Of a stretch of DNA of 64,000 nucleotides, positions 1 to 64,000 are shown one piece after another; position 1 is the first letter of the stretch; each line of letters opens with the position of its first letter. The position numbers and the translations under genes are program-made. The notes under the pieces are model-generated. The model was not told where the DNA came from, searched no databases, and saw only the letters and a list, made by a program, of their open reading frames with translations. This DNA is from Comamonas suwonensis (lineage in GTDB: Bacteria > Pseudomonadota > Gammaproteobacteria > Burkholderiales > Burkholderiaceae_C). The stretch lies in NCBI RefSeq assembly GCF_012844455.2, contig NZ_JABBCQ020000003.1, forward strand, positions 62,001 through 126,000, given 5' to 3'.

Positions 1-2210
1 CGCCCGGCTGTTGTGCTCAAGGTGATGGTGCGGCCAGTATCAAAGCTGGAGGTCGTGGCAAGCGTTCCGCCGTTCAGCTCGATACCGCCCGAAGCGGCAC
101 CCAGATTGGCATCGCTGGACACGGACAACACGCCGCTGTCGATTTTGCTGCCGCCAGAGTAAGTGTTGCGTCCTCCCAGTACCAAGGTGCCCAGATCGGT
201 TTTCACCAGCGTGCTCGCACCGGTCAGAGGCGCGGTGATGGTGGCACTCATGCCTGAGCCTGCGGCCGTTCCATCGCCAACCCGCACCATCGTCATCCCA
301 TTCTCACCTTGCAAGTCGATGCTATCGCCGTCGATCCGATAACCGTCGCTGGCAAACTGTGCGCCCAGAATGCCAATCGGGCCCGCCGAGCGGTCCACGG
401 TCACGGTGCCTGCGGTGCCCTGGAAGATGACAAAGCCCGGATTGGGCTGGTAAGGCCCATTGAGCGCGCCGTCCACTTCCGTCCAGCTTTCACCATCGGC
501 GCGCCAGGCCCCCGAGCCCCCGTCAATCACGCCGTTGTCATCCAGCGCCGTATTGCCGCCATCCCAGGCGCGCAGTGTGGCACCCAAGGCCGATACCACG
601 TTGATCTGTCCTTTTGCCTCGGTCTGAATATGCAACTCACCGGCGGGAATTCCCGTAGGGCTTGTCGAAATCAGCAGACCTTTGTCCGTCAGCCTACCGC
701 CATAGTCAAACAGCCGATAGATTCCGCGACCAAAGCCGCCGATATCACTGACGTGCAGATTGCCATCCAGCACCAGATCCCCGCCGACACGAAACAGCAC
801 CGTGCTGCCAGGGGCGCCGAAGGCCGCATTGATATCGCTTGCGCTGTCAAGGCTGAGATTGCCTGCCATCGTTAACGTCTGGCCCTGTACGCCAGACAGC
901 ACGCCACCGTTGGAAAACTGGACCGCACCATTGACCGTGCCCGCCCCGGCCAGCATCCCGGTTAGCTCCACGCTAACCGGCCCTGCGAAACTCCCATTCA
1001 CCTGCAACTGTCCGGCGTTGACAAAGGCCGTCCCGCCCAGCCGCTGATCCACGATCAGCGTGCCTCCCTGAACGCGGGTCTGACCCAGAAAACCAGGGCT
1101 GTCGCCGCTCAGGCGGGTCACACCGGCATAGTGATTGATCTGATGAGAGCCGGTGAGAGCAGAGGAAAGAGTTGCGGCAAAGGCATAGGCGCTGCCCGTG
1201 TGATTGAAGTTCAGCGTGGCAGAGCCTTCGCCGAAGCGCAACTGGGCTGCCTCCAGCGTGCCCGGGGCCACTGCATCGCTTGGGTCTTTCGATGCTGCGC
1301 CTATATCAATCGCACCAGATGCGGTGCTGTAGGTGGCGAGGTCGACCCCTGCGCCAGAGACGGATAGACGGCCATCGTCTCTCAGCTGCAAGCTTGCGGC
1401 ACCGCCTACGCCTACCGATAAAGCCCCGCTTTCCCAAAGCGCACCACCGCCAGAGACCAAGCCCACTCCCCGGCTTCCTTCAAAGCTACCCATAAAGGCC
1501 GTGTCGGTACGGACCAGGCCGCCATCCTTGACCGACAGCTCGCCAAGGCCGCTGTCACCAATCGTGATGTCAAAGGCATTGAGCCAGGCCGAACCCGCGC
1601 CCGACACTGCTACCGTGCCGCGGCCGCTTGAAAGCCCCAGGCTGGCGAAGTTGCTGGAGACCAAACCGCCGTTCTGTATGTTCAACAGCCCAGAGCCTGA
1701 AACGCCGATGAAAAAACTGGAGCGCATGTCCCAGCGCGAGCCGACACCGGAAACCAGAACCTCACCGCTGCCGCTATCCCAATCGCCCAAAGTGCCGTCG
1801 CGGCTGACCACCTGTGCCTGGTCCTGAATGATGAGCCTGCCGGTGCCGCGTTCACCAACGGTCAGCCCTCCCGCGCTATTCCAGTTCGAGTCCTTGCCGG
1901 TGACGGTCACCGTGCCATTGCTGCCGGCTTCTTCGCCGATATGGCCGTTGGCCCCCTTGATTGCGGCACCATCCCGGATGGTCAGCGTTCCCGTGCCAGC
2001 CTTCCCCACGGACAGGCTGCCGCCTATATTCCACACCGGCCCCGGTGACGCGGGCGGAAACGGATCGATATCGCCCGATGCCTCGATCATTTGCGCCTGC
2101 ACCAGCTGAATAGGCCCACCGATCAGCAAAGCCGTGATCAGTGTCACAGGCCAAACTCGTGCATGAGGACTGAGGCGCAAAGCACCTGCAAAAACAATTC
2201 TCGGCGTCAT
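1..2210 (-). CDS. Type V autotransporter, N-terminal part (runs off window edge)
   Basis: An open frame with no stop runs from about 2210 to base 1 (about 736 codons) and continues outside the window. The chosen ATG at 2210 has AAGGA seven bases upstream; the ATG at 2216 would sit on top of it. Residues 1 to about 40 form a long signal peptide ending in VQA-Q. The first 250 residues carry degenerate repeats of about 35-40 residues (VGxxGTGxLxIxxG, LGxxxGxGxVxVSGxGSxW), as in T5SS/PEP-CTERM-associated repeats. Near residue 690 is GTLVLGGRNTYSGGS, the autotransporter-associated beta-strand repeat. This predicts a secreted beta-helix passenger with the barrel domain beyond the edge. Substrate or adhesion target unknown. 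Confidence 0.85.
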   Translation of the reverse strand, partial: MTPRIVFAGALRLSPHARVWPVTLITALLIGGPIQLVQAQMIEASGDIDPFPPASPGPVWNIGGSLSVGKAGTGTLTIRDGAAIKGANGHIGEEAGSNGTVTVTGKDSNWNSAGGLTVGERGTGRLIIQDQAQVVSRDGTLGDWDSGSGEVLVSGVGSRWDMRSSFFIGVSGSGLLNIQNGGLVSSNFASLGLSSGRGTVAVSGAGSAWLNAFDITIGDSGLGELSVKDGGLVRTDTAFMGSFEGSRGVGLVSGGGALWESGALSVGVGGAASLQLRDDGRLSVSGAGVDLATYSTASGAIDIGAASKDPSDAVAPGTLEAAQLRFGEGSATLNFNHTGSAYAFAATLSSALTGSHQINHYAGVTRLSGDSPGFLGQTRVQGGTLIVDQRLGGTAFVNAGQLQVNGSFAGPVSVELTGMLAGAGTVNGAVQFSNGGVLSGVQGQTLTMAGNLSLDSASDINAAFGAPGSTVLFRVGGDLVLDGNLHVSDIGGFGRGIYRLFDYGGRLTDKGLLISTSPTGIPAGELHIQTEAKGQINVVSALGATLRAWDGGNTALDDNGVIDGGSGAWRADGESWTEVDGALNGPYQPNPGFVIFQGTAGTVTVDRSAGPIGILGAQFASDGYRIDGDSIDLQGENGMTMVRVGDGTAAGSGMSATITAPLTGASTLVKTDLGTLVLGGRNTYSGGSKIDSGVLSVSSDANLGAASGGIELNGGTLATTSSFDTGRTITLSTTAG

Positions 2211-2564
2211 GTCCATGTCCTTGTGCTTGTTGGATCGCAGGAGTGATGGAATAGGTGGGATTGAAGTCAGGGGGACCGATGTCTCGGTTGTGGTGCCTGC
2301 CAAAATGTTTCGCTTGAGCCTACACCGTGAGCCTATTCCCTATCGATGTCGACCCGGCGCAAGTCATGAACCGATGTCCCTGCAGCCGCACGAGCTGCCG
2401 CAGTGATGTCGCGGACATCTACTCTGTCAATGCGCCTAAGGTCGCTCAGGTGGCATGGCAAGGACCGATCAAGGCATTGGATTCCACCCCAGGCTGCCAA
2501 TGACTGCGTTTTGCTGAGCTAACGCTCATCTCGATCATGGGGCAACCTTGGCCTCGCCATCTGC
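2211..2564. other. Intergenic region upstream of autotransporter
   Basis: This stretch separates the autotransporter start from the stop codon of the LysR gene; both genes lie on the minus strand. It should hold the autotransporter promoter. I see no convincing reading frame and no clear -35/-10 pair. Confidence 0.5.
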
Positions 2565-3473
2565 TTATTGCCCCGCTTGGGCCAGGTAAGGTTCAATGAC
2601 CTTGGCGAGCCAGTTCACGCAGGCAGAGACGCGTGGTGCCATGTGTTTGCGATGAGGGTACAGCAATGAAACCGGCATGGGCGCAGCGGTAAGGTCGGGC
2701 ATGACTTTGACGAGAAAGCCTTGATTGACCAGTGCCTGGACGCCATGGGCAGGAGCCTGGATCAGCCCCAGGCCGGCAACGCAGGCGGCTTCGTAAGCAT
2801 CAGCACCATTCACGACGAGTGCACAGCGCATGGGCTCGACCACCCGCTTGGGGCCGATTCGGTATTCCCAGCCAGCTCCTTGGGTGCCGAGCTTGCTGGC
2901 GTAGTGAATGATCCGATGCTGTGCCAGGTCTGCAAGCGTGTGGGGCGTCCCGTGCTGGCTCAAATAAGCAGGGCTGGCCAGGTTGCACATTGCCATCATG
3001 CCCAGCGGGCGTGCAATCAAGCCGGTATCTGCCAGCGCGCCAACACGCACCACGCAGTCGAAGCCTTCCTTGACCAAGTCAACCAGATGGTCGCTGGTAC
3101 TGATGCCTACTTCCAGCAGGGGGTGCAAGGCCAGAAATTCGGGCAGCTGGGGCATGACGACATCGCGCGCCAGCGTGGTGGGTAACTCAATCCGCAGACT
3201 CCCGTGCAAGCCGCTTGCAGCGGGCTGAAACATGCTTTTCAGCTGCTCCGCATCATTAAGCAATGCCTTGCAGCCGTCCAGAAAGCGTTCGCCATCGGTT
3301 GTAAGGCGTACCTGACGTGTCGTGCGCTGTAGCAGGCGGGTGCCGATGTGCTGCTCCAGCTGTTGCACGACGGTGGAAACGCGGCTTTTGGTCAAATTCA
3401 GTTGCTCGGCAGCCTGAGTGAAGCTTTGCAGCTCGGCTACACGGTCAAAGATGCGAATTGAGTCGAGGTCCAT
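2565..3473 (-). CDS. LysR-family transcriptional regulator
   Basis: A 302-residue protein of normal LysR length. Residues 1-60 form the winged helix-turn-helix (FTQAAEQLNLTKSRVSTVVQQLE, SxV-type recognition helix), and from about residue 90 a periplasmic-binding-like effector domain follows. ATG at 3473 is preferred over the TTG one codon earlier. The gene is divergent from the dehydrogenase at 3586, the classic arrangement for a LysR protein controlling its neighbour, so it probably regulates that gene and itself. The effector is unknown. The sequence resembles the large LysR subgroup often linked to small oxidoreductases. Confidence 0.9.
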   Translation of the reverse strand: MDLDSIRIFDRVAELQSFTQAAEQLNLTKSRVSTVVQQLEQHIGTRLLQRTTRQVRLTTDGERFLDGCKALLNDAEQLKSMFQPAASGLHGSLRIELPTTLARDVVMPQLPEFLALHPLLEVGISTSDHLVDLVKEGFDCVVRVGALADTGLIARPLGMMAMCNLASPAYLSQHGTPHTLADLAQHRIIHYASKLGTQGAGWEYRIGPKRVVEPMRCALVVNGADAYEAACVAGLGLIQAPAHGVQALVNQGFLVKVMPDLTAAPMPVSLLYPHRKHMAPRVSACVNWLAKVIEPYLAQAGQ

Positions 3474-3492
3474 CAATTGATTGTATTTTTTT

Positions 3493-3526
3493 AATAAACA
3501 GTGTGATCTTTTTTGACGGGTTTATT
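3493..3526. promoter_or_regulatory. Candidate LysR operator in divergent promoter region
   Basis: Inverted arms AATAAAC (3493-3499) and GTTTATT (3520-3526) are separated by 20 bases in the AT-rich space between the divergent LysR and dehydrogenase genes. Position and symmetry suit a regulator binding site, but the arms are short and AT-rich, so chance is possible. Confidence 0.3.
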
Positions 3527-3585
3527 CTTTTTTTATGAATTATTAAAGTCACTCCATCGCAACCACGAACCTTCAGGAGATGAAC

Positions 3586-4353
3586 ATGACGACATCCAAC
3601 CCTCGCATTGCTCTGATTACCGGTGCCAGCCGTGGACTGGGCCGCAACGAAGCGCTCAAGCTGGCACAGCAAGGTGTGCATCTGATAATTACCTACAAAG
3701 ACAATGAGCAGCAGGCCCATGAAGTCGTGCAAGAGATCGAGGCTCTGGGCAGCCGGGCTGTGGCGCTGCGCCTGGATGTGGCAGACAGCAAGACGTTTGA
3801 TGCCTTTGTGGCGAAGGTCCAAAGTACGCTGAAGGCGACCTGGCAGCGCGATCAATTCGATTATTTGGTCAACAACGCCGGGATCGGGCTCACGGCACCG
3901 TTTGCCGAAACGTCGGAAGAGCAGTTTGACCTGCTCGTCAGTATTCACCTCAAGGGTCCTTTTTTCTTGACTCAAAAGTTGCTGCCCCTGATCAAAGACG
4001 GTGGTCGAATCATCAACACCTCTACCGGTTTGACGCGCTTCACCTTTCCTGGCTATGCCGCCTACGCCGTAATGAAGGGCGGTGTTGAGGTAATGACGCG
4101 CTACATGGCCAAGGAGCTGGGAGCCCGTGGAGTCACCGTCAACACCATTGCTCCAGGTGCCATTGAGACTGACTTTGGCGGCGGCATGGTGCGCGATAAC
4201 TCACAAGTCAATGCGCATCTGAGCGGTCTCACGGCCATGGGGCGTGTGGGGCTGCCCGACGATGTGGGGGGCGCTTTAGCTGCGATGCTGTCTGAGGGGA
4301 ACCATTGGGTCACGGCGCAGCGCATTGAAGTGTCGGGCGGCATGATGCTCTGA
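3586..4353 (+). CDS. Short-chain dehydrogenase/reductase (SDR)
   Basis: A classical SDR of 255 residues. It has the N-terminal NAD(P)-binding glycine motif TGASRGLG, the NNAG structural motif, a serine in the STSTG stretch and the catalytic YAVMK (Y-x-x-x-K). The C-terminus (VTAQRIEVSGGMML) matches FabG-like SDRs that end in a cofactor loop plus GG. The ATG at 3586 is chosen because AGGAG lies six bases upstream; the ATG at 3580 abuts it. The gene is divergent from a LysR regulator that probably controls it. It could reduce a ketone, quinone or sugar; substrate specificity cannot be read from sequence. Confidence 0.9.
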   Translation: MTTSNPRIALITGASRGLGRNEALKLAQQGVHLIITYKDNEQQAHEVVQEIEALGSRAVALRLDVADSKTFDAFVAKVQSTLKATWQRDQFDYLVNNAGIGLTAPFAETSEEQFDLLVSIHLKGPFFLTQKLLPLIKDGGRIINTSTGLTRFTFPGYAAYAVMKGGVEVMTRYMAKELGARGVTVNTIAPGAIETDFGGGMVRDNSQVNAHLSGLTAMGRVGLPDDVGGALAAMLSEGNHWVTAQRIEVSGGMML

Positions 4354-4370
4354 GCACCAAGCCATTGAGT

Positions 4371-4410
4371 CCCACAAAAAAGCCGGCATTCGTGCCGGCT
4401 TTTTTGTGGG
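4371..4410. terminator. Bidirectional rho-independent terminator
   Basis: A perfect 18-bp inverted repeat (4371-4388 and 4393-4410) closes on a TTCG tetraloop. The GC core GCCGGCA is flanked by A6 and T6, so it can terminate transcripts from both the SDR gene and, in the other direction, the convergent argA gene. Confidence 0.92.
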
Positions 4411-4482
4411 TTGAGGTGTGCAGGGGGCCAAGAGAGTCATTAAAAAAACGGCCAGCCAGACACCCCTTGCACCAAGCTGCGG

Positions 4483-5829
4483 CTACAGTTTTTTGACCAG
4501 AACCTGGCTCTTGCGGCTCCAGTTGTATTGGGCTTGGCGCGCTTCGGGTAACCATTCGGGGTCCACGGGCTGAAAGCCGCGCTTGATGAACCAGTGCATG
4601 GTGCGCGTGGTCAGCACGAACATGGTGTCACAACCCAGGGCGCGGGCTCTTTGTTCGATACGCTTGAGCAGCTTTTCGCCGTCGCCCGTGCCCTGGCTCT
4701 TGGGTGAGACGGTGACGGCGGCCATTTCGGCGGTCTTGGCTTCGAGGTAGGGGTGCAGGGCCGCGCAGCCAAAGATCACGCCGTCGTGCTCAATGATGGT
4801 GTAGCTGGCGATGTCGCGCTCGATTTCGGTACGGTCGCGCTTGACCAGCGTGCCGTCGCGCTCGAAAGGCTCGATCAGCTGGATGATGCCGCCCACGTCG
4901 TCAATCGAGGCTTCACGCAGCTCTTCAAGCTTTTCGTCGATGACCATGGTGCCGATGCCGTCGTGCACATAAATTTCCAGCAGCAGCGCGCCATCGGTGG
5001 AAAACGGCAGGATATGGCTGCGCTCCACGCCGTGCTCGCAGGCGTGCACGCAGTGCTGCAGGTAAAAGCCGACGTCGGTGGGCTCTTGTGCCGGGGGCAG
5101 CTTGGCCAGCATGCGGCGGGCGGCGTCCAGGGGCAGCTCGGTGTCGATGGGGTTGGTCTCGTCGGCCGGGGCCGTGGGGTCCATGCGGATGCCGGGCACT
5201 TCGGTCAGGAACAGCAGTTTGTCGGCCTTGAGTTCAATGGCCACGCGGGTGGCGACTTCTTCCATGCTGAGGTTGAATGCTTCACCGGTGGGTGAGAAGC
5301 CAAAGGGCGATACCAGCACCATGGCTTCGGAATTCAGCGCGTTGCGAATGCCTTCCACATCGACCTTGCGCACGAGACCTGAGTGCATGAAGTCCACGCC
5401 GTCCACAATTCCCACGGGACGGGCGGTGAGGAAGTTGCCCGAGATGACGCGCACGCGTGCACCGGCCATGGGAGTGTTGGGCAAGCCCTGGCTGAAGGCG
5501 GCTTCAATCTCGTAGCGCAATTGGCCTGCGGCTTCTTGCGCGCAGTCGAGAGCGATGGAGTCGGTCACGCGCATGCCGTTGTAGTAGCGCGGTTCCTGGC
5601 CTTTGAGGCGCAACTGCTCGTTGACCTGAGGGCGAAAGCCATGCACCAGCACGATTTTGACACCCATGGCCTGAATCATGGCCAGGTCCTGGACGATGGA
5701 GCTGAGCTTGCCTGCATCAATGGCTTCACCGGTCAGGCCCACCACAAAGGTCTGGTGTCGGAACTTGTGGATATAGGGAGCCACAGACCGGAACCAGGGG
5801 ACAAAGGTGAAGTTGAAGACGGTGGACAT
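4483..5829 (-). CDS. argA: Amino-acid N-acetyltransferase (N-acetylglutamate synthase)
   Basis: A 448-residue protein with the ArgA layout: an N-terminal amino-acid-kinase-like domain (residues about 25-290, which binds the feedback inhibitor arginine in this family) and a C-terminal GNAT acetyltransferase domain (about 300-440, with SPKSQGTGDGEKLL as the acetyl-CoA loop region). It catalyses the first step of arginine synthesis, glutamate plus acetyl-CoA to N-acetylglutamate. ATG at 5829 gives the usual N-terminus (MSTVFNFTFVPWFRS); a TTG at 5877 would add 16 residues of low plausibility. Transcribed alone; convergent with the SDR gene. Confidence 0.95.
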   Translation of the reverse strand: MSTVFNFTFVPWFRSVAPYIHKFRHQTFVVGLTGEAIDAGKLSSIVQDLAMIQAMGVKIVLVHGFRPQVNEQLRLKGQEPRYYNGMRVTDSIALDCAQEAAGQLRYEIEAAFSQGLPNTPMAGARVRVISGNFLTARPVGIVDGVDFMHSGLVRKVDVEGIRNALNSEAMVLVSPFGFSPTGEAFNLSMEEVATRVAIELKADKLLFLTEVPGIRMDPTAPADETNPIDTELPLDAARRMLAKLPPAQEPTDVGFYLQHCVHACEHGVERSHILPFSTDGALLLEIYVHDGIGTMVIDEKLEELREASIDDVGGIIQLIEPFERDGTLVKRDRTEIERDIASYTIIEHDGVIFGCAALHPYLEAKTAEMAAVTVSPKSQGTGDGEKLLKRIEQRARALGCDTMFVLTTRTMHWFIKRGFQPVDPEWLPEARQAQYNWSRKSQVLVKKL

Positions 5830-6516
5830 GGCGGTGCGCGAAAACCTCGAAAAGGGTAAAAAAGGCCCGCGTTCCAATGATTGTGGTCACGCAGGCCTGC
5901 GGCGCAAAGTGTAGCGGCTACTTGCGGCTCTCGCCCGCTTGTGGCAAGGATTTGTGTGCGCAGATCGCGCAGTCTGTGGGGCGGAGCAAGCAGTGCTTTC
6001 AAAAAAAGAGCAGCATGCGCTTAATGTGGGCTTTATTGAAAACATTTCGCCCTCGAAACTATTGCAGATCAAGTGCAAGCAGCTTTTATATTGATAGCAA
6101 GCAATCTGAGTTGGGTCGCTGACGGCGCTGTAAGCATCACGGATGCAGCGGCACCGGTCGCCGGTGCGCCAAAGTGGCGGCTATCGCGCGCAGACGTTTC
6201 TCGTTGCGCGGTGTTCTCCAGATGGGAAATACGGATCCTGGTCCTCATCATCGAGCCCCAGGCGGGTGGGGAGGGGAGGTCGGGGTGTATCGCAGCAGCG
6301 ACAGCATGCGCCGGCTGGAAGAGGCAATGTCGGGCGAGCCAGGCTAGGCGCAAGAAATCAGCCGTGGATAATGCTCCTTGAAAAAGAGCGGATCGGATGG
6401 CGTTTGCAGAGACCGGGCTGCCGTGGGAAGGCTGCAGGTGCTGCAATTTATTTGCGATCTGAACGCTGACATCTCGTTGTTTTCTCCCCAGTATTCAAGC
6501 GAGCCTCTAGCCATTC
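5830..6516. other. 687-bp intergenic region upstream of efflux operon
   Basis: It lies between divergent argA and the TolC-like gene. Only short overlapping frames of uneven composition occur, none with a recognisable product. It should contain both promoters. A degenerate copy of the dispersed palindrome (TTGATAGCAAGC) lies near 6095-6106. No regulator gene is present here. Confidence 0.5.
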
Positions 6517-7944
6517 ATGAAAATCAGCTGTGTTCCCTTGACCTTAAGTCTGCTGATGGCGGCGGCGTTGCCGAGCCTGGTGCAGGCACAGACCGCTCCA
6601 GCAGCCCATTCCCTGAGCTTTGAGCAGGCCAGGGCAGCTTTGTTTGAACGTTCTGAGCAACTGGCGGCCTCCTCCAAGGCTGTGGACAGCGCACGTTTGC
6701 GCCGCGAAGGCATGGAGGGGTTGGGCGGCCCGTCAGTGGCGGTAATCGGCCTGGGTTATCGCTATTCGGCCAATGTCGATCTTGACCTGGACCCCGCGCG
6801 GCGCGCTTTGGGCAATGGCCTCTCGCTGCTGCCGCCGCAGCTCGGCGGGGCCGTGGCGCAGCTGCCCAGCCTGCCGTCCAACTACAACTTGCAGCGCAAG
6901 AACACGGCGGCTTCAGCCAGTCTGGCCGCTGTCTGGCCGCTTTACATGGGAGGACTGGGCAATGCCGTGCGCAGCGAGCTGGATGCCATGACTGACGAGG
7001 CGATGGCCGACGCGGCCAGTAGTGCGGATCAGCTCCAAACCCTGCTGGTACAGCGCTATTTCACCAGCCAGTTGGCAGAGCGTGCTGCGACCCTACGCCA
7101 GCGCGCACTGGAAGGCGTGCGTGCCCATGATGATGCGGCACAGCGCATGCTCAAAGCCGGCGTCATTGCCCAGGTCGAGCGATTGCAAGCCAGCGCGGCC
7201 CTGGCCGACGCACAGCAGCAGTCGCGCAAGGCCGATGACGATGCGCGGCTGGCCCGCAGTGCCTTGGTGCGCACCGTGCATGCCAATGGCGCGGTGCGCC
7301 CTAGCTCGCCCTTGTTTGTCAGCAGCGAAGCACTGCCGCCGCTGCAGCGGTTTCTGGACTCGGCCCAGAGTCGTCACCCCGGCCTGAGCAAGGTCGCTGC
7401 CAAGCGCCGCCAGGCCGAATCGCTGCACGATGCCACTGAGGCGCTGCGCAAGCCTCAGGTGCTGGCCTTTGGTCTGCGTGAGGTCAATACCTCGGGCAAG
7501 CCCAACTGGGTGGCGGGTGTGGCGGTGCGCTGGGCGCTGTGGCATAGCATCGATCGCGACAAGCTTTCAGCCGCAGGCCAGCGCAAGGTAGAGCAGGCCG
7601 AGTTGACTGATGCCCAGGTGCGCTCCGATATTGGCTTGCTGGTCGAGAAGAACTGGCTGGCCGTGGAGCAGTCGCGCAGCCAGTATCTGTCCGGCCAGGC
7701 TCAGGAAAATCTGGCCAGAGAACTGTTGCGCCTGCGCCAGGCGGGTCTCAGGGAAGGCACGAGCACCGCACTGGACTTGATTGACGCCCAGCTCAACCTG
7801 GCCAAGGTGCAGACCGAACGTGCCTCCGTTGCCAACCAGTATGTGCAGGCCTTGGCTGCCCTGCTTGAGAGTACAGGGCAGGCCGATGAGTTCAGCCGCT
7901 ACATGGCCCGTGCCGATATCCAGATCACCTCAGACGCACCATGA
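6517..7944 (+). CDS. TolC-family outer-membrane efflux protein
   Basis: A 475-residue protein with a signal peptide (cleavage near LVQA-QT, residue 24) and two long alpha-helical, Ala/Gln/Leu-rich repeats typical of the TolC/OEP family (about 35-240 and 280-465). The second repeat has the usual signature around LRLRQAGLREGTSTALDLIDAQ. It forms the outer-membrane channel of a tripartite export system. It is the first gene of a tight operon: its TGA overlaps the next ATG by four bases. No strong Shine-Dalgarno sequence is visible. The exported substrate is unknown. Confidence 0.9.
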   Translation: MKISCVPLTLSLLMAAALPSLVQAQTAPAAHSLSFEQARAALFERSEQLAASSKAVDSARLRREGMEGLGGPSVAVIGLGYRYSANVDLDLDPARRALGNGLSLLPPQLGGAVAQLPSLPSNYNLQRKNTAASASLAAVWPLYMGGLGNAVRSELDAMTDEAMADAASSADQLQTLLVQRYFTSQLAERAATLRQRALEGVRAHDDAAQRMLKAGVIAQVERLQASAALADAQQQSRKADDDARLARSALVRTVHANGAVRPSSPLFVSSEALPPLQRFLDSAQSRHPGLSKVAAKRRQAESLHDATEALRKPQVLAFGLREVNTSGKPNWVAGVAVRWALWHSIDRDKLSAAGQRKVEQAELTDAQVRSDIGLLVEKNWLAVEQSRSQYLSGQAQENLARELLRLRQAGLREGTSTALDLIDAQLNLAKVQTERASVANQYVQALAALLESTGQADEFSRYMARADIQITSDAP

Positions 7945-8993
7945 ATACACCTGTACCCACTCCGCCGTCCGGCCCTGATTCCAGCCCCGCAGCCCAGAAG
8001 GCCAGGCACTTTCCTGTCTTGGGGGGGCTCGTCGTGGCTGCGGTGCTGATCTTTATCGTCTGGGGTTTCTGGCGCTCCGCCCAACCTGCAGCTCCTTTCT
8101 TTCAGGGGCAGATGGAGGCGCGAGAAACCGATGTTGCCCCCAAGGTGACGGCACGCATTTCCAAAGTACTTGTGACCGAGGGGCAACGTATTCAGCCGGG
8201 CGACTTGCTGGTGGAAATGGATAGTCCCGAGGTGCAGGCCAAGCTGGCCCAGGCTCAGGCTGCGCGCGATGCGGCCCAGGCCGTGGCCGCCAAGGCCAGC
8301 AATGGCGCGCGTCCCGAAGAAGTGCAGATGGCCCGCTTGAGCTGGGAGCGCGCCCAGGCGGCGGCTGATCTGGCCAAGACTTCGTACGACCGGGTGCAAA
8401 ACTTGTTTAACCAAGGTCTGGTCTCTGCCCAGAAGCGCGACGAGGCCTATACCAACTGGCGCGCCTCGGATGCCCAGGCGCGCGCGGCCAAGGCGCAGGC
8501 GGATATGGCGGCCAGCGGTGCCCGCACCGAAGACAAGAACGCTGCGGACGCGCAGGTGCGCCAGGTCGATGGGGTGGTGGCCGAGGTCAAGGCCGCCGAA
8601 GCCGAGACGCAGTTGCGCAGTCCCGTGGGCGGCGAAGTGGCTAATGTGCTGGCCAAGCAGGGTGAGCTGTCACCCCAGGGGGTGTCGGTGGTGACGGTGG
8701 TGGACCTGAGTGATCAATGGGTGGTGCTCAATGTGCGTGAGGACCAGCTGCTGCGTTTTGCCATGAAAAGCCGCTTTACCGGCCGCCTACCCGCGTTGGG
8801 AGACCGGAAGGCCGAGTTCGAGGTGAACTTTCTCGGCGTGCTGCCCGACTTTGCCACCTGGCGCACCACACGTGGCAGCCAGGGTTTCGATGCGCGTACC
8901 TTTGAGGTGAAAGCCAGACCCGTCGAGCCCATTGAAGGCGCGCGTCCTGGCATGAGCGTGATCGTCGAAGGCGCTGCCGGAGCCGGTGCGTGA
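7941..8993 (+). CDS. HlyD-family periplasmic adaptor (membrane fusion protein)
   Basis: A 350-residue protein with one N-terminal membrane segment (about residues 32-50), a biotinyl-lipoyl-like half motif (VAPKVTARISKVLVTEGQRIQPGDLL), a coiled-coil hairpin (about 95-200) and a returning lipoyl half (RSPVGGEVANVLAKQGELSPQG), then a beta-barrel domain. This is the YhiI/HlyD layout. It bridges the inner-membrane permeases encoded next with the TolC-like channel encoded before. Start and stop codons overlap both neighbours (ATGA and GTGA), implying translational coupling. Confidence 0.93.
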   Translation: MNTPVPTPPSGPDSSPAAQKARHFPVLGGLVVAAVLIFIVWGFWRSAQPAAPFFQGQMEARETDVAPKVTARISKVLVTEGQRIQPGDLLVEMDSPEVQAKLAQAQAARDAAQAVAAKASNGARPEEVQMARLSWERAQAAADLAKTSYDRVQNLFNQGLVSAQKRDEAYTNWRASDAQARAAKAQADMAASGARTEDKNAADAQVRQVDGVVAEVKAAEAETQLRSPVGGEVANVLAKQGELSPQGVSVVTVVDLSDQWVVLNVREDQLLRFAMKSRFTGRLPALGDRKAEFEVNFLGVLPDFATWRTTRGSQGFDARTFEVKARPVEPIEGARPGMSVIVEGAAGAGA

Positions 8994-10174
8994 GCGTTTT
9001 TGCCACCAGCTTGCGCCGCGAATGGGGTCGGCTCAGAGCCAGCCCCTGGGACTGGGCAATGGTCAGCTGGGTGCCTCTGCTGACGCTGGCGCTGATGTGC
9101 TGGATTTTTTCGTCGGGCCAGCCTTATCGCTTGCCGATTGCCGTTTGGAACGAGGATAACTCTGCGCTGTCGCGCCAGCTGGTGCGCATGCTGCAAGCCA
9201 CGCCAGGGCTGGATGTGCGCCAGACTGTACTGAATCGGGGCGAGGCGGCGGACGCGCTGCTGCGCATGGATGTCTATGGCGTGGTGCATATCCCACCCGA
9301 TCTGGAAACCCATGTCAAGCAAGGCCGTGGCGGCACGGTCACCCTGCTGCACAACGCGCAACTGGCCACGGCATCAAGCCTGCTGCAGCGTGATTTAAAG
9401 CAGGTGGTCGGCACGCTGTCGGCTGGTGTGGAGATGCAGACGGCCGCCAAGCGCGGCTCGCCCCACCAAGTGCTGCAGGTGCAGATGGAGCCCATCAAGA
9501 CCCAGCTGGTGGCGCTGTTCAATGTCTCCACCAATTACGAGCAGTTTCTGGCCGCTGCCCTGGTTCCTGCGCTGATCCATATTCTGGCCATGACGGCTGG
9601 TGCGTGGTCCGTAGGGCGCGAGTTGCGTGAACGCACACTGGGTGGCTGGCTGAGCCCCGGTGGCCGGTCGGCGGGCATGGCTTCGGTGGCTGCGGCGCTG
9701 CTTGGGAAGCTGCTGCTGCCTGCGCTGCTGCTGTGGGGCTGCGGCATGGCGGCTTTGCTGTATCTGGCGCAACTGCGGGGCTGGACGATTGCGGGCAGCA
9801 CCGGCTGGATTGCCGTGGGCCTGGCCGCGCTGGTTGCTGTGAGTCTGACGGCTGGGGCCGCGCTGTCTGGCATCACGCTGTCATTGCGCACGGCGCTCTC
9901 GGGCACGGGTCTGCTGTCGGCTCCTGCGTTTGCGTTCAGCGGCGTCGGCTTTCCCTTGCTGGCGATGACGGACAGTGCCCGGGGCTGGGCGCTGGCCATG
10001 CCCTACACCCATTACGCCAGGCTGCAAATTGAGCAGTGGCAGATGGGCGCTCCCGTGGCGCAGACCCTGCCCGTGGTTTCAGGCCTGTTGCTGGCTGCGC
10101 TGGTGCTGCTGGTTCTGGCCTCGGCGGGTTTGCTGCGCGGTCTTGGTCGACCCGAAAAATGGGGAGGACGCTGA
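8990..10174 (+). CDS. ABC-2 type permease (YhhJ-like), first of a pair
   Basis: A 394-residue membrane protein starting with GTG at 8990 inside the preceding stop codon. The order is one N-terminal membrane helix (about 23-42), a periplasmic domain of about 150 residues (RLPIAVWNEDNSALSRQLVR onward), then five to six C-terminal helices (about 180-390), the ABC-2 membrane type-3 layout seen in drug/haem-like exporters. It should act with the following paralogous permease as a heterodimer. No nucleotide-binding domain is present in the protein or in the operon, so an ATPase must be encoded elsewhere or a different energy source applies. Confidence 0.88.
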   Translation: MSVFATSLRREWGRLRASPWDWAMVSWVPLLTLALMCWIFSSGQPYRLPIAVWNEDNSALSRQLVRMLQATPGLDVRQTVLNRGEAADALLRMDVYGVVHIPPDLETHVKQGRGGTVTLLHNAQLATASSLLQRDLKQVVGTLSAGVEMQTAAKRGSPHQVLQVQMEPIKTQLVALFNVSTNYEQFLAAALVPALIHILAMTAGAWSVGRELRERTLGGWLSPGGRSAGMASVAAALLGKLLLPALLLWGCGMAALLYLAQLRGWTIAGSTGWIAVGLAALVAVSLTAGAALSGITLSLRTALSGTGLLSAPAFAFSGVGFPLLAMTDSARGWALAMPYTHYARLQIEQWQMGAPVAQTLPVVSGLLLAALVLLVLASAGLLRGLGRPEKWGGR

Positions 10175-10177
10175 GTC

Positions 10178-11350
10178 ATGATCCGTTCCGATGCCGGCTT
10201 TTTCAGGCTCTGGCTGGACAGTCTGATCGCCATGCTGCGTGACAAGGGCGCGCTCTTGCTGCTGGTGGGTGCACCGGTGCTTTATGGTTTTTTCTACCCC
10301 TGGTTCTACAGCACGCAGGTCGTGCAGCGCGTGCCCGTCGCTGTCGTGGTGCAGGACAACTCCAGCCTGGCAAGGCAAATGCTGCGCTTTGCCCAGGCCA
10401 GTCCTCGTATTGATCCGCAACTGGTGACGGCGGATGAGGGCGAGGCCCGGCAAGCCCTGCTGAGCGGCGAGGTGATGGGCTATGCACTGCTGCCGCGCGA
10501 TCTCAAGCGCGATGTGTTGCGCCGCGCGAATGTGGTGGTGCCCGTCTATGCCAATGGTGCTTATCCGCTGGTGAGCAAGCAGGTTCAATATGGCTTCGCC
10601 GAGGCTTTCGGTACCGTGTCTGCTGGCGTGGAAATCAAGCGGCTGGAGGCGGGCGGGCAAAGCGCGCCACAGGCGGCGGTGGCGCGTTCTCCCGTGAATT
10701 CGCAGGCCGTGGCCTTGTTCAATCCGACGGAAGGCTATGGCAGCTTTGTGGTGGCGGCCGTGGCCGTGCTGATCCTGCAGCAAACCTTGCTGATGGGCTG
10801 TGCGCTGCTGGTGGGAACCTGGCGTGAACAAGGCTCTGACCGTGCCGGGGCGCGCCAATGGTTGGCGCGGTTGCTGGCGCTGTGTGTGCCGGGCTGGCTG
10901 GCGGGGCTGTTTTACTTTGGCTGGATCTTTGTCTGGCAGGACTTTCCGCATGGCGGCAACCCCTGGGGCGCTCTTGCTTTGCTGGCCTGCTATGTGCCTG
11001 CGGTGGTGGGCTGTGCCAGCCTGCTGGGCTGGTGGCTGGCTGACCGCGAGCGGGCTTTGCAGCTGGTCTTGTTCACCTCGATTCCCTTGGCCTTCCTGGG
11101 GGGCTTCACCTGGCCGGTCGAGGCCTTGCCCGAGCCGCTGCAGTGGTTGCGCTGGCTTTCGCCAAGTACGGCGGGGATAGAGGCCTCGCTGCGTTTCAAT
11201 CAGCTGGGTGCGCCTTTGTGGGCAGGCTTGTCGCAACTGGCCTGGCTGGCCGGCATGGCATTGCTGACCTGGCTGGCTGTTCTCTGGCTGGGAGCGCGGC
11301 CGTCCGATGAGAAAATTGAGTCAAATCGCCATCCTTCCAAGGAAGGGTAA
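10178..11350 (+). CDS. ABC-2 type permease (YhhJ-like), second of a pair
   Basis: A 390-residue paralogue of the preceding gene with the same design: one N-terminal helix (about 20-40), a large periplasmic loop (RVPVAVVVQDNSSLARQMLR onward) and about five C-terminal helices with FLGGFTWPVEALP, a motif region typical of ABC-2 permeases. It starts three bases after the previous stop. Together the four genes encode outer channel, adaptor and two inner-membrane permeases. It is the last gene of the operon and converges on the MFS gene. Confidence 0.88.
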   Translation: MIRSDAGFFRLWLDSLIAMLRDKGALLLLVGAPVLYGFFYPWFYSTQVVQRVPVAVVVQDNSSLARQMLRFAQASPRIDPQLVTADEGEARQALLSGEVMGYALLPRDLKRDVLRRANVVVPVYANGAYPLVSKQVQYGFAEAFGTVSAGVEIKRLEAGGQSAPQAAVARSPVNSQAVALFNPTEGYGSFVVAAVAVLILQQTLLMGCALLVGTWREQGSDRAGARQWLARLLALCVPGWLAGLFYFGWIFVWQDFPHGGNPWGALALLACYVPAVVGCASLLGWWLADRERALQLVLFTSIPLAFLGGFTWPVEALPEPLQWLRWLSPSTAGIEASLRFNQLGAPLWAGLSQLAWLAGMALLTWLAVLWLGARPSDEKIESNRHPSKEG

Positions 11351-11368
11351 GCGCATGCAGCTATGGTT

Positions 11369-12568
11369 TTAGACGGGTTTTGCCTTTTGTCGCTGGGCTT
11401 GCAGGCCCAGCAGCACCAGTACCACAGCCACCAGGGGCAGCATGCCGATGTTGATGCCGTTCCAGCCAGCGGTGTGCAGCAACTGACCCGAGCCAAAAGA
11501 GGCGACGGCCACTGTGCCAAAGACTAGAAAGTCATTGAGCGCCTGCACTTTGGCTCGCTCCACCGGGCGGTAGCATTCGGTCAGCATGGCCGTGGCACCG
11601 ATGAAACCGAAGTTCCAGCCCACGCCCAGCAGGATCAGCGAACTCCAGAAATGGAAGATGTCCAGACCCATCAAAGCCAGTGCTCCCGCTGCGCCAATCA
11701 TCAGCAAACCTAAGGCCGTGATGCAGCGTTTGCCAAAGCGGCTAATCAACTTGCCCGTAAAAAAGCTGGGCGCAAACATGGCCAGAACATGCCATTGAAT
11801 GCCCATGGCCGCTTCGCCCACGCTGTGGCCGCAGCCCACCATGGCCATGGGCGCAGCCGTCATCAAAAATGCCATCAGCCCATAACTCACCACGCCTGCC
11901 GCACAGGCCACGATGAACTGTGGCGTGCGGGCAATCTCGGCGAGTGGCCGGGCTTCGCCCTTGGCCAGTGCTTTGGACTGAGGCGGCGGCAGCCGCAGCG
12001 CCATCAGCAAGGGCAGGGCCAGCAGGGCCAGAAAGGCCTGGCTGTAAAAGCTGCCAGCAAACGGCGTGGCCGGTTGCAGGTCGCGGGTCCAGATCACCAC
12101 CTGCGGGCCAATGATGGCGGCGATCAATCCGCCAATCATCACGCGTGAAATCGCCTTGGCCTGCTCGCCGGGCTCGCCGACCAGGTCGGTGGCCGCGAAG
12201 CGGTAGCTTTGTACGCAGGCCGCATAAAAACCTGCCAGCGCCGTGCCGATGCAGAAGGTGATGAAGTGGCTGTGCGCAATGCCTTGCGCAGCGACCACGC
12301 CCGAGATCACGCCCAGAATGGCTCCCAGCACATAGGCGGCGCGCCTGCCCATGCGATTCATCAGCCAGGCCGCAGGCAGGGTGGAGAGCGCCAGACCCAG
12401 CTGATAAATGCTCACAGGCAGGGTGGAGGCCGTGGGATTACTCGACAGCTGTTGCCCCACCAGCCCGCCCAGCGAGATGATGATGGGCGGTGAGGCACCT
12501 CCCAGGGATTGGGCCGCGACCAGCAGGCCCATATTGCGATTTTGTTGTGTGCTTTTGTCTGATTGCAT
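11369..12568 (-). CDS. Major facilitator superfamily transporter
   Basis: A 399-residue, highly hydrophobic protein with about 12 predicted helices and the MFS loop motif between helices 2 and 3 (WLMNRMGRRAAYVLGA). The central loop near residue 200 (PPPQSKALAKGEARPLAE) splits two six-helix halves. The substrate cannot be told; the family includes many drug and small-molecule exporters. It is transcribed alone, convergent with the efflux operon (18 bp between stops) and divergent from the secreted protein gene at 12681. Confidence 0.88.
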   Translation of the reverse strand: MQSDKSTQQNRNMGLLVAAQSLGGASPPIIISLGGLVGQQLSSNPTASTLPVSIYQLGLALSTLPAAWLMNRMGRRAAYVLGAILGVISGVVAAQGIAHSHFITFCIGTALAGFYAACVQSYRFAATDLVGEPGEQAKAISRVMIGGLIAAIIGPQVVIWTRDLQPATPFAGSFYSQAFLALLALPLLMALRLPPPQSKALAKGEARPLAEIARTPQFIVACAAGVVSYGLMAFLMTAAPMAMVGCGHSVGEAAMGIQWHVLAMFAPSFFTGKLISRFGKRCITALGLLMIGAAGALALMGLDIFHFWSSLILLGVGWNFGFIGATAMLTECYRPVERAKVQALNDFLVFGTVAVASFGSGQLLHTAGWNGINIGMLPLVAVVLVLLGLQAQRQKAKPV

Positions 12569-12680
12569 AAATCGTTGGGCCTGGGGATGCTAGAAGTCTG
12601 AATGACATCTTGCCGTATTCACAATGACGGCGCATTCAACCGTTTGGCGTACCAGTAATAAATTGATGATTCAGGTGCCT

Positions 12681-13943
12681 ATGTCTTCCACGTATTTGAA
12701 GTTTTCGTTGTGCAGCATTGGGGCTGCCTTGAGCGCTATGTGTTTTCCTGCGCAGGCGCAGGAGGCTGACCCCGTTATCCACGAGGCACCCGTCTGGTCG
12801 GGCAGCTATCGCGGCACGCTGGCCGGCAAGGCGGTGCAGCTTGAGCTGTGGCGGCTGGATGGAGCGGTGGGCGGCAGTTATTGCTATGAGCCCTGCAATC
12901 GTCCCGGCGCGATGATTGACCTGGAGGGCGCGGCCAGTGGGCAGTTGACGGAAACACCGATGACGGGCAGCAGCGATGCCAAGCCCACGGGGCGCTGGCT
13001 TCTGGCTGCCTTGTCCGGCATGGCACCCGCGCGTTTACAAGGGCAGTGGCAGTCCATGAATGGCAAGCGGCGCTGGCCTGTGGAGCTGGTGCTGCAGCCG
13101 CCGGCGTTTGCCCATGCCACGCGCTATGAGTTGCGGCTGATGCTGAATCAGCCCGTTCGCTCACTGGCCGACTGCGGTCAGCTTACGGAGCTGGGCGTTT
13201 CCGCCATCCATGTGTATGAGCAAGGGCATTTGAAGCAAAAGCTGCCCACCGAAGCGCAAGGCAGTTGCTGGCTGGTGCAGCCCAGCTGGGTAGATGCCAA
13301 TTTTGATGGCTGGCCTGATCTGACGCAGGCGCAGCATTTGCCTGCAGGCCCGAATATTCCGAGTACGACCTGGCTTTATGACCCGGCCAAAAAGCAGTTT
13401 GTGCTGGGCCCGCAGGCTTTGCAGGAGATCACATCCCCTGTGTTTGATGCCAAGGCTCAGCGTATCTACAGCGAATGGCGTGCCAGTTGCTGCAGCCATG
13501 GTGTGGATATTTATGCCTGGAAGCCACAGGGGCTGGAGCGGGTGGCGCAGGCCGAGAGTTATATGCTGCCCGTGCGCAAAGGCGGAAAGCTCATGGCTTG
13601 TTATCAAATGCCGCAATATGGGCAGGGCCAGATTCGCTGGCCCACAGGCCTGTACCAGCGAGCCGACGGTCTGAGTCTGGGGCGCGAGCCCAGTGGGGAC
13701 TGGTGTGAGGCGAACCCTGCCGAGACCATGATGCAGAACCAGCTGCAGGTGCTGGCCGAGCCTGAGGAGGGCAAGCCCCCTCGCGTGCTCAAGGCCTATG
13801 GGGCCAGCTATCAGCAGGTAAACACGCCGCAAGGGCCGCGTTACTGCCCAGATTTGATGGTGTTTGATGCCGACGCACGCAAGCTGGTACGCGTGACGTT
13901 GACGGAAAATGTCGAAGAGCTTTGCGAGGCTGAAAAGCCGTAG
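12681..13943 (+). CDS. Secreted Cys-containing protein of unknown function
   Basis: I do not recognise this family firmly. With the ATG at 12681 the product is 420 residues and begins with a normal signal peptide (MSSTYLKFSLC... to PAQAQ); an upstream ATG at 12624 would add 19 residues in front of it. Mature features are a YxG-type start (GSYRGTLAGKAVQLELWRLDG), paired cysteines (YCYEPCN, ASCCSHG) and an aspartate-rich PSWVDANFDGWPDL segment resembling the calcium-binding DxNxDGxxD of VCBS/XAC2610-like extracytoplasmic proteins. A periplasmic location is likely; function unknown. Confidence 0.7.
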   Translation: MSSTYLKFSLCSIGAALSAMCFPAQAQEADPVIHEAPVWSGSYRGTLAGKAVQLELWRLDGAVGGSYCYEPCNRPGAMIDLEGAASGQLTETPMTGSSDAKPTGRWLLAALSGMAPARLQGQWQSMNGKRRWPVELVLQPPAFAHATRYELRLMLNQPVRSLADCGQLTELGVSAIHVYEQGHLKQKLPTEAQGSCWLVQPSWVDANFDGWPDLTQAQHLPAGPNIPSTTWLYDPAKKQFVLGPQALQEITSPVFDAKAQRIYSEWRASCCSHGVDIYAWKPQGLERVAQAESYMLPVRKGGKLMACYQMPQYGQGQIRWPTGLYQRADGLSLGREPSGDWCEANPAETMMQNQLQVLAEPEEGKPPRVLKAYGASYQQVNTPQGPRYCPDLMVFDADARKLVRVTLTENVEELCEAEKP

Positions 13944-13964
13944 CTCTATCGAGCCGTTCATACG

Positions 13965-13989
13965 AAAGGCATCCCAATGGATGCCTTTT
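13965..13989. terminator. Bidirectional hairpin terminator
   Basis: Arms AAAGGCATCC (13965-13974) and GGATGCCTTT (13979-13988) close on CAAT and are followed by T-rich sequence. It sits between the convergent secreted-protein and zinc-ribbon membrane-protein genes. Confidence 0.8.
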
Positions 13990-14004
13990 GTTTTGCTTGC
14001 TGGG

Positions 14005-15630
14005 TTATTTCAGCTTGTGGCCACATTCCCCGCAGAACACATCATCTGGCGCGATGGTGGCTTTGCAGACTGAGCAGTGGGTCAATGCCTGGCTTTGACG
14101 GGCTTTCTCCTCGGCTTGGGCATGAGCTTGTGCCTGAGCTTCCGCTTTGACGCGGGCCGCTTCACGCGCGGCAGCCTCTTGGCGCTCCGCCTCACGTTTT
14201 TCTGCTTCTTGCTGGGCCTGCAGTTCGCTTGCGCGGTGTGCCGCATTGGCTTTTTCACGTGCTTCTTCGGCGGCCTGTGCTGCCTGCGCGGCTGCTGCGC
14301 GTTCAGCGGCTTCGGCTTGCGCGCGCTGGCGGGCCGCTTCAGCGGCTTGGGCTTCAGCCTTCAGACGAGCGGCTTCCGCGTCGGCTCGTACACGGGCCAC
14401 CTCGGCTTCGGTGCGCAGTCGTGCAGCTTCTTCTTCGGCGACTTGGCGGGCGTTTGCCTCTGCAGCCGCAGCGGCTGCTGCAGTTGCAGCAATGGCTGCG
14501 GCAGGCGATGCGGCTGGGTTAGCGGGTTCAGCATTCCCTGCTGTATCGGTTGCTGGATTTGTCGCTGTATTTTTTGCAGAGGCTTCCTGCAGGCGATCCG
14601 ACGCTGCTTGTTTAGCGCGCTCTGCCGCGGCCATGGTGCGTTCAGCTGCGGCCATGGTGTGTGCCTTGGCTTCTTCGGCCTTCTTGCGTACATCGCCAAT
14701 CAAGCCGTCGAGTGCGTCTTCTGCTTCCGTCGGGTCCACGCTTTCGCGGGCTTGCAGATAGATCAGGTTCATGCCCATCACGGCGACCTGGCCGAGCAAG
14801 GCTCCAATCACGGCGAACAGTACCCCCAGGCCCGAGATCAGGCCCATGCTGGCACCACTACCCATCATCATGCCCATCATGCTGCTGCTCATGCCGCCGC
14901 CGTAACCATAGCCGCCAAATCCGCCCATGCTGCTTGCGTTGGAGGTAATGCTCATGGCCATGCCTGTCAGCGACATGGTGGCTGGCACCAGGCCTGCAAA
15001 CAGCATCACGCAAATCAGCGTGAGGATGATGTAGAGCACCACTTCCATCAGCACCACTTCAACCAGGCGCTTGCGGGCAATGCTCAAGACGTTGGCCAGA
15101 GCCGCCTTGACGGACAGGCCGCTCCACAAGGCAGGGCCCATCAGCGGGCCGATGACCCAGATCAAGGCGATCAGCAAAGCGGCTGCGACGAGAACCAGAA
15201 TGGGGTGGGCTACAAAGGCCAAAATGCCGCCAAGAAACGGGATCTTGCAGACAAAGTAAATGATGGCGGCGACCAACCCGTAAACCAGGGTGGCCGCAAA
15301 TACGATCAGGCCGACCAGAATGAATTTGGGCAGGCACAGCAGACCGGCAGAAGCGGCCGCTGCAAAAGAGCGAATTGGTTCATTTTTTGCCTTGTCCATC
15401 AGCATGATGCCAACCGCCGATGAGCCAGCCATCAGCACTATCAGTGCGATGAGCATGATGATGCTGGACATAAAAACGGTTTTGGTGAGCATCGATGCAC
15501 CAAGAGCGATCAGCAGGCTAAAGGCCAGCAGTGTCAGAAAGCTCATGAGCAGTGGTCGCCACTGCGTCAGCCCTTCTGCGGCTCTGGCTAATGTGCCGAA
15601 ACGAATATCTCCCAGTGATTGCTCTCTCAT
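14005..15630 (-). CDS. Polytopic membrane protein with coiled coil and C-terminal zinc ribbon
   Basis: Unrecognised family. The ATG at 15630 (AGGA six bases upstream) gives 541 residues. About six or seven membrane helices lie in residues 25-300, with a Gly/Met-rich loop (GGFGGYGYGGGMSSSMMGMM) near 240. A long Ala/Glu/Arg-rich coiled coil follows (about 315-510, many AExARxxAE repeats), then a terminal zinc ribbon, CSVC-x11-CGEC, ending GHKLK. It is the last gene of a minus-strand trio with a lipoprotein and a double zinc-ribbon protein. A structural or signalling membrane complex is possible, but no function can be assigned. Confidence 0.75.
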   Translation of the reverse strand: MREQSLGDIRFGTLARAAEGLTQWRPLLMSFLTLLAFSLLIALGASMLTKTVFMSSIIMLIALIVLMAGSSAVGIMLMDKAKNEPIRSFAAAASAGLLCLPKFILVGLIVFAATLVYGLVAAIIYFVCKIPFLGGILAFVAHPILVLVAAALLIALIWVIGPLMGPALWSGLSVKAALANVLSIARKRLVEVVLMEVVLYIILTLICVMLFAGLVPATMSLTGMAMSITSNASSMGGFGGYGYGGGMSSSMMGMMMGSGASMGLISGLGVLFAVIGALLGQVAVMGMNLIYLQARESVDPTEAEDALDGLIGDVRKKAEEAKAHTMAAAERTMAAAERAKQAASDRLQEASAKNTATNPATDTAGNAEPANPAASPAAAIAATAAAAAAAEANARQVAEEEAARLRTEAEVARVRADAEAARLKAEAQAAEAARQRAQAEAAERAAAAQAAQAAEEAREKANAAHRASELQAQQEAEKREAERQEAAAREAARVKAEAQAQAHAQAEEKARQSQALTHCSVCKATIAPDDVFCGECGHKLK

Positions 15631-15713
15631 GTCGCGTCCTGTCTTATTGATGGATCTTGAGCCTTTGGATGTGACCGCAGGCCTTGGTTGCACCGCTCAG
15701 GCGGCGCTTGTGC

Positions 15714-16370
15714 TTAAAGCTTGCCGCGAATCGCACCTGCTTCGATGGTGTATCGCTCCACACCGCTTGGCACTCCGGCATCAATTCGCTTGATGACCGA
15801 CACGGGCTTGCCGCCCTTGGACTGGGTGGTGCCTGTGGCGGTGTTCACGCGTCCGGCTTTCACATCGGCATCGGCTTGGTCAACCACAATGCTGGAGGAG
15901 CCGCGGTTGTCGGCCAGTTCATTGGCCAGCTCCTTGAGCAGATCCATGGCACGGGTGTATTCCTTGCGTCCCTTGGCGGCCAGCGGCATTTCCACGCTCA
16001 CAGAAGAGAAGGCGCGTACCTGCAGCGTCTGGCCGCTTTGCGCATCGTCGATGGACACGGGCTGGGTCAACACAGGCCCAGCCACGGCGCGCTGCTTGAC
16101 GGGGAGCGATTGCATGGCTTGCACGGCCTGAGCCTGAATGCTTTGCGCTTGCTGAGTTTCTTGATTCAGCGCGGCTTGCAGGCGAGAAAAACGCTCGCTG
16201 TGGCCGCCGGACATGGTGGTTGCTGGAGCCGAGGAGCCGCAGCTCGGATCCGCCGCGCTGGTCACGCGCGAGAGCATGCAGCTCAGCGAGGTGGAGGCCT
16301 CTTCCAGAGTGGCGCAGCCGCTCAGAATGGTGGCGGCGCAGGCGATGAGAGTGAGTTTGGCAATTTTCAT
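15714..16370 (-). CDS. Putative lipoprotein
   Basis: A 218-residue protein beginning at ATG 16370 with a lipoprotein signal (hydrophobic stretch ending LSGC, lipid-attachment cysteine at about residue 19). The mature part is Ala/Gln/Ser-rich with a helical stretch (about 60-95) and a compact, mixed region after residue 105 containing EYTRAMDLLKELANELA. No known domain was recognised. It starts five bases after the stop of the double zinc-ribbon gene and is followed by the polytopic zinc-ribbon gene 83 bp further on, so the three are likely one operon. Confidence 0.7.
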   Translation of the reverse strand: MKIAKLTLIACAATILSGCATLEEASTSLSCMLSRVTSAADPSCGSSAPATTMSGGHSERFSRLQAALNQETQQAQSIQAQAVQAMQSLPVKQRAVAGPVLTQPVSIDDAQSGQTLQVRAFSSVSVEMPLAAKGRKEYTRAMDLLKELANELADNRGSSSIVVDQADADVKAGRVNTATGTTQSKGGKPVSVIKRIDAGVPSGVERYTIEAGAIRGKL

Positions 16371-16375
16371 GAGGT

Positions 16376-17251
16376 TCAATCCAGCAGATCATCCAGTGAA
16401 GGGCCGCCGCTTTTCTTGGCGGGTTGCACTTTCACAGGGGCAGGCTTGTTAGGGGCGGCTGCAGGAGCTGCTGGCACTACTGGTGGAGGTGCCAGCTCAG
16501 GACCTGTGTTGACGACAGAAGCCGCTGGCGCTGGGTTGATGGCAGGTGGCGGAGCAATGGTGACGCTGGATGGATCATTCAGCGGCGCGGCGGGTACTGG
16601 GACGGTATTGCCGCCTTGCGGGCCTACCAGCGCATCGGCCTTGGCTTTGTCCTCGGGTGATACCGAATCCTTTCCTGCCTGCGATGCAGTGGGCGTGCTG
16701 TTCGCACCGCTGAGTGCCTTCATGTTGCTGGCCATCAACACGCCGCCTGCAACGGCTGCCACGATCAGGGCCAGTACGGCCCATTTGACCCATGCCTTGC
16801 TGCTGCGCACCGGCTCTTGAGGGAACGCTGGGGGGCTGGCATTGCGCTGAGGAAATACTGGCGCATTGATTGCTGCAGGCGGGGCGACTGCCCAATCCAT
16901 GGGCTCAATCAGTGGCGGCTCTGTGCGTGCAGTAGACGCAGCCGGTGCATCAGAAGCAGCAGTCACCGTGGGTATGGCTGAGATGGCTGGCGCGGGGATG
17001 GTAGCCGTAGTCGCCGCCATAGAGGGAGGAATGACAGAAGCAGCGGTGGCAGGATTCGTTACCGCACCTGCACCAAACACTGTGCCGCATTTGGGACAGA
17101 ACTTGGCCTGTGGCTTGCAAACTGCCTGGCAGTGGCCACAGATTTTTTCAGTGGTGACGGTCTCTGCCGCTGGAGTTTCTTGCCTGGCGCCGCAGTTTTT
17201 GCAGAACTTGGCATTGGAGGTCAGCGGATTGCTGCATTGTGAACAATTCAT
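16376..17251 (-). CDS. Membrane-anchored double zinc-ribbon protein
   Basis: A 291-residue protein starting at ATG 17251. Two zinc ribbons open it: CSQC-x11-CKNC and CGHC-x11-CPKC within the first 60 residues. A long Ala/Pro/Thr-rich linker follows, then one membrane helix at about residues 155-177 (WAVLALIVAAVAGGVLMA). The C-terminal region is Pro/Ala-rich and disordered-looking, ending in SLDDLLD. Orientation is probably ribbons in the cytoplasm and tail in the periplasm. First gene of the trio. Zinc-ribbon plus single-helix proteins are common but functionally undefined. Confidence 0.75.
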   Translation of the reverse strand: MNCSQCSNPLTSNAKFCKNCGARQETPAAETVTTEKICGHCQAVCKPQAKFCPKCGTVFGAGAVTNPATAASVIPPSMAATTATIPAPAISAIPTVTAASDAPAASTARTEPPLIEPMDWAVAPPAAINAPVFPQRNASPPAFPQEPVRSSKAWVKWAVLALIVAAVAGGVLMASNMKALSGANSTPTASQAGKDSVSPEDKAKADALVGPQGGNTVPVPAAPLNDPSSVTIAPPPAINPAPAASVVNTGPELAPPPVVPAAPAAAPNKPAPVKVQPAKKSGGPSLDDLLD

Positions 17252-17748
17252 TGTCTGCAATCGATGAAATAGGTTGCGGGCATTGGCTGCTCAGTCGTAG
17301 TACTGCTGCTGGCAAAGCCCTGAATGACTAGGTGCGTGCTGCATCATGCTTGCTCAGGCACTGGTTTCAGTGCACCAGTGATGATTACGGCTTTGATAGC
17401 TGCTTTGTATCTTAGCTGCGCATTAACGGGTACCCGGCGACGGATGTGACTTGGCTGTGCATCTAAGGGAGTGCGACAGCTTTTTGTCAGTGAGCGGTTT
17501 CGAATTACCCAGTTTTGATTCTATTTTTTAAATTTTGAAAAATTGCGGTTCAGCTAAGTTGATGATATTTATTGGAATATTGCATTCTTCATATTTTTAG
17601 TCAGAAAAAACCAAAAAACTTTGAATCTGAATCGTGATTGATTTAAATAAAATGCTTCAAATGGTTGATAGTATTTTTCGTTGTAAAAATCCGAAAGTCA
17701 TGGCGGCCTTGGTGATTGCAGTTTCCTGGAGAAAACCAAGGCCGATTT
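17252..17748. other. AT-rich intergenic region
   Basis: About 500 bp without a supported gene, between two minus-strand genes. From about 17505 to 17700 the sequence is strongly AT-rich, unlike the high-GC flanks. A hairpin with arms CGGCCTTGG (17704-17712) and CCAAGGCCG (17736-17744) is followed by ATTTTTATTT on the plus strand only. A weak copy of the dispersed palindrome (TTTGATAGCTGCTT) lies near 17392. The promoter of the zinc-ribbon trio should be here. Confidence 0.5.
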
Positions 17749-18927
17749 TTATTTCTCTGCAGTCAGTGTCAGAACCTCGATGCGCGGCAGCACTCCCAGT
17801 CGCACGGCAAAACCGGCCCATAGTCCTGAGCCGCTGCTGACGAACAGCTTCATGTTGCCAATCTCATACTCGCCGCGCACAAAGCCGTTGTTGACGGGGG
17901 CGACCACCCATTGATCCAGGCCTGCAATCAGACCGCCGTGGGTGTGTCCGGAGATTTGCAGGTTCACGCCCTTGGTCGCATTCAGACGAGCGAACTTGGG
18001 CTGATGCGCCAGCAGAATATGAAACTGTGCACCCGCCTTGCGGGCCTGATTGGCCACGGCATCCACATCGGGGGGAATGCCTTCGGGCACATCCGGGTTG
18101 GCGTTGTTGGGCGAGGTGCGGCCATAGACCGGGTCGCCAATGCCTGAGAGCGCCAGCTTGCTGCCCCTGATGTTGATGACCTGCATGCGGTTTTCCAGCA
18201 GATTCAGTCCCAGACTGCGGAATTCGGCCATCCAGCTGTTGTAGCCGCTGTAGTACTCATGATTGCCCGGCGCGGCCCACACACCATAGCGGGCGCTGAG
18301 CCTGGCCAGTGGCGCCACATGGGCGCGTCCGCTGGCGACATCGCCATCCACCATATCGCCTGGCAGCACGATCAGGTCGGGCGCGGCGCCCATGGTGCGA
18401 TCCACAATGGTTTTGACATAGCGTGCATCGTTGACAGGACTGGCATGAATATCGGCCAGCACGGCAACGCGCAGGCCTTCCAGCGCGGGGGGCAGGTGTC
18501 TGACAAGCAGCGGCTGCTCAATCACTCTGGGCGGCTGCAGCGCGTTGAAGACGCCAATGGCGCTCAGCCCCGCCGCCACGACGAGTGCACCGACCGTGAT
18601 GGCCGGAATATGAATGAGCTGCGCCAGGCCCTGACGGCCTGTGAGCGCAGCGAGCAGCCAGAGGAGATCGCGCAGCATGACAAAAACGGCCAGCATCAGC
18701 AAGGTCGCCAGAATCCAGCCGCCGGGCACTTGCAGCTGTGCAATCAAAGAGTAGGGCAGAGCATCGGTCTGCACCGCATACAGCAGCAGCGCCGGAAAAA
18801 TACCCAGTACGGTGGTGATCAGCACTGCCAGCAAGCGTGCTAGTCGCGAGGTGCCGGTGAGGCTGGAGATGGGCCACCAGATCCAGAGGGCCAGTAGCGG
18901 AATAACGAAGGAGGCAGTCGAAACCAT
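17749..18927 (-). CDS. Membrane-anchored metallophosphoesterase
   Basis: ATG at 18927 gives 392 residues; the longer open frame upstream reads over the hrpA start on the other strand and is implausible. Four N-terminal membrane helices (residues 1-130) precede a calcineurin-type phosphoesterase domain with all metal-site motifs in order: ADIHAS, GDMVDGD, GNHEYY, LAHQP and GHTHGG. This is the YkuE/YaeI-like arrangement, whose members hydrolyse phosphodiesters or lipid-linked pyrophosphates at the membrane. Substrate unknown. It is divergent from hrpA. Confidence 0.88.
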   Translation of the reverse strand: MVSTASFVIPLLALWIWWPISSLTGTSRLARLLAVLITTVLGIFPALLLYAVQTDALPYSLIAQLQVPGGWILATLLMLAVFVMLRDLLWLLAALTGRQGLAQLIHIPAITVGALVVAAGLSAIGVFNALQPPRVIEQPLLVRHLPPALEGLRVAVLADIHASPVNDARYVKTIVDRTMGAAPDLIVLPGDMVDGDVASGRAHVAPLARLSARYGVWAAPGNHEYYSGYNSWMAEFRSLGLNLLENRMQVINIRGSKLALSGIGDPVYGRTSPNNANPDVPEGIPPDVDAVANQARKAGAQFHILLAHQPKFARLNATKGVNLQISGHTHGGLIAGLDQWVVAPVNNGFVRGEYEIGNMKLFVSSGSGLWAGFAVRLGVLPRIEVLTLTAEK

Positions 18928-19090
18928 GAGCAAGGGGGAAAACGTAAATTGCCGCGAGCATAGCAAGCGAAGGCTCAAAGCCGATGAATGCGCTTGCGGT
19001 GCCCTGGCCCTCGGCGGGCTGAAATGAACGGGCGCCGCTTTTGCCATCTGCGCACACGAGTAGGCCAGGACGGGGATAATCTCAGCCCTT

Positions 19091-22000
19091 ATGCCTTTGA
19101 AGATCACCTTCCCCGAGTCGCTCCCCGTATCTGGCCGTCGCCAGGAAATCATGGAGGCCATGGATCGCCACCAGGTCATCATCGTCTGTGGTGAGACGGG
19201 TTCGGGCAAGACCACGCAGTTGCCCAAGATTGCGCTGGCGCTGGGGCGCGGCAAGATCAACGCCACGCCGGATGCGAATGGACAGGTGCGCGGTCACCTC
19301 ATCGGCCACACCCAGCCGCGCCGGATTGCGGCCTCATCGGTGGCCAAGCGCATTGCCGAAGAGCTGAACACGCCGCAAGGCGAGGTGGTCGGTTACAAGG
19401 TGCGTTTTCAGGACACGCTGCAAAAGGGTGCCTCCGTCAAGCTGATGACCGACGGCATTTTGCTGGCCGAAACCCAGACCGACCCGCTGCTCAAAGCCTA
19501 CGACACGCTGATCATCGACGAGGCGCATGAGCGCAGCCTGAATATCGACTTTTTGCTGGGTTATCTGCGCCAGATTTTGCCCAAGCGCCCTGATCTGAAA
19601 GTGGTGGTGACATCGGCAACCATCGATGCTGACCGCTTTGCCAAGCACTTTGAAAGCAAGGACGGCCCTGCGCCCGTCATCATGGTCTCCGGTCGCACCT
19701 ACCCGGTGGAGATGCGCTACCGCCCGTTTGAAGGCGAGAAAGACAAGGATTTGAACGACGCCATTGCCGATGGCGTGGACGAACTCTGGCAAGGCGGCAA
19801 GGGCGGGGACATTCTGATCTTCCTGCCCGGTGAGCGCGAAATCCGCGAAGCCGCTGACCACCTGCGCAAACATTTGCAGCATTCGCCCGTGCTGCGCAAT
19901 GCCGAGGTGCTACCGCTCTTCTCGCGCCTGTCGCAGGCCGAGCAAGACCGCATCTTTGACGGCCACACGGGCCGGCGCATCGTGCTGGCCACCAACGTGG
20001 CTGAGACATCGCTCACGGTTCCGGGCGTCAGGTACGTGATTGACGCAGGTACAGCGCGCGTGAAGCGCTATTCTTTCCGTAGCAAGGTGGAGCAGCTGCT
20101 GGTCGAGCCGATTTCGCAAGCCGCAGCCAACCAGCGCGCCGGCCGCTGCGGTCGTGTGGCCAACGGTATCTGTATTCGCCTGTATGACGAGGTGAGCTTT
20201 ACCAGCCGAGACAAGTTCACGGACCCGGAAATCCTGCGTTCTTCGCTGGCCGGTGTGATCTTGCGCATGAAGTCGCTGGGTCTGGGCGATGTGGTGAACT
20301 TCCCGTTTCTGGAAGCACCTTCGGGCCGTGCCATTGCCGACGGCTACCAGTTGCTGGCCGAGCTGGGCGCGGTGGACGACCGTGGCAATCTGCTGGCCAT
20401 GGGCAAGGAGCTGTCACGCCTGCCGCTGGACCCCCGCGTAGGACGCATGATCCTGGAGGCGCGCGACCGCAAGGCCTTGGCCGAGGTGTTGATCATTGCC
20501 GCAGCCATTTCGGTACAAGACGTGCGCGACCGGCCTATGGAAGCGCAGCAGCAGGCCGATCAGGCCCATGCCAAGTTTGACGACGAAAAAAGCGAATTCA
20601 CCGGCTATCTGCGTCTGTGGAAATGGCTGCAGGATGCGCGTGGCGGCAAGGTGGTGGCTCAGTCGCGCAAGGAAATGGCGGCGCAAAACGCACCGGCATC
20701 CAGACCGAGTACACGCAGCCAGGCATTCTTGCCGGTGAGTCAGCGCAGCAGTGGTGCACAGGTCGAAGGCACGGTCGAGGAGCGCCTGGCGCTGTTCAAC
20801 CCTTCCGAAGTGGAGCAAGCTGCCAGTCACAAAATCAGCAACCGGCAGTGGGAGCAGTTGCTGCGTCAGAACTTCATCAACATTCGCCGCGTGCGCGAGT
20901 GGCGCGATATTCATTCGCAGCTGATGACGGTGGTGAAAGAGCAGAAATGGCTGCTCAATAATGAAGCGGCTGGCTACGACGCGCTGCACCTGTCCATGCT
21001 GGCTGGCCTTTTGGGCAATATTGGCTACAAGGCCGAGGAAAGCGAAACGTACCTGGGTGCACATGGCATCAAGTTTCACGCCCATCCCGGTGCCCATCTG
21101 AGCAAGAAACCCGGCCGCTGGATTCTGGCGGCCGAGCAGGTCGAAACCTCGCGCCTGTATGGCCGGGGCATTGCGGCCATTGAGCCGCAGTGGCTGGAAG
21201 AGGTTGGCGGTCATCTTTTAAAGAAGCAGATGCTGGACCCGCACTGGTCCAAAAAGCAAGCCGATGTGGTGGCGCTGGAGCGCGCCACGCTGTACGGGCT
21301 GGTGGTCTATAACGGCCGCCGCGTCAGCTATGGCCGCATCGACCCGCACGAGGCGCGCAACCTCTTCATCCGTCAGGCGCTGGTCGAGGGCGAGTGGGAA
21401 ACCAAGTGGCACTTCTTGCCTGCCAACCTGAAGCTGATGCGCAAGGTAGAAGAGCTGGAGCACAAGAGCCGCCGTCAGGACGTGCTGGTGGATGACGAGT
21501 TGATCTTCGCCTTCTACGACCAGCAACTGCCGCGCGATGTATACAGCGGTGCGACATTCGACCAGTGGTTCCGCGCCCAGAGCAAGTCCAATCCGGACCT
21601 GCTGCGTCTGTCGCGCGACGAGTTGATGCGCCATGAGGCCGCCGGCATCACCACCGACAACTTCCCCAAGCTGGTCAAGCTGGGCGGCGTGGACTGCGCC
21701 GCCGCCTACCTGCACAGTCCCGGCGACGCGCGCGATGGCGTGACCGTCACTGTGCCGCTGTTTGTGCTGAATCAGGTGAGTGACGAGCGTGCCGAATGGC
21801 TGGTGCCCGGCATGCTCAAGGACAAAATTCAGGCGCTGCTCAAGAGCCTGCCGCAGCGCCCACGCAGTCGCTTTGTGCCGCTGCCCGAAAGCGCCGCGCG
21901 CTTGGCAGAGCTGTTTATACAGAGTGAGCGTTGGGGTCAGGGTGGTTTGATCGATGCCCTGCTTAAGCAAGTACGAGATGAGACTTCGCTGGACGTCAAG

Positions 22001-23164
22001 CGTGCGGACTTCAAGCTCGACATGCTGAGCCCGCATTTGTTCATGAACTTCCGCATCACCGACGAGCATGGCCGCCAGTTAGGCCAAAGCCGCAATCTGG
22101 GCGCGCTCAAGGCCGAGTGGGGCGCCAAGGCGCGCGGGGCGTTTCAGGCGCTTGCTTCATTAAAAGTAGCTGCTACCGTTGGTCAACAGGCTGATTCAGG
22201 TCGAAAAGAGTCTGAAACCAACGCCATTCAGGCACAAGCAGCTCCTAAAACTGAGAAGACACAGGCTCCTAATCCCGCCGCCAATCAGGCCAGCAAGCCT
22301 GCTGCTCAGTCGCACGAAGCTCGCTTCAAGGACTGGAGCTTTGGTGAGCTGCCCGAGCTGATGGAAATCAAAAAAGGCGGCACGACGCTGATTGGTTTTC
22401 CAGCCTTGATCGACCACGGCGACGCGGTCGGCATTGAAGTGTTTGACGAGCCTGAAGCCGCGGCCGCCAAGCATCGCGTGGGCCTGCGCCGCCTGTTTGC
22501 TCTGCAGATTCGCGATGCGCTCAAGTACCTTGAAAAGAACATTCCCGATCTGCAGAAGATGGCGGTGGCCTTTATGCCGCTGGGCACGCAGGAAGAGCTG
22601 CGCGAGCAGATCATCAACGTGGCCATTGACCGCGCTTTTCTGCAAGACCCGCTGCCTTCGAACGAAGCCGACTTCAAACAGCGCGTGCAAGAAGGCCGTG
22701 GCCGCCTGACCCTGATCGCGAACGAAGTTGCGCGCATGTCCGGCGTGATCTTGCTGGAATATGCTGCCGCTCAGCGTAAGATCAAAGACACGAAAAATGC
22801 GCCAGAGGCGACGAAGGACGCTGGCGAGCAGCTGCAGAAGTTGATGCCCAAGAACTTCATCGCCATCGCACCTTGGACGCAGCTGGGCCACTATGCCCGT
22901 TACCTCAAGGCCATCACCGTTCGCCTGGATAAATACCGTGCCGACCCAGCCCGCGATGCTGCCAAACTCAAAGAGCTGCAGCCGCTGGAGCAGCGCTACT
23001 GGCGTCTGGTGGCCGAGCGCAAGGGGGCTGTGGACGCGCGAATGCAGGAGTACCGCTGGATGCTGGAAGAGTTGCGTGTGAGCTTCTTCGCGCAGGAGCT
23101 GCGCACGCCTTATCCGGTGAGCAGCAAGCGGCTGGACAAGGTGTGGGCGCAGCTGCAGCAGTGA
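19091..23164 (+). CDS. hrpA: ATP-dependent RNA helicase HrpA
   Basis: A DEAH-box helicase of 1357 residues, close to the long HrpA type (about 1300). Visible motifs are GETGSGKT (34-41), TQPRR (74-78), DEAH (143-146), SAT (about 174) and QRAGRCGR (about 345), followed by winged-helix, ratchet and OB regions and the long HrpA-specific C-terminal half. In E. coli HrpA acts on ribosome-associated mRNA and rescues stalled or collided ribosomes. Two low-complexity linkers stand out, near residues 535-565 and 1020-1070; the second carries a sequence reminiscent of the dispersed repeat. Probably monocistronic or followed by the small HExxH gene 19 bp on. Confidence 0.95.
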   Translation: MPLKITFPESLPVSGRRQEIMEAMDRHQVIIVCGETGSGKTTQLPKIALALGRGKINATPDANGQVRGHLIGHTQPRRIAASSVAKRIAEELNTPQGEVVGYKVRFQDTLQKGASVKLMTDGILLAETQTDPLLKAYDTLIIDEAHERSLNIDFLLGYLRQILPKRPDLKVVVTSATIDADRFAKHFESKDGPAPVIMVSGRTYPVEMRYRPFEGEKDKDLNDAIADGVDELWQGGKGGDILIFLPGEREIREAADHLRKHLQHSPVLRNAEVLPLFSRLSQAEQDRIFDGHTGRRIVLATNVAETSLTVPGVRYVIDAGTARVKRYSFRSKVEQLLVEPISQAAANQRAGRCGRVANGICIRLYDEVSFTSRDKFTDPEILRSSLAGVILRMKSLGLGDVVNFPFLEAPSGRAIADGYQLLAELGAVDDRGNLLAMGKELSRLPLDPRVGRMILEARDRKALAEVLIIAAAISVQDVRDRPMEAQQQADQAHAKFDDEKSEFTGYLRLWKWLQDARGGKVVAQSRKEMAAQNAPASRPSTRSQAFLPVSQRSSGAQVEGTVEERLALFNPSEVEQAASHKISNRQWEQLLRQNFINIRRVREWRDIHSQLMTVVKEQKWLLNNEAAGYDALHLSMLAGLLGNIGYKAEESETYLGAHGIKFHAHPGAHLSKKPGRWILAAEQVETSRLYGRGIAAIEPQWLEEVGGHLLKKQMLDPHWSKKQADVVALERATLYGLVVYNGRRVSYGRIDPHEARNLFIRQALVEGEWETKWHFLPANLKLMRKVEELEHKSRRQDVLVDDELIFAFYDQQLPRDVYSGATFDQWFRAQSKSNPDLLRLSRDELMRHEAAGITTDNFPKLVKLGGVDCAAAYLHSPGDARDGVTVTVPLFVLNQVSDERAEWLVPGMLKDKIQALLKSLPQRPRSRFVPLPESAARLAELFIQSERWGQGGLIDALLKQVRDETSLDVKRADFKLDMLSPHLFMNFRITDEHGRQLGQSRNLGALKAEWGAKARGAFQALASLKVAATVGQQADSGRKESETNAIQAQAAPKTEKTQAPNPAANQASKPAAQSHEARFKDWSFGELPELMEIKKGGTTLIGFPALIDHGDAVGIEVFDEPEAAAAKHRVGLRRLFALQIRDALKYLEKNIPDLQKMAVAFMPLGTQEELREQIINVAIDRAFLQDPLPSNEADFKQRVQEGRGRLTLIANEVARMSGVILLEYAAAQRKIKDTKNAPEATKDAGEQLQKLMPKNFIAIAPWTQLGHYARYLKAITVRLDKYRADPARDAAKLKELQPLEQRYWRLVAERKGAVDARMQEYRWMLEELRVSFFAQELRTPYPVSSKRLDKVWAQLQQ

Positions 23165-23183
23165 TGCGAGCTGGCGGCTTGAA

Positions 23184-23672
23184 ATGCAGAGCCATGCACT
23201 AATGTTCTGGAGTCGCAGCCTGCTGCCGCTGGAGCATGAATTTGTGCTGCGCCATTTTGGCCATTCGCTGCAGTCTCTGCAGCCGCGCATACGGCTGTAT
23301 CTGCGGCGTCTGGGTGATACGCGCCGCGCGCTCTCCATGAACGGTGGTCGTATCTATTTGCCGCGCAGCTTCTTTGAGGCGGGTCAGCCGGAGCGGGTTT
23401 TGAAACTGGATCATCCTGCCGTGGCTGGTGTTTTTGCCCATGAATTGCTGCACCAGTGGCAGCGGCTGCAGGGCGTTGCCGTGACGCGCAAGGCATTGCT
23501 GCTGCATGCCAAGGCCATCTGCCTGCGCAGTGATCCCTATACCTATTGCGTCAGCGATGACGGAGTTGCCATGCTGGAGATTTTTCGAGCTGCATCGGTC
23601 GAGCAGCAAGGCCAGATGTGGGAAGACTATGTGCGGGCCGTGGTGGCTGGTGGTTCCCTGCCCGGCATGTAG
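23184..23672 (+). CDS. Small HExxH putative metallopeptidase
   Basis: A 162-residue protein with a zincin-type motif, AHELLHQWQRLQG, near residue 87 (His-Glu-x-x-His). A third zinc ligand is not obvious; a later HAKAICLRSDPYTY segment may be part of the fold. There is no signal peptide or membrane helix. It follows hrpA by 19 bp in the same direction and may be co-transcribed. The HExxHxWQ pattern recalls small zincins found near export or phage-like systems, but I cannot name the family. Peptidase activity is inferred only from the motif. Confidence 0.65.
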   Translation: MQSHALMFWSRSLLPLEHEFVLRHFGHSLQSLQPRIRLYLRRLGDTRRALSMNGGRIYLPRSFFEAGQPERVLKLDHPAVAGVFAHELLHQWQRLQGVAVTRKALLLHAKAICLRSDPYTYCVSDDGVAMLEIFRAASVEQQGQMWEDYVRAVVAGGSLPGM

Positions 23673-23721
23673 CAGGTGCGGGCATTTGTTGCCGGCGCAG
23701 GTGCAGGCTGAGACACGGAGG

Positions 23722-24234
23722 TCACGAACTCGCGGGGTTGAATGCCGCAATCAGGTCCTGATCCGAGACCTCGCGCGCCGATCCAAAGCCTGCCACATGG
23801 CGGCCAGCGCTGGGTGTGATGCATAGGAAGCGAAAGTCTCCCAGCATGGTCATGGCTTCGGCTTCTGGAAAGCGGGCGAGGTAACTGGACTTGAGCGCCT
23901 GCCAGAGAGCGCTGTCACGAGGTGGCGTAGAGGCCACGCCCGCAATGCTGATGCGCTCCAGCGCATGCACGCCCTGACCCGGCACTTCAGAGGCCACCAT
24001 CATCAGGCTAATGGCAGGGTGTGCCTGCATGGCTCTGGTGTGGCTGGCCAGACCGCTGGCATGAATGACCAGGCAGGAAAAGTCGCTGCACCACGCCCAG
24101 GGCACAAAAGACAGGCAGGGTGCGGGCAGGGCAGATGCTGAAAAATCAGCAAGTGGCTGCACCGCCAAGGCCGCCGTGCGCTGGGTATTGAGCAGTTCGC
24201 GCAGCGATTGCTGGAGTCTGGATTCATGAGACAT
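23722..24234 (-). CDS. Pyridoxamine 5'-phosphate oxidase-like (split-barrel flavin) protein
   Basis: A 170-residue protein with the features of the FMN-binding split-barrel group: LLNTQRTAALAV at the start, LASHTRAMQAHPAISLMM, a VHALERISIAG strand and RFPEAEAMTMLGDFRFLCITPSAG near the C-terminus. It resembles the HugZ-like/heme-utilisation subset more than true PdxH. These proteins bind flavin, F420 or heme and reduce or degrade small ligands. It is on the minus strand, convergent with the HExxH gene and divergent from the acyl-CoA ligase. Substrate unknown. Confidence 0.8.
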   Translation of the reverse strand: MSHESRLQQSLRELLNTQRTAALAVQPLADFSASALPAPCLSFVPWAWCSDFSCLVIHASGLASHTRAMQAHPAISLMMVASEVPGQGVHALERISIAGVASTPPRDSALWQALKSSYLARFPEAEAMTMLGDFRFLCITPSAGRHVAGFGSAREVSDQDLIAAFNPASS

Positions 24235-24412
24235 GGAGCCATGCTAAGCCAAGGTGCGCTGAATCGTAAGTCTTTGCATACGTCACCTGCGGGACGGGTT
24301 CTTGGGGGCATCCCGGATGCTGGATGAGTCTGTGCGGCCTAGTCTTGCGGGCTACTAGTCTTTTAGGACTAAGTGTTTCTCACGCCGCTTTTCAATTACG
24401 GATGACTGACTC

Positions 24413-26101
24413 ATGCCTGCTCATTACGCCTTCTGGCCCACCCGTCTGCCTCACTCCATCACTGTTCCCGTCACCAGCATTTGGGAAAACCTGGCGATCA
24501 ATGCCAAGCGTTACCCGGACAAGGCGGCGCTGGTATTCCTGGGCCGCACCACCACCTATGGGCAGCTGTGCGCGGGCACGGAGCGCATGGCCGCTTATCT
24601 GCACAGCTTGGGCGTTAAGAAAGGTGACCGTGTCATCTTGCTGATGCAAAACACCTCGCAGCTGGTGCTGGCGCATTACGCTATCTTGCGCGCCAATGCG
24701 GTGGTGGTGCCGGTCAACCCCATGAATCTGGCCGAGGAACTCAAGCACTACATCACAGACTCCGGCGCCAAGGTGGCGATTACCTCTGCCGATCTGGCGC
24801 TGGAGCTGGCCAAAGCCAGCAATACCTTGCCGCAGGCCGATGCGCTGGAGCACATGGTCGTCACCCAGTTTGCCGATGGGTTTGACGCCAATGTGCAGGG
24901 GCCGGATGCACCGCCCGAAGCCTGGCGCAGCTGGCTGCTTGGCGAGCGCGAGGCAGCTCTGCTCAGTCACGGAACGGTTCACCCATGGGTGAAGGCGGTG
25001 GCCTGTACTGATGCAGAGCCGCCGCATACCGTGGGGCGCGATGATTTGGCCATTTTGCCTTATACCAGCGGTACCACGGGGCAGCCCAAGGGCTGCATGC
25101 ACCTGCACCGCAGCATCAATCACAACTCCGTGGCTGGTGCTTTATGGGGCACGGGCACGCATGAAAGCGTGGTACTGGGCGTGGTACCCATGTTCCACAT
25201 CACGGGCATGGTGTCGGTGCTGCACAGCGCCATCTACATGGGGGCCACGCTGATCATCATGCCTCGCTGGGATCGCGAGCTGGCAGGGAGGCTGATCTCG
25301 CACTATCAGGTCACCAGCTGGACAAATATCCCGACCATGGTGATCGACCTGCTGGCCAGCCCCAACTTTGCGTCATTTGATCTCTCCAGCCTCAAATACA
25401 TTGGCGGTGGCGGTGCAGCCATGCCCCAGGCTGTGGCCCAGCGCTTGCTGGAACAATATGGTTTGCGCTTTTGCGAAGGCTATGGGTTGACCGAGACCGC
25501 CGCGCCTTCGCACAGCAATCCGCCTGATCATCCCAAGCAGCAATGTCTGGGCATTCCCTTTATGAGCACGGATGCGCGTGTGATCAGTCCCGATACGCTG
25601 GAGGAGGTTGCCCAAGGCGAGTCGGGCGAGATTGTGGTCAACGGCCCCGAAGTGTTTGAGGGCTATTGGCAGCGCCCAGAGGCAACCGAAGATGCTTTCA
25701 TGGTGCTGGATGGCAAGCGTTTCTTTCGCACCGGCGATCTGGGGCGTGTGGATGAGGAGGGCTATTTCTTCATCACCGACCGACTCAAACGCATGATCAA
25801 TGCCAGCGGCTTCAAGGTCTGGCCGGCCGAGGTCGAATCGCTGATGTTTCGTCACCCCTCCATTCAGGAAGCATGCGTGATCTCTGCCAAGGATGCTTAC
25901 CGCGGCGAAACCGTCAAGGCCGTGGTCGTGCTGCGCGCAGGTCATGAAGCCACAACGGCAGAAGATATTCTTGAGTGGTGCCGCATCAATATGGCTGTCT
26001 ACAAGGCACCGCGCATCGTGCAATTTGTGCAGGCATTGCCCAAGAGCGGCAGCGGCAAAGTGATGTGGCGAATGCTGCAGGAGCAGGAAGCGGCTGCTTG
26101 A
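24413..26101 (+). CDS. Long-chain fatty-acid--CoA ligase (AMP-binding)
   Basis: A 562-residue ANL-superfamily enzyme that activates a carboxylic acid with ATP to an acyl-adenylate and then the CoA thioester. Motifs: YTSGTTGQPKG (217-227, phosphate loop), GYGLTE (about 360), TGDLGRVDEEGYFFITDRLKRMI (hinge, about 445-467) and the terminal catalytic lysine in PKSGSGKVMW. Length and the PMFHITGMV stretch match FadD-like medium/long-chain or aromatic-acid ligases; exact acid unknown. No clear Shine-Dalgarno. It stands alone between a divergent gene and convergent decarboxylase. Confidence 0.9.
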   Translation: MPAHYAFWPTRLPHSITVPVTSIWENLAINAKRYPDKAALVFLGRTTTYGQLCAGTERMAAYLHSLGVKKGDRVILLMQNTSQLVLAHYAILRANAVVVPVNPMNLAEELKHYITDSGAKVAITSADLALELAKASNTLPQADALEHMVVTQFADGFDANVQGPDAPPEAWRSWLLGEREAALLSHGTVHPWVKAVACTDAEPPHTVGRDDLAILPYTSGTTGQPKGCMHLHRSINHNSVAGALWGTGTHESVVLGVVPMFHITGMVSVLHSAIYMGATLIIMPRWDRELAGRLISHYQVTSWTNIPTMVIDLLASPNFASFDLSSLKYIGGGGAAMPQAVAQRLLEQYGLRFCEGYGLTETAAPSHSNPPDHPKQQCLGIPFMSTDARVISPDTLEEVAQGESGEIVVNGPEVFEGYWQRPEATEDAFMVLDGKRFFRTGDLGRVDEEGYFFITDRLKRMINASGFKVWPAEVESLMFRHPSIQEACVISAKDAYRGETVKAVVVLRAGHEATTAEDILEWCRINMAVYKAPRIVQFVQALPKSGSGKVMWRMLQEQEAAA

Positions 26102-26112
26102 ATTCTGCTGGG

Positions 26113-26153
26113 GAAAGCAAGGGGCGTGAGCATGCTTTCGCCCCCTTGCTTTC
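26113..26153. terminator. Hairpin downstream of acyl-CoA ligase
   Basis: Arms GAAAGCAAGGGGCG (26113-26126) and CGCCCCCTTGCTTTC (26139-26153) pair with one bulged C. There is no good T-run after it, so it may stabilise the mRNA end rather than terminate by itself. Confidence 0.45.
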
Positions 26154-26179
26154 ACTCTAGAAAGTTCGCTAGTAGACAA

Positions 26180-26202
26180 GAAAAAGCCGCCCGAGGACGG
26201 CT
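26180..26202 (-). terminator. Terminator of the decarboxylase gene
   Basis: Read on the minus strand, AGCCGTCC/GGGCGGCT (26202-26185) forms a short GC stem followed at once by T5 (26184-26180). It lies 18 bp after the decarboxylase stop codon. Confidence 0.75.
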
Positions 26203-26219
26203 ATGGAATGGGGCTGTAC

Positions 26220-28508
26220 TCAGTTCTTGAGCACTTCTACGACGTAGCGACGCTGACCGGTGGCATCTACCTCGACCTCTCGGCCGTGGACATCCGATTC
26301 AAAGCCGGGAATCTGGGCATCCTGCTCTTCGGCAATGCGCAGATAGTTGAAGATGGCGTCGGCTTTCTCGTTGTAAAGCTCGCCGGGCATGATGAGTGGA
26401 ATGCCGGGGGGGTAAGGCACCAGCATGGTCGCGGCAATACGGCCCTTGAGTTCTTTGACTTCCACCTTCTCTACATTGCCTTGCACCAGTTGGTTGTAGG
26501 CTTCGGCGGGAATCATGGCCATATCGGGTTGTTCGACATACATCTCGCGCATGACCTTGGGCACGTTGTGCTGGCGGTTGAACTGGTGCAGACGGTCACA
26601 CAGTTCACGCAGCCCTGTGTCTGCATACACCTGCGGATGACTTGCCACCAGGTCGGGCAGGACCAGCGCCAGTGGCGTGTTCGCCTCATAGTGCTGCTTG
26701 AAGCTCATCAGCTCGGCTACAAGCGTGCCCCATTTGCCCTTGGTGATGCCCATGGAGAAAAGTACCAGCAGCGAGTAGAGGTTGGTCTTTTCCACCACGA
26801 TCCCACGAGACCAGAGGAATTTGCTGACCACGCTGGCAGGTATCCCTTGCTCGCCCATCTTTCCATCCATCTCCAATCCAGGCATGGTCAGCGTGACTTT
26901 GATGGGGTCGATCATCACAAAGTTGTCACTGAGCTGGTCAAAACCATGCCATTTCCCGTCGGGACGCAGTTGCCAGTCCTTGGGCTGAGCCGGTGGAATA
27001 TGGGTTGAGGCTTTCTGCAGATTCTTGGCCACAATTTCCGGCTGCCAGACCTTGAACCACCAGTCTTTCTTGTCCAGATCAGATTCAATCTGCAGCATGG
27101 CGCGGCGAAACGCCAATGATTCGTCGTGCATTTCCTGCACCAGCGACTCTCCTGCCTTGCCCTCCATCATCTTTGAGGCGATATCGCAGGCGGCGATCAC
27201 CGGGTACAGCGGACTGGTCGAGGTGTGCATCATGAAGGCTTCGTTGAAGCGACCCATGTCCAGTTGGCGTTTGCGGCTGTTGCGCACATGGACCATCGAC
27301 GCCTGGGAGAAGGCCGCCAGCAATTTGTGGGTCGAGTGGGTGGTGAAGACGATGGCGTCCTGCTCGCGCGGCTTGCCCTTGGCCATGCCGTAGTAGTGCT
27401 CGTAGAAGGGGTGGAAGGCCGCATAGGCATACCAGGCTTCATCGAAATGCAGATAGTCGACGGCATTGCCTATCTTTTTTGCAATGCTCTCGGCGTTGTA
27501 GCAAAGCCCGTCATAGGTGGAATTGGTGACCACGGCGATGCGCAGCTTGGCCCCGTTCTTGATGGCTTGGGCGGCCAGCGGGTTTTGCGCAATCTTGGCC
27601 TGCATGGCTTTGGGCGAGAACTGATCCTCGCTGATTGGGCCGATGATGCCGTGGGCATTGCGGCTGGGCGAGAAATACACCGGTATGGCGCCGGTCATGA
27701 TCAAGGAGTGCAGCAGGGATTTGTGGCAGTTGCGGTCGACAAACACCACGTCACCGCGCGCCACAGTGCCATGCCAAACAATCTTGTTGGCCGTCGAGGT
27801 GCCGTTGGTGACAAAGAAAGTATGGTCAGCACCGAAGTTCTTGGCGGCCTCGGTTTCGGCCTGGCGTATCGGGCCGCTGTGATCCAGCAGTGAGCCCAGT
27901 TCGGGTACGGAAATGGACAGATCGCTGCGCAGCGTGTTCTCGCCAAAGTACTGGTGAAAGGCCCGGCCCACGGAGGACTTGGTGAAGGCGACGCCACCGG
28001 CATGGCCGGGCGTGTACCAGGAGTAATTGGACTTGGCCGTGTGCTTGATCAGGGCCTTGAAAAACGGCGGCAGCAAATGCTCCATGTACTCGTCGGCGGC
28101 ACGCATCACCTGACGGGCAATAAAGCTCTTGGTGTCTTCGAACAGGTAGAAGTAGCCACGGGCGTACTTCACCAGATTGGTTGGCACTTTTTCCACGGAG
28201 CCGCGCTCGCCGTAGAAGAAGACCGGCAGATGGGGGTGGCGTGCCAGGTTTTCTTCCAGCAGTTGCTGGATTTGCTCAAACTGCTGAGTGGCATCCTGGT
28301 CGGAGTCGATGGAGATCAGCACGGCCGAAGCGGCCAAATAGGTACGTGCTGCCACGCGCGCATCGTCCAGCGTGAGATTGGCCATCACGCGCTGATTGGA
28401 ATTTTCCAGCTCTTCGGCCAATGAGCGAATGATGGTGCCGCGCAGGCGCGGAGACTCAAATTCGCTGTCGATGATGACGGTCGGATAGTCCAGGGCTTTG
28501 AAAAACAT
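26220..28508 (-). CDS. Orn/Lys/Arg decarboxylase, inducible (CadA/AdiA-like) type
   Basis: A 762-residue PLP enzyme, full length for the group. An N-terminal response-regulator-like wing domain (1-130) precedes the aspartate-aminotransferase-fold core with TPGHAGG (about 167), SVPELGSLLDHSGP, FVTNGTSTANK, HFDEAW and the PLP lysine in THSTHKLLAAFSQ (around residue 390). Sequence detail (ISxxELGSLLDHSGP, NEAFMMHTSTSP) recalls lysine/arginine decarboxylases CadA and AdiA rather than ornithine decarboxylase. It removes CO2 from a basic amino acid and consumes a proton. The antiporter gene 48 bp upstream in the same direction should exchange substrate and amine. Which amino acid is used is not settled. 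Confidence 0.92.
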   Translation of the reverse strand: MFFKALDYPTVIIDSEFESPRLRGTIIRSLAEELENSNQRVMANLTLDDARVAARTYLAASAVLISIDSDQDATQQFEQIQQLLEENLARHPHLPVFFYGERGSVEKVPTNLVKYARGYFYLFEDTKSFIARQVMRAADEYMEHLLPPFFKALIKHTAKSNYSWYTPGHAGGVAFTKSSVGRAFHQYFGENTLRSDLSISVPELGSLLDHSGPIRQAETEAAKNFGADHTFFVTNGTSTANKIVWHGTVARGDVVFVDRNCHKSLLHSLIMTGAIPVYFSPSRNAHGIIGPISEDQFSPKAMQAKIAQNPLAAQAIKNGAKLRIAVVTNSTYDGLCYNAESIAKKIGNAVDYLHFDEAWYAYAAFHPFYEHYYGMAKGKPREQDAIVFTTHSTHKLLAAFSQASMVHVRNSRKRQLDMGRFNEAFMMHTSTSPLYPVIAACDIASKMMEGKAGESLVQEMHDESLAFRRAMLQIESDLDKKDWWFKVWQPEIVAKNLQKASTHIPPAQPKDWQLRPDGKWHGFDQLSDNFVMIDPIKVTLTMPGLEMDGKMGEQGIPASVVSKFLWSRGIVVEKTNLYSLLVLFSMGITKGKWGTLVAELMSFKQHYEANTPLALVLPDLVASHPQVYADTGLRELCDRLHQFNRQHNVPKVMREMYVEQPDMAMIPAEAYNQLVQGNVEKVEVKELKGRIAATMLVPYPPGIPLIMPGELYNEKADAIFNYLRIAEEQDAQIPGFESDVHGREVEVDATGQRRYVVEVLKN

Positions 28509-28556
28509 GGTCAGGCTCCGTTGCAGGGGTCGAGGGATGGAAAGGAGGGAAGGGTT

Positions 28557-29894
28557 TCAGACTGGCTTGCCGGCGGCGGCTGCGCGCTCTTGGTCCAGGC
28601 GCAGCATGCGGGTGCTCACAAAGCCGTAGAGCGTGAAGCCGAAGATGGTCGCCACGCCGCCTAGCAGCAGGGCTTCGGTGCCCGAGCTGTAGAGGGCCAG
28701 ATAGCTGTAGGCTGCCGCCACCCAGGAGATGATGTTGACCATCAAGGCCTTTTTGGGAGGTACACCGGCCACTTTTTGGATGGTCATCAGCGCAGCCATG
28801 GACAGCACATAGGGCACTAGATTCGTGACAACGGCCAGGTTCGTCAGGGTGTCGAACTGCTTGGTCAGATCGGGGCTGATGGTCAGCAAGGCCAGACCGG
28901 TCTGGGCTGCCAGCAAAATCAGCATGGCCACGATGGGTGTGCCGGCCTTGTTGACCTTGGCAAAGATGGGCAGGAAATAGCCAGTGTCGGCCGAGCTCTT
29001 GAACACTTGAGCGATGGTGAATTGCCAGCCCAGCAGCGAGCCAATGCAGGCCAGCACCATCAGGCCCATGATGATTTGGCCCACCAGCGGAGTGAACATG
29101 TGGGCGAACACCAGGCCAAACGGGGCCGTGGATGCTGCCAGGTCGGGGTTGGAGACAATGCCGGCCATGACATTGGTCGAAGCGATGTAGATCACGGCGG
29201 CACCAATCGTCCCACCGAGCACAGCAATCGGGACGTTCTTTTCGGGGTTCTCTACCGCATCGGAGTTGGCGCAGGCCGATTCCATACCCAGAAAAGCCCA
29301 CAACGTGATTGCCACCGAAGAGCTAGCAGCTTGGAAGTACGACAAGCCATGTGGATTCCATGCTTCGGCATAGGTGCTAGGACTGAACCAGAACCAGCCA
29401 AAGGTGGAGACGCCGACCACCGGCAAAATAACGCCCCAGACGGTGACGCTACCGATTTTGCCAGTGATGCCTGCTCCGCCGAAGTTGGCGAAGGTGGTAA
29501 TCCATAGCAAAGCAATCGTCGTCAGACCGACCCCCATGGGGCTGAGCTTCAAGCCGAAAAGCTCAGTCATATAACCGACCGCCGTGATGCCAATGGCAAC
29601 ATTGGCAATCAGCAGTGAGGCACCATAGGTGTAATTAACCAGGTAGTTTCCGGAGCGGCCAAATGCGTATTCGGCGTATCCACCCATACCGCCAGATTTA
29701 CGGCTCAACATGCCGCATTGGGCAAAACAATAAGCAAGAGCCAGTGAGCCTGTGGCTGTCACCAGCCAGGACAGAATGGAGATCGCCCCGACTTCTGCCA
29801 ATTTGGTGGGTAGCAGCACAATGCCAGAGCCCAGCATATTGACCACGGTAAGCATGGTGAGCTGCACCACGGTCATTTTTTTGCCTTGAGTCAT
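28557..29894 (-). CDS. potE: Basic amino acid/polyamine antiporter (PotE-like)
   Basis: A 445-residue APC-family transporter with about 12 helices. It follows remembered E. coli PotE closely along its length: VVQLTMLTVVNMLGSGI, PTKLAEVGAISILSWLVTA, SRKSGGMGGYAEYAFG, LWAFLGMESACANSDAVENPE and SLLGWQFTIAQVFKSS. PotE exchanges ornithine for putrescine; related CadB exchanges lysine for cadaverine. It is first in a two-gene operon with the decarboxylase, forming a proton-consuming decarboxylation/antiport cycle. AGAGGG sits six bases before the ATG. The assignment to putrescine rather than cadaverine or agmatine is inference. Confidence 0.85.
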   Translation of the reverse strand: MTQGKKMTVVQLTMLTVVNMLGSGIVLLPTKLAEVGAISILSWLVTATGSLALAYCFAQCGMLSRKSGGMGGYAEYAFGRSGNYLVNYTYGASLLIANVAIGITAVGYMTELFGLKLSPMGVGLTTIALLWITTFANFGGAGITGKIGSVTVWGVILPVVGVSTFGWFWFSPSTYAEAWNPHGLSYFQAASSSVAITLWAFLGMESACANSDAVENPEKNVPIAVLGGTIGAAVIYIASTNVMAGIVSNPDLAASTAPFGLVFAHMFTPLVGQIIMGLMVLACIGSLLGWQFTIAQVFKSSADTGYFLPIFAKVNKAGTPIVAMLILLAAQTGLALLTISPDLTKQFDTLTNLAVVTNLVPYVLSMAALMTIQKVAGVPPKKALMVNIISWVAAAYSYLALYSSGTEALLLGGVATIFGFTLYGFVSTRMLRLDQERAAAAGKPV

Positions 29895-30567
29895 ATTTTC
29901 CCTCTTGGACCTTAGTTGAAAAACCTGGTGGGTTTCAGATAAAGCGGAGTTGGGTAGCGATCTGTGGATCGTGCCTAAGTATCTGCGTCTCTTCGGTATG
30001 TTGGTGAAGACGCTTAAAGATAAGAAGCCTTATTGATGCCTGTTTTGCTTGAAATCAAAAGGTTCTCACGAAAATTCTGATTTCTCCCATCGTTGAAAAG
30101 ACTGAAGTCAATCTACCAAAATACAATTGTTTTTCAAGAATTAACTTTTATTAAAAAGTTCTTTTCCTGCTTTTGAAATATTTGCTTGACTTGGATAGCA
30201 TTGCTCGCAATAAAAAAGCGAAGCAGCGGCGTATCAGGGGTTGTATTCGTTGGTGCGGATGCCTCCCTTCCCTGCATCGTGTGCACTGAACAGTTCCGAG
30301 TCATCGTCTGAAGTCTTGATGCGCAAGAGGCTGTCATGGGCCATGCTGTGATTGCAGTTGACACCGCCAAGAAGGCAGGGAAGTCGGGTGAAGGCTACAA
30401 GAGCGGCTACCAGACACACTTACTTCAGAAGGTGAAGTAAGCACAGGTGATTTCGGCTTGTGCACCTTCAGATACCGTTGACTGGGCTCATGCGTATGAA
30501 GGGCGATACAGCACATTTTTTCCCCTCAGTTACCAGCGATATATGTTTCATGGCCGACCGCTGTAAG
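29895..30567. other. Gene-poor region upstream of antiporter
   Basis: AT-rich sequence near 30050-30180 probably holds the antiporter promoter. Only fragments of reading frames occur. One on the plus strand (about 30335-30439) reads MGHAVIAVDTAKKAGKSGEG and ends in QTHLLQKVK; I cannot identify it and it may be a relic or chance. Confidence 0.45.
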
Positions 30568-30864
30568 AACGTGTTCAAAGTTTTCTGAGTAAAGCACCGA
30601 GACAGCCTGCTGGATGAACTGCAAGCGGGCGTTGAATAGCAGCTCGCAGTTCCTCAATAACTACCTGCTCTTTTCCAGTAACGCAAAACTGAGCTTGACG
30701 CTCCAATGCTTAGGCATGATCTTGAAACTATGAAATTCACTGCTCATGGGCGCTCTCTTTAAAAGAGCAATTGATGCTCGTAAATTGTTCGCGACGGATA
30801 TCGCGAGGACGATTTTTTTTACGACCTGAGCTTCTCCTATATCAGGCAAGACTTTGAATAGGTT
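30568..30864 (-). mobile_element. Internally deleted IS5-family element (MITE-like relic)
   Basis: Imperfect terminal inverted repeats share TTCAAAGT: left AACGTGTTCAAAGTTTTC (from 30568) and right AACCTATTCAAAGTCTTG (minus strand from 30864). Inside, on the minus strand, are both ends of an IS5/IS4-type transposase: RPRDIRREQF near the start (IS N-termini read RDISREQF) and FHSFKIMPKHWSVKLSFALLEKSR followed by stop, NCELLFNARLQFI (full transposases read F-x-V-x-P-x-RW-V-V-E-R-S-FAWLEKCRR...NCERKLNTSLQF). Frames are shifted and about 700 bp of the gene is absent. It is non-autonomous or dead. Confidence 0.65.
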
Positions 30865-30996
30865 ATTGGATGCTTCTTTGCATGACGCTGTCTTTCAAAG
30901 GCCGTATCTTCTGGCCGTGAGTTGCTGCGGCTTGTCACTTTTGGTTCCGGCATGCACACTAAAAACAGTGCGTATGTTGCATCTTCTGGAGTCTCT

Positions 30997-31992
30997 GTGA
31001 ATCCACTTACTGCCCGGCGACTCGCCTTGACAGGCCTCGCCGCCCTGTCTGCAACTGCCGCTCAAGCCCAAACTGGATCGTTGCAGATCTACGGCCGCAT
31101 TAACGCTTCGGTCGAGCGGTTCAAGATCGGCGATCAGCCGGTTGTCTTCGGCTTGCGCGACAACGACTCGCTATTTGGCTTGCGCGGAGAAGAAGATCTG
31201 GGCGGAAATTTGCGCGCCGGCTTTGTGCTTGAAGGCGGCGTAGCGGTGGATCGCGGCGCGATCAGCAGTGACGGCTTTTTTGGGCGCAAGAGCGAAGTCA
31301 ACCTCAGCGGGCGCTTTGGCATGCTGCGCTTGGGCACGCTGATCAGCGAGGCCTACTATGCCACCGCCGACCGCGTGAACCCGCACAACTACGACACCGG
31401 AGCCTCGGCCGACGCCCTGTATGCCTATGTGTCCAATGGCAAAAACCATATCTCATGGCGCCTACCGTCCTGGCAGCGATTGACGGTGGAAGTCGGAACC
31501 AGCTTGCACGAAAAAACCGCCAACCCACCCAAGAATGCCTGGGACCTGGCCGCCAACTTCGACTTAGGAGACTGGTCGTTTGGCCTGGGCTATGACCAGT
31601 GGGGGACTGCGCGCCAAGCCACGTTGCGGGCCAATTACCATATCGGTGCCTGGATGTTTGGGGCTTACCACCAGCACAGCCGCAACTGGGATACCGTGCT
31701 TTATGCGGTAGACCCTACACGCGGCAGCCACCGCACCACGCGTGTCGCGGCCATGTACACCACCGGAGCCAACGAGCTCCATGTGAATATAGGTCGTGCC
31801 AGCGCCGCTGACCACAGGCCTGAGAGTCAGGCCCTGCAATGGACCCTGGCCTATAACTACAACTTCAGCCAGCGCACCAAGGTCTTTGCGCTCTACACCC
31901 GCATACACAATGGTGCGCAGGCCAGTTACCGCACGGGCGAGCCGGGCGTCAGCTTTCATTCCTTTGCACTGGGCATACGACAGTTCTTCTGA
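30997..31992 (+). CDS. Gram-negative porin (outer-membrane beta barrel)
   Basis: GTG at 30997 with GGAG six bases upstream gives a 331-residue precursor with a signal peptide ending AQA-QT. The mature protein opens with SLQIYGRINASVERF, has the family GLRGEEDLGGNLRAGFVLEGG stretch, alternating beta strands with short turns, and ends in an aromatic FF, the outer-membrane insertion signal. This is the betaproteobacterial Porin_4/general-porin layout, slightly shorter than usual (about 340-380). A trimeric diffusion channel is expected. It converges on the selenocysteine gene cluster; no functional tie is evident, though formate uptake is conceivable. Confidence 0.88.
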   Translation: MNPLTARRLALTGLAALSATAAQAQTGSLQIYGRINASVERFKIGDQPVVFGLRDNDSLFGLRGEEDLGGNLRAGFVLEGGVAVDRGAISSDGFFGRKSEVNLSGRFGMLRLGTLISEAYYATADRVNPHNYDTGASADALYAYVSNGKNHISWRLPSWQRLTVEVGTSLHEKTANPPKNAWDLAANFDLGDWSFGLGYDQWGTARQATLRANYHIGAWMFGAYHQHSRNWDTVLYAVDPTRGSHRTTRVAAMYTTGANELHVNIGRASAADHRPESQALQWTLAYNYNFSQRTKVFALYTRIHNGAQASYRTGEPGVSFHSFALGIRQFF

Positions 31993-32204
31993 GCGGATTG
32001 ACTCATTGAAGGTCCAAGGCGATTCGCCCATCTGGCGGGACCGGGACATGCTGCGGCTCGCATGCATCTAATCTGAACCGATTCACCGAGCTGGGTCTCT
32101 AAAAAACGGTGACCATGGATCGCTACGTCTGGGTGGGGAAAAGCTCGGCTCAGTGGGAGTTGTGCAACAAAGCCTTTTGGTGCATCACCCAAGCGTGGTT
32201 TGGG

Positions 32205-32300
32205 TGGCGGAAAGCAGCTGGAGTCGAACCAACCCGGGAGCGGCTGACGCCCCCCACCGGGTTTGAAGCCCGGCCGCGCCACCGGGCACGATTGCCTTCC
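32205..32300 (-). tRNA. selC: tRNA-Sec (anticodon UCA)
   Basis: The 96-nt minus-strand sequence starts GGAAGGCA and ends TGCTTTCC-G-CCA, an eight-base-pair acceptor stem with one G-U pair, unique to tRNA-Sec. The anticodon arm GGGC-TTCAAA-CCC has anticodon TCA (complement of 32264-32266). A long variable arm and GGTTCGACTCC T-arm follow, and CCA is encoded. It aligns along its length with remembered E. coli selC. It inserts selenocysteine at UGA in the formate dehydrogenase mRNA. It lies 183 bp downstream of selB, possibly co-transcribed. Confidence 0.97.
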
Positions 32301-32483
32301 TTTCAGGCAAGAGATGCAGTCGCAACTCTTGTAGAAGATAGAGGACTGATTGTAGCCAGCAATTGCATGACTGTTGGCACCTTTGTTGACATAGCCCCGC
32401 GCTACATGCCTTTTAATCCATTATCAATTTGATAGTGCAAACTGCAGGTGCTGCCTGGGCTGCAGGCCTGTGGAGCATTTGGT

Positions 32484-34409
32484 TCAATGCGTTGCGCTTT
32501 TCCATTGCACATCGGGGCGCAGCAGGTGGGCGTCACGTACGCGGCGCGTGTAGCCTATGCGGTCGAAGAACTCGAGGATCTGAATGGCGCGCTTGCGGCC
32601 AAGACCTGTGGCGTCTCGGAAGGCACTGGCTTCCACTTCACCATTGCGGGTTTGCGCCGCGATGTCCGTGGTCAAGGCTGCCAGCTCATCCATGCGGGCT
32701 GGTGCATAGAACAAGTCCTTGACGACCTGAAACAGCAAACCTTGGCGGGAGAGCTTTTTCAGCAGCTGGCGCACCACTTCTTCACCCGCACTGTGGTCGC
32801 GGGCCAAGTCGCGTACCCAGGGTGGGTCGAAGCGGGCTGCAGCGATGGCGGGCAGCAGTTGCTCGGCCAAGGCTTGCTCGGCGCTGCTGAGCTGGATGGT
32901 GTGCTGCGGCAGGTGCAGCCAAGCGCCTGTGCTGCTGAGCTGTTTTTGTGCCAGCAGCGCATCGACGAGACCTTGATAAAGCGCGTCGTAGCCAGAATTT
33001 TGCAGGCCGGGCAGAGCCATGCGGCGCAGACGCGCGGCGTTGACACCGGGCTCATCCGGGGATTTTTCGTGAAAGCGGGAAAGACTCTCCACCACCTGTG
33101 TTTGCAACTGCTGCCAGCGCTGCTCACCCAGTACCAGTGCATCGCCATTGGCGACGGGCAGCTGGATGGTGTGGGCAATGGTGGTGTCATTCAGCGCATG
33201 GCCGCTGAGGCGCATGAGTTGCGAGCGGGCAATGCCGTGTGGGGCTTGCGCCACTAATGCTGTGAAGTCATGGCGCGTGATGAGCTGTTCCATGGCGTCG
33301 AGGTAGGCCATGCGCTCTGGGCTGCGGCGCTTGCGGGCAGGGGCGTAGGGGTCAAGAATCATGCCGCCCGCGATGGTGTGGCTGGCTTGGGCGTTACGCA
33401 GAATCAGGCGGTCGCCGGGGAGGGTGAAGACGGGTGCATCCAGCACCAGTTGCACGCGTGCCTCGGTACCCGGTTCTATGGATTCGTCTTGCAGCAGGGC
33501 GACATGAGCGGTGGTGCGCTTGGTTCCCAGATGAATATGCACGGGCGTCCATTGCGCAAGGGCCGGGGCTTCGCGGAGCAGGTGCAGATGGATGTCCAGA
33601 CGATCCGTGGCCTGCAGCAGGCGTGGGTCAAGGATCCAGTCGCCGCGTTCGATATCTTCTTTGGCAAGGCCTGCGATGTTGAGGGCGCATCGCTGACCGG
33701 CGACGCCAATGTTGCTGCTCTGGTTTTGTGCATGAATACTGCGTATACGCACGGACTGGCCGCTGGCCGAGTGCACCAGCGTATCGCCCACTTTGACTTG
33801 GCCATTGAAGACGGTACCGGTGACCACGGTACCCTGACCGGGCAGGGTAAACACGCGGTCAACGGCGAGTCTGAACAGGCCATCTTGCGGACGTGCACTC
33901 ATCATCTGGGCTTGCACATGCAGGTGGTCGCGCAGCGCCTGCACGCCTGCGTTGCCGGGCTGGGCAGCGTTGGTTTCAAAGATGGGACTGTCGGCCAGCG
34001 CGGTGACGGCGAGGATGGCTGCGATTTCACGGCGGACATCGGCCAAGCGCTGGGGCAGAACGCGGTCGGCCTTGGTGAGCGCTACGGTGCCCTGCTTGAC
34101 GCCCAGCAGTTGCAGAATTTCAAGGTGCTCTATGGTCTGGGGCATCACGCCGTCATCGGCGGCGACGACGAGCAGGGCATGGTCAATGCCCACGGCCCCT
34201 GCGGCCATGGTGTGCACGAATTTTTCATGGCCAGGTACGTCGATGATGCCCAGCACATCGCCATTGGGCAGGGGGCTGTAGGCATAGCCCAGCTCGATGG
34301 AAATGCCGCGGGCTTTCTCTTCCTTGAGGCGGTCAGTTTCCACGCCGGTGAGGGCGCGAACCAATGTGGTTTTGCCGTGGTCGATATGGCCTGCGGTTCC
34401 GATAATCAT
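32484..34409 (-). CDS. selB: Selenocysteine-specific translation elongation factor
   Basis: A 641-residue GTPase. G-domain motifs: GHIDHGKT (7-14), DVPGHE (about 58-63) and TKAD (about 113-116). EF-Tu-like domains 2 and 3 follow ([14 protein letters not shown]), then a C-terminal string of winged helices, ending in [25 protein letters not shown], which bind the SECIS hairpin. Length is normal (E. coli 614). SelB carries Sec-tRNA to the ribosome at SECIS-tagged UGA codons. It lies 60 bp after selA, the gap being filled by a palindromic repeat, and precedes selC. Confidence 0.97.
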
Positions 34410-34423
34410 GAGTGTCAGTCTTA

Positions 34424-34473
34424 TTTTGATAGCTGCTAGCGCTTATAAATAAAGCGCTGCAAGGCATTTTTAT
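34424..34473. repeat. Dispersed palindrome copy between selA and selB
   Basis: TTTTGATAGCTGCTAGCGCTT leads into an imperfect inverted copy (AAAGCGCTGCAAGGC) and a T-rich tail. It fills the selA-selB gap and overlaps the last bases of selA. Related copies occur at 49058, 51117 and 61975. Confidence 0.6.
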
Positions 34474-35948
34474 ATAAAGTTCTCAGTGGGCGCAGGCCCA
34501 GAGCTGTTTCCAGCCAGTTGTGCAAGCTGATCGACAAACAGGGCTTGCGCAGCACTTTCAAGACAGCGCAGGTCCAGCCAGAAAGCGTCGTCATGCAGGC
34601 GGCCAATCACAGGGCGGGGCAGAGCGCGAAAGCGTGCTTCGAGCTGGGTCAGCTGGCGGCCTGCCTGCTTGCCACTTGCCGGATACATCTTCAGGCCAAA
34701 GCTGGGCAGGTTTTCAACGGGAAGGGCGCCGCTGCCAATCTGGCTGTTCATGGCGGCAGTTTCCACCACAAAGCCTTGTCCCAGCGCTTGCTGCAGCAGC
34801 GGCAGCAAGTATTCAGCCTGCGCCTGCATGTCGTCTGCCTTGCGGGTGAAGAGGCGCAGCGTGGTCAGCTCTTCAGCCAGTTTTTCGGGATGGAGGTACA
34901 GGCGTAGCGTGGGCTCCAGCGCGGCCAGCGTGATCTTGCCGACTCTCAGGGCGCGTTTGAGGGGGTTCTTCTTGATCTGAGCAATTAACTCCTTCTTGCC
35001 CACGATGATGCCGGCCTGAGGGCCGCCCAGCAGTTTGTCGCCGCTGAAGGTGACGATGTCGGCGCCAGACTCTACGGTCTCGCGCACGGTCACTTCATAG
35101 GGTAGGCCCCAGTCGCGCATGTCGATCAGGGTGCCGCTGCCCAGGTCCACGATCATGGGCAGTTGGTGGTCGTGCGCAATACGTGCCACATCGGCGTCGC
35201 TGACGGCCTTGGTAAAACCGGTGATGGCGTAGTTGCTGCAATGCACCTTCATCAGCGCGCCGGTGTGCTCGCCGATAGCGCCGGTGTAGTCTTTCTCGTG
35301 TGTGCGGTTGGTGGTGCCGACTTCGATCAGTTTGGCGCCCGCGCGGGTCATCACGTCAGGGATGCGGAAAGCGCCGCCAATCTCTACCAGCTCGCCGCGC
35401 GATACGATGACTTCTTTGCCCAAGGCCATGGTGGACAGCACCAGCAGCACGGCGGCGGCATTGTTGTTGACGACGGTTGCGGCTTCTGCGCCGGTCAGCT
35501 CGCAGATCAGCGACTCGACCAGATCATCGCGGTCGCCGCGGCTACCGTCTTGCAAGTCGTATTCAAGGTTGGCGGGGGAACTCATGGCCTGCACCACGGC
35601 ATCAATGGCGGCCTGCGGCAGCAGGGCTCGGCCCAGATTGGTGTGCAGCACGGTGCCGGTGAGGTTGAGCACCGGTTGCAGGCGCGGCGCAAAGCGGGCC
35701 TGCAGCTGACGGTGAGTACTTTGCACAATGCTGGTGAGGTTGGCTTGCACGGGCTGACCGGGTTGATCGGCTGAACCCAGCAATTGCTGGCGCAACTGCG
35801 TGAGTACGGTGCGGGTGGCCGTGGTGCAGGCGTCCAGTCCGTAGGCTTCGCGCAGCGGCTGCATTTCAGCGACCAGCAAAACCTTGTCCACGGCGGGCAG
35901 CTGTGAGGGGTGCGAAATTTCGGCGGAGGTCGCTGCGGTGGTGCTCAT
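34470..35948 (-). CDS. selA: L-seryl-tRNA(Sec) selenium transferase
   Basis: A 492-residue PLP enzyme that converts seryl-tRNA-Sec to selenocysteinyl-tRNA-Sec using selenophosphate. It has the SelA N-terminal domain (PAVDKVLL near the start), the LNLTGTVLHTNLGRALLP stretch, VVNNNAAAVLLVL, and the PLP-binding lysine in FSGDKLLGGPQAG (around residue 300). Length is slightly above E. coli SelA (463) because of a short C-terminal tail. It forms a likely operon with selB and follows fdhE by 91 bp with a weak terminator hairpin between. SelD (selenophosphate synthase) is not in the window. Confidence 0.97.
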   Translation of the reverse strand: MSTTAATSAEISHPSQLPAVDKVLLVAEMQPLREAYGLDACTTATRTVLTQLRQQLLGSADQPGQPVQANLTSIVQSTHRQLQARFAPRLQPVLNLTGTVLHTNLGRALLPQAAIDAVVQAMSSPANLEYDLQDGSRGDRDDLVESLICELTGAEAATVVNNNAAAVLLVLSTMALGKEVIVSRGELVEIGGAFRIPDVMTRAGAKLIEVGTTNRTHEKDYTGAIGEHTGALMKVHCSNYAITGFTKAVSDADVARIAHDHQLPMIVDLGSGTLIDMRDWGLPYEVTVRETVESGADIVTFSGDKLLGGPQAGIIVGKKELIAQIKKNPLKRALRVGKITLAALEPTLRLYLHPEKLAEELTTLRLFTRKADDMQAQAEYLLPLLQQALGQGFVVETAAMNSQIGSGALPVENLPSFGLKMYPASGKQAGRQLTQLEARFRALPRPVIGRLHDDAFWLDLRCLESAAQALFVDQLAQLAGNSSGPAPTENFI

Positions 35949-35978
35949 GGACGGGATGTTTTGAATCTCTGGATATGG

Positions 35979-36009
35979 AAAAGGCGGCAGGTACCAGCCC
36001 TGCCGCCTT
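35979..36009 (-). terminator. Hairpin between fdhE and selA
   Basis: Arms AAGGCGGCAGG (35981-35991) and CCTGCCGCCTT (35999-36009) form a perfect 11-bp stem with a 7-nt loop, followed on the minus strand by T4. It may terminate or attenuate fdhE transcription before selA. Confidence 0.65.
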
Positions 36010-36039
36010 CATTATGGTGGCGGTTGGCCTTGGGTAGAC

Positions 36040-37005
36040 TCAGGCGGCGGGGTCTACCAGTTCGTTGCTGAGCTCGCCCTCTTGCTCTTCGGCTACGGCC
36101 ACAAACAGCAGGGGGTTGGCGCTGGCACGCTGGAACTTTGTTTCGCTCATCAGCAGGTCCAGCATCAGGCTGGCCAGGTCGTCAGCCAGAGGCTCGGCCA
36201 TGGGGTTCTTTTCCTGATTGACGATCTTGCGGTAGCAGCCGCATTCCTCGCAGGTTTCTGCCAAGACCTCTTCACCAGCGCCTTCAAGGCCTTGGTAGTG
36301 AATGCCCTTGGTGGATTCGCAGTGCGTGCACTTGACGCGCACCATATGCCATTCGCAGGCGCAGGTGCCGCAGTGTGCATAGCGGTGGCCGGCCATCTTG
36401 CCGCCGATGCGTACAACGCTGGCGACAGGTTCACTGGCGCAGATCGGGCAGATGCTGGCGGGGTCGGTATAGGGTACGTCGCGGGGGCTGAGGCTGGCCG
36501 AGCGTTGGGTGAAGGTGACTTGCAGCGCTGCCATGATGAAGGGGGCCATGCCTACGTGGCGGGCGGCCACTTCTTTTTGCAGCAGCTTTTTGGCAATGTC
36601 TGCTCGGGCTTCGGGAGCCAGTGCGCGCAGTTCTTTGAGCAGGGGCTGCAGTGGTGCGGGCAGGCCCTCGCTGCCTTGCAGCGTATCGAGCATATTGTCC
36701 AGCACGGTTTGCCAGGCGGGGTCGATGGTGTCCACTGCGGGCAGCAGGGGCATGGAATGCTCCTGGGCGCGAGCCATCAGCTCAGCGTCAGGAGCCGTGA
36801 TTTCCAATGTGGCCACAGCCTTGTGCTGTGCATCCATGATTTGCGCCACAAACTGCAGGTAGTCGGCAATGGGGTTGCCATTGGCCAGCTGGCGCAGGCG
36901 CGCAGCGCGCTCGGCGAACAGGCTGCTGACTTGGGGCAGCAAGATGCGGGGAAAGCTGGTGTGATCCAGTGCTTCGATTTCACCGGGTTGGAGGATGCGT
37001 TGCAT
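36040..37005 (-). CDS. fdhE: Formate dehydrogenase accessory protein FdhE
   Basis: A 321-residue cytoplasmic protein of the FdhE family. It has rubredoxin-like Cys pairs CPIC, CGTC, CTHC and CEECGC in the C-terminal half (from about residue 195), which bind iron in E. coli FdhE. FdhE is needed for maturation of respiratory formate dehydrogenases before Tat export. It sits immediately downstream of the three formate dehydrogenase structural genes. A terminator-like hairpin separates it from fdnI, suggesting lower expression than the enzyme subunits. Confidence 0.95.
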   Translation of the reverse strand: MQRILQPGEIEALDHTSFPRILLPQVSSLFAERAARLRQLANGNPIADYLQFVAQIMDAQHKAVATLEITAPDAELMARAQEHSMPLLPAVDTIDPAWQTVLDNMLDTLQGSEGLPAPLQPLLKELRALAPEARADIAKKLLQKEVAARHVGMAPFIMAALQVTFTQRSASLSPRDVPYTDPASICPICASEPVASVVRIGGKMAGHRYAHCGTCACEWHMVRVKCTHCESTKGIHYQGLEGAGEEVLAETCEECGCYRKIVNQEKNPMAEPLADDLASLMLDLLMSETKFQRASANPLLFVAVAEEQEGELSNELVDPAA

Positions 37006-37013
37006 TATTCATT

Positions 37014-37058
37014 CCCAAAAATAAATGGCCGCCGACCACCATGATGGAGGTCGGCGGC
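37014..37058 (-). terminator. Terminator/attenuator between fdnI and fdhE
   Basis: Arms GCCGCCGACC (37028-37037) and GGTCGGCGGC (37049-37058) form a perfect 10-bp stem. On the minus strand they are followed by the U-rich stretch CATTTATTTTTGGG, and the fdhE start lies 9 bp further. Partial read-through would be needed to express fdhE and selAB from the fdnG promoter. Confidence 0.75.
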
Positions 37059-37095
37059 TTCATTCAGGCGTAAGGCCTGAGGCCGGCGAGGGCAA

Positions 37096-37722
37096 TTACT
37101 TGTCTTCGCCAGTGACCTTGCGGAACCACAGAGGGTGGTGGAAGCGTGCCCAGCCGCGTGTCACGGTGCCGCGGGTCATGGCGCGGATGGTGCCCTTGGT
37201 CCAGATCGCTGCGTAGATGTGCGCAATGATCAGGCCGATCAGGCCAAAGGCGCTGATGGCATGTACCAGAGAGCCGATGCGAACAACGGTCACGGGCAGA
37301 TTCCACCAGGCGCGCCACATCAGTACACCAGTCACTGTCAGGCCGAGCATGCACAACACCAGCAACCAGAAGAGAACCTTCTGGCCACCGTTGTACTTTT
37401 CAACAGGGGGCATTTTTTCATGCTCGCCATTGACCAGTGCACCTACGTTCTTGAGCCATTCCACATCGCGGTCCTTGATGATGTTCAGCTGCCAGAAGCG
37501 GAAGAACATCATGAGGAAACCGACAGCCATGACGACGCCGATGTAGGGGTGCAGGATGCGCGTCCAGGGGCCGCCACCGAACAAGTTCGTCATGAAGAAG
37601 AACGAGGGGTGGAAGAACGCCAGGCCGGACAGTGCCAGCAGCACGAAGCTGATGGCAACTACCCAGTGGTTGACGCGCTCGCCGGCGGTGTAGCGCTGGA
37701 TGTCACGAGAGCGGCTTTTCAT
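37096..37722 (-). CDS. fdnI: Formate dehydrogenase gamma subunit, cytochrome b556
   Basis: A 208-residue membrane protein with four helices (about 18-38, 58-76, 115-135, 148-170). Histidines in [18 protein letters not shown] and [11 protein letters not shown] fit the diheme b-type cytochrome that passes electrons from the beta subunit to the quinone pool. It starts inside the beta-subunit stop (ATGA overlap at 37719-37722), so the two are translationally coupled. FdnI and FdoI cannot be told apart by sequence reading. Confidence 0.95.
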
Positions 37723-38642
37723 GAGCGGTTCTCCTTGCTCTGTTCAGCTTTGCGGTCTTCTTCGGCTTCCAGCTCCTCGGGCACCTCCAGAGGGCCCTTG
37801 GTGATGTAGTGGAAGAAGCTGCCAACCGCCGCTGCACCGAGAGCTGCCAGAGCCAGAGGCTTGGCAACACCCTTCCACAGCGACACCATGGGGCTGATGG
37901 ATGGATCGTCCGGCAGGCCCTTGTACAGCGAAGGCTTATCCGCATGATGCAGAACGTACATCACGTGGGTGCCGCCCACACCTTGTGGGTCATAGAGGCC
38001 AGCCTTTTCGTAGCCGCGTTCCTTGAGGTCTACGACACGGCGGGATGCCTGTTCCTTCATGGCATCTTTGGTGCCGAACTGGATAGCGCCCGTGGGGCAG
38101 GTTTTGACGCAGGCGGGTTCCTGACCAACAGCCACGCGGTCTGAACACAAGGTGCACTTGTACGCCTTGTTGTCCTTCTTGGAGATGCGCGGAATGTTGA
38201 ACGGGCAGCCCGTCACGCAGTAGCCGCAGCCCACGCACTGGTCTTGCTGGAAGTCCACGATGCCGTTGGCATATTGGACGATAGCGCCAGGCGAGGGGCA
38301 GGCTTTCAGGCAGCCTGGATCTTCGCAGTGCATGCAGCCGTCCTTGCGGATCAGCCACTCCAGGTTGCCTGTAGCTTCGTTTTCGTACTCGGTAAAGCGC
38401 ATCACGGTCCACGACTGATCGGTCAGATCGGTCGGGTTGTCGTATACGCCGGCAGCTGCCGTACCGACTTCATCACGAAGGTCGTTCCACTCCATGCAGG
38501 CTGTCTGGCAAGCCTTGCAGCCAATGCATTTGGAGACGTCGATCAGTTTGGCGACTTCGCCCGCGTGCGCGTCGCGCGCACTGGGGGCGGGAGTCGTCGT
38601 GGCCGAGCGGCGTTTGATATCGAGAGACATGGTTGAGGACAT
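37719..38642 (-). CDS. fdnH: Formate dehydrogenase beta subunit, iron-sulfur protein
   Basis: A 307-residue ferredoxin-like protein with four [4Fe-4S] cysteine clusters: [37 protein letters not shown] and CTLCSDR...CVKTCPTGA. One C-terminal membrane helix (about 255-275) anchors it, as in FdnH/FdoH. It transfers electrons from the catalytic subunit to the cytochrome b subunit. It follows the alpha subunit by 12 bp. Confidence 0.96.
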
Positions 38643-38654
38643 CAGCGTGGCTCC

Positions 38655-41600
38655 TTAGATCTTTTCCACCTTCACGAGGAAGGTCTTGGATTCAGGGGTC
38701 AAGCTGTTACCGTCACCCACGGAGGCTGTCAGGTTGTTAGCCAGATAGCCCTTGCGTCCCGTTGTGGAGAAGCCCCAGTGAATCGGCACCCCCACGTGAT
38801 GGATGGTCTTGCCATCAATCTGCATGGGCTTGATGCGTTTGGTCACCACAGCCACGGCCTTGATAAAGCCACGCTTGGACGAAACCTTGACGTTCTGTCC
38901 GGTTGCAATACCCAGCTCCTTGCCCAGGGCCTCGCCAATTTCCACGAACTGCTCGGGCTGAACGATGTTGTTCAGCTGAACGTGCTTGGTCCAGTAGTGG
39001 AAGTGCTCGGTCAGACGGTAAGTCGTACCCACATGTGGGTAGTCCTTGGGGTCGCCCTGCGTGCCCTTGGCGGTGTCGAGGATACGGATGATCGGGCTGA
39101 TGACGGCCAGCTTGTTCTTGGGATACATGGGGTTGTATCCAAGCGGGTTGTCAAACGCCTCATAGTGGGTCGGGAACGGTCCTTCTATCAGACCCTTTCG
39201 GGCAAACAGGCGGGCCACACCTTCGGGGTTCATGATGAACGGGTTGGTGGTTTCCGGCGGCAAGGTCGGGGCAATATCTGGTACGTCAGCTCCACCCCAG
39301 TTTTTGCCATTCCACTTGATCAGAACGCGGTCAGGGTTGAAAGGCTTGCCTTCACGGTCGCACGATGCGCGGTTGTACAGAACGCGGCGATTGGCAGGCC
39401 AGGCCCAGGCCCAGTTCAGCGTATTGCCAATGCCAGTCGGGTCACTGTTGTCGCGGCGAGCCATCTGGTTGCCAGATGAGGTCCAGGCTCCCGCCCAGAT
39501 CCAGCAGCCGCCCAGCGTGGTGCCGTCATCGCGCATTTCGCCAAAGCCGCCCAGTTGCTCGCCCGCTTTACGGATGAGCTTGGTGGGGTCCTTGGGATCG
39601 AATAGATCTACCAGTGCGCGGCCGTTGTATTCCTTGGCCACTTCCTCGGCAGAGGGGTGAGCGGATTCGGCGTAAGGCCAGAACAGGTTGGTAATGGGAT
39701 CGGCAAACTTGCCGCCATCCTTCTGATAGAGAGCCTTTAGGCGCAGGTGCAGGCCCGACATGATCGCAATGTCAGTCTTGGCTTCTCCTGGTGGTTCTGC
39801 AGCCTTCCAGTGCCACTGCAGCACGCGTGACGAACTGACCACGGCACCTTCTTCTTCGGCGAAGCAGGTGGTTGGCAGACGAAAAACCTCAGTCTGAATA
39901 GAGGCCGAGTCCACATCGTTGAATTCGCCGTGGTTCCTCCAGAATTCGGAGGTTTCTGTAACCAGCGGATCCATGATGACGAGGAACTTCAGCTTCTTGA
40001 GGCCTTCGCGCACGCTGTTACTGTTGGCCAGCGCTGCCAGTGGATTAAAACCTTGGGCGATATAGCCGTTGATTTGACCCTTGGTCATCAGCTCGAACAC
40101 CTGCAGCATGTCGTACTGCTTGTCCAGCTTGGGCAAATAGTCAAATGCCCAGTTGTTCTCAGCAGTCGCAGCGGGACCCCACCATGCCTTCATCAGGCTG
40201 ACGTGGAACTTGGGCGTGTTCGACCAGTAGTTCATCTGACCAGGACGCAGCAACTTTGGTGTGCGCGAGGCGATGTACTGGCCGTAGTCTTGCTCAGCTT
40301 CGTTTGGAAGCGTCAGGTACCCTGGAAGCGAAGCAGACAGAATGCCCAGGTCGGTCAGACCCTGAATGTTGGAGTGGCCACGCAGCGCGTTCATGCCGCC
40401 GCCAGCGATACCGATATTGCCCAGCAGCAGTTGGATCATGGCGCCGGTGCGCAGAATCTGCGCACCTGTTGTGTGCTGAGTCCAGCCCAGGGCGTACATG
40501 ATGGTCGCAACGCGACCGGCTTCGGCGGTCGATGCCAGTTTCTCGCACACGTGCAGGAATTTTTCCTTGGGTGTGCCGCAGATGGATTCCACCTTTTCTG
40601 CGGTGTAGCCAGCGTAGTGCTTCTTGAGCCACTGATAAACGCAGCGGGGGTGTTCCAGCGTGGGATCGACCTTCACAAAGCCGTCGTCACCCAGTTCGTA
40701 GTCCCACGACGCCTTGTCGTAAGTACGCTTTTCAGGGTTGTAGCCCGAGAAAATACCTTCGTCGAACGCAAAGTCCTCCCGCACGATGAACGAGAAGTCC
40801 GTGTAGTTCTTCACATAATCGTGATGAATCTTGTCGTTCGTGAGCAGGTAATTGATCACGCCACCAAGAAAGACAATGTCCGAGCCAGAGCGGATCGGTG
40901 CATAGAAGTCAGCCACGGATGCCGAGCGGTTAAAGCGCGGATCGACCACCATGAAGTGAGCCTTGTTGTGCTCCTTCGCTTCGGTCACCCACTTAAAGCC
41001 GCAGGGGTGTGCTTCGGCGGCATTACCGCCCATGATCAAAATAACGTCCGCGTTCTTGATGTCGACCCAATGGTTCGTCATCGCTCCACGGCCAAACGTC
41101 GGGGCAAGACCTGCCACCGTCGGGCCGTGTCAGACACGTGCTTGGTTATCGAGTGCAAGAAGGCCCCAGGAACGGGCCACTTTGTGCGTGATGTAGCCGG
41201 CTTCATTGCTGGCGGCCGAGGCGGCCAGCATGCCGGTAGTCAGCCAGCGGTTGACCTTCTGGCCTTTTTCGTTGGTTTCAACGAAGTTGGCATCACGGTC
41301 ATCCTTGAGCAGCTTGGCAATGCGGTTCAACGCATCGTCCCAGGACATGCGCTTCCATTCGGAAGAGCCGGGGGCGCGGTACTCTGGGTACTTGAGGCGG
41401 TTAGGGCTGTGGACGAAGTCCAGCAGCGATGCGCCCTTGGGGCACAATGTTCCGCGATTGACCGGGTGATCCGGGTCGCCTTCCACGTGCAGTACGGACA
41501 GACGGGTATTTTTGGCGCCGTCGCCCAAGGAGTACATCAAGATTCCGCAGCCTACTGAACAGTAGGTGCAGGTTTGGCGAGTTACGGTGGTGGATGACAG

Positions 41601-41720
41601 TTTGTACTGCCGCACCTCAGCAAGAGCAGCTGTGGGTGAAAAACCCATCAGCGCCAGACTGGAACCCGCCAGAGTCGAACCAGTCACTTTCATGAACTGG
41701 CGTCTGGAGAATTGGACCAT
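38655..41720 (-). CDS. fdnG: Selenocysteine-containing formate dehydrogenase alpha subunit
   Basis: One 1021-residue selenoprotein, not two genes. Translation from ATG 41720 reaches an in-frame UGA at 41132-41130 (residue 197), inside DNQARV-U-HGPTVAGLAPTFGRG, the exact place of Sec196 in E. coli FdnG. It continues in the same frame to 38655. The N-terminus is a Tat signal (SRRQFMK, residues 5-11, cleavage after ALA). Cysteines 51, 54, 58 and 93 bind [4Fe-4S]; the rest carries the bis-MGD molybdenum or tungsten cofactor. It oxidises formate to CO2 on the periplasmic side and passes electrons to FdnH/FdnI. Confidence 0.97.
41087..41132 (-). promoter_or_regulatory. UGA(Sec) codon with bacterial SECIS hairpin
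   Basis: Immediately after UGA (41132-41130) the mRNA folds over 41129-41087. The lower stem is CACGGCC/GGCCGUG (7 bp), then an internal loop, then CGG/CCG, a bulged U (41116), GGCA/UGCC and the apical loop GGUCU (41111-41107). The bulged U plus GGUCU loop are the elements SelB recognises in E. coli fdhF and fdnG. Confidence 0.93.
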
Positions 41721-41914
41721 CGTGGGGTACCTTTTCGGTTGAACGCTTATGTGAAAGCAAATTTTACGACTTGGCCCTTTTTTGATAGCAGTAACAAACC
41801 CTTAATTGTTGAGTCAGGCTGAGCGTCTTTGATTGTTTTATTTCGTTTTTGTTTTTCTTAATGATCGCCATACCTTTTGGCTATGGAGAGATTTCTGTCG
41901 TTCAAGGTCAATAT

Positions 41915-43084
41915 TTAGGGCTCAATTTCGGGGTTTTCTGGCTTGATCTCAGGCGGTGAGCTGACTTCTTTTGTCTCTGTTGTCTTATCTTCGATTGTGC
42001 GTTTTTGATCGAATTCAGTGCTCAGCTGCTTTTCTTCTTGTTCCTGCATGGAAGTAAACAATTCCCAGGCGGCCATGAAGAGAGCCGCAATCGCAGGGCC
42101 GAGGACAAAGCCAGAGAGTCCAAACAAGGCCATGCCGCCCAGCGTCGAGATCAAGACAACGTAGTCTGGCATCTTGGTGTCTTTGCCGACCAGCAAGGGT
42201 CGAAGTACATTGTCCACCAGTCCAATCACCACAACCCCGTAAGCGGCAAGGATGACACCTTGGGTGACTTCGCCGGTGGCAAAGAAGTAGATCGCTACCG
42301 GGCCCCAGACCAGGCCGGCCCCCACGGCTGGCAGCAGCGAGAGAAAGGCCATGACAACGGCCCACAGTACGGCTCCTTGAATGCCAAGAATCCAGAAAAT
42401 CAGACCACCCAGTGCACCTTGTGCCGCAGCAACAGCCAGGTTGCCTTTGACCGTGGCGCGGATGACGGTAATGAATTTGGTAGCAAGCTCGCGTTTGTGG
42501 TCTGGTGCCAGAGGCGTGGCAGCCCAGATGCGGGCGACCAGCGCTTTGCCATCACGCAGCAAAAAGAAGATGAGATACAGCATCACGCCGAAACCAACCA
42601 CGAAGCCCAGTGTGTTCTGACCCAGGCCCACGGCCTTGGTGGCTGCAAGCTTGCTCGCTTGCAGCGCAATATTGGAGAGCTTGTTTTGAATCTCGGCCAG
42701 AGTCCCCAGATGCAGCTTATCCATCCACGGCGTCATCCATGAAGGCAGCGCATTGAAGACCTGTTCCACGTAGCTGCCTGCGGACAGGTTGCCACTGTTG
42801 ATGCGGTCGTAAATGGCGGCAGTCTCTTTGATCAGGGACAGGCTGATCAAGGCCAGTGGAAGAATCACCATTACCAGACTGATTAGCAGGGTTGCAAGCG
42901 CTGCCAGTGTTGGTTTTTGGGGCATGCGCTCCAGCAACTTCCGGTGCAGGGGGGCAAAGACAATGGCAAATGCGACACCCCAGAAAATAGCGACGGCATA
43001 TTCCTGCAGAACCAAGCCGAAACCGATGGTCACTGCTATCAAAAGAAGAATAAATGCACGTTTGTGAAGCGGCAGAAGCGGCAT
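41915..43084 (-). CDS. AI-2E family (PerM/YdiK-like) membrane permease
   Basis: A 389-residue protein with about eight membrane helices: two pairs near the N-terminus (8-80), a soluble-like insert (about 85-150), and a C-terminal bundle with SLLPAVGAGLVWGP and VDNVLRPLLVGKDTKMPDYVVLISTLGG, the family signature. The C-terminal tail from about residue 350 is Glu/Lys/Pro-rich and charged. Family members have been tied to autoinducer-2 export or Na+/H+ exchange, so the substrate is unsettled. It is transcribed alone, divergent from sucA. Confidence 0.85.
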   Translation of the reverse strand: MPLLPLHKRAFILLLIAVTIGFGLVLQEYAVAIFWGVAFAIVFAPLHRKLLERMPQKPTLAALATLLISLVMVILPLALISLSLIKETAAIYDRINSGNLSAGSYVEQVFNALPSWMTPWMDKLHLGTLAEIQNKLSNIALQASKLAATKAVGLGQNTLGFVVGFGVMLYLIFFLLRDGKALVARIWAATPLAPDHKRELATKFITVIRATVKGNLAVAAAQGALGGLIFWILGIQGAVLWAVVMAFLSLLPAVGAGLVWGPVAIYFFATGEVTQGVILAAYGVVVIGLVDNVLRPLLVGKDTKMPDYVVLISTLGGMALFGLSGFVLGPAIAALFMAAWELFTSMQEQEEKQLSTEFDQKRTIEDKTTETKEVSSPPEIKPENPEIEP

Positions 43085-43303
43085 GCGAATCCTTGTTTGT
43101 AGGGTTCACGCAATGTAAGCGAGTCTGTGGCTTGTAAACATCATGTCTTTTATAAGACTCGGGCTTTGAACGGTGGCACAATGTCTCTCGCAACTTCAGG
43201 CCTTCCCTTGCCACAGTCGCATCCGCCAACCGGTACAGCCGTGTCGCGGAAGGTACTACAAACCAGCTAATGCTCTCCAAAGGAGAGCGGAGGTCAGCGA
43301 AAC

Positions 43304-46183
43304 ATGAGCGATCAGTCAACGATCTATCAAGCCTATGAAGGCAACACTTATCTTTTCGGCGGCAATGCGCCTTATGTCGAAGAGATGTATGAGAACTATC
43401 TGGCTAATCCCAGTAGCGTTCCCGATTCATGGCGCGAGTATTTTGACGCCTTGCAGCATGTGCCTGCAGTCGACGGTACTGACAACAAGGACATCCCGCA
43501 CCTGCCTGTGATCAATGCTTTTGCTGAACGTGCAAAGCAGGGTGGCACCAAGGTGGTCGTGGCTTCCGGTGCCGACTCCGAACTGGGTCGCAAGCGCACT
43601 GCCGTGCAGCAGCTGATTGCTGCGTACCGCAATGTGGGCCAGCGCTGGGCTGATCTGGATCCTCTGAAGCGCACTGAGCGCCCCGAAATCCCCGAGCTGG
43701 AGCCGTCTTTCTACGGCTTCACCGACGCCGATCAAGAAGTGGTGTTCAACACCAGCAACACCTTCTTCGGCAAAGAAACCATGACACTGCGCGAGCTGAT
43801 GAATGCTCTGCGCGAAACGTACTGCGGCACTCTGGGTGCTGAGTACATGTACGCCACCGATCAAAACCAGAAACGCTGGTGGCAACAGCGTTTGGAGTCC
43901 ATCCGCTCCAAGCCGGTCTTCAATGCGGACGAAAAGAAGCGCATTCTGGATCGCCTGACGGCTGCTGAAGGTCTGGAACGCTACCTGCACACCAAGTATG
44001 TGGGTCAGAAGCGCTTCTCGCTGGAAGGTGGTGAGTCCTTCATCGCTGCGATGGATGAGCTGATCAACACTGCTAGCGCCCTGGGCGTGCAGGAAGTCGT
44101 GATTGGTATGGCTCACCGTGGCCGTCTGAACGTGCTGGTCAATACCTTGGGCAAGATGCCCAAGGATCTGTTCGCCGAGTTCGATCACACCGCTCCTGAG
44201 GACCTGCCTTCCGGTGACGTGAAGTACCACCAGGGTTTCAGCTCTGACGTGTCCGCCAAGGGTGGCCCTGTTCACCTGTCGCTGGCGTTCAACCCTTCTC
44301 ACCTGGAAATCGTCAACCCCGTGGTTGAAGGCTCGGTGCGTTCGCGCATGGACCGTCGTGATGATCCTCAAGGCAAGCAAGTGCTGCCTGTGCTGGTTCA
44401 CGGTGATGCCGCTTTTGCCGGTCAGGGCGTGAATCAGGAAACTCTGGCTCTGTCGGAAACCCGTGGCTACACCACAGGCGGTACCGTCCACATCATCATT
44501 AACAATCAGATCGGTTTCACCACTTCTGACCCCCGCGACCTGCGTTCGACCACGTATTGCACGGACATCGTGAAGATGGTGGAGTCGCCTGTTCTGCATG
44601 TGAACGGTGATGATCCTGAAGCCGTGTGCCTGGCCATGAAGCTGGCGATGGACTTCCGCATGGAGTTCTCCAAGGACATCGTTGTTGATATCGTCTGCTT
44701 CCGCAAGCTGGGTCACAATGAGCAGGACACGCCTGCGCTGACACAGCCTCTGATGTACAAGAAGATCGCTGCCCACCCCGGTACGCGCAAGTTGTACGCA
44801 GACAAGCTGGCGACTCAAGGCCTTGGCGAAACGTTGGGCGACGACATGGTCAAGGCCTACCGCGCTGCCATGGACGAAGGTCGTCACACACAAGATGTGC
44901 TGCTGACCAACTTCAAGAGCAAGTACGCAGTGGACTGGAGCCCCTTCGTGGGCAAGGCCTGGACTGACGCTGGTGACACCGCTATTCCTTTGGCTGAGTG
45001 GAAGCGTCTGGCAGAGAAGATCACCACCCTGCCAGCCAGCGTGAACCCTCATGCACTGGTCAAAAAGGTCTATGACGACCGCGCAGCCATGGGCCGCGGC
45101 GATGTGAACGTGGACTGGGGCATGGGTGAAACCATGGCTTTCGGCTCGCTGGCTGCTTCGGGCTTCCCTGTTCGCCTGTCGGGTGAAGACTCCGGTCGCG
45201 GCACCTTTACCCACCGCCACGCTGTAGTTCACGATCAAAAGCGTGAAAAGTGGGACGAGGGTACATACATCCCTCTGCAAAACGTGGCCGACAACCAGGC
45301 TCCGTTCGTCGTGATCGACTCCATCCTGTCTGAAGAAGCAGTGCTGGGCTTTGAATACGGCTATGCATCCAACGATCCCAACACTCTGGTGGTCTGGGAA
45401 GCTCAGTTCGGCGACTTCGCCAACGGCGCTCAAGTGGTGATCGACCAGTTCATCGCCTCCGGTGAAGTGAAGTGGGGTCGTGTGAACGGCCTGACTCTGA
45501 TGCTGCCGCACGGCTATGAAGGCCAGGGCCCTGAGCACAGCTCGGCGCGTCTGGAGCGCTTCATGCAGCTGGCGGCTGACGCCAACATGCAGATCGTGCA
45601 GCCCACTACGGCCAGCCAGATCTTCCACGTGCTGCGTCGTCAGATGGTGCGCAACCTGCGCAAGCCACTGATCATCATGACTCCCAAGTCGTTGCTGCGT
45701 AACAAGGACGCCACTTCGCCTCTGTCCGAGTTCACCTCTGGTGGTTTCCAGACCGTGATCCCCGAGCAGGACGAGTCCATCGTCAAGAACGCCGCCAAGG
45801 TCAAGCGCATCATCGCCTGCTCGGGCAAGGTGTACTACGATCTGGTGAAGAAGCGTACAGAGAAGGAAGCCAAGGACGTGGCCATCATCCGCGTCGAACA
45901 GCTGTACCCCTTCCCCCACAAGGCATTCGCTGCCGAAGTGAAGAAGTACGCCAACGCTGCTGACATCGTGTGGTGCCAGGATGAGCCTCAGAACCAGGGT
46001 GCCTGGTTCTTCATTCAGCACAATATTCACGAAAACATGCGTGAAGGCCAGAAGCTGGGCTATTCCGGTCGCGCTGCGTCCGCTTCGCCTGCTGTGGGCT
46101 ACTCGCATCTGCACCAAGAGCAACAAAAGGCACTGGTGGAAGGCGCATTCGCCAAACTCAAGGGTTTTGTTCTGACCAAATAA
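43304..46183 (+). CDS. sucA: 2-oxoglutarate dehydrogenase E1 component
   Basis: A 959-residue thiamine-diphosphate enzyme, full length (E. coli 933). It opens with the short N-terminal E2-interacting segment (YLFGGNAPYVEEMYENYL) and has the E1 ThDP domain motif GMAHRGRLNVLVNTLGK, the C-terminal pyrimidine-binding and transketolase domains. GGAGG upstream supports the start. It decarboxylates 2-oxoglutarate and passes the succinyl group to SucB. First gene of sucA-sucB-lpdA. Confidence 0.97.
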   Translation: MSDQSTIYQAYEGNTYLFGGNAPYVEEMYENYLANPSSVPDSWREYFDALQHVPAVDGTDNKDIPHLPVINAFAERAKQGGTKVVVASGADSELGRKRTAVQQLIAAYRNVGQRWADLDPLKRTERPEIPELEPSFYGFTDADQEVVFNTSNTFFGKETMTLRELMNALRETYCGTLGAEYMYATDQNQKRWWQQRLESIRSKPVFNADEKKRILDRLTAAEGLERYLHTKYVGQKRFSLEGGESFIAAMDELINTASALGVQEVVIGMAHRGRLNVLVNTLGKMPKDLFAEFDHTAPEDLPSGDVKYHQGFSSDVSAKGGPVHLSLAFNPSHLEIVNPVVEGSVRSRMDRRDDPQGKQVLPVLVHGDAAFAGQGVNQETLALSETRGYTTGGTVHIIINNQIGFTTSDPRDLRSTTYCTDIVKMVESPVLHVNGDDPEAVCLAMKLAMDFRMEFSKDIVVDIVCFRKLGHNEQDTPALTQPLMYKKIAAHPGTRKLYADKLATQGLGETLGDDMVKAYRAAMDEGRHTQDVLLTNFKSKYAVDWSPFVGKAWTDAGDTAIPLAEWKRLAEKITTLPASVNPHALVKKVYDDRAAMGRGDVNVDWGMGETMAFGSLAASGFPVRLSGEDSGRGTFTHRHAVVHDQKREKWDEGTYIPLQNVADNQAPFVVIDSILSEEAVLGFEYGYASNDPNTLVVWEAQFGDFANGAQVVIDQFIASGEVKWGRVNGLTLMLPHGYEGQGPEHSSARLERFMQLAADANMQIVQPTTASQIFHVLRRQMVRNLRKPLIIMTPKSLLRNKDATSPLSEFTSGGFQTVIPEQDESIVKNAAKVKRIIACSGKVYYDLVKKRTEKEAKDVAIIRVEQLYPFPHKAFAAEVKKYANAADIVWCQDEPQNQGAWFFIQHNIHENMREGQKLGYSGRAASASPAVGYSHLHQEQQKALVEGAFAKLKGFVLTK

Positions 46184-46246
46184 GGCAGTCAAACCGCTTC
46201 TCTACGTTTGTTCGTATCAGACAAAACACTTTTGGAAAGAAATAAA

Positions 46247-47464
46247 ATGGCTATCGTTGAAGTCAAAGTCCCCCAGTTGTCCGAATCCATCGCTGAAGCA
46301 ACCATGCTGACCTGGAAGAAAAAGGTTGGCGAGGCAGTGGCCGTGGACGAAATTCTCATCGAAATCGAAACCGACAAGGTCGTGCTCGAAGTGCCTGCTC
46401 CTTCGGCTGGCGTGATCACTGAAATCCTGCAAGGCGACGGCGCAACCGTGGTGGCCGAGCAGTTGATCGCCAAGATCGACTCCGCTGCCGTGGCTGGTGC
46501 CGTTGCTCCTGCTGCAGCCCCCGCTGCTTCGGCTCCTGCAACTGCCCCTGTGGCTGCGCCTGCTGGTGCGGACAAGAGCGGTGTGGCCATGCCTGCTGCT
46601 GCCAAGATCCTGGCGGACAACAACCTGTCCGCAGCGAATGTGGCTGGTTCCGGCAAAGATGGCCGCGTGACCAAGGGTGATGCACTGAACGCAGTCAAGA
46701 CTGGCGCGGCCGCTCCAGCTCCTGCCGCAGCTCCAGTGGCTGCTGCACCCGCTCTTTTGGGCGAGCGCCCAGAGCAGCGCGTGCCTATGACACGTCTGCG
46801 TGCCCGTATTGCTGAGCGTCTGTTGCAGTCGCAAGCCACCAACGCCATCCTGACCACGTTCAATGAAGTGAACATGGCTCCTGTGATGGACATGCGCAAG
46901 AAGTTCCAAGACTCCTTCACCAAGGAACATGGCGTGAAGCTGGGCTTCATGTCCTTCTTCGTCAAGGCGGCTGTGCACGCCCTGAAGAAGTTCCCTGCGG
47001 TGAACGCTTCGGTGGACGGCAACGACATCATCTATCACGGTTACTTCGACATCGGTATCGCTGTGAGCTCGCCTCGCGGTCTGGTGGTGCCTATCCTGCG
47101 CAATGCAGATCAGATGAGCTTCGCTGACATCGAAAAGAAGATCGCCGAGTTCGGTCAAAAGGCCAAGGAAGGCAAGCTGGGCATTGAAGACATGACTGGC
47201 GGTACCTTCTCCATCTCCAATGGCGGTACCTTCGGCTCGATGATGTCCACTCCCATCATCAACCCACCTCAGTCCGCCATTCTGGGTGTGCACGCTACCA
47301 AAGACCGCGCTGTGGTCGAAAACGGTCAGATCGTGATTCGCCCCATGAACTACCTGGCCATGTCCTATGACCACCGCATCATCGACGGCCGCGAAGCCGT
47401 TCTGAGCCTGGTGGCCATGAAGGACGCGCTGGAAGACCCATCCCGTCTGCTGTTTGATCTGTAA
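46247..47464 (+). CDS. sucB: Dihydrolipoyllysine succinyltransferase (2-oxoglutarate dehydrogenase E2)
   Basis: ATG at 46247 (GGAAAG upstream) gives 405 residues; a TTG at 46208 would add a meaningless 13-residue lead. One lipoyl domain (lysine in [11 protein letters not shown], about residue 44), an Ala/Pro linker, a peripheral-subunit-binding domain ([13 protein letters not shown]) and a second Ala/Pro linker lead to the catalytic domain ending with [13 protein letters not shown] (His/Asp active site). It transfers succinyl from E1 to CoA. It lies 63 bp after sucA. Confidence 0.97.
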
Positions 47465-47490
47465 TTCCCCACAGGTCGAGATTCGATAAG

Positions 47491-47519
47491 GCCCACCACC
47501 AAAAGCGGTGGGCTTTTTT
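47491..47519 (+). terminator. Terminator between sucB and lpdA
   Basis: GCCCACC (47491-47497) and GGTGGGC (47507-47513) form a stem with T6 directly after (47514-47519). lpdA starts 28 bp later, so this probably attenuates the operon rather than ending it, or lpdA has its own promoter outside the gap. Confidence 0.75.
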
Positions 47520-47547
47520 GCAGCTAAACAGAGTAAAGATTTAAATC

Positions 47548-48975
47548 ATGAGCAAGCAATTTGACGTCGTCGTGATCGGCGCAGGCCCCGGCGGCTATAT
47601 CGCTGCAATCCGTGCAGCACAACTGGGTTTCAACGTCGCCTGTATCGACGAGTGGAAGAATGCTATGGGCGGGGCGGCTCCCGGCGGTACTTGCACCAAC
47701 GTGGGTTGCATCCCCTCCAAGGCACTGCTGCAGTCTTCTGAGCATTTTGAGCATGCCAAGCTGCACTTTGCTGACCACGGTATTTCCACCGGCAAGGTTG
47801 AGATGGATGTGGCCAAGATGATCGCCCGCAAGGAAGCGATCGTGAAGCAAAACAACGACGGCATTCTGTACCTGTTCAAGAAGAACAAGGTCACGTTCTT
47901 CCATGGCCGTGGCTCCTTCGTCAAAGCTGCTGAAGGTGGCTATGAAATCAAGGTGGCAGGCAAGGAAGAAGAAGTCATCACCGGCAAGCAAATCGTGGTG
48001 GCCACTGGCTCCAACGCCCGTGCACTGCCCGGACTGCCTTTTGATGAAGAGCACATTCTGTCTAACGACGGCGCTCTGAGCCTGGAGAAAATGCCTAAGA
48101 AGCTGGGTCTCATCGGCGCTGGTGTGATCGGTCTGGAAATGGGTTCGGTCTGGCGTCGTCTGGGTACGGAAGTGACCGTGCTCGAAGGCATGGACAAGTT
48201 CCTGCCCGTGGTGGACGAGCAAATCGCCAAGGAAGCCAAGAAGGCTTTCGACAAGCAAGGTCTGAAGATTGAGCTGGGCGTGAAGATCGGCGAAGTCAAG
48301 ACTGGCAAAAAGGGCGTGTCTGTTGCCTACACCAACGCCAAGGGCGAAGCCCAGTCGCTGGACGTGGACAAGCTGATCGTGTCCATCGGCCGTACTGCCA
48401 ACACTATCGGCCTGAACGCCGAAGCCGTGGGCCTGGCCCTGGACGAGCGCGGTGCCATTGTGGTCGACGATCTGTGCAAGACCAACCTGCCCGGCGTGTG
48501 GGCTGTAGGTGACGTGGTGCGTGGCCCCATGCTGGCACACAAGGCTGAAGAAGAAGCGGTGGCTGTGGCCGAACGCATCGCTGGCCAGCATGGCCACGTG
48601 AACTTCGCCACGCTGCCTTCCGTGATCTACACCAGCCCCGAAGTGGCATGGGTTGGTCGCACCGAGCAGCAGTTGAAGGCTGATGGCGTCAAGTACAAGG
48701 CTGGCTCCTTCCCCTTCCTGGCCAACGGCCGCGCACGTGCGCTGGGCGACACGACCGGCATGGTCAAGTTCCTGGCCGATGCCGAGACCGACGAAATTCT
48801 GGGCGTGCACATGGTGGGTCCCATGGTGTCCGAGCTGATCTCTGAAGCCGTGGTGGCCATGGAGTTCAAGGCATCGAGTGAAGACATCGCACGTATCTGC
48901 CACGCACACCCCTCGCTGTCCGAATCCACCAAGGAAGCCGCTCTGGCGGTGGACAAGCGCACACTGAATTTCTAA
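47548..48975 (+). CDS. lpdA: Dihydrolipoyl dehydrogenase (E3)
   Basis: A 475-residue flavoprotein. It has the FAD motif VIGAGPGGYIAAIRAAQLG at the N-terminus, the redox disulfide in GGTCTNVGCIPSKALL (about 45-60), an NAD-binding GAGVIGLEMGSVW (about 190) and the catalytic HAHPSLSE near the C-terminus. It reoxidises the lipoyl group of SucB with NAD+. As the third gene of the sucAB cluster it is likely the 2-oxoglutarate-specific E3, though it may also serve other complexes. The long opposite-strand open frame is a codon-bias shadow. Confidence 0.97.
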   Translation: MSKQFDVVVIGAGPGGYIAAIRAAQLGFNVACIDEWKNAMGGAAPGGTCTNVGCIPSKALLQSSEHFEHAKLHFADHGISTGKVEMDVAKMIARKEAIVKQNNDGILYLFKKNKVTFFHGRGSFVKAAEGGYEIKVAGKEEEVITGKQIVVATGSNARALPGLPFDEEHILSNDGALSLEKMPKKLGLIGAGVIGLEMGSVWRRLGTEVTVLEGMDKFLPVVDEQIAKEAKKAFDKQGLKIELGVKIGEVKTGKKGVSVAYTNAKGEAQSLDVDKLIVSIGRTANTIGLNAEAVGLALDERGAIVVDDLCKTNLPGVWAVGDVVRGPMLAHKAEEEAVAVAERIAGQHGHVNFATLPSVIYTSPEVAWVGRTEQQLKADGVKYKAGSFPFLANGRARALGDTTGMVKFLADAETDEILGVHMVGPMVSELISEAVVAMEFKASSEDIARICHAHPSLSESTKEAALAVDKRTLNF

Positions 48976-49057
48976 GGTTTCATCAGTCTTGCGCGCAGGC
49001 GATTGACATGGCTGTGAAGTGCCCGCGCGCAAGCTGAGTTTCTTTTAGAATTTGGAC

Positions 49058-49109
49058 CAAAATGGCTGCTAGCGCTTAATACATAAGCGGTAGCAGCTAT
49101 TATTTTTTG
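49058..49109. repeat. Dispersed palindrome, best-formed copy
   Basis: GCTGCTAGCGCTTA (49065-49078) and TAAGCGGTAGCAGC (49084-49097) pair with one mismatch over a 5-nt loop, flanked by CAAAATG and TATTTTTTG. It lies between lpdA and zapE and ends 17 bp before the GTG start. A terminator role is possible given the T-rich tail. Confidence 0.75.
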
Positions 49110-49126
49110 AGCATCTGGAGACGACG

Positions 49127-50224
49127 GTGAATGTAAAACAGGCCTACGAGGCAGAACTGGCCGCCAAGGGTTTCAAGAGCGATCCTGCACAACTGCGTGC
49201 AGTCGATGCGCTGCAGCGCTGCGCTGATGAATGGACGGCCTACAAAGGCAAGCGCTCCAATGCTCTCAAAAAACTGATCAATCACCCCGACCTGCCCAAG
49301 GGGGTTTACATGTACGGCGGGGTAGGGCGGGGCAAGAGCTTTCTGATGGAATGCTTTTTCAACGCTGTGCCCATCAAGCGCAAGGTGCGTCTGCACTTTC
49401 ACGAATTCATGCGTGAGGTACACCGCGAAATGCACCTCATGCAAGGCACGCAGGACCCGCTGAGTGCGCTGGGTGCCAAGATCTCCAAGAAGTACAAGCT
49501 GATCTGCTTTGACGAGTTTCATGTGGCCGACATCACCGATGCCATGATTCTCTACAAGCTGCTGGAATCGCTGTTTGCCAATGGTGTGGGCTTTGTTACC
49601 ACCTCCAATTTCATGCCCGACGGCCTGTACCCCGATGGCCTGCACCGTGACCGTATCCTGCCTGCGATTGAGCTGATCAAGCAGCGCATGGAAGTGGTGA
49701 ACGTGGACAACGGCACTGACTACCGCCGTCGCACGCTGGAAGATGCCAAGCTCTACCATTGCCCGCTGGGTGCCGAAGCTGAAGCGGCCATGACGGACAC
49801 CTTCAATCGTCTGGCAGAAGCCCATGATGAAGAGCCCGTGATGCAGATTGAGACCCGAAAAATTGCGGCCAAGCGCCGTGCGGGTGGTGTGGTCTGGTTT
49901 GACTTTCGTGAGCTTTGCGGCGGCCCACGCTCGCAAAATGATTACCTTGAAATTGCCACGCAGTTTCACACCGTCCTGTTGTCTGATGTGCCCGAGCTGC
50001 ATGTCAACATGGCATCGGCCGCGCGGCGTTTTACGCTGCTGGTGGATGTGCTGTATGACCGCCACGTCAAGCTCATCATGTCGGCTGCGGTGCCGCCAGA
50101 GCAAATTTATACTGAGGGCCCGTTGTCCCATGAATTTCCTCGCACCGTCTCGCGTTTGAACGAAATGCGCTCCAAGGAATATCTGGCGCTGGAGCGTCGT
50201 GTGGTCGACACCAGCTTGACCTGA
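49127..50224 (+). CDS. zapE: AFG1/ZapE family ATPase
   Basis: A 365-residue AAA-type ATPase starting with GTG (GGAG seven bases before). Walker A is GGVGRGKS (64-71), Walker B FDEFHV (about 128), with TTSNF as sensor 1 and the family DGLYPDGLHRDRILPAI. In E. coli ZapE associates with the divisome under stress and low oxygen; the mitochondrial AFG1 homologue acts in protein quality control. It is placed downstream of the sucAB-lpdA genes, as often seen in betaproteobacteria. Confidence 0.93.
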   Translation: MNVKQAYEAELAAKGFKSDPAQLRAVDALQRCADEWTAYKGKRSNALKKLINHPDLPKGVYMYGGVGRGKSFLMECFFNAVPIKRKVRLHFHEFMREVHREMHLMQGTQDPLSALGAKISKKYKLICFDEFHVADITDAMILYKLLESLFANGVGFVTTSNFMPDGLYPDGLHRDRILPAIELIKQRMEVVNVDNGTDYRRRTLEDAKLYHCPLGAEAEAAMTDTFNRLAEAHDEEPVMQIETRKIAAKRRAGGVVWFDFRELCGGPRSQNDYLEIATQFHTVLLSDVPELHVNMASAARRFTLLVDVLYDRHVKLIMSAAVPPEQIYTEGPLSHEFPRTVSRLNEMRSKEYLALERRVVDTSLT

Positions 50225-50291
50225 TAGTCAAGCGCTGCGGCTAGGCGTTTTAAGATGCCTGGATACCTGTCTGTACTGAAGCCTCAAGTTG

Positions 50292-51044
50292 ATGAAGATG
50301 CCTATTCCTTTTGCCCAGCTGACCAGCCGCCGCTTTACTGCTCTGGCACTTGCTCCCATTGCGGCGGTCTGGGTGCTTTGTGCGCCGGCCAATGCGCAGA
50401 TGCCGGGCGAGGGGCCGCAGACGCAGAAAGCGGCGGCGCAGCAGCAGCGTGAGCAGTTGCTGAAAGAGCACGAAGCAGAGCGTGCAGAAATTGTGCGCCA
50501 GCGCGCGCTGATCGAGCAGCAGCATGTGGCAGATGACAAGCTGTGCTATCAAAAGTTCTCCGTCGAAGGCTGCCTGGCTGATGCGCGCGAGAAAGCCCGC
50601 CTCAAGGATGTCCCGCTGCGCACGCGCGAGCTGGAGATTAACGATATTGAGCGCAAGGAAAGAGCGGCGACCAAACTCAAGGACATTGAGGATAAAAAAG
50701 CCAAAAACGCAGCCGTGCCGATGAAGTCGCAAAAACGCGAGGATGTGGGCAAGAACCTGCCATCACCGACGGGCGTGGGTGCCAAGCCGCCTGTAGATGA
50801 ACAGGCGGTACAGGCCCAGCGCCAGAGCGAGGCCCAGCAGCGTGCGAGCAAACAGGCTGACTACCAGCGCCGCCATGATCAAAGCCGTGCGCATGCCGAT
50901 CAAGGCAGGGCAGAGCGTGAAGCCAAGGCCAGAGCGGCCCGTGAGGCCAAGCTCAAAGAGGCGGCGGACCATAAGGCCCGTGCTTTGAAGCAGGCTCAGG
51001 AACGAGGCAAAACCTCTGCGCCGCTGCCTGCACCTGCGCCTTGA
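50292..51044 (+). CDS. Putative periplasmic charged coiled-coil protein
   Basis: No named family recognised. 250 residues with a signal peptide (RRFTALALAPIAAVWVLCAPANA) and a highly charged, helix-forming mature part rich in Ala, Gln, Arg, Lys and Glu. A single cysteine pair, DDKLCYQKFSVEGCLADAREK (about residues 85-102), may form a disulfide. The C-terminus is a run of basic repeats (AKARAAREAKLKEA). It follows zapE by about 67 bp on the same strand. Start could be ATG 50292 or 50298. A cell-envelope structural role is possible. Confidence 0.6.
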   Translation: MKMPIPFAQLTSRRFTALALAPIAAVWVLCAPANAQMPGEGPQTQKAAAQQQREQLLKEHEAERAEIVRQRALIEQQHVADDKLCYQKFSVEGCLADAREKARLKDVPLRTRELEINDIERKERAATKLKDIEDKKAKNAAVPMKSQKREDVGKNLPSPTGVGAKPPVDEQAVQAQRQSEAQQRASKQADYQRRHDQSRAHADQGRAEREAKARAAREAKLKEAADHKARALKQAQERGKTSAPLPAPAP

Positions 51045-51116
51045 GCGCCTTTGAAGACTCTGGCGGTAGAGAACGGGATTTTTGCCTTAGTTATAGAACT
51101 TGCTATTGAAAGCATT

Positions 51117-51159
51117 GCTGCAAGCGCTTGTATTTAAAGCGCTAACGACTGTTTTTATC
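51117..51159. repeat. Dispersed palindrome, divergent copy
   Basis: GCTGCAAGCGCTTG, TATTT, AAAGCGCTAACGACTG and a TTTTTATC tail match the copies at 34424 and 49058 with changes. It lies in the 132-bp gap between convergent genes. Confidence 0.55.
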
Positions 51160-51176
51160 TGATATTGACGGGCTGA

Positions 51177-51944
51177 TTAGCTGGCGTTTTCCGGCTCAGC
51201 CAGCTTCAAGATGGCCAGCGACAGGTTGTCGCCTCCGCCCGCTGCACGCTGGCGGGCTTTTTCAATCAGAAACTCCGAAGCCTCGCGGGGCGAGAGTCCA
51301 TCAAGCACGGTGGCAAGCTCTTGCGTGCTGAAGTAGTGCCAGACACCATCGGAGCAGGCCATCAGCGTATCGCCGGGCTGCATTGTTTCTAGGCGATGGT
51401 GAACCATGGGTGGTGGGCTTTCCGCACCCAGACAGCCCAGCAAGATATTCGATTGCGGGTGGTTGTCTGCTTCGTCTTCAGAGATGTCGCCGCGGTCCAC
51501 CAGCGCTTGCACATAAGAATGGTCCAGCGAGCGGTGCAGGAGACGATCGCCCCGGAAGTGATAGAGCCGTGAATCACCAGAATGCATGAAGTGGCAGACC
51601 CCGTCGGGCAGCATCACAAAGGCGGCGAGGGTGCTGTGGGGCTCTTGCTCTGAGGCGATGGCCGTGAGGCGAATGACGGTGTGCGCATCCTGCACAATGG
51701 TGCGCAACATGCGCATGCAGTCTTCCTTGGCCGGCTCGAAACGCTCAAACAACTGGCGCGCCGTGAGCATCACCTGGTCAGATGCCTTGCGCCCACCGCT
51801 GCGCCCGCCCATGCCGTCTGCCACGATGCCAAGAATGCAGCCTTTGGCATAGGGGTGGCTCATCAGCAGAACTTGGTCTTGCTGATATTCCCGATCGCCA
51901 CGATGTATGCCGGTTGCGGCCTGGATGCGGTAGCTGGATGACAT
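51177..51944 (-). CDS. PP2C-type serine/threonine protein phosphatase
   Basis: A 255-residue stand-alone phosphatase domain. Metal-binding motifs occur in order: REYQQDQ near 19, ADGMGGRSG (Asp43), HSGDSRLY (about 120), ACSDGVW (about 195) and GGGDNLSLAIL (Asp-Asn, about 235). It removes phosphate from Ser/Thr in an Mn/Mg-dependent reaction. No cognate kinase gene is in the window, so its target is unknown. Short promoter gap to the divergent helicase gene. Confidence 0.93.
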   Translation of the reverse strand: MSSSYRIQAATGIHRGDREYQQDQVLLMSHPYAKGCILGIVADGMGGRSGGRKASDQVMLTARQLFERFEPAKEDCMRMLRTIVQDAHTVIRLTAIASEQEPHSTLAAFVMLPDGVCHFMHSGDSRLYHFRGDRLLHRSLDHSYVQALVDRGDISEDEADNHPQSNILLGCLGAESPPPMVHHRLETMQPGDTLMACSDGVWHYFSTQELATVLDGLSPREASEFLIEKARQRAAGGGDNLSLAILKLAEPENAS

Positions 51945-52062
51945 GAGTGAGTGAGAAGGGCTGGAAGGGCGATGCTTTACGTTGCGTTACATTTTATCGG
52001 CCGGATGGTTGTTTGAAATGGATATCTGCAATCTTATGTGAGGTTGCACTGACTTTGTTTGT

Positions 52063-54135
52063 ATGAAGGTAAACGGTTTGACTCAGTTGCTGGATGCAGT
52101 CGCGCAAGTGTTTTCTGCGGGCGGGGCGCTGTCCCTGGCTGAACCCGCTTTTTTGCCGCGCTCGGGCCAGACCCGCATGGCGCTGGCTGTGGCGCAGGCC
52201 ATTGAAGAGTGCGATGTGCTGGTGGTCGAGGCGGGTACGGGCGTTGGCAAGACCTACGCCTATCTGGTGCCTGCACTGCTCAGCGGTCAGCGCGTTCTGG
52301 TATCTACTGCGACCAAGGCCTTGCAGGACCAGTTGTTTGCGCGTGACTTGCCAAGGTTGGTGCATGGCCTTGGCCTGCCGCTGCGCATGGCGCGGCTTAA
52401 AGGGCGTGCCTCTTATCTGTGCATTGAGCGGCTTGAGCGAGTGCGGCAGGGGCGTACGGCACCGCAAGACCCTCAGGTGCTGCGCACTGTGGCCGATGTA
52501 GAGCGCTGGGCCAGAATCACCCGCACAGGTGACCTGGCGGAGATGACGGCGCTGGATGAGCGCTCGCCAGCCGTGCCGCTGGTCACCTCCACCAAAGATA
52601 ACTGTCTGGGCTCGGACTGCCCGCACTGGCAGGCCTGCCACGTCAATCTGGCGCGCCAGCAGGCGCTGGAGGCCGATGTGGTGGTCGTCAATCACCACCT
52701 GCTGTTTGCAGATCTGGATGTGCGCGACAGTGGCATGGCGAATCTTCTGCCCAACACCGGCGTGGTCGTGGTCGATGAAGCCCATCAGCTCAACGATGTG
52801 GGCGTGCAGTTTGCGGGCGAGGCCTTGTCCAGCCAGCAACTGGTGGGCTATGCACGCGATGCTCTGCGACTGACGCAGGAGCATGCACGCGGCATGGCAG
52901 ACTGGCTGGTGCTGTGCGCTACGGTGGAGCAGGCCATGCGCGAGTTGCGCCTGCAGGCCGGCAAGCCCACGGTGGGTGGCCGCCTGCCTTGGCAGGGTAT
53001 TACCCCGCAGGGGGTGGATGGGGCGAAATGGCGTGCGGCGCTGGTAAGGCTGGGGCAAAGCTTGCGCGCGCTGCTCAAACCTCTGGCTGTGATGGAAGCC
53101 ATGGCAACCGAACTGCAGCGCCTGTATGAGCGCGGAGTTGAATTGCTGGCAAGGCTTGCCCGGTTTGCAGCGCCCGCCGACGATGACTGCGTGCGCTGGC
53201 TGGAAGTGGGTGCGCAGCACCTGCGCATGCTGGAGTCACCGCTATCGATTGCCCGCATCATGCAGCAGCGCTTGCTGCAGCGCACGCTGGATAATGATGT
53301 CAATAATGAGAGCGAAGATCACAATACCAGTGAGCGCAAGGCCTGGATTTTTACCTCGGCCACTTTGGGCAATGATGCGCGATTGAGCTGGTTTACGGAC
53401 TCCTGCGGGCTGCGCGGCGCAAAGGTTCTGCAGGTGGAGAGCCCGTTTGACTATCACCATCAGGCGGGTGTCTATGTGCCCCAGCCTTTTGCCGCAGCGG
53501 GTAGCGTCCAACACAGCCTGCAGGTGGCACAACTGGTTCTGGATGCGGCGCAGCGCATTGGCGGACGCACACTGGTGCTGACCACGACTCTCAAGGCCTT
53601 GCATGCAATCAGTGAATCGCTGCGTTCTGCCCTGGGCCTGTTTGCTGATCTGGATGTACTGGTGCAGGGTGAAGCCCCCAAATTGGCGCTGATTCAGCGC
53701 TTTATGGCTGCAGGTGTCAGCCAGTCGCCTCAGCCGCGGGGTGCGATTCTGGTGGCGTCAGCCACGTTCTGGGAAGGCGTGGATCTGCCTGGCGATCTGC
53801 TGCAGCTGGTGGTGATCGACAAGCTGCCATTCCCCCCTCCCGATGACCCACTGGTTGAAGCGCGCTCGCGGCAGCTGGAGCGCGTGGGGCGAACAGCCTT
53901 TCACGACTACATGATTCCCGAGGCCGCGCTGGCGCTCAAACAAGGGGCGGGGCGCCTCATTCGCAGTGAGTCTGATCGCGGTGTGCTGGTGATTTGCGAC
54001 AGTCGGCTGGTCAGCATGGGCTATGGCGGCCAGCTGATGGCGGCTTTGCCACCCATGCGGGTGCTGGGAAGTCTGTCCGAGTTTGAAGAAGCTCTGGAGC
54101 AGCTGGCTGCCGCACGCGGCCAAGGTAAGCGCTGA
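52063..54135 (+). CDS. DinG/YoaA-family ATP-dependent DNA helicase
   Basis: A 690-residue XPD-like superfamily 2 helicase. Walker A is EAGTGVGKT (56-64), and DEAH occurs in VVVDEAHQL (about 240). Between them lie the iron-sulfur cysteines: one in SYLCIERL (about 125) and three in NCLGSDCPHWQACH (about 183-196). Helicase C motifs LVLTTTLKALH and QGAGRLIRSESDRG close the core. Family members unwind 5'-3' and remove D-loops, R-loops or replication blocks. It resembles YoaA as much as DinG. Ends at a strong terminator. Confidence 0.92.
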   Translation: MKVNGLTQLLDAVAQVFSAGGALSLAEPAFLPRSGQTRMALAVAQAIEECDVLVVEAGTGVGKTYAYLVPALLSGQRVLVSTATKALQDQLFARDLPRLVHGLGLPLRMARLKGRASYLCIERLERVRQGRTAPQDPQVLRTVADVERWARITRTGDLAEMTALDERSPAVPLVTSTKDNCLGSDCPHWQACHVNLARQQALEADVVVVNHHLLFADLDVRDSGMANLLPNTGVVVVDEAHQLNDVGVQFAGEALSSQQLVGYARDALRLTQEHARGMADWLVLCATVEQAMRELRLQAGKPTVGGRLPWQGITPQGVDGAKWRAALVRLGQSLRALLKPLAVMEAMATELQRLYERGVELLARLARFAAPADDDCVRWLEVGAQHLRMLESPLSIARIMQQRLLQRTLDNDVNNESEDHNTSERKAWIFTSATLGNDARLSWFTDSCGLRGAKVLQVESPFDYHHQAGVYVPQPFAAAGSVQHSLQVAQLVLDAAQRIGGRTLVLTTTLKALHAISESLRSALGLFADLDVLVQGEAPKLALIQRFMAAGVSQSPQPRGAILVASATFWEGVDLPGDLLQLVVIDKLPFPPPDDPLVEARSRQLERVGRTAFHDYMIPEAALALKQGAGRLIRSESDRGVLVICDSRLVSMGYGGQLMAALPPMRVLGSLSEFEEALEQLAAARGQGKR

Positions 54136-54162
54136 GTCCACCTGGAAACCCTGAGCAGCAAC

Positions 54163-54196
54163 AAAAAAGGATACGCATTGCGTATCCTTTTTTTTT
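54163..54196. terminator. Bidirectional terminator between helicase and bamD
   Basis: A6 GGATACGC ATT GCGTATCC T9: eight perfect GC/AT pairs with an A-run before and a long T-run after (54163-54196). It serves both convergent genes. Confidence 0.92.
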
Positions 54197-54231
54197 GGAG
54201 GCAAGTCTTGGCAGCTATGCAGCGCGTTGGC

Positions 54232-55023
54232 TTACCAGAGCTTCCACCAGGAGGCCTTTTTTTGCTCGACGGGCGTCAGGGCTGCGCTGCCGTAGCTGCT
54301 TTCCAGCACACGCTGGGCATCGTCGCGCAGCTGGGTCATGCCCAGTGCGTCATAGGACTTGACGAGGATGACCATGGCTTCGCGCACGGCAGGAACGTTC
54401 TGGTAGTCGCGCACGGCTGTCTGAGCGCGGGCGATGGCGGCCACATAAGCACCGCGGCCATAGTAGTACTTGGCCACGTGGACTTCATACTGCGCCAGCG
54501 AGTTCACGATGTACTGCATGCGCTGGCGGGCATCTTCCGAGTACTTGGACTCAGGAAAGCGTGTGATTAGCTCGCGGAAGGCTTCAAACGAATCCTTGGC
54601 GGCCTTCTGGTCGCGCTCGGACAGGTCCTGGCGCGTCAGCCAGCCGAACATGCCCAGGTTGTCGTTGAAGTTGACCAGACCCTTCAGATAGAGGGCATAG
54701 TCCATGGCAGGGCTTGCGGGGTGCAGCTTGGTAAAGCGGTCTAGCGTGGCCAGAGCCTGGACTTTTTCGCCGCCCTTGTACTGGGCATAGGCTTTTTCCA
54801 GCTGGGCCTGCTGAGCCAAAGGTGTGCCAGCGGCGCGGCCTTCGAGCTTTTCAAACAGGGGTACGGCCTTGTCAAAGGCACCCGAGGAAGACTCTTCACG
54901 CGCTTCGGTGTAGATGCGTTCGGGGGTCCACTTGGCCGTCGGGTCGTCCTTGGTGCTGGAGCATCCCGCCAAAGCGGCGGCGATTAACACGGCAGGGACA
55001 AGAGTCAGTGAAATACGCGGCAT
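54232..55023 (-). CDS. bamD: Outer-membrane assembly lipoprotein BamD
   Basis: ATG at 55023 gives 263 residues with a lipoprotein signal (LTLVPAVLIAAALAGC). Five TPR-like helical pairs follow (WTPERIYTEAREESSSGAFDKA, KAYAQYKGGEKVQALATL, RFPESKYSEDARQRM, VAKYYYGRGAYVAAIARA). This is the essential BAM-complex partner of BamA that helps fold barrel proteins such as the porin and autotransporter here. The longer open frame to 55149 adds a 42-residue lead before the signal peptide and is unlikely. Divergent from dnaE. Confidence 0.95.
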   Translation of the reverse strand: MPRISLTLVPAVLIAAALAGCSSTKDDPTAKWTPERIYTEAREESSSGAFDKAVPLFEKLEGRAAGTPLAQQAQLEKAYAQYKGGEKVQALATLDRFTKLHPASPAMDYALYLKGLVNFNDNLGMFGWLTRQDLSERDQKAAKDSFEAFRELITRFPESKYSEDARQRMQYIVNSLAQYEVHVAKYYYGRGAYVAAIARAQTAVRDYQNVPAVREAMVILVKSYDALGMTQLRDDAQRVLESSYGSAALTPVEQKKASWWKLW

Positions 55024-55269
55024 GGTGGACAGTTTTCTGACAATCATTAGCGGTAGTTGGAGGTAGGCCCGGCAGATATTTTTGGTTGGGCGAAAGCACC
55101 ACACCATACACCACCAGACCCTGACCTTCCCGAAAAAGGATCGACGCATTGTAATGGGCAGTCGCGCTGCCGCCGTGAGTTACCGCCGTCTTTACGCTGG
55201 ACTGGCAGCGCATTGCGATGCAAACAAGCAAACAGAGGCACTGAGCCCGCAGGGATGACGCGCTCTTTC

Positions 55270-55275
55270 TACAAT
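55270..55275 (+). promoter_or_regulatory. Candidate -10 box next to the dnaE start codon
   Basis: TACAAT ends only seven bases before the ATG at 55283, where a transcript would begin at or beside the start codon, and no Shine-Dalgarno sequence is seen. No good -35 box lies at the usual distance, so the call is weak. Confidence 0.3.
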
Positions 55276-55282
55276 AGCGCCC

Positions 55283-58200
55283 ATGTTTGTCCATCTGCGC
55301 CTGCACACCGAATTTTCCGTGGTTGACGGAACCACCCGTATCAACGCCATGATCAAGGCCGCTGCCGAGGATGGGCAGGTGGCAATGGCCATCACCGACT
55401 TCAACAACCTGTTTGGCGGCATCAAGTTTTATCGCGAAGGCCGAGCCAAGGGCGTCAAGCCTGTGCTGGGGGCCGAAATTGTGCTGGAAGGGCTGGGCGA
55501 CTCGCCTGCTTCGCGCATCATCGTGCTGGTGCAAAGCAAGCAGGGCTATCACAACCTGGCCGAGCTGCTGGCCCGTGGCTGGACGCGCAATGTGGTGCGC
55601 GATCAGGCCCAGCACAAATGGGAATGGCTGGAAGAGCTGGGCGAAGGCCTCATCGCGCTGGCGGGCGCACAGGCCGGCCCCGTGGGCATTGCCTTGACCC
55701 GTGGTGATGAAAAAAGCGCAGGCGAGATTGCGCAGCGTCTGGCCACCATCTTCCCTCATCGCTTCTACATGGAAATCCAGCGTGCGGGACGTGCTGATGA
55801 CGAGTCGCATTTGCTGGCGGCCGTCAAGCTGGCCAGTCGTTTGAATTTACCCGTGGTTGCGACCCACCCGATTCAGTTTTCCAAGCCCGACGACTATGAG
55901 TCGCACGAGGCCCGGGTCTGTATCTCTGAAGGCGAAATTCTGGGCAACGCCAAGCGCGTGCGCAAGTTCACGCGCCAGCAATATTTCAAGACCGCTGCGG
56001 AAATGGAGCAACTGTTTGCTGATATCCCCAGCGCCATTGAAAACACCCTGGAAATTGCCCGCCGCTGCAGCCTGACGCTGGAGCTGGGCAACCCGCAGCT
56101 GCCCAACTTCCCCGTGCCGGAAGGCATGACCATGGGCGAATTTTTTCGCCATGAGTCCTTTGAAGGCTTGGAAGAGCGTCTGGCCCATCTCTATCGCGAT
56201 CCTGTCAAGCGCGATGCCGAGCGCCCGCGCTACGTAGAGCGACTGGAGTTTGAGCTGGGCACCATCATGAAGATGGGTTTCCCCGGCTACTTCCTGATCG
56301 TGGGCGACTTTATTAAATGGGCCAAGCAAAACGGCTGTCCTGTGGGGCCAGGCCGTGGCTCAGGCGCAGGCTCGCTGGTGGCCTATGTGCTCAAGATCAC
56401 GGACCTTGACCCGCTGGAGTACAACCTGCTGTTTGAGCGCTTTCTGAACCCAGAACGCGTTTCCATGCCTGACTTTGACATCGACTTTTGCCAGCAAAAT
56501 CGCGATCGGGTCATCGACTATGTAAAGGACAAGTACGGCCGCAATGCTGTCAGCCAGATTGCCACGTTCGGCACCATGGCTGCGCGTGCGGCGATTCGCG
56601 ACGTGGGCCGTGTCATGGACATGAGCTATATGTTCGTCGACGGCATCTCCAAGCTCATCCCCAATAAGCCCGGTTTGCATGTCACCCTCAAGTACCCGCC
56701 CAACCCCAAAAAGGAAGGTGACAAGTACACCTATGCCATTGAGGCCGAGCCGATTCTGGCCGAGCGCATTGAGAGGGAAGAAGACGTTAAGACCGTCATC
56801 GAGATGGCGCAAAAGCTCGAAGGCATGTGCCGCAACATCGGCATGCACGCCGGTGGTGTGGTGATTGCGCCGGGGCGTCTGGCAGATTTTTGCCCGCTGT
56901 ATCAGCAGCCCGGCAGCACTTCTGCCGTGGCCATGTATGACAAGGATGACGTGGAACTGGTCGGCCTGGTCAAGTTCGACTTTTTGGGCTTGGCGACGCT
57001 GACCATTCTGGAAATTGCGCGCGAATTTATCATCAAGCGCCACAAGGGTCAGGAGAATTTCCAGTTCGAGAACATTCCGCTGGATGACTACCCGACCTAC
57101 AAACTGTTCTCGGACGGCAAGACCGAAGCCGTGTTCCAGTTTGAATCGCGCGGCATGCAGCAGATGCTCAAGGAGGCCAAGCCTTCACGTCTGGAAGACC
57201 TGATTGCGCTGAACGCCTTGTACCGTCCCGGTCCCATGGACCTGATTCCCAGCTTTATCGAGCGCAAGCACGGGCGTGAAGTGGTGGAGTACCCGCACCC
57301 CATGGTCGAAAAAGTGCTGGCCGAGACCTACGGCATCATGGTCTACCAGGAGCAGGTGATGCAGACCGCTCAGGTGCTGGGTGGCTACAGCCTGGGCGGC
57401 GCCGACTTGCTGCGCCGTGCCATGGGCAAGAAAAAAATCGAGGAAATGGCCAAGCACCGCGCCTTGTTCCGCGAAGGCGCGGCCAAGAACGGGCTCAATG
57501 AGACCAAGGCCGACGAAGTTTTTGACTTGATGGAAAAGTTTGCGGGCTACGGCTTCAACAAGTCGCACGCCGCTGCTTACTCCTTGCTGGCCTATCACAC
57601 CGGCTGGCTCAAGGTGCATTACACGGCCGAGTTCTACTGCGGCAATATGACCGTCGAAATGGACAACACCGACAAGCTCAAAGTGCTGTACGAAGATGCG
57701 CTGCGAATGGGTATCACCTTCGAGATGCCCGATGTGAACCGCGGCGTGCACCGCTTTGAGCCGGTGACCGACAAAGTCATACGTTATGGGCTTGGAGCCA
57801 TTAAGGGTACTGGGCAAGCTGCTATCGAAGCGATAGTGGCTGCGCGCAACGGCGTGGGTACTGGACCCAACGGTCATGAAAAAGGCCCGTTCAAGAGCCT
57901 GTTCGACTTCTGTCTGCGCGTAGACCGCAGCCGCCTGAACAAGCGCACGGTAGAGGCGCTGATCAAGGGCGGTGCCTTTGATTCGATTGACCTCAACCGC
58001 GCATCGCTCATGGCGACGCTTGATGTTGCGATGGGCTTTGCAGCCAAATCGATTGCCAATGCTGATCAAGGCGGTCTGTTTGACATGATGGGCGATGACG
58101 CCGTGGGATCCAGCACTGCTGAGCCGCCTATGGCCGATGTGCTGCCCTGGGGCGTGAAGGAAAAGCTGACGCTGGAGAAAACCGCTATCGGCTTTTACCT

Positions 58201-58816
58201 GACGGGCCACCTGTTTGACGAGGTTGAGGCCGAGGTGCGTCGTTTTGTGCGCACCCCGATTGCCGAGATGCGCGACAGCCGTGAGGCGCAGACCATGGCT
58301 GGCATCATCAGCGGGCTGCGCACCATCAACGGTCAGCGAGGCAAGCTCAGCATCTTCACCATCGACGACAAATCGATGGCGATTGAGGCTTCTGTGGATG
58401 AAAAAACCATGGCTGCCTGTGTCGATGTGCTCAAGGAAGACGAATTTGTCGTCGTCTCAGGCCGTCTGCAGCCCGATCGCTTCAGCGGCGGTCTGCGGAT
58501 GAAAGTGCAGCAAATGTGGGCGCTGTCCGATGCCCGCTGCCGCTACGCCCGCTATCTTCAGGTCAGCGTGGGTGAAAACATGCCCGACGTTCCGGGGCTG
58601 TTGCGCCAGTTTCCGGCCAAGGTAGAAGAGACCGAGAGCGGCAATGTCACCCATGGCGTGAAGGTGCGACTTGACCTGGTCTGCAAGGACGCTCGCGGCG
58701 CAGCCAGCTGCGAGCTGGAACTGGGTGAGGGCAGCCGCTTCTACCCTTCAGATGCGGCGCTGGCCGCTTGGTATGGCTCGGTCGGGGCAGGCCAGGTGAA
58801 GGTGATTTATAAGTAA
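55283..58816 (+). CDS. dnaE: DNA polymerase III alpha subunit
   Basis: A 1177-residue replicative polymerase, full length (E. coli 1160). PHP domain at the N-terminus (HLRLHTEFSVVDG, FNNLFGGIKFY), palm with GPGRGSGAGSLVAYVL and the catalytic aspartates in PDFDIDFCQQNRDRVIDYV, fingers with GIMVYQEQVMQ and GYGFNKSHAAAYSLLAYHT, then the helix-hairpin-helix and OB domains at the end. It synthesises both strands of the chromosome. Divergent from bamD. Confidence 0.97.
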   Translation: MFVHLRLHTEFSVVDGTTRINAMIKAAAEDGQVAMAITDFNNLFGGIKFYREGRAKGVKPVLGAEIVLEGLGDSPASRIIVLVQSKQGYHNLAELLARGWTRNVVRDQAQHKWEWLEELGEGLIALAGAQAGPVGIALTRGDEKSAGEIAQRLATIFPHRFYMEIQRAGRADDESHLLAAVKLASRLNLPVVATHPIQFSKPDDYESHEARVCISEGEILGNAKRVRKFTRQQYFKTAAEMEQLFADIPSAIENTLEIARRCSLTLELGNPQLPNFPVPEGMTMGEFFRHESFEGLEERLAHLYRDPVKRDAERPRYVERLEFELGTIMKMGFPGYFLIVGDFIKWAKQNGCPVGPGRGSGAGSLVAYVLKITDLDPLEYNLLFERFLNPERVSMPDFDIDFCQQNRDRVIDYVKDKYGRNAVSQIATFGTMAARAAIRDVGRVMDMSYMFVDGISKLIPNKPGLHVTLKYPPNPKKEGDKYTYAIEAEPILAERIEREEDVKTVIEMAQKLEGMCRNIGMHAGGVVIAPGRLADFCPLYQQPGSTSAVAMYDKDDVELVGLVKFDFLGLATLTILEIAREFIIKRHKGQENFQFENIPLDDYPTYKLFSDGKTEAVFQFESRGMQQMLKEAKPSRLEDLIALNALYRPGPMDLIPSFIERKHGREVVEYPHPMVEKVLAETYGIMVYQEQVMQTAQVLGGYSLGGADLLRRAMGKKKIEEMAKHRALFREGAAKNGLNETKADEVFDLMEKFAGYGFNKSHAAAYSLLAYHTGWLKVHYTAEFYCGNMTVEMDNTDKLKVLYEDALRMGITFEMPDVNRGVHRFEPVTDKVIRYGLGAIKGTGQAAIEAIVAARNGVGTGPNGHEKGPFKSLFDFCLRVDRSRLNKRTVEALIKGGAFDSIDLNRASLMATLDVAMGFAAKSIANADQGGLFDMMGDDAVGSSTAEPPMADVLPWGVKEKLTLEKTAIGFYLTGHLFDEVEAEVRRFVRTPIAEMRDSREAQTMAGIISGLRTINGQRGKLSIFTIDDKSMAIEASVDEKTMAACVDVLKEDEFVVVSGRLQPDRFSGGLRMKVQQMWALSDARCRYARYLQVSVGENMPDVPGLLRQFPAKVEETESGNVTHGVKVRLDLVCKDARGAASCELELGEGSRFYPSDAALAAWYGSVGAGQVKVIYK

Positions 58817-59161
58817 AAAACCAGGCCTGTTGAGACTTGATCGAAGATCGCGCAGCAACGCAATGACGAGGTGCATGACAGTCACTACCCGTTGTTGCGC
58901 ACTGCGTTGCGCGTCTGAATTGGGAGTCGGCCATATACCTTCGCGACTTCGAAAAAATCTCTGCAGGCCTTGTTGCCATCGTTTGCGCGCCCATCAAATG
59001 GCGGTTTGATTTTTTGATAGCGTTCAGCGCTTGCTGGGCATGGGATTTCCATGGATTTCCCTTGGTTTGCCTATATTTGCGTTTGACCCGCTTGAAATCC
59101 CTAACAATGCTATGCATATGCCAGCGCAAAAACATTGCAACGGCTCGCTAGAATGGATTTC
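58817..59161. other. Intergenic region dnaE to clpS
   Basis: 345 bp without a gene. A hairpin with arms GCGCAGCAACG (58850-58860) and CGTTGTTGCGC (58890-58900), including one G-U pair, follows dnaE but lacks a T-run. TTTTTGATAGCGTTCAGCGCTT (from 59011) is a half-copy of the dispersed palindrome. The clpS promoter should lie after it. Confidence 0.5.
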
Positions 59162-59518
59162 ATGGCAACCCAACCCCCATCAATTCCCCCGGTCTCGCCA
59201 GCGATCAGAACGCCTGACGGTGGTGACGCTTTGGTGCTGGAGCGCCGTCGTCAACGGCTTCAGCCGCCACGCATGTATCAGGTCGTGATGCTCAATGATG
59301 ACTTCACGCCCATGGAGTTTGTGATTGCAGTGCTGCAGGAACTTTTCAACAAAGACCGCGAATCCGCCACACAAATCATGCTCAAAATTCATCTGGACGG
59401 TCGCGGCATCTGCGGCGTCTATAGCCAGGATGTTGCTGCGACCAAGGTCGAGCAGGTGCTTCAGGCGGCCCACAAAGCCGGGCATCCGCTGCAAGCGACA
59501 TTCGAGCCTGTTGAATAA
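59162..59518 (+). CDS. clpS: ATP-dependent Clp protease adaptor ClpS
   Basis: 118 residues from ATG 59162 (ATG 59153 and TTG 59135 are in frame upstream). A disordered N-terminal tail rich in Pro precedes the ClpS core: [25 protein letters not shown] (the [11 protein letters not shown]-degron pocket) and [24 protein letters not shown]. ClpS delivers N-degron proteins to ClpA. It is 63 bp before clpA, the usual operon. Confidence 0.95.
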
Positions 59519-59581
59519 GCGCAGACCGCCCCCAGATTAGTTAGCAGTGAGTCAAACCAAGCAAGCCGAAAGGAGTCGCAC

Positions 59582-61909
59582 ATGATCGCTCAGGAACTGG
59601 AAGTCAGCTTGCACATGGCGTTTGTCGAGGCCCGTCAGCAGCGCCACGAGTTCATTACCGTGGAACATCTGCTGCTCGCTTTGCTGGACAACCCCAGTGC
59701 AGCTGAGGTGCTGCGCGCATGCGCGGCCAATATCGACGATCTGCGTTCATCGCTGTCCAACTTTATCAAGGACAACACGCCGCAGGTGGATGGCACCGAC
59801 GAGGTGGATACGCAACCCACGCTGGGATTCCAGCGTGTGATTCAGCGCGCCATCATGCATGTGCAGTCCACAGGCAATGGCAAAAAAGAGGTGACGGGTG
59901 CCAACGTGCTCGTGGCCATCTTTGGTGAAAAGGATTCGCATGCCGTCTACTACCTGCACCAGCAGGGCGTGACACGTCTGGACGTGGTCAACTTCATCGC
60001 CCATGGCATCAAGAAGGGCGAGCCGCCAGAGCCCGCCAAGGCCGATGCGCCTTCGGAGAGTGAAGAGGGTGGCGGCAGCGAGCGCAGTGAAAAAGCCTCG
60101 CCGCTGGAGCAGTTCACGCTCAACCTGAACGTGGCCGCCAAGGAAGGCAAGATTGATCCGCTGATCGGGCGCGAATACGAAGTCGAGCGCACGATTCAGA
60201 TCCTCTGCCGCCGGCGCAAGAACAACCCACTGCTGGTGGGTGAAGCCGGCGTGGGCAAGACCGCGATTGCCGAAGGTCTTGCATGGCGCATCACCGAAGG
60301 CACGGTGCCTGATGTGCTCAAGGATGGCGTCGTCTATTCGCTGGACATGGGCGCGCTGCTGGCCGGCACCAAGTACCGTGGTGACTTCGAGCAACGCCTG
60401 AAGGGCGTTCTCAAGTCGCTCAAGGACAAGCCGCACGCTATTTTGTTCATTGACGAAATCCATACGCTGATCGGTGCCGGTGCGGCATCGGGCGGCACGC
60501 TGGATGCGTCCAATCTGCTCAAGCCTGCACTGTCCAGCGGCCAGTTACGCTGCATTGGTGCGACCACATTCACGGAATACCGTGGCATCTTCGAAAAAGA
60601 CGCGGCCCTGTCGCGCCGTTTCCAGAAGGTGGATGTGGTCGAGCCGACGGTGGCTGAAACCGTGGACATCTTGAAGGGCCTGAAGTCGCGCTTTGAAGAG
60701 CACCACAGCATTCAATACGCTGCGGAAGCCCTGCAGGCTGCGGCGGAGCTGTCGGCCAAGTACATCAACGACCGCCATCTGCCCGACAAGGCGATTGACG
60801 TGATCGACGAAGCCGGTGCTGCCCAGCGCATTGCCCCTGAGGACAAGCGCAAGACCTTGATTGGCAAGGCCGAGATCGAAGCCATTGTGGCCAAGATCGC
60901 GCGCATTCCCCCTGCCAATGTCAGCAACGACGACCGCAGCAAGCTGCAGACGCTGGAGCGTGACCTGAAGAGCGTGGTCTTTGGCCAAGACAAGGCATTG
61001 GAAGTGCTGGCGTCCGCCGTCAAGATGGCGCGCTCGGGTCTGGGCAAGCCGGACAAGCCGATTGGCTCTTTCCTGTTCTCCGGTCCCACGGGCGTTGGCA
61101 AGACGGAAGCTGCCAAGCAGCTGGCCTACATCCTGGGTGTGGACCTGATCCGCTTTGATATGTCCGAGTACATGGAGCGCCATGCGGTGTCGCGCCTGAT
61201 TGGTGCGCCTCCCGGCTATGTAGGCTTTGACCAGGGTGGTCTGCTGACCGAAGCTGTCACGAAGAAGCCGCATTCGGTGCTGCTGCTCGACGAAATCGAG
61301 AAGGCACATCCGGATATCTTCAACGTGCTGCTGCAGGTCATGGACCACGGTACGCTGACGGACAATAACGGACGCAAGGCCGACTTCCGCAACGTGATCA
61401 TCATCATGACCACGAACGCGGGTGCCGAGACCATGAACAAGGCCAGCATTGGATTTACCAATGCGCGAGAGGCCGGTGATGAGATGGCCGATATCAAGCG
61501 CCTGTTCACGCCTGAGTTCCGCAACCGTCTGGACTCAACGGTCAGCTTCAAGGCACTCGACGAGCAGATCATCCTGCGCGTGGTGGACAAGTTCCTGCTG
61601 CAACTGGAGCAGCAACTGGCCGAGAAGAAGGTAGAGGTCACATTTACTGATGACCTGCGCAAGCATCTGGCCAAGAAGGGATTTGATCCGCTGATGGGTG
61701 CGCGTCCGATGCAGCGCCTGATTCAGGACACCATCCGCCGCTCTCTGGCTGATGAGCTGCTGTTCGGTCGCCTGACCAATGGTGGTCGCCTGGAAGTGGA
61801 CTGGGACGATGCGGGCAATGAAGGCAAGGGTGACATCAAGCTCACCATTACCGAGCTGCCCAAAGAGGATCCCTCCAAGGCAGAGCCTGAGAACGCCGTC
61901 GCTGAATAA
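59582..61909 (+). CDS. clpA: ATP-dependent Clp protease ATP-binding subunit ClpA
   Basis: A 775-residue double AAA+ unfoldase. AAAGGAG precedes ATG. Clp N-domain (1-145), first Walker A GEAGVGKT (about 220), second GPTGVGKT (about 500), with [12 protein letters not shown] and [15 protein letters not shown] as Walker B regions. An IGF-like loop for ClpP docking is visible as [10 protein letters not shown] (about 620). It unfolds substrates brought by ClpS and feeds them to ClpP, encoded elsewhere. Confidence 0.97.
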
Positions 61910-61922
61910 TCAGCACCGCTAA

Positions 61923-61957
61923 AAAAAGCCGACAGTGTCAAAGCTGTCGGCTTTTTC
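61923..61957 (+). terminator. Terminator after clpA
   Basis: AAAAAGCCGACAG (61923-61935) and CTGTCGGCTTTTT (61944-61956) pair perfectly with an 8-nt loop and end in a T-run. The A-run lets it work for the convergent regA transcript as well. Confidence 0.9.
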
Positions 61958-61974
61958 TTTGGGCTGAATTTTAT

Positions 61975-62062
61975 GGATAGCGGCTAGCGCTTGTTCTGAC
62001 TCGATTTCAAGCTTGATGATGTTTGAAGTCTAATGAAATTAGGTGCTAGTAGCTATCAAAAT
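61975..62062. repeat. Dispersed palindrome, long-loop copy
   Basis: GATAGCGGCTAGC (61976-61988) and GCTAGTAGCTATC (62045-62057) are inverted with two mismatches and a 56-bp centre. It is placed between convergent clpA and regA, just after the clpA terminator. Confidence 0.5.
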
Positions 62063-62098
62063 CATTGCGTTATTGAGAACTACAGCTGCTGGAGTTGC

Positions 62099-62635
62099 CT
62101 ATTTGACCTGCCGTTTTTCTAGCTTGCGTGCCAGTGTTCGGCGGTGCATGCCCAGGCGGCGGGCGGCTTCGGAGATGTTGAAGCCCGATTCGGCCAGCGT
62201 CTCGTGAATATGCTCCCACTCCAGCGTCTTGATAGAGGTGGTGTGGTTGCTGACCTCGACATCAGTGCGGCCCTCAACGCGGCCAAAGGCGGCTTCTATG
62301 TCGTCGGTATTGGAGGGCTTGGCGAGATAGTGGCAGGCGCCCAGTTTGACGGCTTCCACAGCGGTGGCAATGCTGGCGTAGCCGGTGAGCACGACGATGA
62401 GCGCTTCGGGGTTGAGCTGGTGCAGCATCTGCACGCAGTTCAGGCCCGAGGCGTTGCCGGCCAGCTTCAGGTCCATGACCGCATACTGCGGCAGCTGCCC
62501 GGTCAGCAGCGCCTGCACTTCTTCGCCACTGGCGGCATGCAGCACGCGGTAGCCTCTGCGCTCAAAGGAGCGTTTGAGGGTGCGAGCAAAGGCTGCATCA
62601 TCTTCAACCAGCAGCAGTAATCGGTCTTCTTCCAT
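62099..62635 (-). CDS. regA: Redox response regulator, RegA/PrrA/ActR family
   Basis: 178 residues. Receiver domain with acidic pocket VEDD (10-13), phospho-acceptor Asp55 in VMDLKL, TGYAS and the conserved lysine in LAKPS. After a short linker a Fis-type helix-turn-helix ends the protein (NISEAARRLGMHRRTLARKL). This short, near-invariant design is the RegA group, which controls respiration, carbon fixation and other redox genes. The partner kinase lies 15 bp upstream in the same operon. Confidence 0.92.
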   Translation of the reverse strand: MEEDRLLLLVEDDAAFARTLKRSFERRGYRVLHAASGEEVQALLTGQLPQYAVMDLKLAGNASGLNCVQMLHQLNPEALIVVLTGYASIATAVEAVKLGACHYLAKPSNTDDIEAAFGRVEGRTDVEVSNHTTSIKTLEWEHIHETLAESGFNISEAARRLGMHRRTLARKLEKRQVK

Positions 62636-62650
62636 GCAATCAACAATGCT

Positions 62651-63952
62651 TCAAATCGCGAGGGCAGACTGGGGCAGGCGAATTTCAACCAGCGCGCCGC
62701 CGCCTTGTTGGGCGGGCAGATTGCTGGCCTGAACCCGACCGCCCAGGGCGCGAGCCACGTTAGTGACGAGGAACAGACCCAGACCACGGCCCGGGCGCTC
62801 CTGTTTGGTGGAGACATGGCACTGGCCCAGCTGCTGCAGCACGGAGGCGTCAAAGCCGGGGCCGTGATCGCGTACCTGGATGTGTACCTGTTCCTTGTCG
62901 CTGGACAGACTCAGCTCCACCCAGCTGGGGGAGGCTTCGAGTGCATTGTCCAGTAAATTACATATCATCTGCTGCAGTGCAGTATCTGAGAGCATGGCAA
63001 AGTCCGCCGCGCCTTCATTGCGCAAGGCAAAGTGCTGCAGGCTGTTATGGCTTTGCCAGTGGCTGACCACGCCTTCCACAAAGCTCACAAAGGTGGTGCT
63101 TTCCGTGCCTTCGGCACGGGTTTCGCCGGCCGATAACAGCACGCCCGAGACGATGGACTTGCAGCGCAGCAACTGGCGCTGCATTTCCTGAAGGTCTTCG
63201 CGCAAGTCTGGGTCTTGCATGAGGGCGGGCATGTGCTGCCAGTCGCCCAGAATGACCGACATGGTGGCCATGGGTGTGCCCAGTTCGTGGGCGGCACCGG
63301 TGGCCAGCAGGCCCAGTCGCACGATGTGTTCTTCTTCACTGGCGCGCTGGCGCATATTGGAGATGCGGCTGTCGCGGCGGCGCATATTGTCCACAATGCG
63401 CGTCAGAAAGACGATGGTCAGAATGCTGGTCAGTGCAAAGCTGATGAGCACGCCTACGACGTAGAGGCTGGGCAGCCCCTCCTGCGTGGCAAACTGAACA
63501 TGCAGCGGTTGGTTGAAGATGGTCAGCCCCGTCACGCCCACAAAGGATGCGGCCACCACCACCCATGTGTAGTGCGATTGCAGCAGCACCGCACTCAGAA
63601 TGCCTTGCAGCAGGTATAGATAGATAAAGGGGTTGCTGGCACCGCCGCTCAAGTACAGCTGAATGGTGAGAGCCAGCACATCGGCCAGCAACGCATAAAA
63701 AACGCTGCGTGAGGTGACGGGGCGGTGCAGGCCCTGACTCCAGTAGATATAGGCGAGGTTGGTCGCTACCAGTGCAACCAGCACCAAGGCCATTGGCAGC
63801 AAGGGCAGGGTGATATGAAAACCATAGTGCACCAGCGAGATGGTGATGACCTGGCCCACCACGGCAATCCAGCGCAGCTGAATCAGCAGCTGCATGTTTT
63901 GCCGCTCGGTCAGACGCTGTACGCGGAATAGGGAATCAGAATTTTGGCTCAC
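62651..63952 (-). CDS. regB: Redox sensor histidine kinase, RegB/PrrB family
   Basis: 433 residues from GTG 63952. Six membrane helices (about 22-185) include SGGASNPFIYLYLL: the GGxxNPF quinone-site signature of RegB, at 103-109. DHp domain: ATGAAHELGTPMATM with phospho-His222; a cysteine at 264 (LLRCKSIVSG) is placed like the redox-active cysteine of RegB. ATPase motifs: NLLDNALEASP, DHGPGFD and GRGLGLFLV. It senses the quinone pool or oxygen state and phosphorylates RegA. Its upstream gene lies beyond the window. Confidence 0.92.
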   Translation of the reverse strand: MSQNSDSLFRVQRLTERQNMQLLIQLRWIAVVGQVITISLVHYGFHITLPLLPMALVLVALVATNLAYIYWSQGLHRPVTSRSVFYALLADVLALTIQLYLSGGASNPFIYLYLLQGILSAVLLQSHYTWVVVAASFVGVTGLTIFNQPLHVQFATQEGLPSLYVVGVLISFALTSILTIVFLTRIVDNMRRRDSRISNMRQRASEEEHIVRLGLLATGAAHELGTPMATMSVILGDWQHMPALMQDPDLREDLQEMQRQLLRCKSIVSGVLLSAGETRAEGTESTTFVSFVEGVVSHWQSHNSLQHFALRNEGAADFAMLSDTALQQMICNLLDNALEASPSWVELSLSSDKEQVHIQVRDHGPGFDASVLQQLGQCHVSTKQERPGRGLGLFLVTNVARALGGRVQASNLPAQQGGGALVEIRLPQSALAI

Positions 63953-64000
63953 CGCGCAATTGTCACTGAGCAGGCCTTCCGTGGATGGATTGGGGCTATG

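Follow-up and report, generated by a model that had tools for sequence, protein, structure and literature searches.

How should a gene be read when two open frames in the same register meet end to end at a single UGA codon? In the window examined here (the whole 64-kb stretch of DNA that was analysed, from a Comamonadaceae-type bacterium), a first-pass annotation had described two such frames on the minus strand and proposed that together they encode a selenoprotein. The frames lie exactly where that annotation placed them. Specifically, the reading frame opens with an ATG at 41720 and ends with a TAA at 38655, and the UGA at 41132-41130 (codon 197) is its sole internal stop. We find that the gene is fdnG of an fdnGHI-fdhE-selA-selB-selC cluster, and that codon 197 is almost certainly decoded as selenocysteine, such that the full-length enzyme would be made.

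Translation through the UGA yields a protein of 1021 residues (38655-41720, minus strand) that matches the catalytic (alpha) subunit of formate dehydrogenase-N, as had been proposed. It scores 1450.3 bits against TIGR01553 (cut-off 814.2), with residues 4-1020 covering positions 2-1009 of the 1009 in the model, and it aligns end to end with Escherichia coli FdnG (1kqf_A) at 1503.9 bits. In this alignment the UGA faces position 196 of 1kqf_A, an unknown residue (X) that we take to be Sec196 of the E. coli enzyme; the alignment thus agrees with the earlier claim that the codon occupies the selenocysteine position. The flanks cited for that claim, DNQARV and HGPTVAGLAPTFGRG, are both present in the translation. 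The motif SRRQFMK, seen by eye at residues 5-11, is presumably a twin-arginine (Tat) leader motif. The nearest named matches are from Comamonas (91%), Delftia (90%) and Acidovorax (88%). Judged by its sequence, fdnG belongs to a family that is already known and named, and no unusual feature was found. A search with the FNR-type promoter consensus, permitting at most one mismatch, gave five matches in the 64-kb window, none of them upstream of fdnG.

Under the standard code, a table-11 ORF caller divides fdnG into pieces at 41130-41720 (196 amino acids) and 38655-41117 (820 amino acids), the second of which starts with a GTG at 41117 and begins MAGLAP. Because a bare caller lists this downstream ORF, one might consider it to be a separate gene. 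However, the two pieces fall consecutively on one TIGR01553 model, which indicates that the abutting frames are not a product of chance, and on one solved protein chain. Moreover, the Fe4S4 domain (PF04879, 64.3 bits, cut-off 22.7) is confined to the upstream piece, and the molybdopterin (PF00384) and dinucleotide-binding (PF01568) domains are matched by the downstream piece. A product starting at MAGLAP would consequently lack the iron-sulfur site, as stated previously. Finally, both of the annotated homologues examined are recorded as single coding sequences, one spanning 2579-5644 across a TGA at 3167 (L117) and the other spanning 2931-5981 across a TGA at 3516 (L155). We therefore regard two separate genes as extremely improbable. 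The related expectation of a gene broken in two by automatic callers is accurate for the bare ORF caller but not for these two RefSeq annotations. Among the best 15 plasmid rows, fdnG is named in 4; the other 11 have no feature or annotation and prove nothing, because gene coverage in PLSDB has gaps (the H1 record holds 4 features).

The RNA at the UGA codon is predicted to form a SECIS hairpin. Specifically, a match to SECIS_3 (RF01989) at 41077-41135 on the minus strand scores 85.3 bits (gathering score 63), starts one codon before the UGA, and covers both this codon and the bases immediately 3' of it. The stretch folds with -27.4 kcal/mol (z -2.31), a value equalled by 5 of 200 shuffles, and its fold is only moderately better than those of the shuffled sequences.

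The codons that form this hairpin are evidently under constraint at their synonymous sites. Mean normalised synonymous-codon entropy is 0.333 in the SECIS region (17 codons, from codon -1 to 17), compared to 0.637 for 60 codons upstream and 0.584 for 73 codons downstream. The lower value for the SECIS region gives a one-sided Mann-Whitney p of 2.3e-5, which overstates independence because the 127 rows of the alignment are related and include just 40 distinct SECIS stretches. These rows, one from the window and 126 from relatives, are those retained by a strict filter on motif and flanks. Omitted were the two loci that are the window itself (L001 and L011), two loci by choice (L116 and L117), five variants (L124, L130, L131, L145 and L146) and one Cys homologue (L139) in which the exact motif is absent, a locus that begins downstream of the site (L113), and loci without fdnG. 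Freely varying codons do exist inside the region, such as the His codon after the UGA.

The pairing pattern can also be followed through this alignment. Of the 16 pairs in the RF01989 model, 11 are standard without exception across the 127 rows, and a further 2 are standard in 126 of 127. The weaker pairs are 8-48 (95 of 127), 12-44 (106 of 127) and 11-45 (117 of 127). These pairs and the modest fold score speak against decoding as selenocysteine, but neither carries weight. Changes on both sides are observed for pairs 24-30 (A-U, C-G, G-C), 21-33 (G-C, A-U), 22-32 (G-C, U-G) and 11-45 (G-C, C-G).

Could the UGA instead be a nonsense mutation that split an fdnG gene formerly encoding Cys? The presence of two ORFs under the standard code, and the existence of Cys homologues among more distant relatives (L139 and L156), are in line with such a pseudogene. 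Set against this are the SECIS_3 match at the UGA, the adjacent genes for selenocysteine machinery, and a frame devoid of any other stop. The UGA is also retained. At the family level, 25 of 120 genomes, including the one under study, carry a match at E <= 1e-200, and every one of the 25 contains one TGA. The same is true of both same-genus matches, which are 95 and 89% identical, and the position is the same wherever it was read. Conservation of both the UGA and the SECIS element thus refutes the pseudogene, to which we assign a vanishingly small probability.

Direct reading of the codon gave TGA in 100 of 115 loci, two of which (L001 and L011) are the window itself. The remaining 15 are L002 through L010, which are more distant paralogues and selD-family matches from the genome under study, L113, which begins downstream of the site, and L031 through L035, for which a separate reading gave TGA. 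A frameshift or a Cys codon in close relatives had been named at the outset among the observations that would overturn the selenoprotein assignment. Neither is seen, and TGA is present in the 24 family matches beyond that of the window and in both same-genus matches. A sequencing error or frameshift in the window, in favor of which nothing was found, is likewise refuted by the occurrence of the same UGA in many other genomes and by the fact that both sides of the codon share one frame, and its probability is practically nil.

Across the phylum, 34 of 299 genomes (again including the genome under study) have a match, with 40 strong places in total. One TGA is present in 38 of these, 8 of which are known from stop count alone, and none is present in 2. 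Loci L118 through L146 have TGA at the site in 28 of 29 cases, the exception being L139, which has TGT. The other stop-free place, L156, also has TGT. These Cys homologues are 61% (L139/L157) and 60% (L156) identical, and both are outside the family. The genome that carries L139/L157 (G339) has no SelB over cut-off, and in this instance the exchange of Sec for Cys, as judged from the codons and model scores, is accompanied by absence of SelB over cut-off. Genome G369 has a SelB over cut-off, and holds both a UGA-bearing alpha subunit (L122, 70% identical) and the Cys-bearing L156. Of 5426 E. coli genomes, 5377 carry a match to the 5'-terminal 2.2 kb of fdnG.

The genes downstream of fdnG, all on the same minus strand, include those for the partner subunits and for selenocysteine decoding. 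First are fdnH, for the beta (Fe-S) subunit (37719-38642; TIGR01582, 474.4 bits, cut-off 334.7), and fdnI, for the gamma (cytochrome b) subunit (37096-37722; TIGR01583, 185.8 bits, cut-off 115.85, but below the cut-offs of two narrower gamma models with 228 of 341 and 188.8 of 339). The accessory protein gene fdhE (36040-37005) scores 274.4 bits against TIGR01562 (cut-off 187.65) but is below that of the narrower NF002925 (241.7 of 426). There follow selA, for L-seryl-tRNA(Sec) selenium transferase (34470-35948; TIGR00474, 595.9 bits, cut-off 267.9), selB, for the selenocysteine-specific elongation factor (32484-34409; TIGR00475, 470.1 bits, cut-off 242.25), and selC, the tRNA-Sec gene with anticodon tca (32205-32300 by ARAGORN; RF01852, 78.1 bits at 32209-32300), which is the sole match over cut-off in the whole genome. 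A selD gene with no internal stop is located on another contig (C13, 440 bits). The selenoprotein reading is thus supported by SECIS_3, tRNA-Sec, SelA, SelB and SelD in the genome as well as by the UGA kept in relatives.

With these genes present, the steps known from E. coli would be expected to operate here. SelA, with selenophosphate provided by SelD, would generate Sec-tRNA(Sec), and SelB would carry this charged tRNA and dock on the SECIS hairpin formed at the UGA. Readthrough should then yield the full 1021-residue catalytic subunit, in which the predicted Sec would ligate the Mo or W of the bis-pyranopterin cofactor. E. coli FDH-N oxidizes formate in the periplasm and passes electrons to quinone, and by analogy FdnG, FdnH and FdnI would together do the same in this bacterium. 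One could imagine that the UGA serves as a switch, such that a shortage of selenium or Sec-tRNA leads to a stable 196-residue fragment, comprising the Tat leader and Fe4S4 region, with a role of its own. We consider a function of this kind very unlikely, and favor routine decoding of the UGA as selenocysteine.

On the 100-kb scale, the cluster is part of a contig in a 4.72 Mb genome assembled in 67 contigs, and its neighbors are genes of the sucA/sucB type and one for an AI-2E-family transporter. Elsewhere in the window, a SucA RNA motif (RF01070, 82 bits) at 43217-43299 on the plus strand is positioned directly upstream of a 2-oxoglutarate dehydrogenase E1 gene at 43304; this is a known motif in its usual location. 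In addition, an ornithine/lysine/arginine decarboxylase-family gene (26220-28508, minus strand) adjoins a putrescine-ornithine antiporter gene (28557-29894, minus strand).

Does this genome encode any other selenoprotein? RF01989 yields one match when 150 of 2253 first-look candidates are scored. RF01990 yields none, a result that is uninformative because this model was also silent in all 14 control genomes. A candidate on contig C3 (L002, a 35% match scored as having one TGA) was rejected. From MPETRSTCPYCG, its likely start, some 260-odd residues are free of stops, and its stops lie upstream of this point. Searches for RNA families up to E 0.1 gave nothing at this locus, and from its motifs the gene presumably resembles one for assimilatory nitrate reductase.

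The arrangement of genes is retained broadly among relatives. Of 80 named loci, 79 carry the UGA and 70 extend at least 8 kb downstream. In 63 of these 70 long-flank loci, fdnH, fdnI, fdhE, selA and selB all follow fdnG on its own strand, and the locus also contains tRNA-Sec. Among the exceptions, five lack only tRNA-Sec within the flank, one lacks a SelA match, and in one the length filter leaves fdnH and fdnI only.

The five loci without tRNA-Sec (L085, L088, L091, L105 and L111) gave no such gene by ARAGORN or by Rfam at gathering scores, and positions 17500-20000 of L085 gave none even at E 1. A whole-genome search nevertheless recovered one tRNA-Sec of 71-77 bits in each of the five genomes. 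In four, the gene shares a contig with the locus and is found right at the boundary of the fetched flank or slightly past it. The tRNA-Sec of the L088 genome is in DNA with no overlap with the locus. We therefore dismissed this apparent oddity. In L110, from Candidatus Burkholderia verschuerenii, FdhE and SelB each match in two pieces and SelA is not matched between them, and this cluster may be decaying. L052, from a metagenome-assembled Lautropia, has a UGA-bearing fdnG, SECIS_3 and fdnH-fdnI, but other genes seem to intervene between fdnI and fdhE, which is represented only by a partial match (20642-20980) at the locus edge some 8 kb further. Because fdhE is found only at this edge, the sel genes of L052 may be located past the end of the flank.

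Relative to E. coli FdnG (PDB 1kqf/1kqg), the protein described here aligns over its full length, has the same flanks and places its UGA opposite X196, and its gene is followed by those for the beta and gamma subunits. The E. coli region examined holds fdnG (the annotated name), fdoH, fdoI and fdhE together, whereas here fdhE is followed by selA, selB and tRNA-Sec. This latter order, fdnG, beta, gamma, fdhE, selA, selB and tRNA-Sec, is shared with NZ_CP142112 (L117) from Pseudomonas putida WBC-3. That replicon is a 46 kb plasmid typed as conjugative, in contrast to the large contig and sucA/sucB-type surroundings of the present cluster. A Tn3-family transposase gene is about 1 kb away from the plasmid cluster. 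Given the conjugative type and the nearby transposase, the fdn-sel trait on NZ_CP142112 looks mobile; selD is absent from the genes listed for the 14.6 kb stretch examined.

In the earlier literature, formate dehydrogenase alpha is described as an only selenoprotein clustered with key selenium genes, together with horizontal transfer of that trait (PMC5029168), and selB plus selC are treated as the signature of Sec decoding, along with transfer of the Sec-decoding genes (PMC1273633). The system is therefore of an already known kind and raises no new question. It forms a clean textbook case in which one respiratory selenoprotein is encoded beside its decoding genes, and it is useful for annotating such genes correctly.
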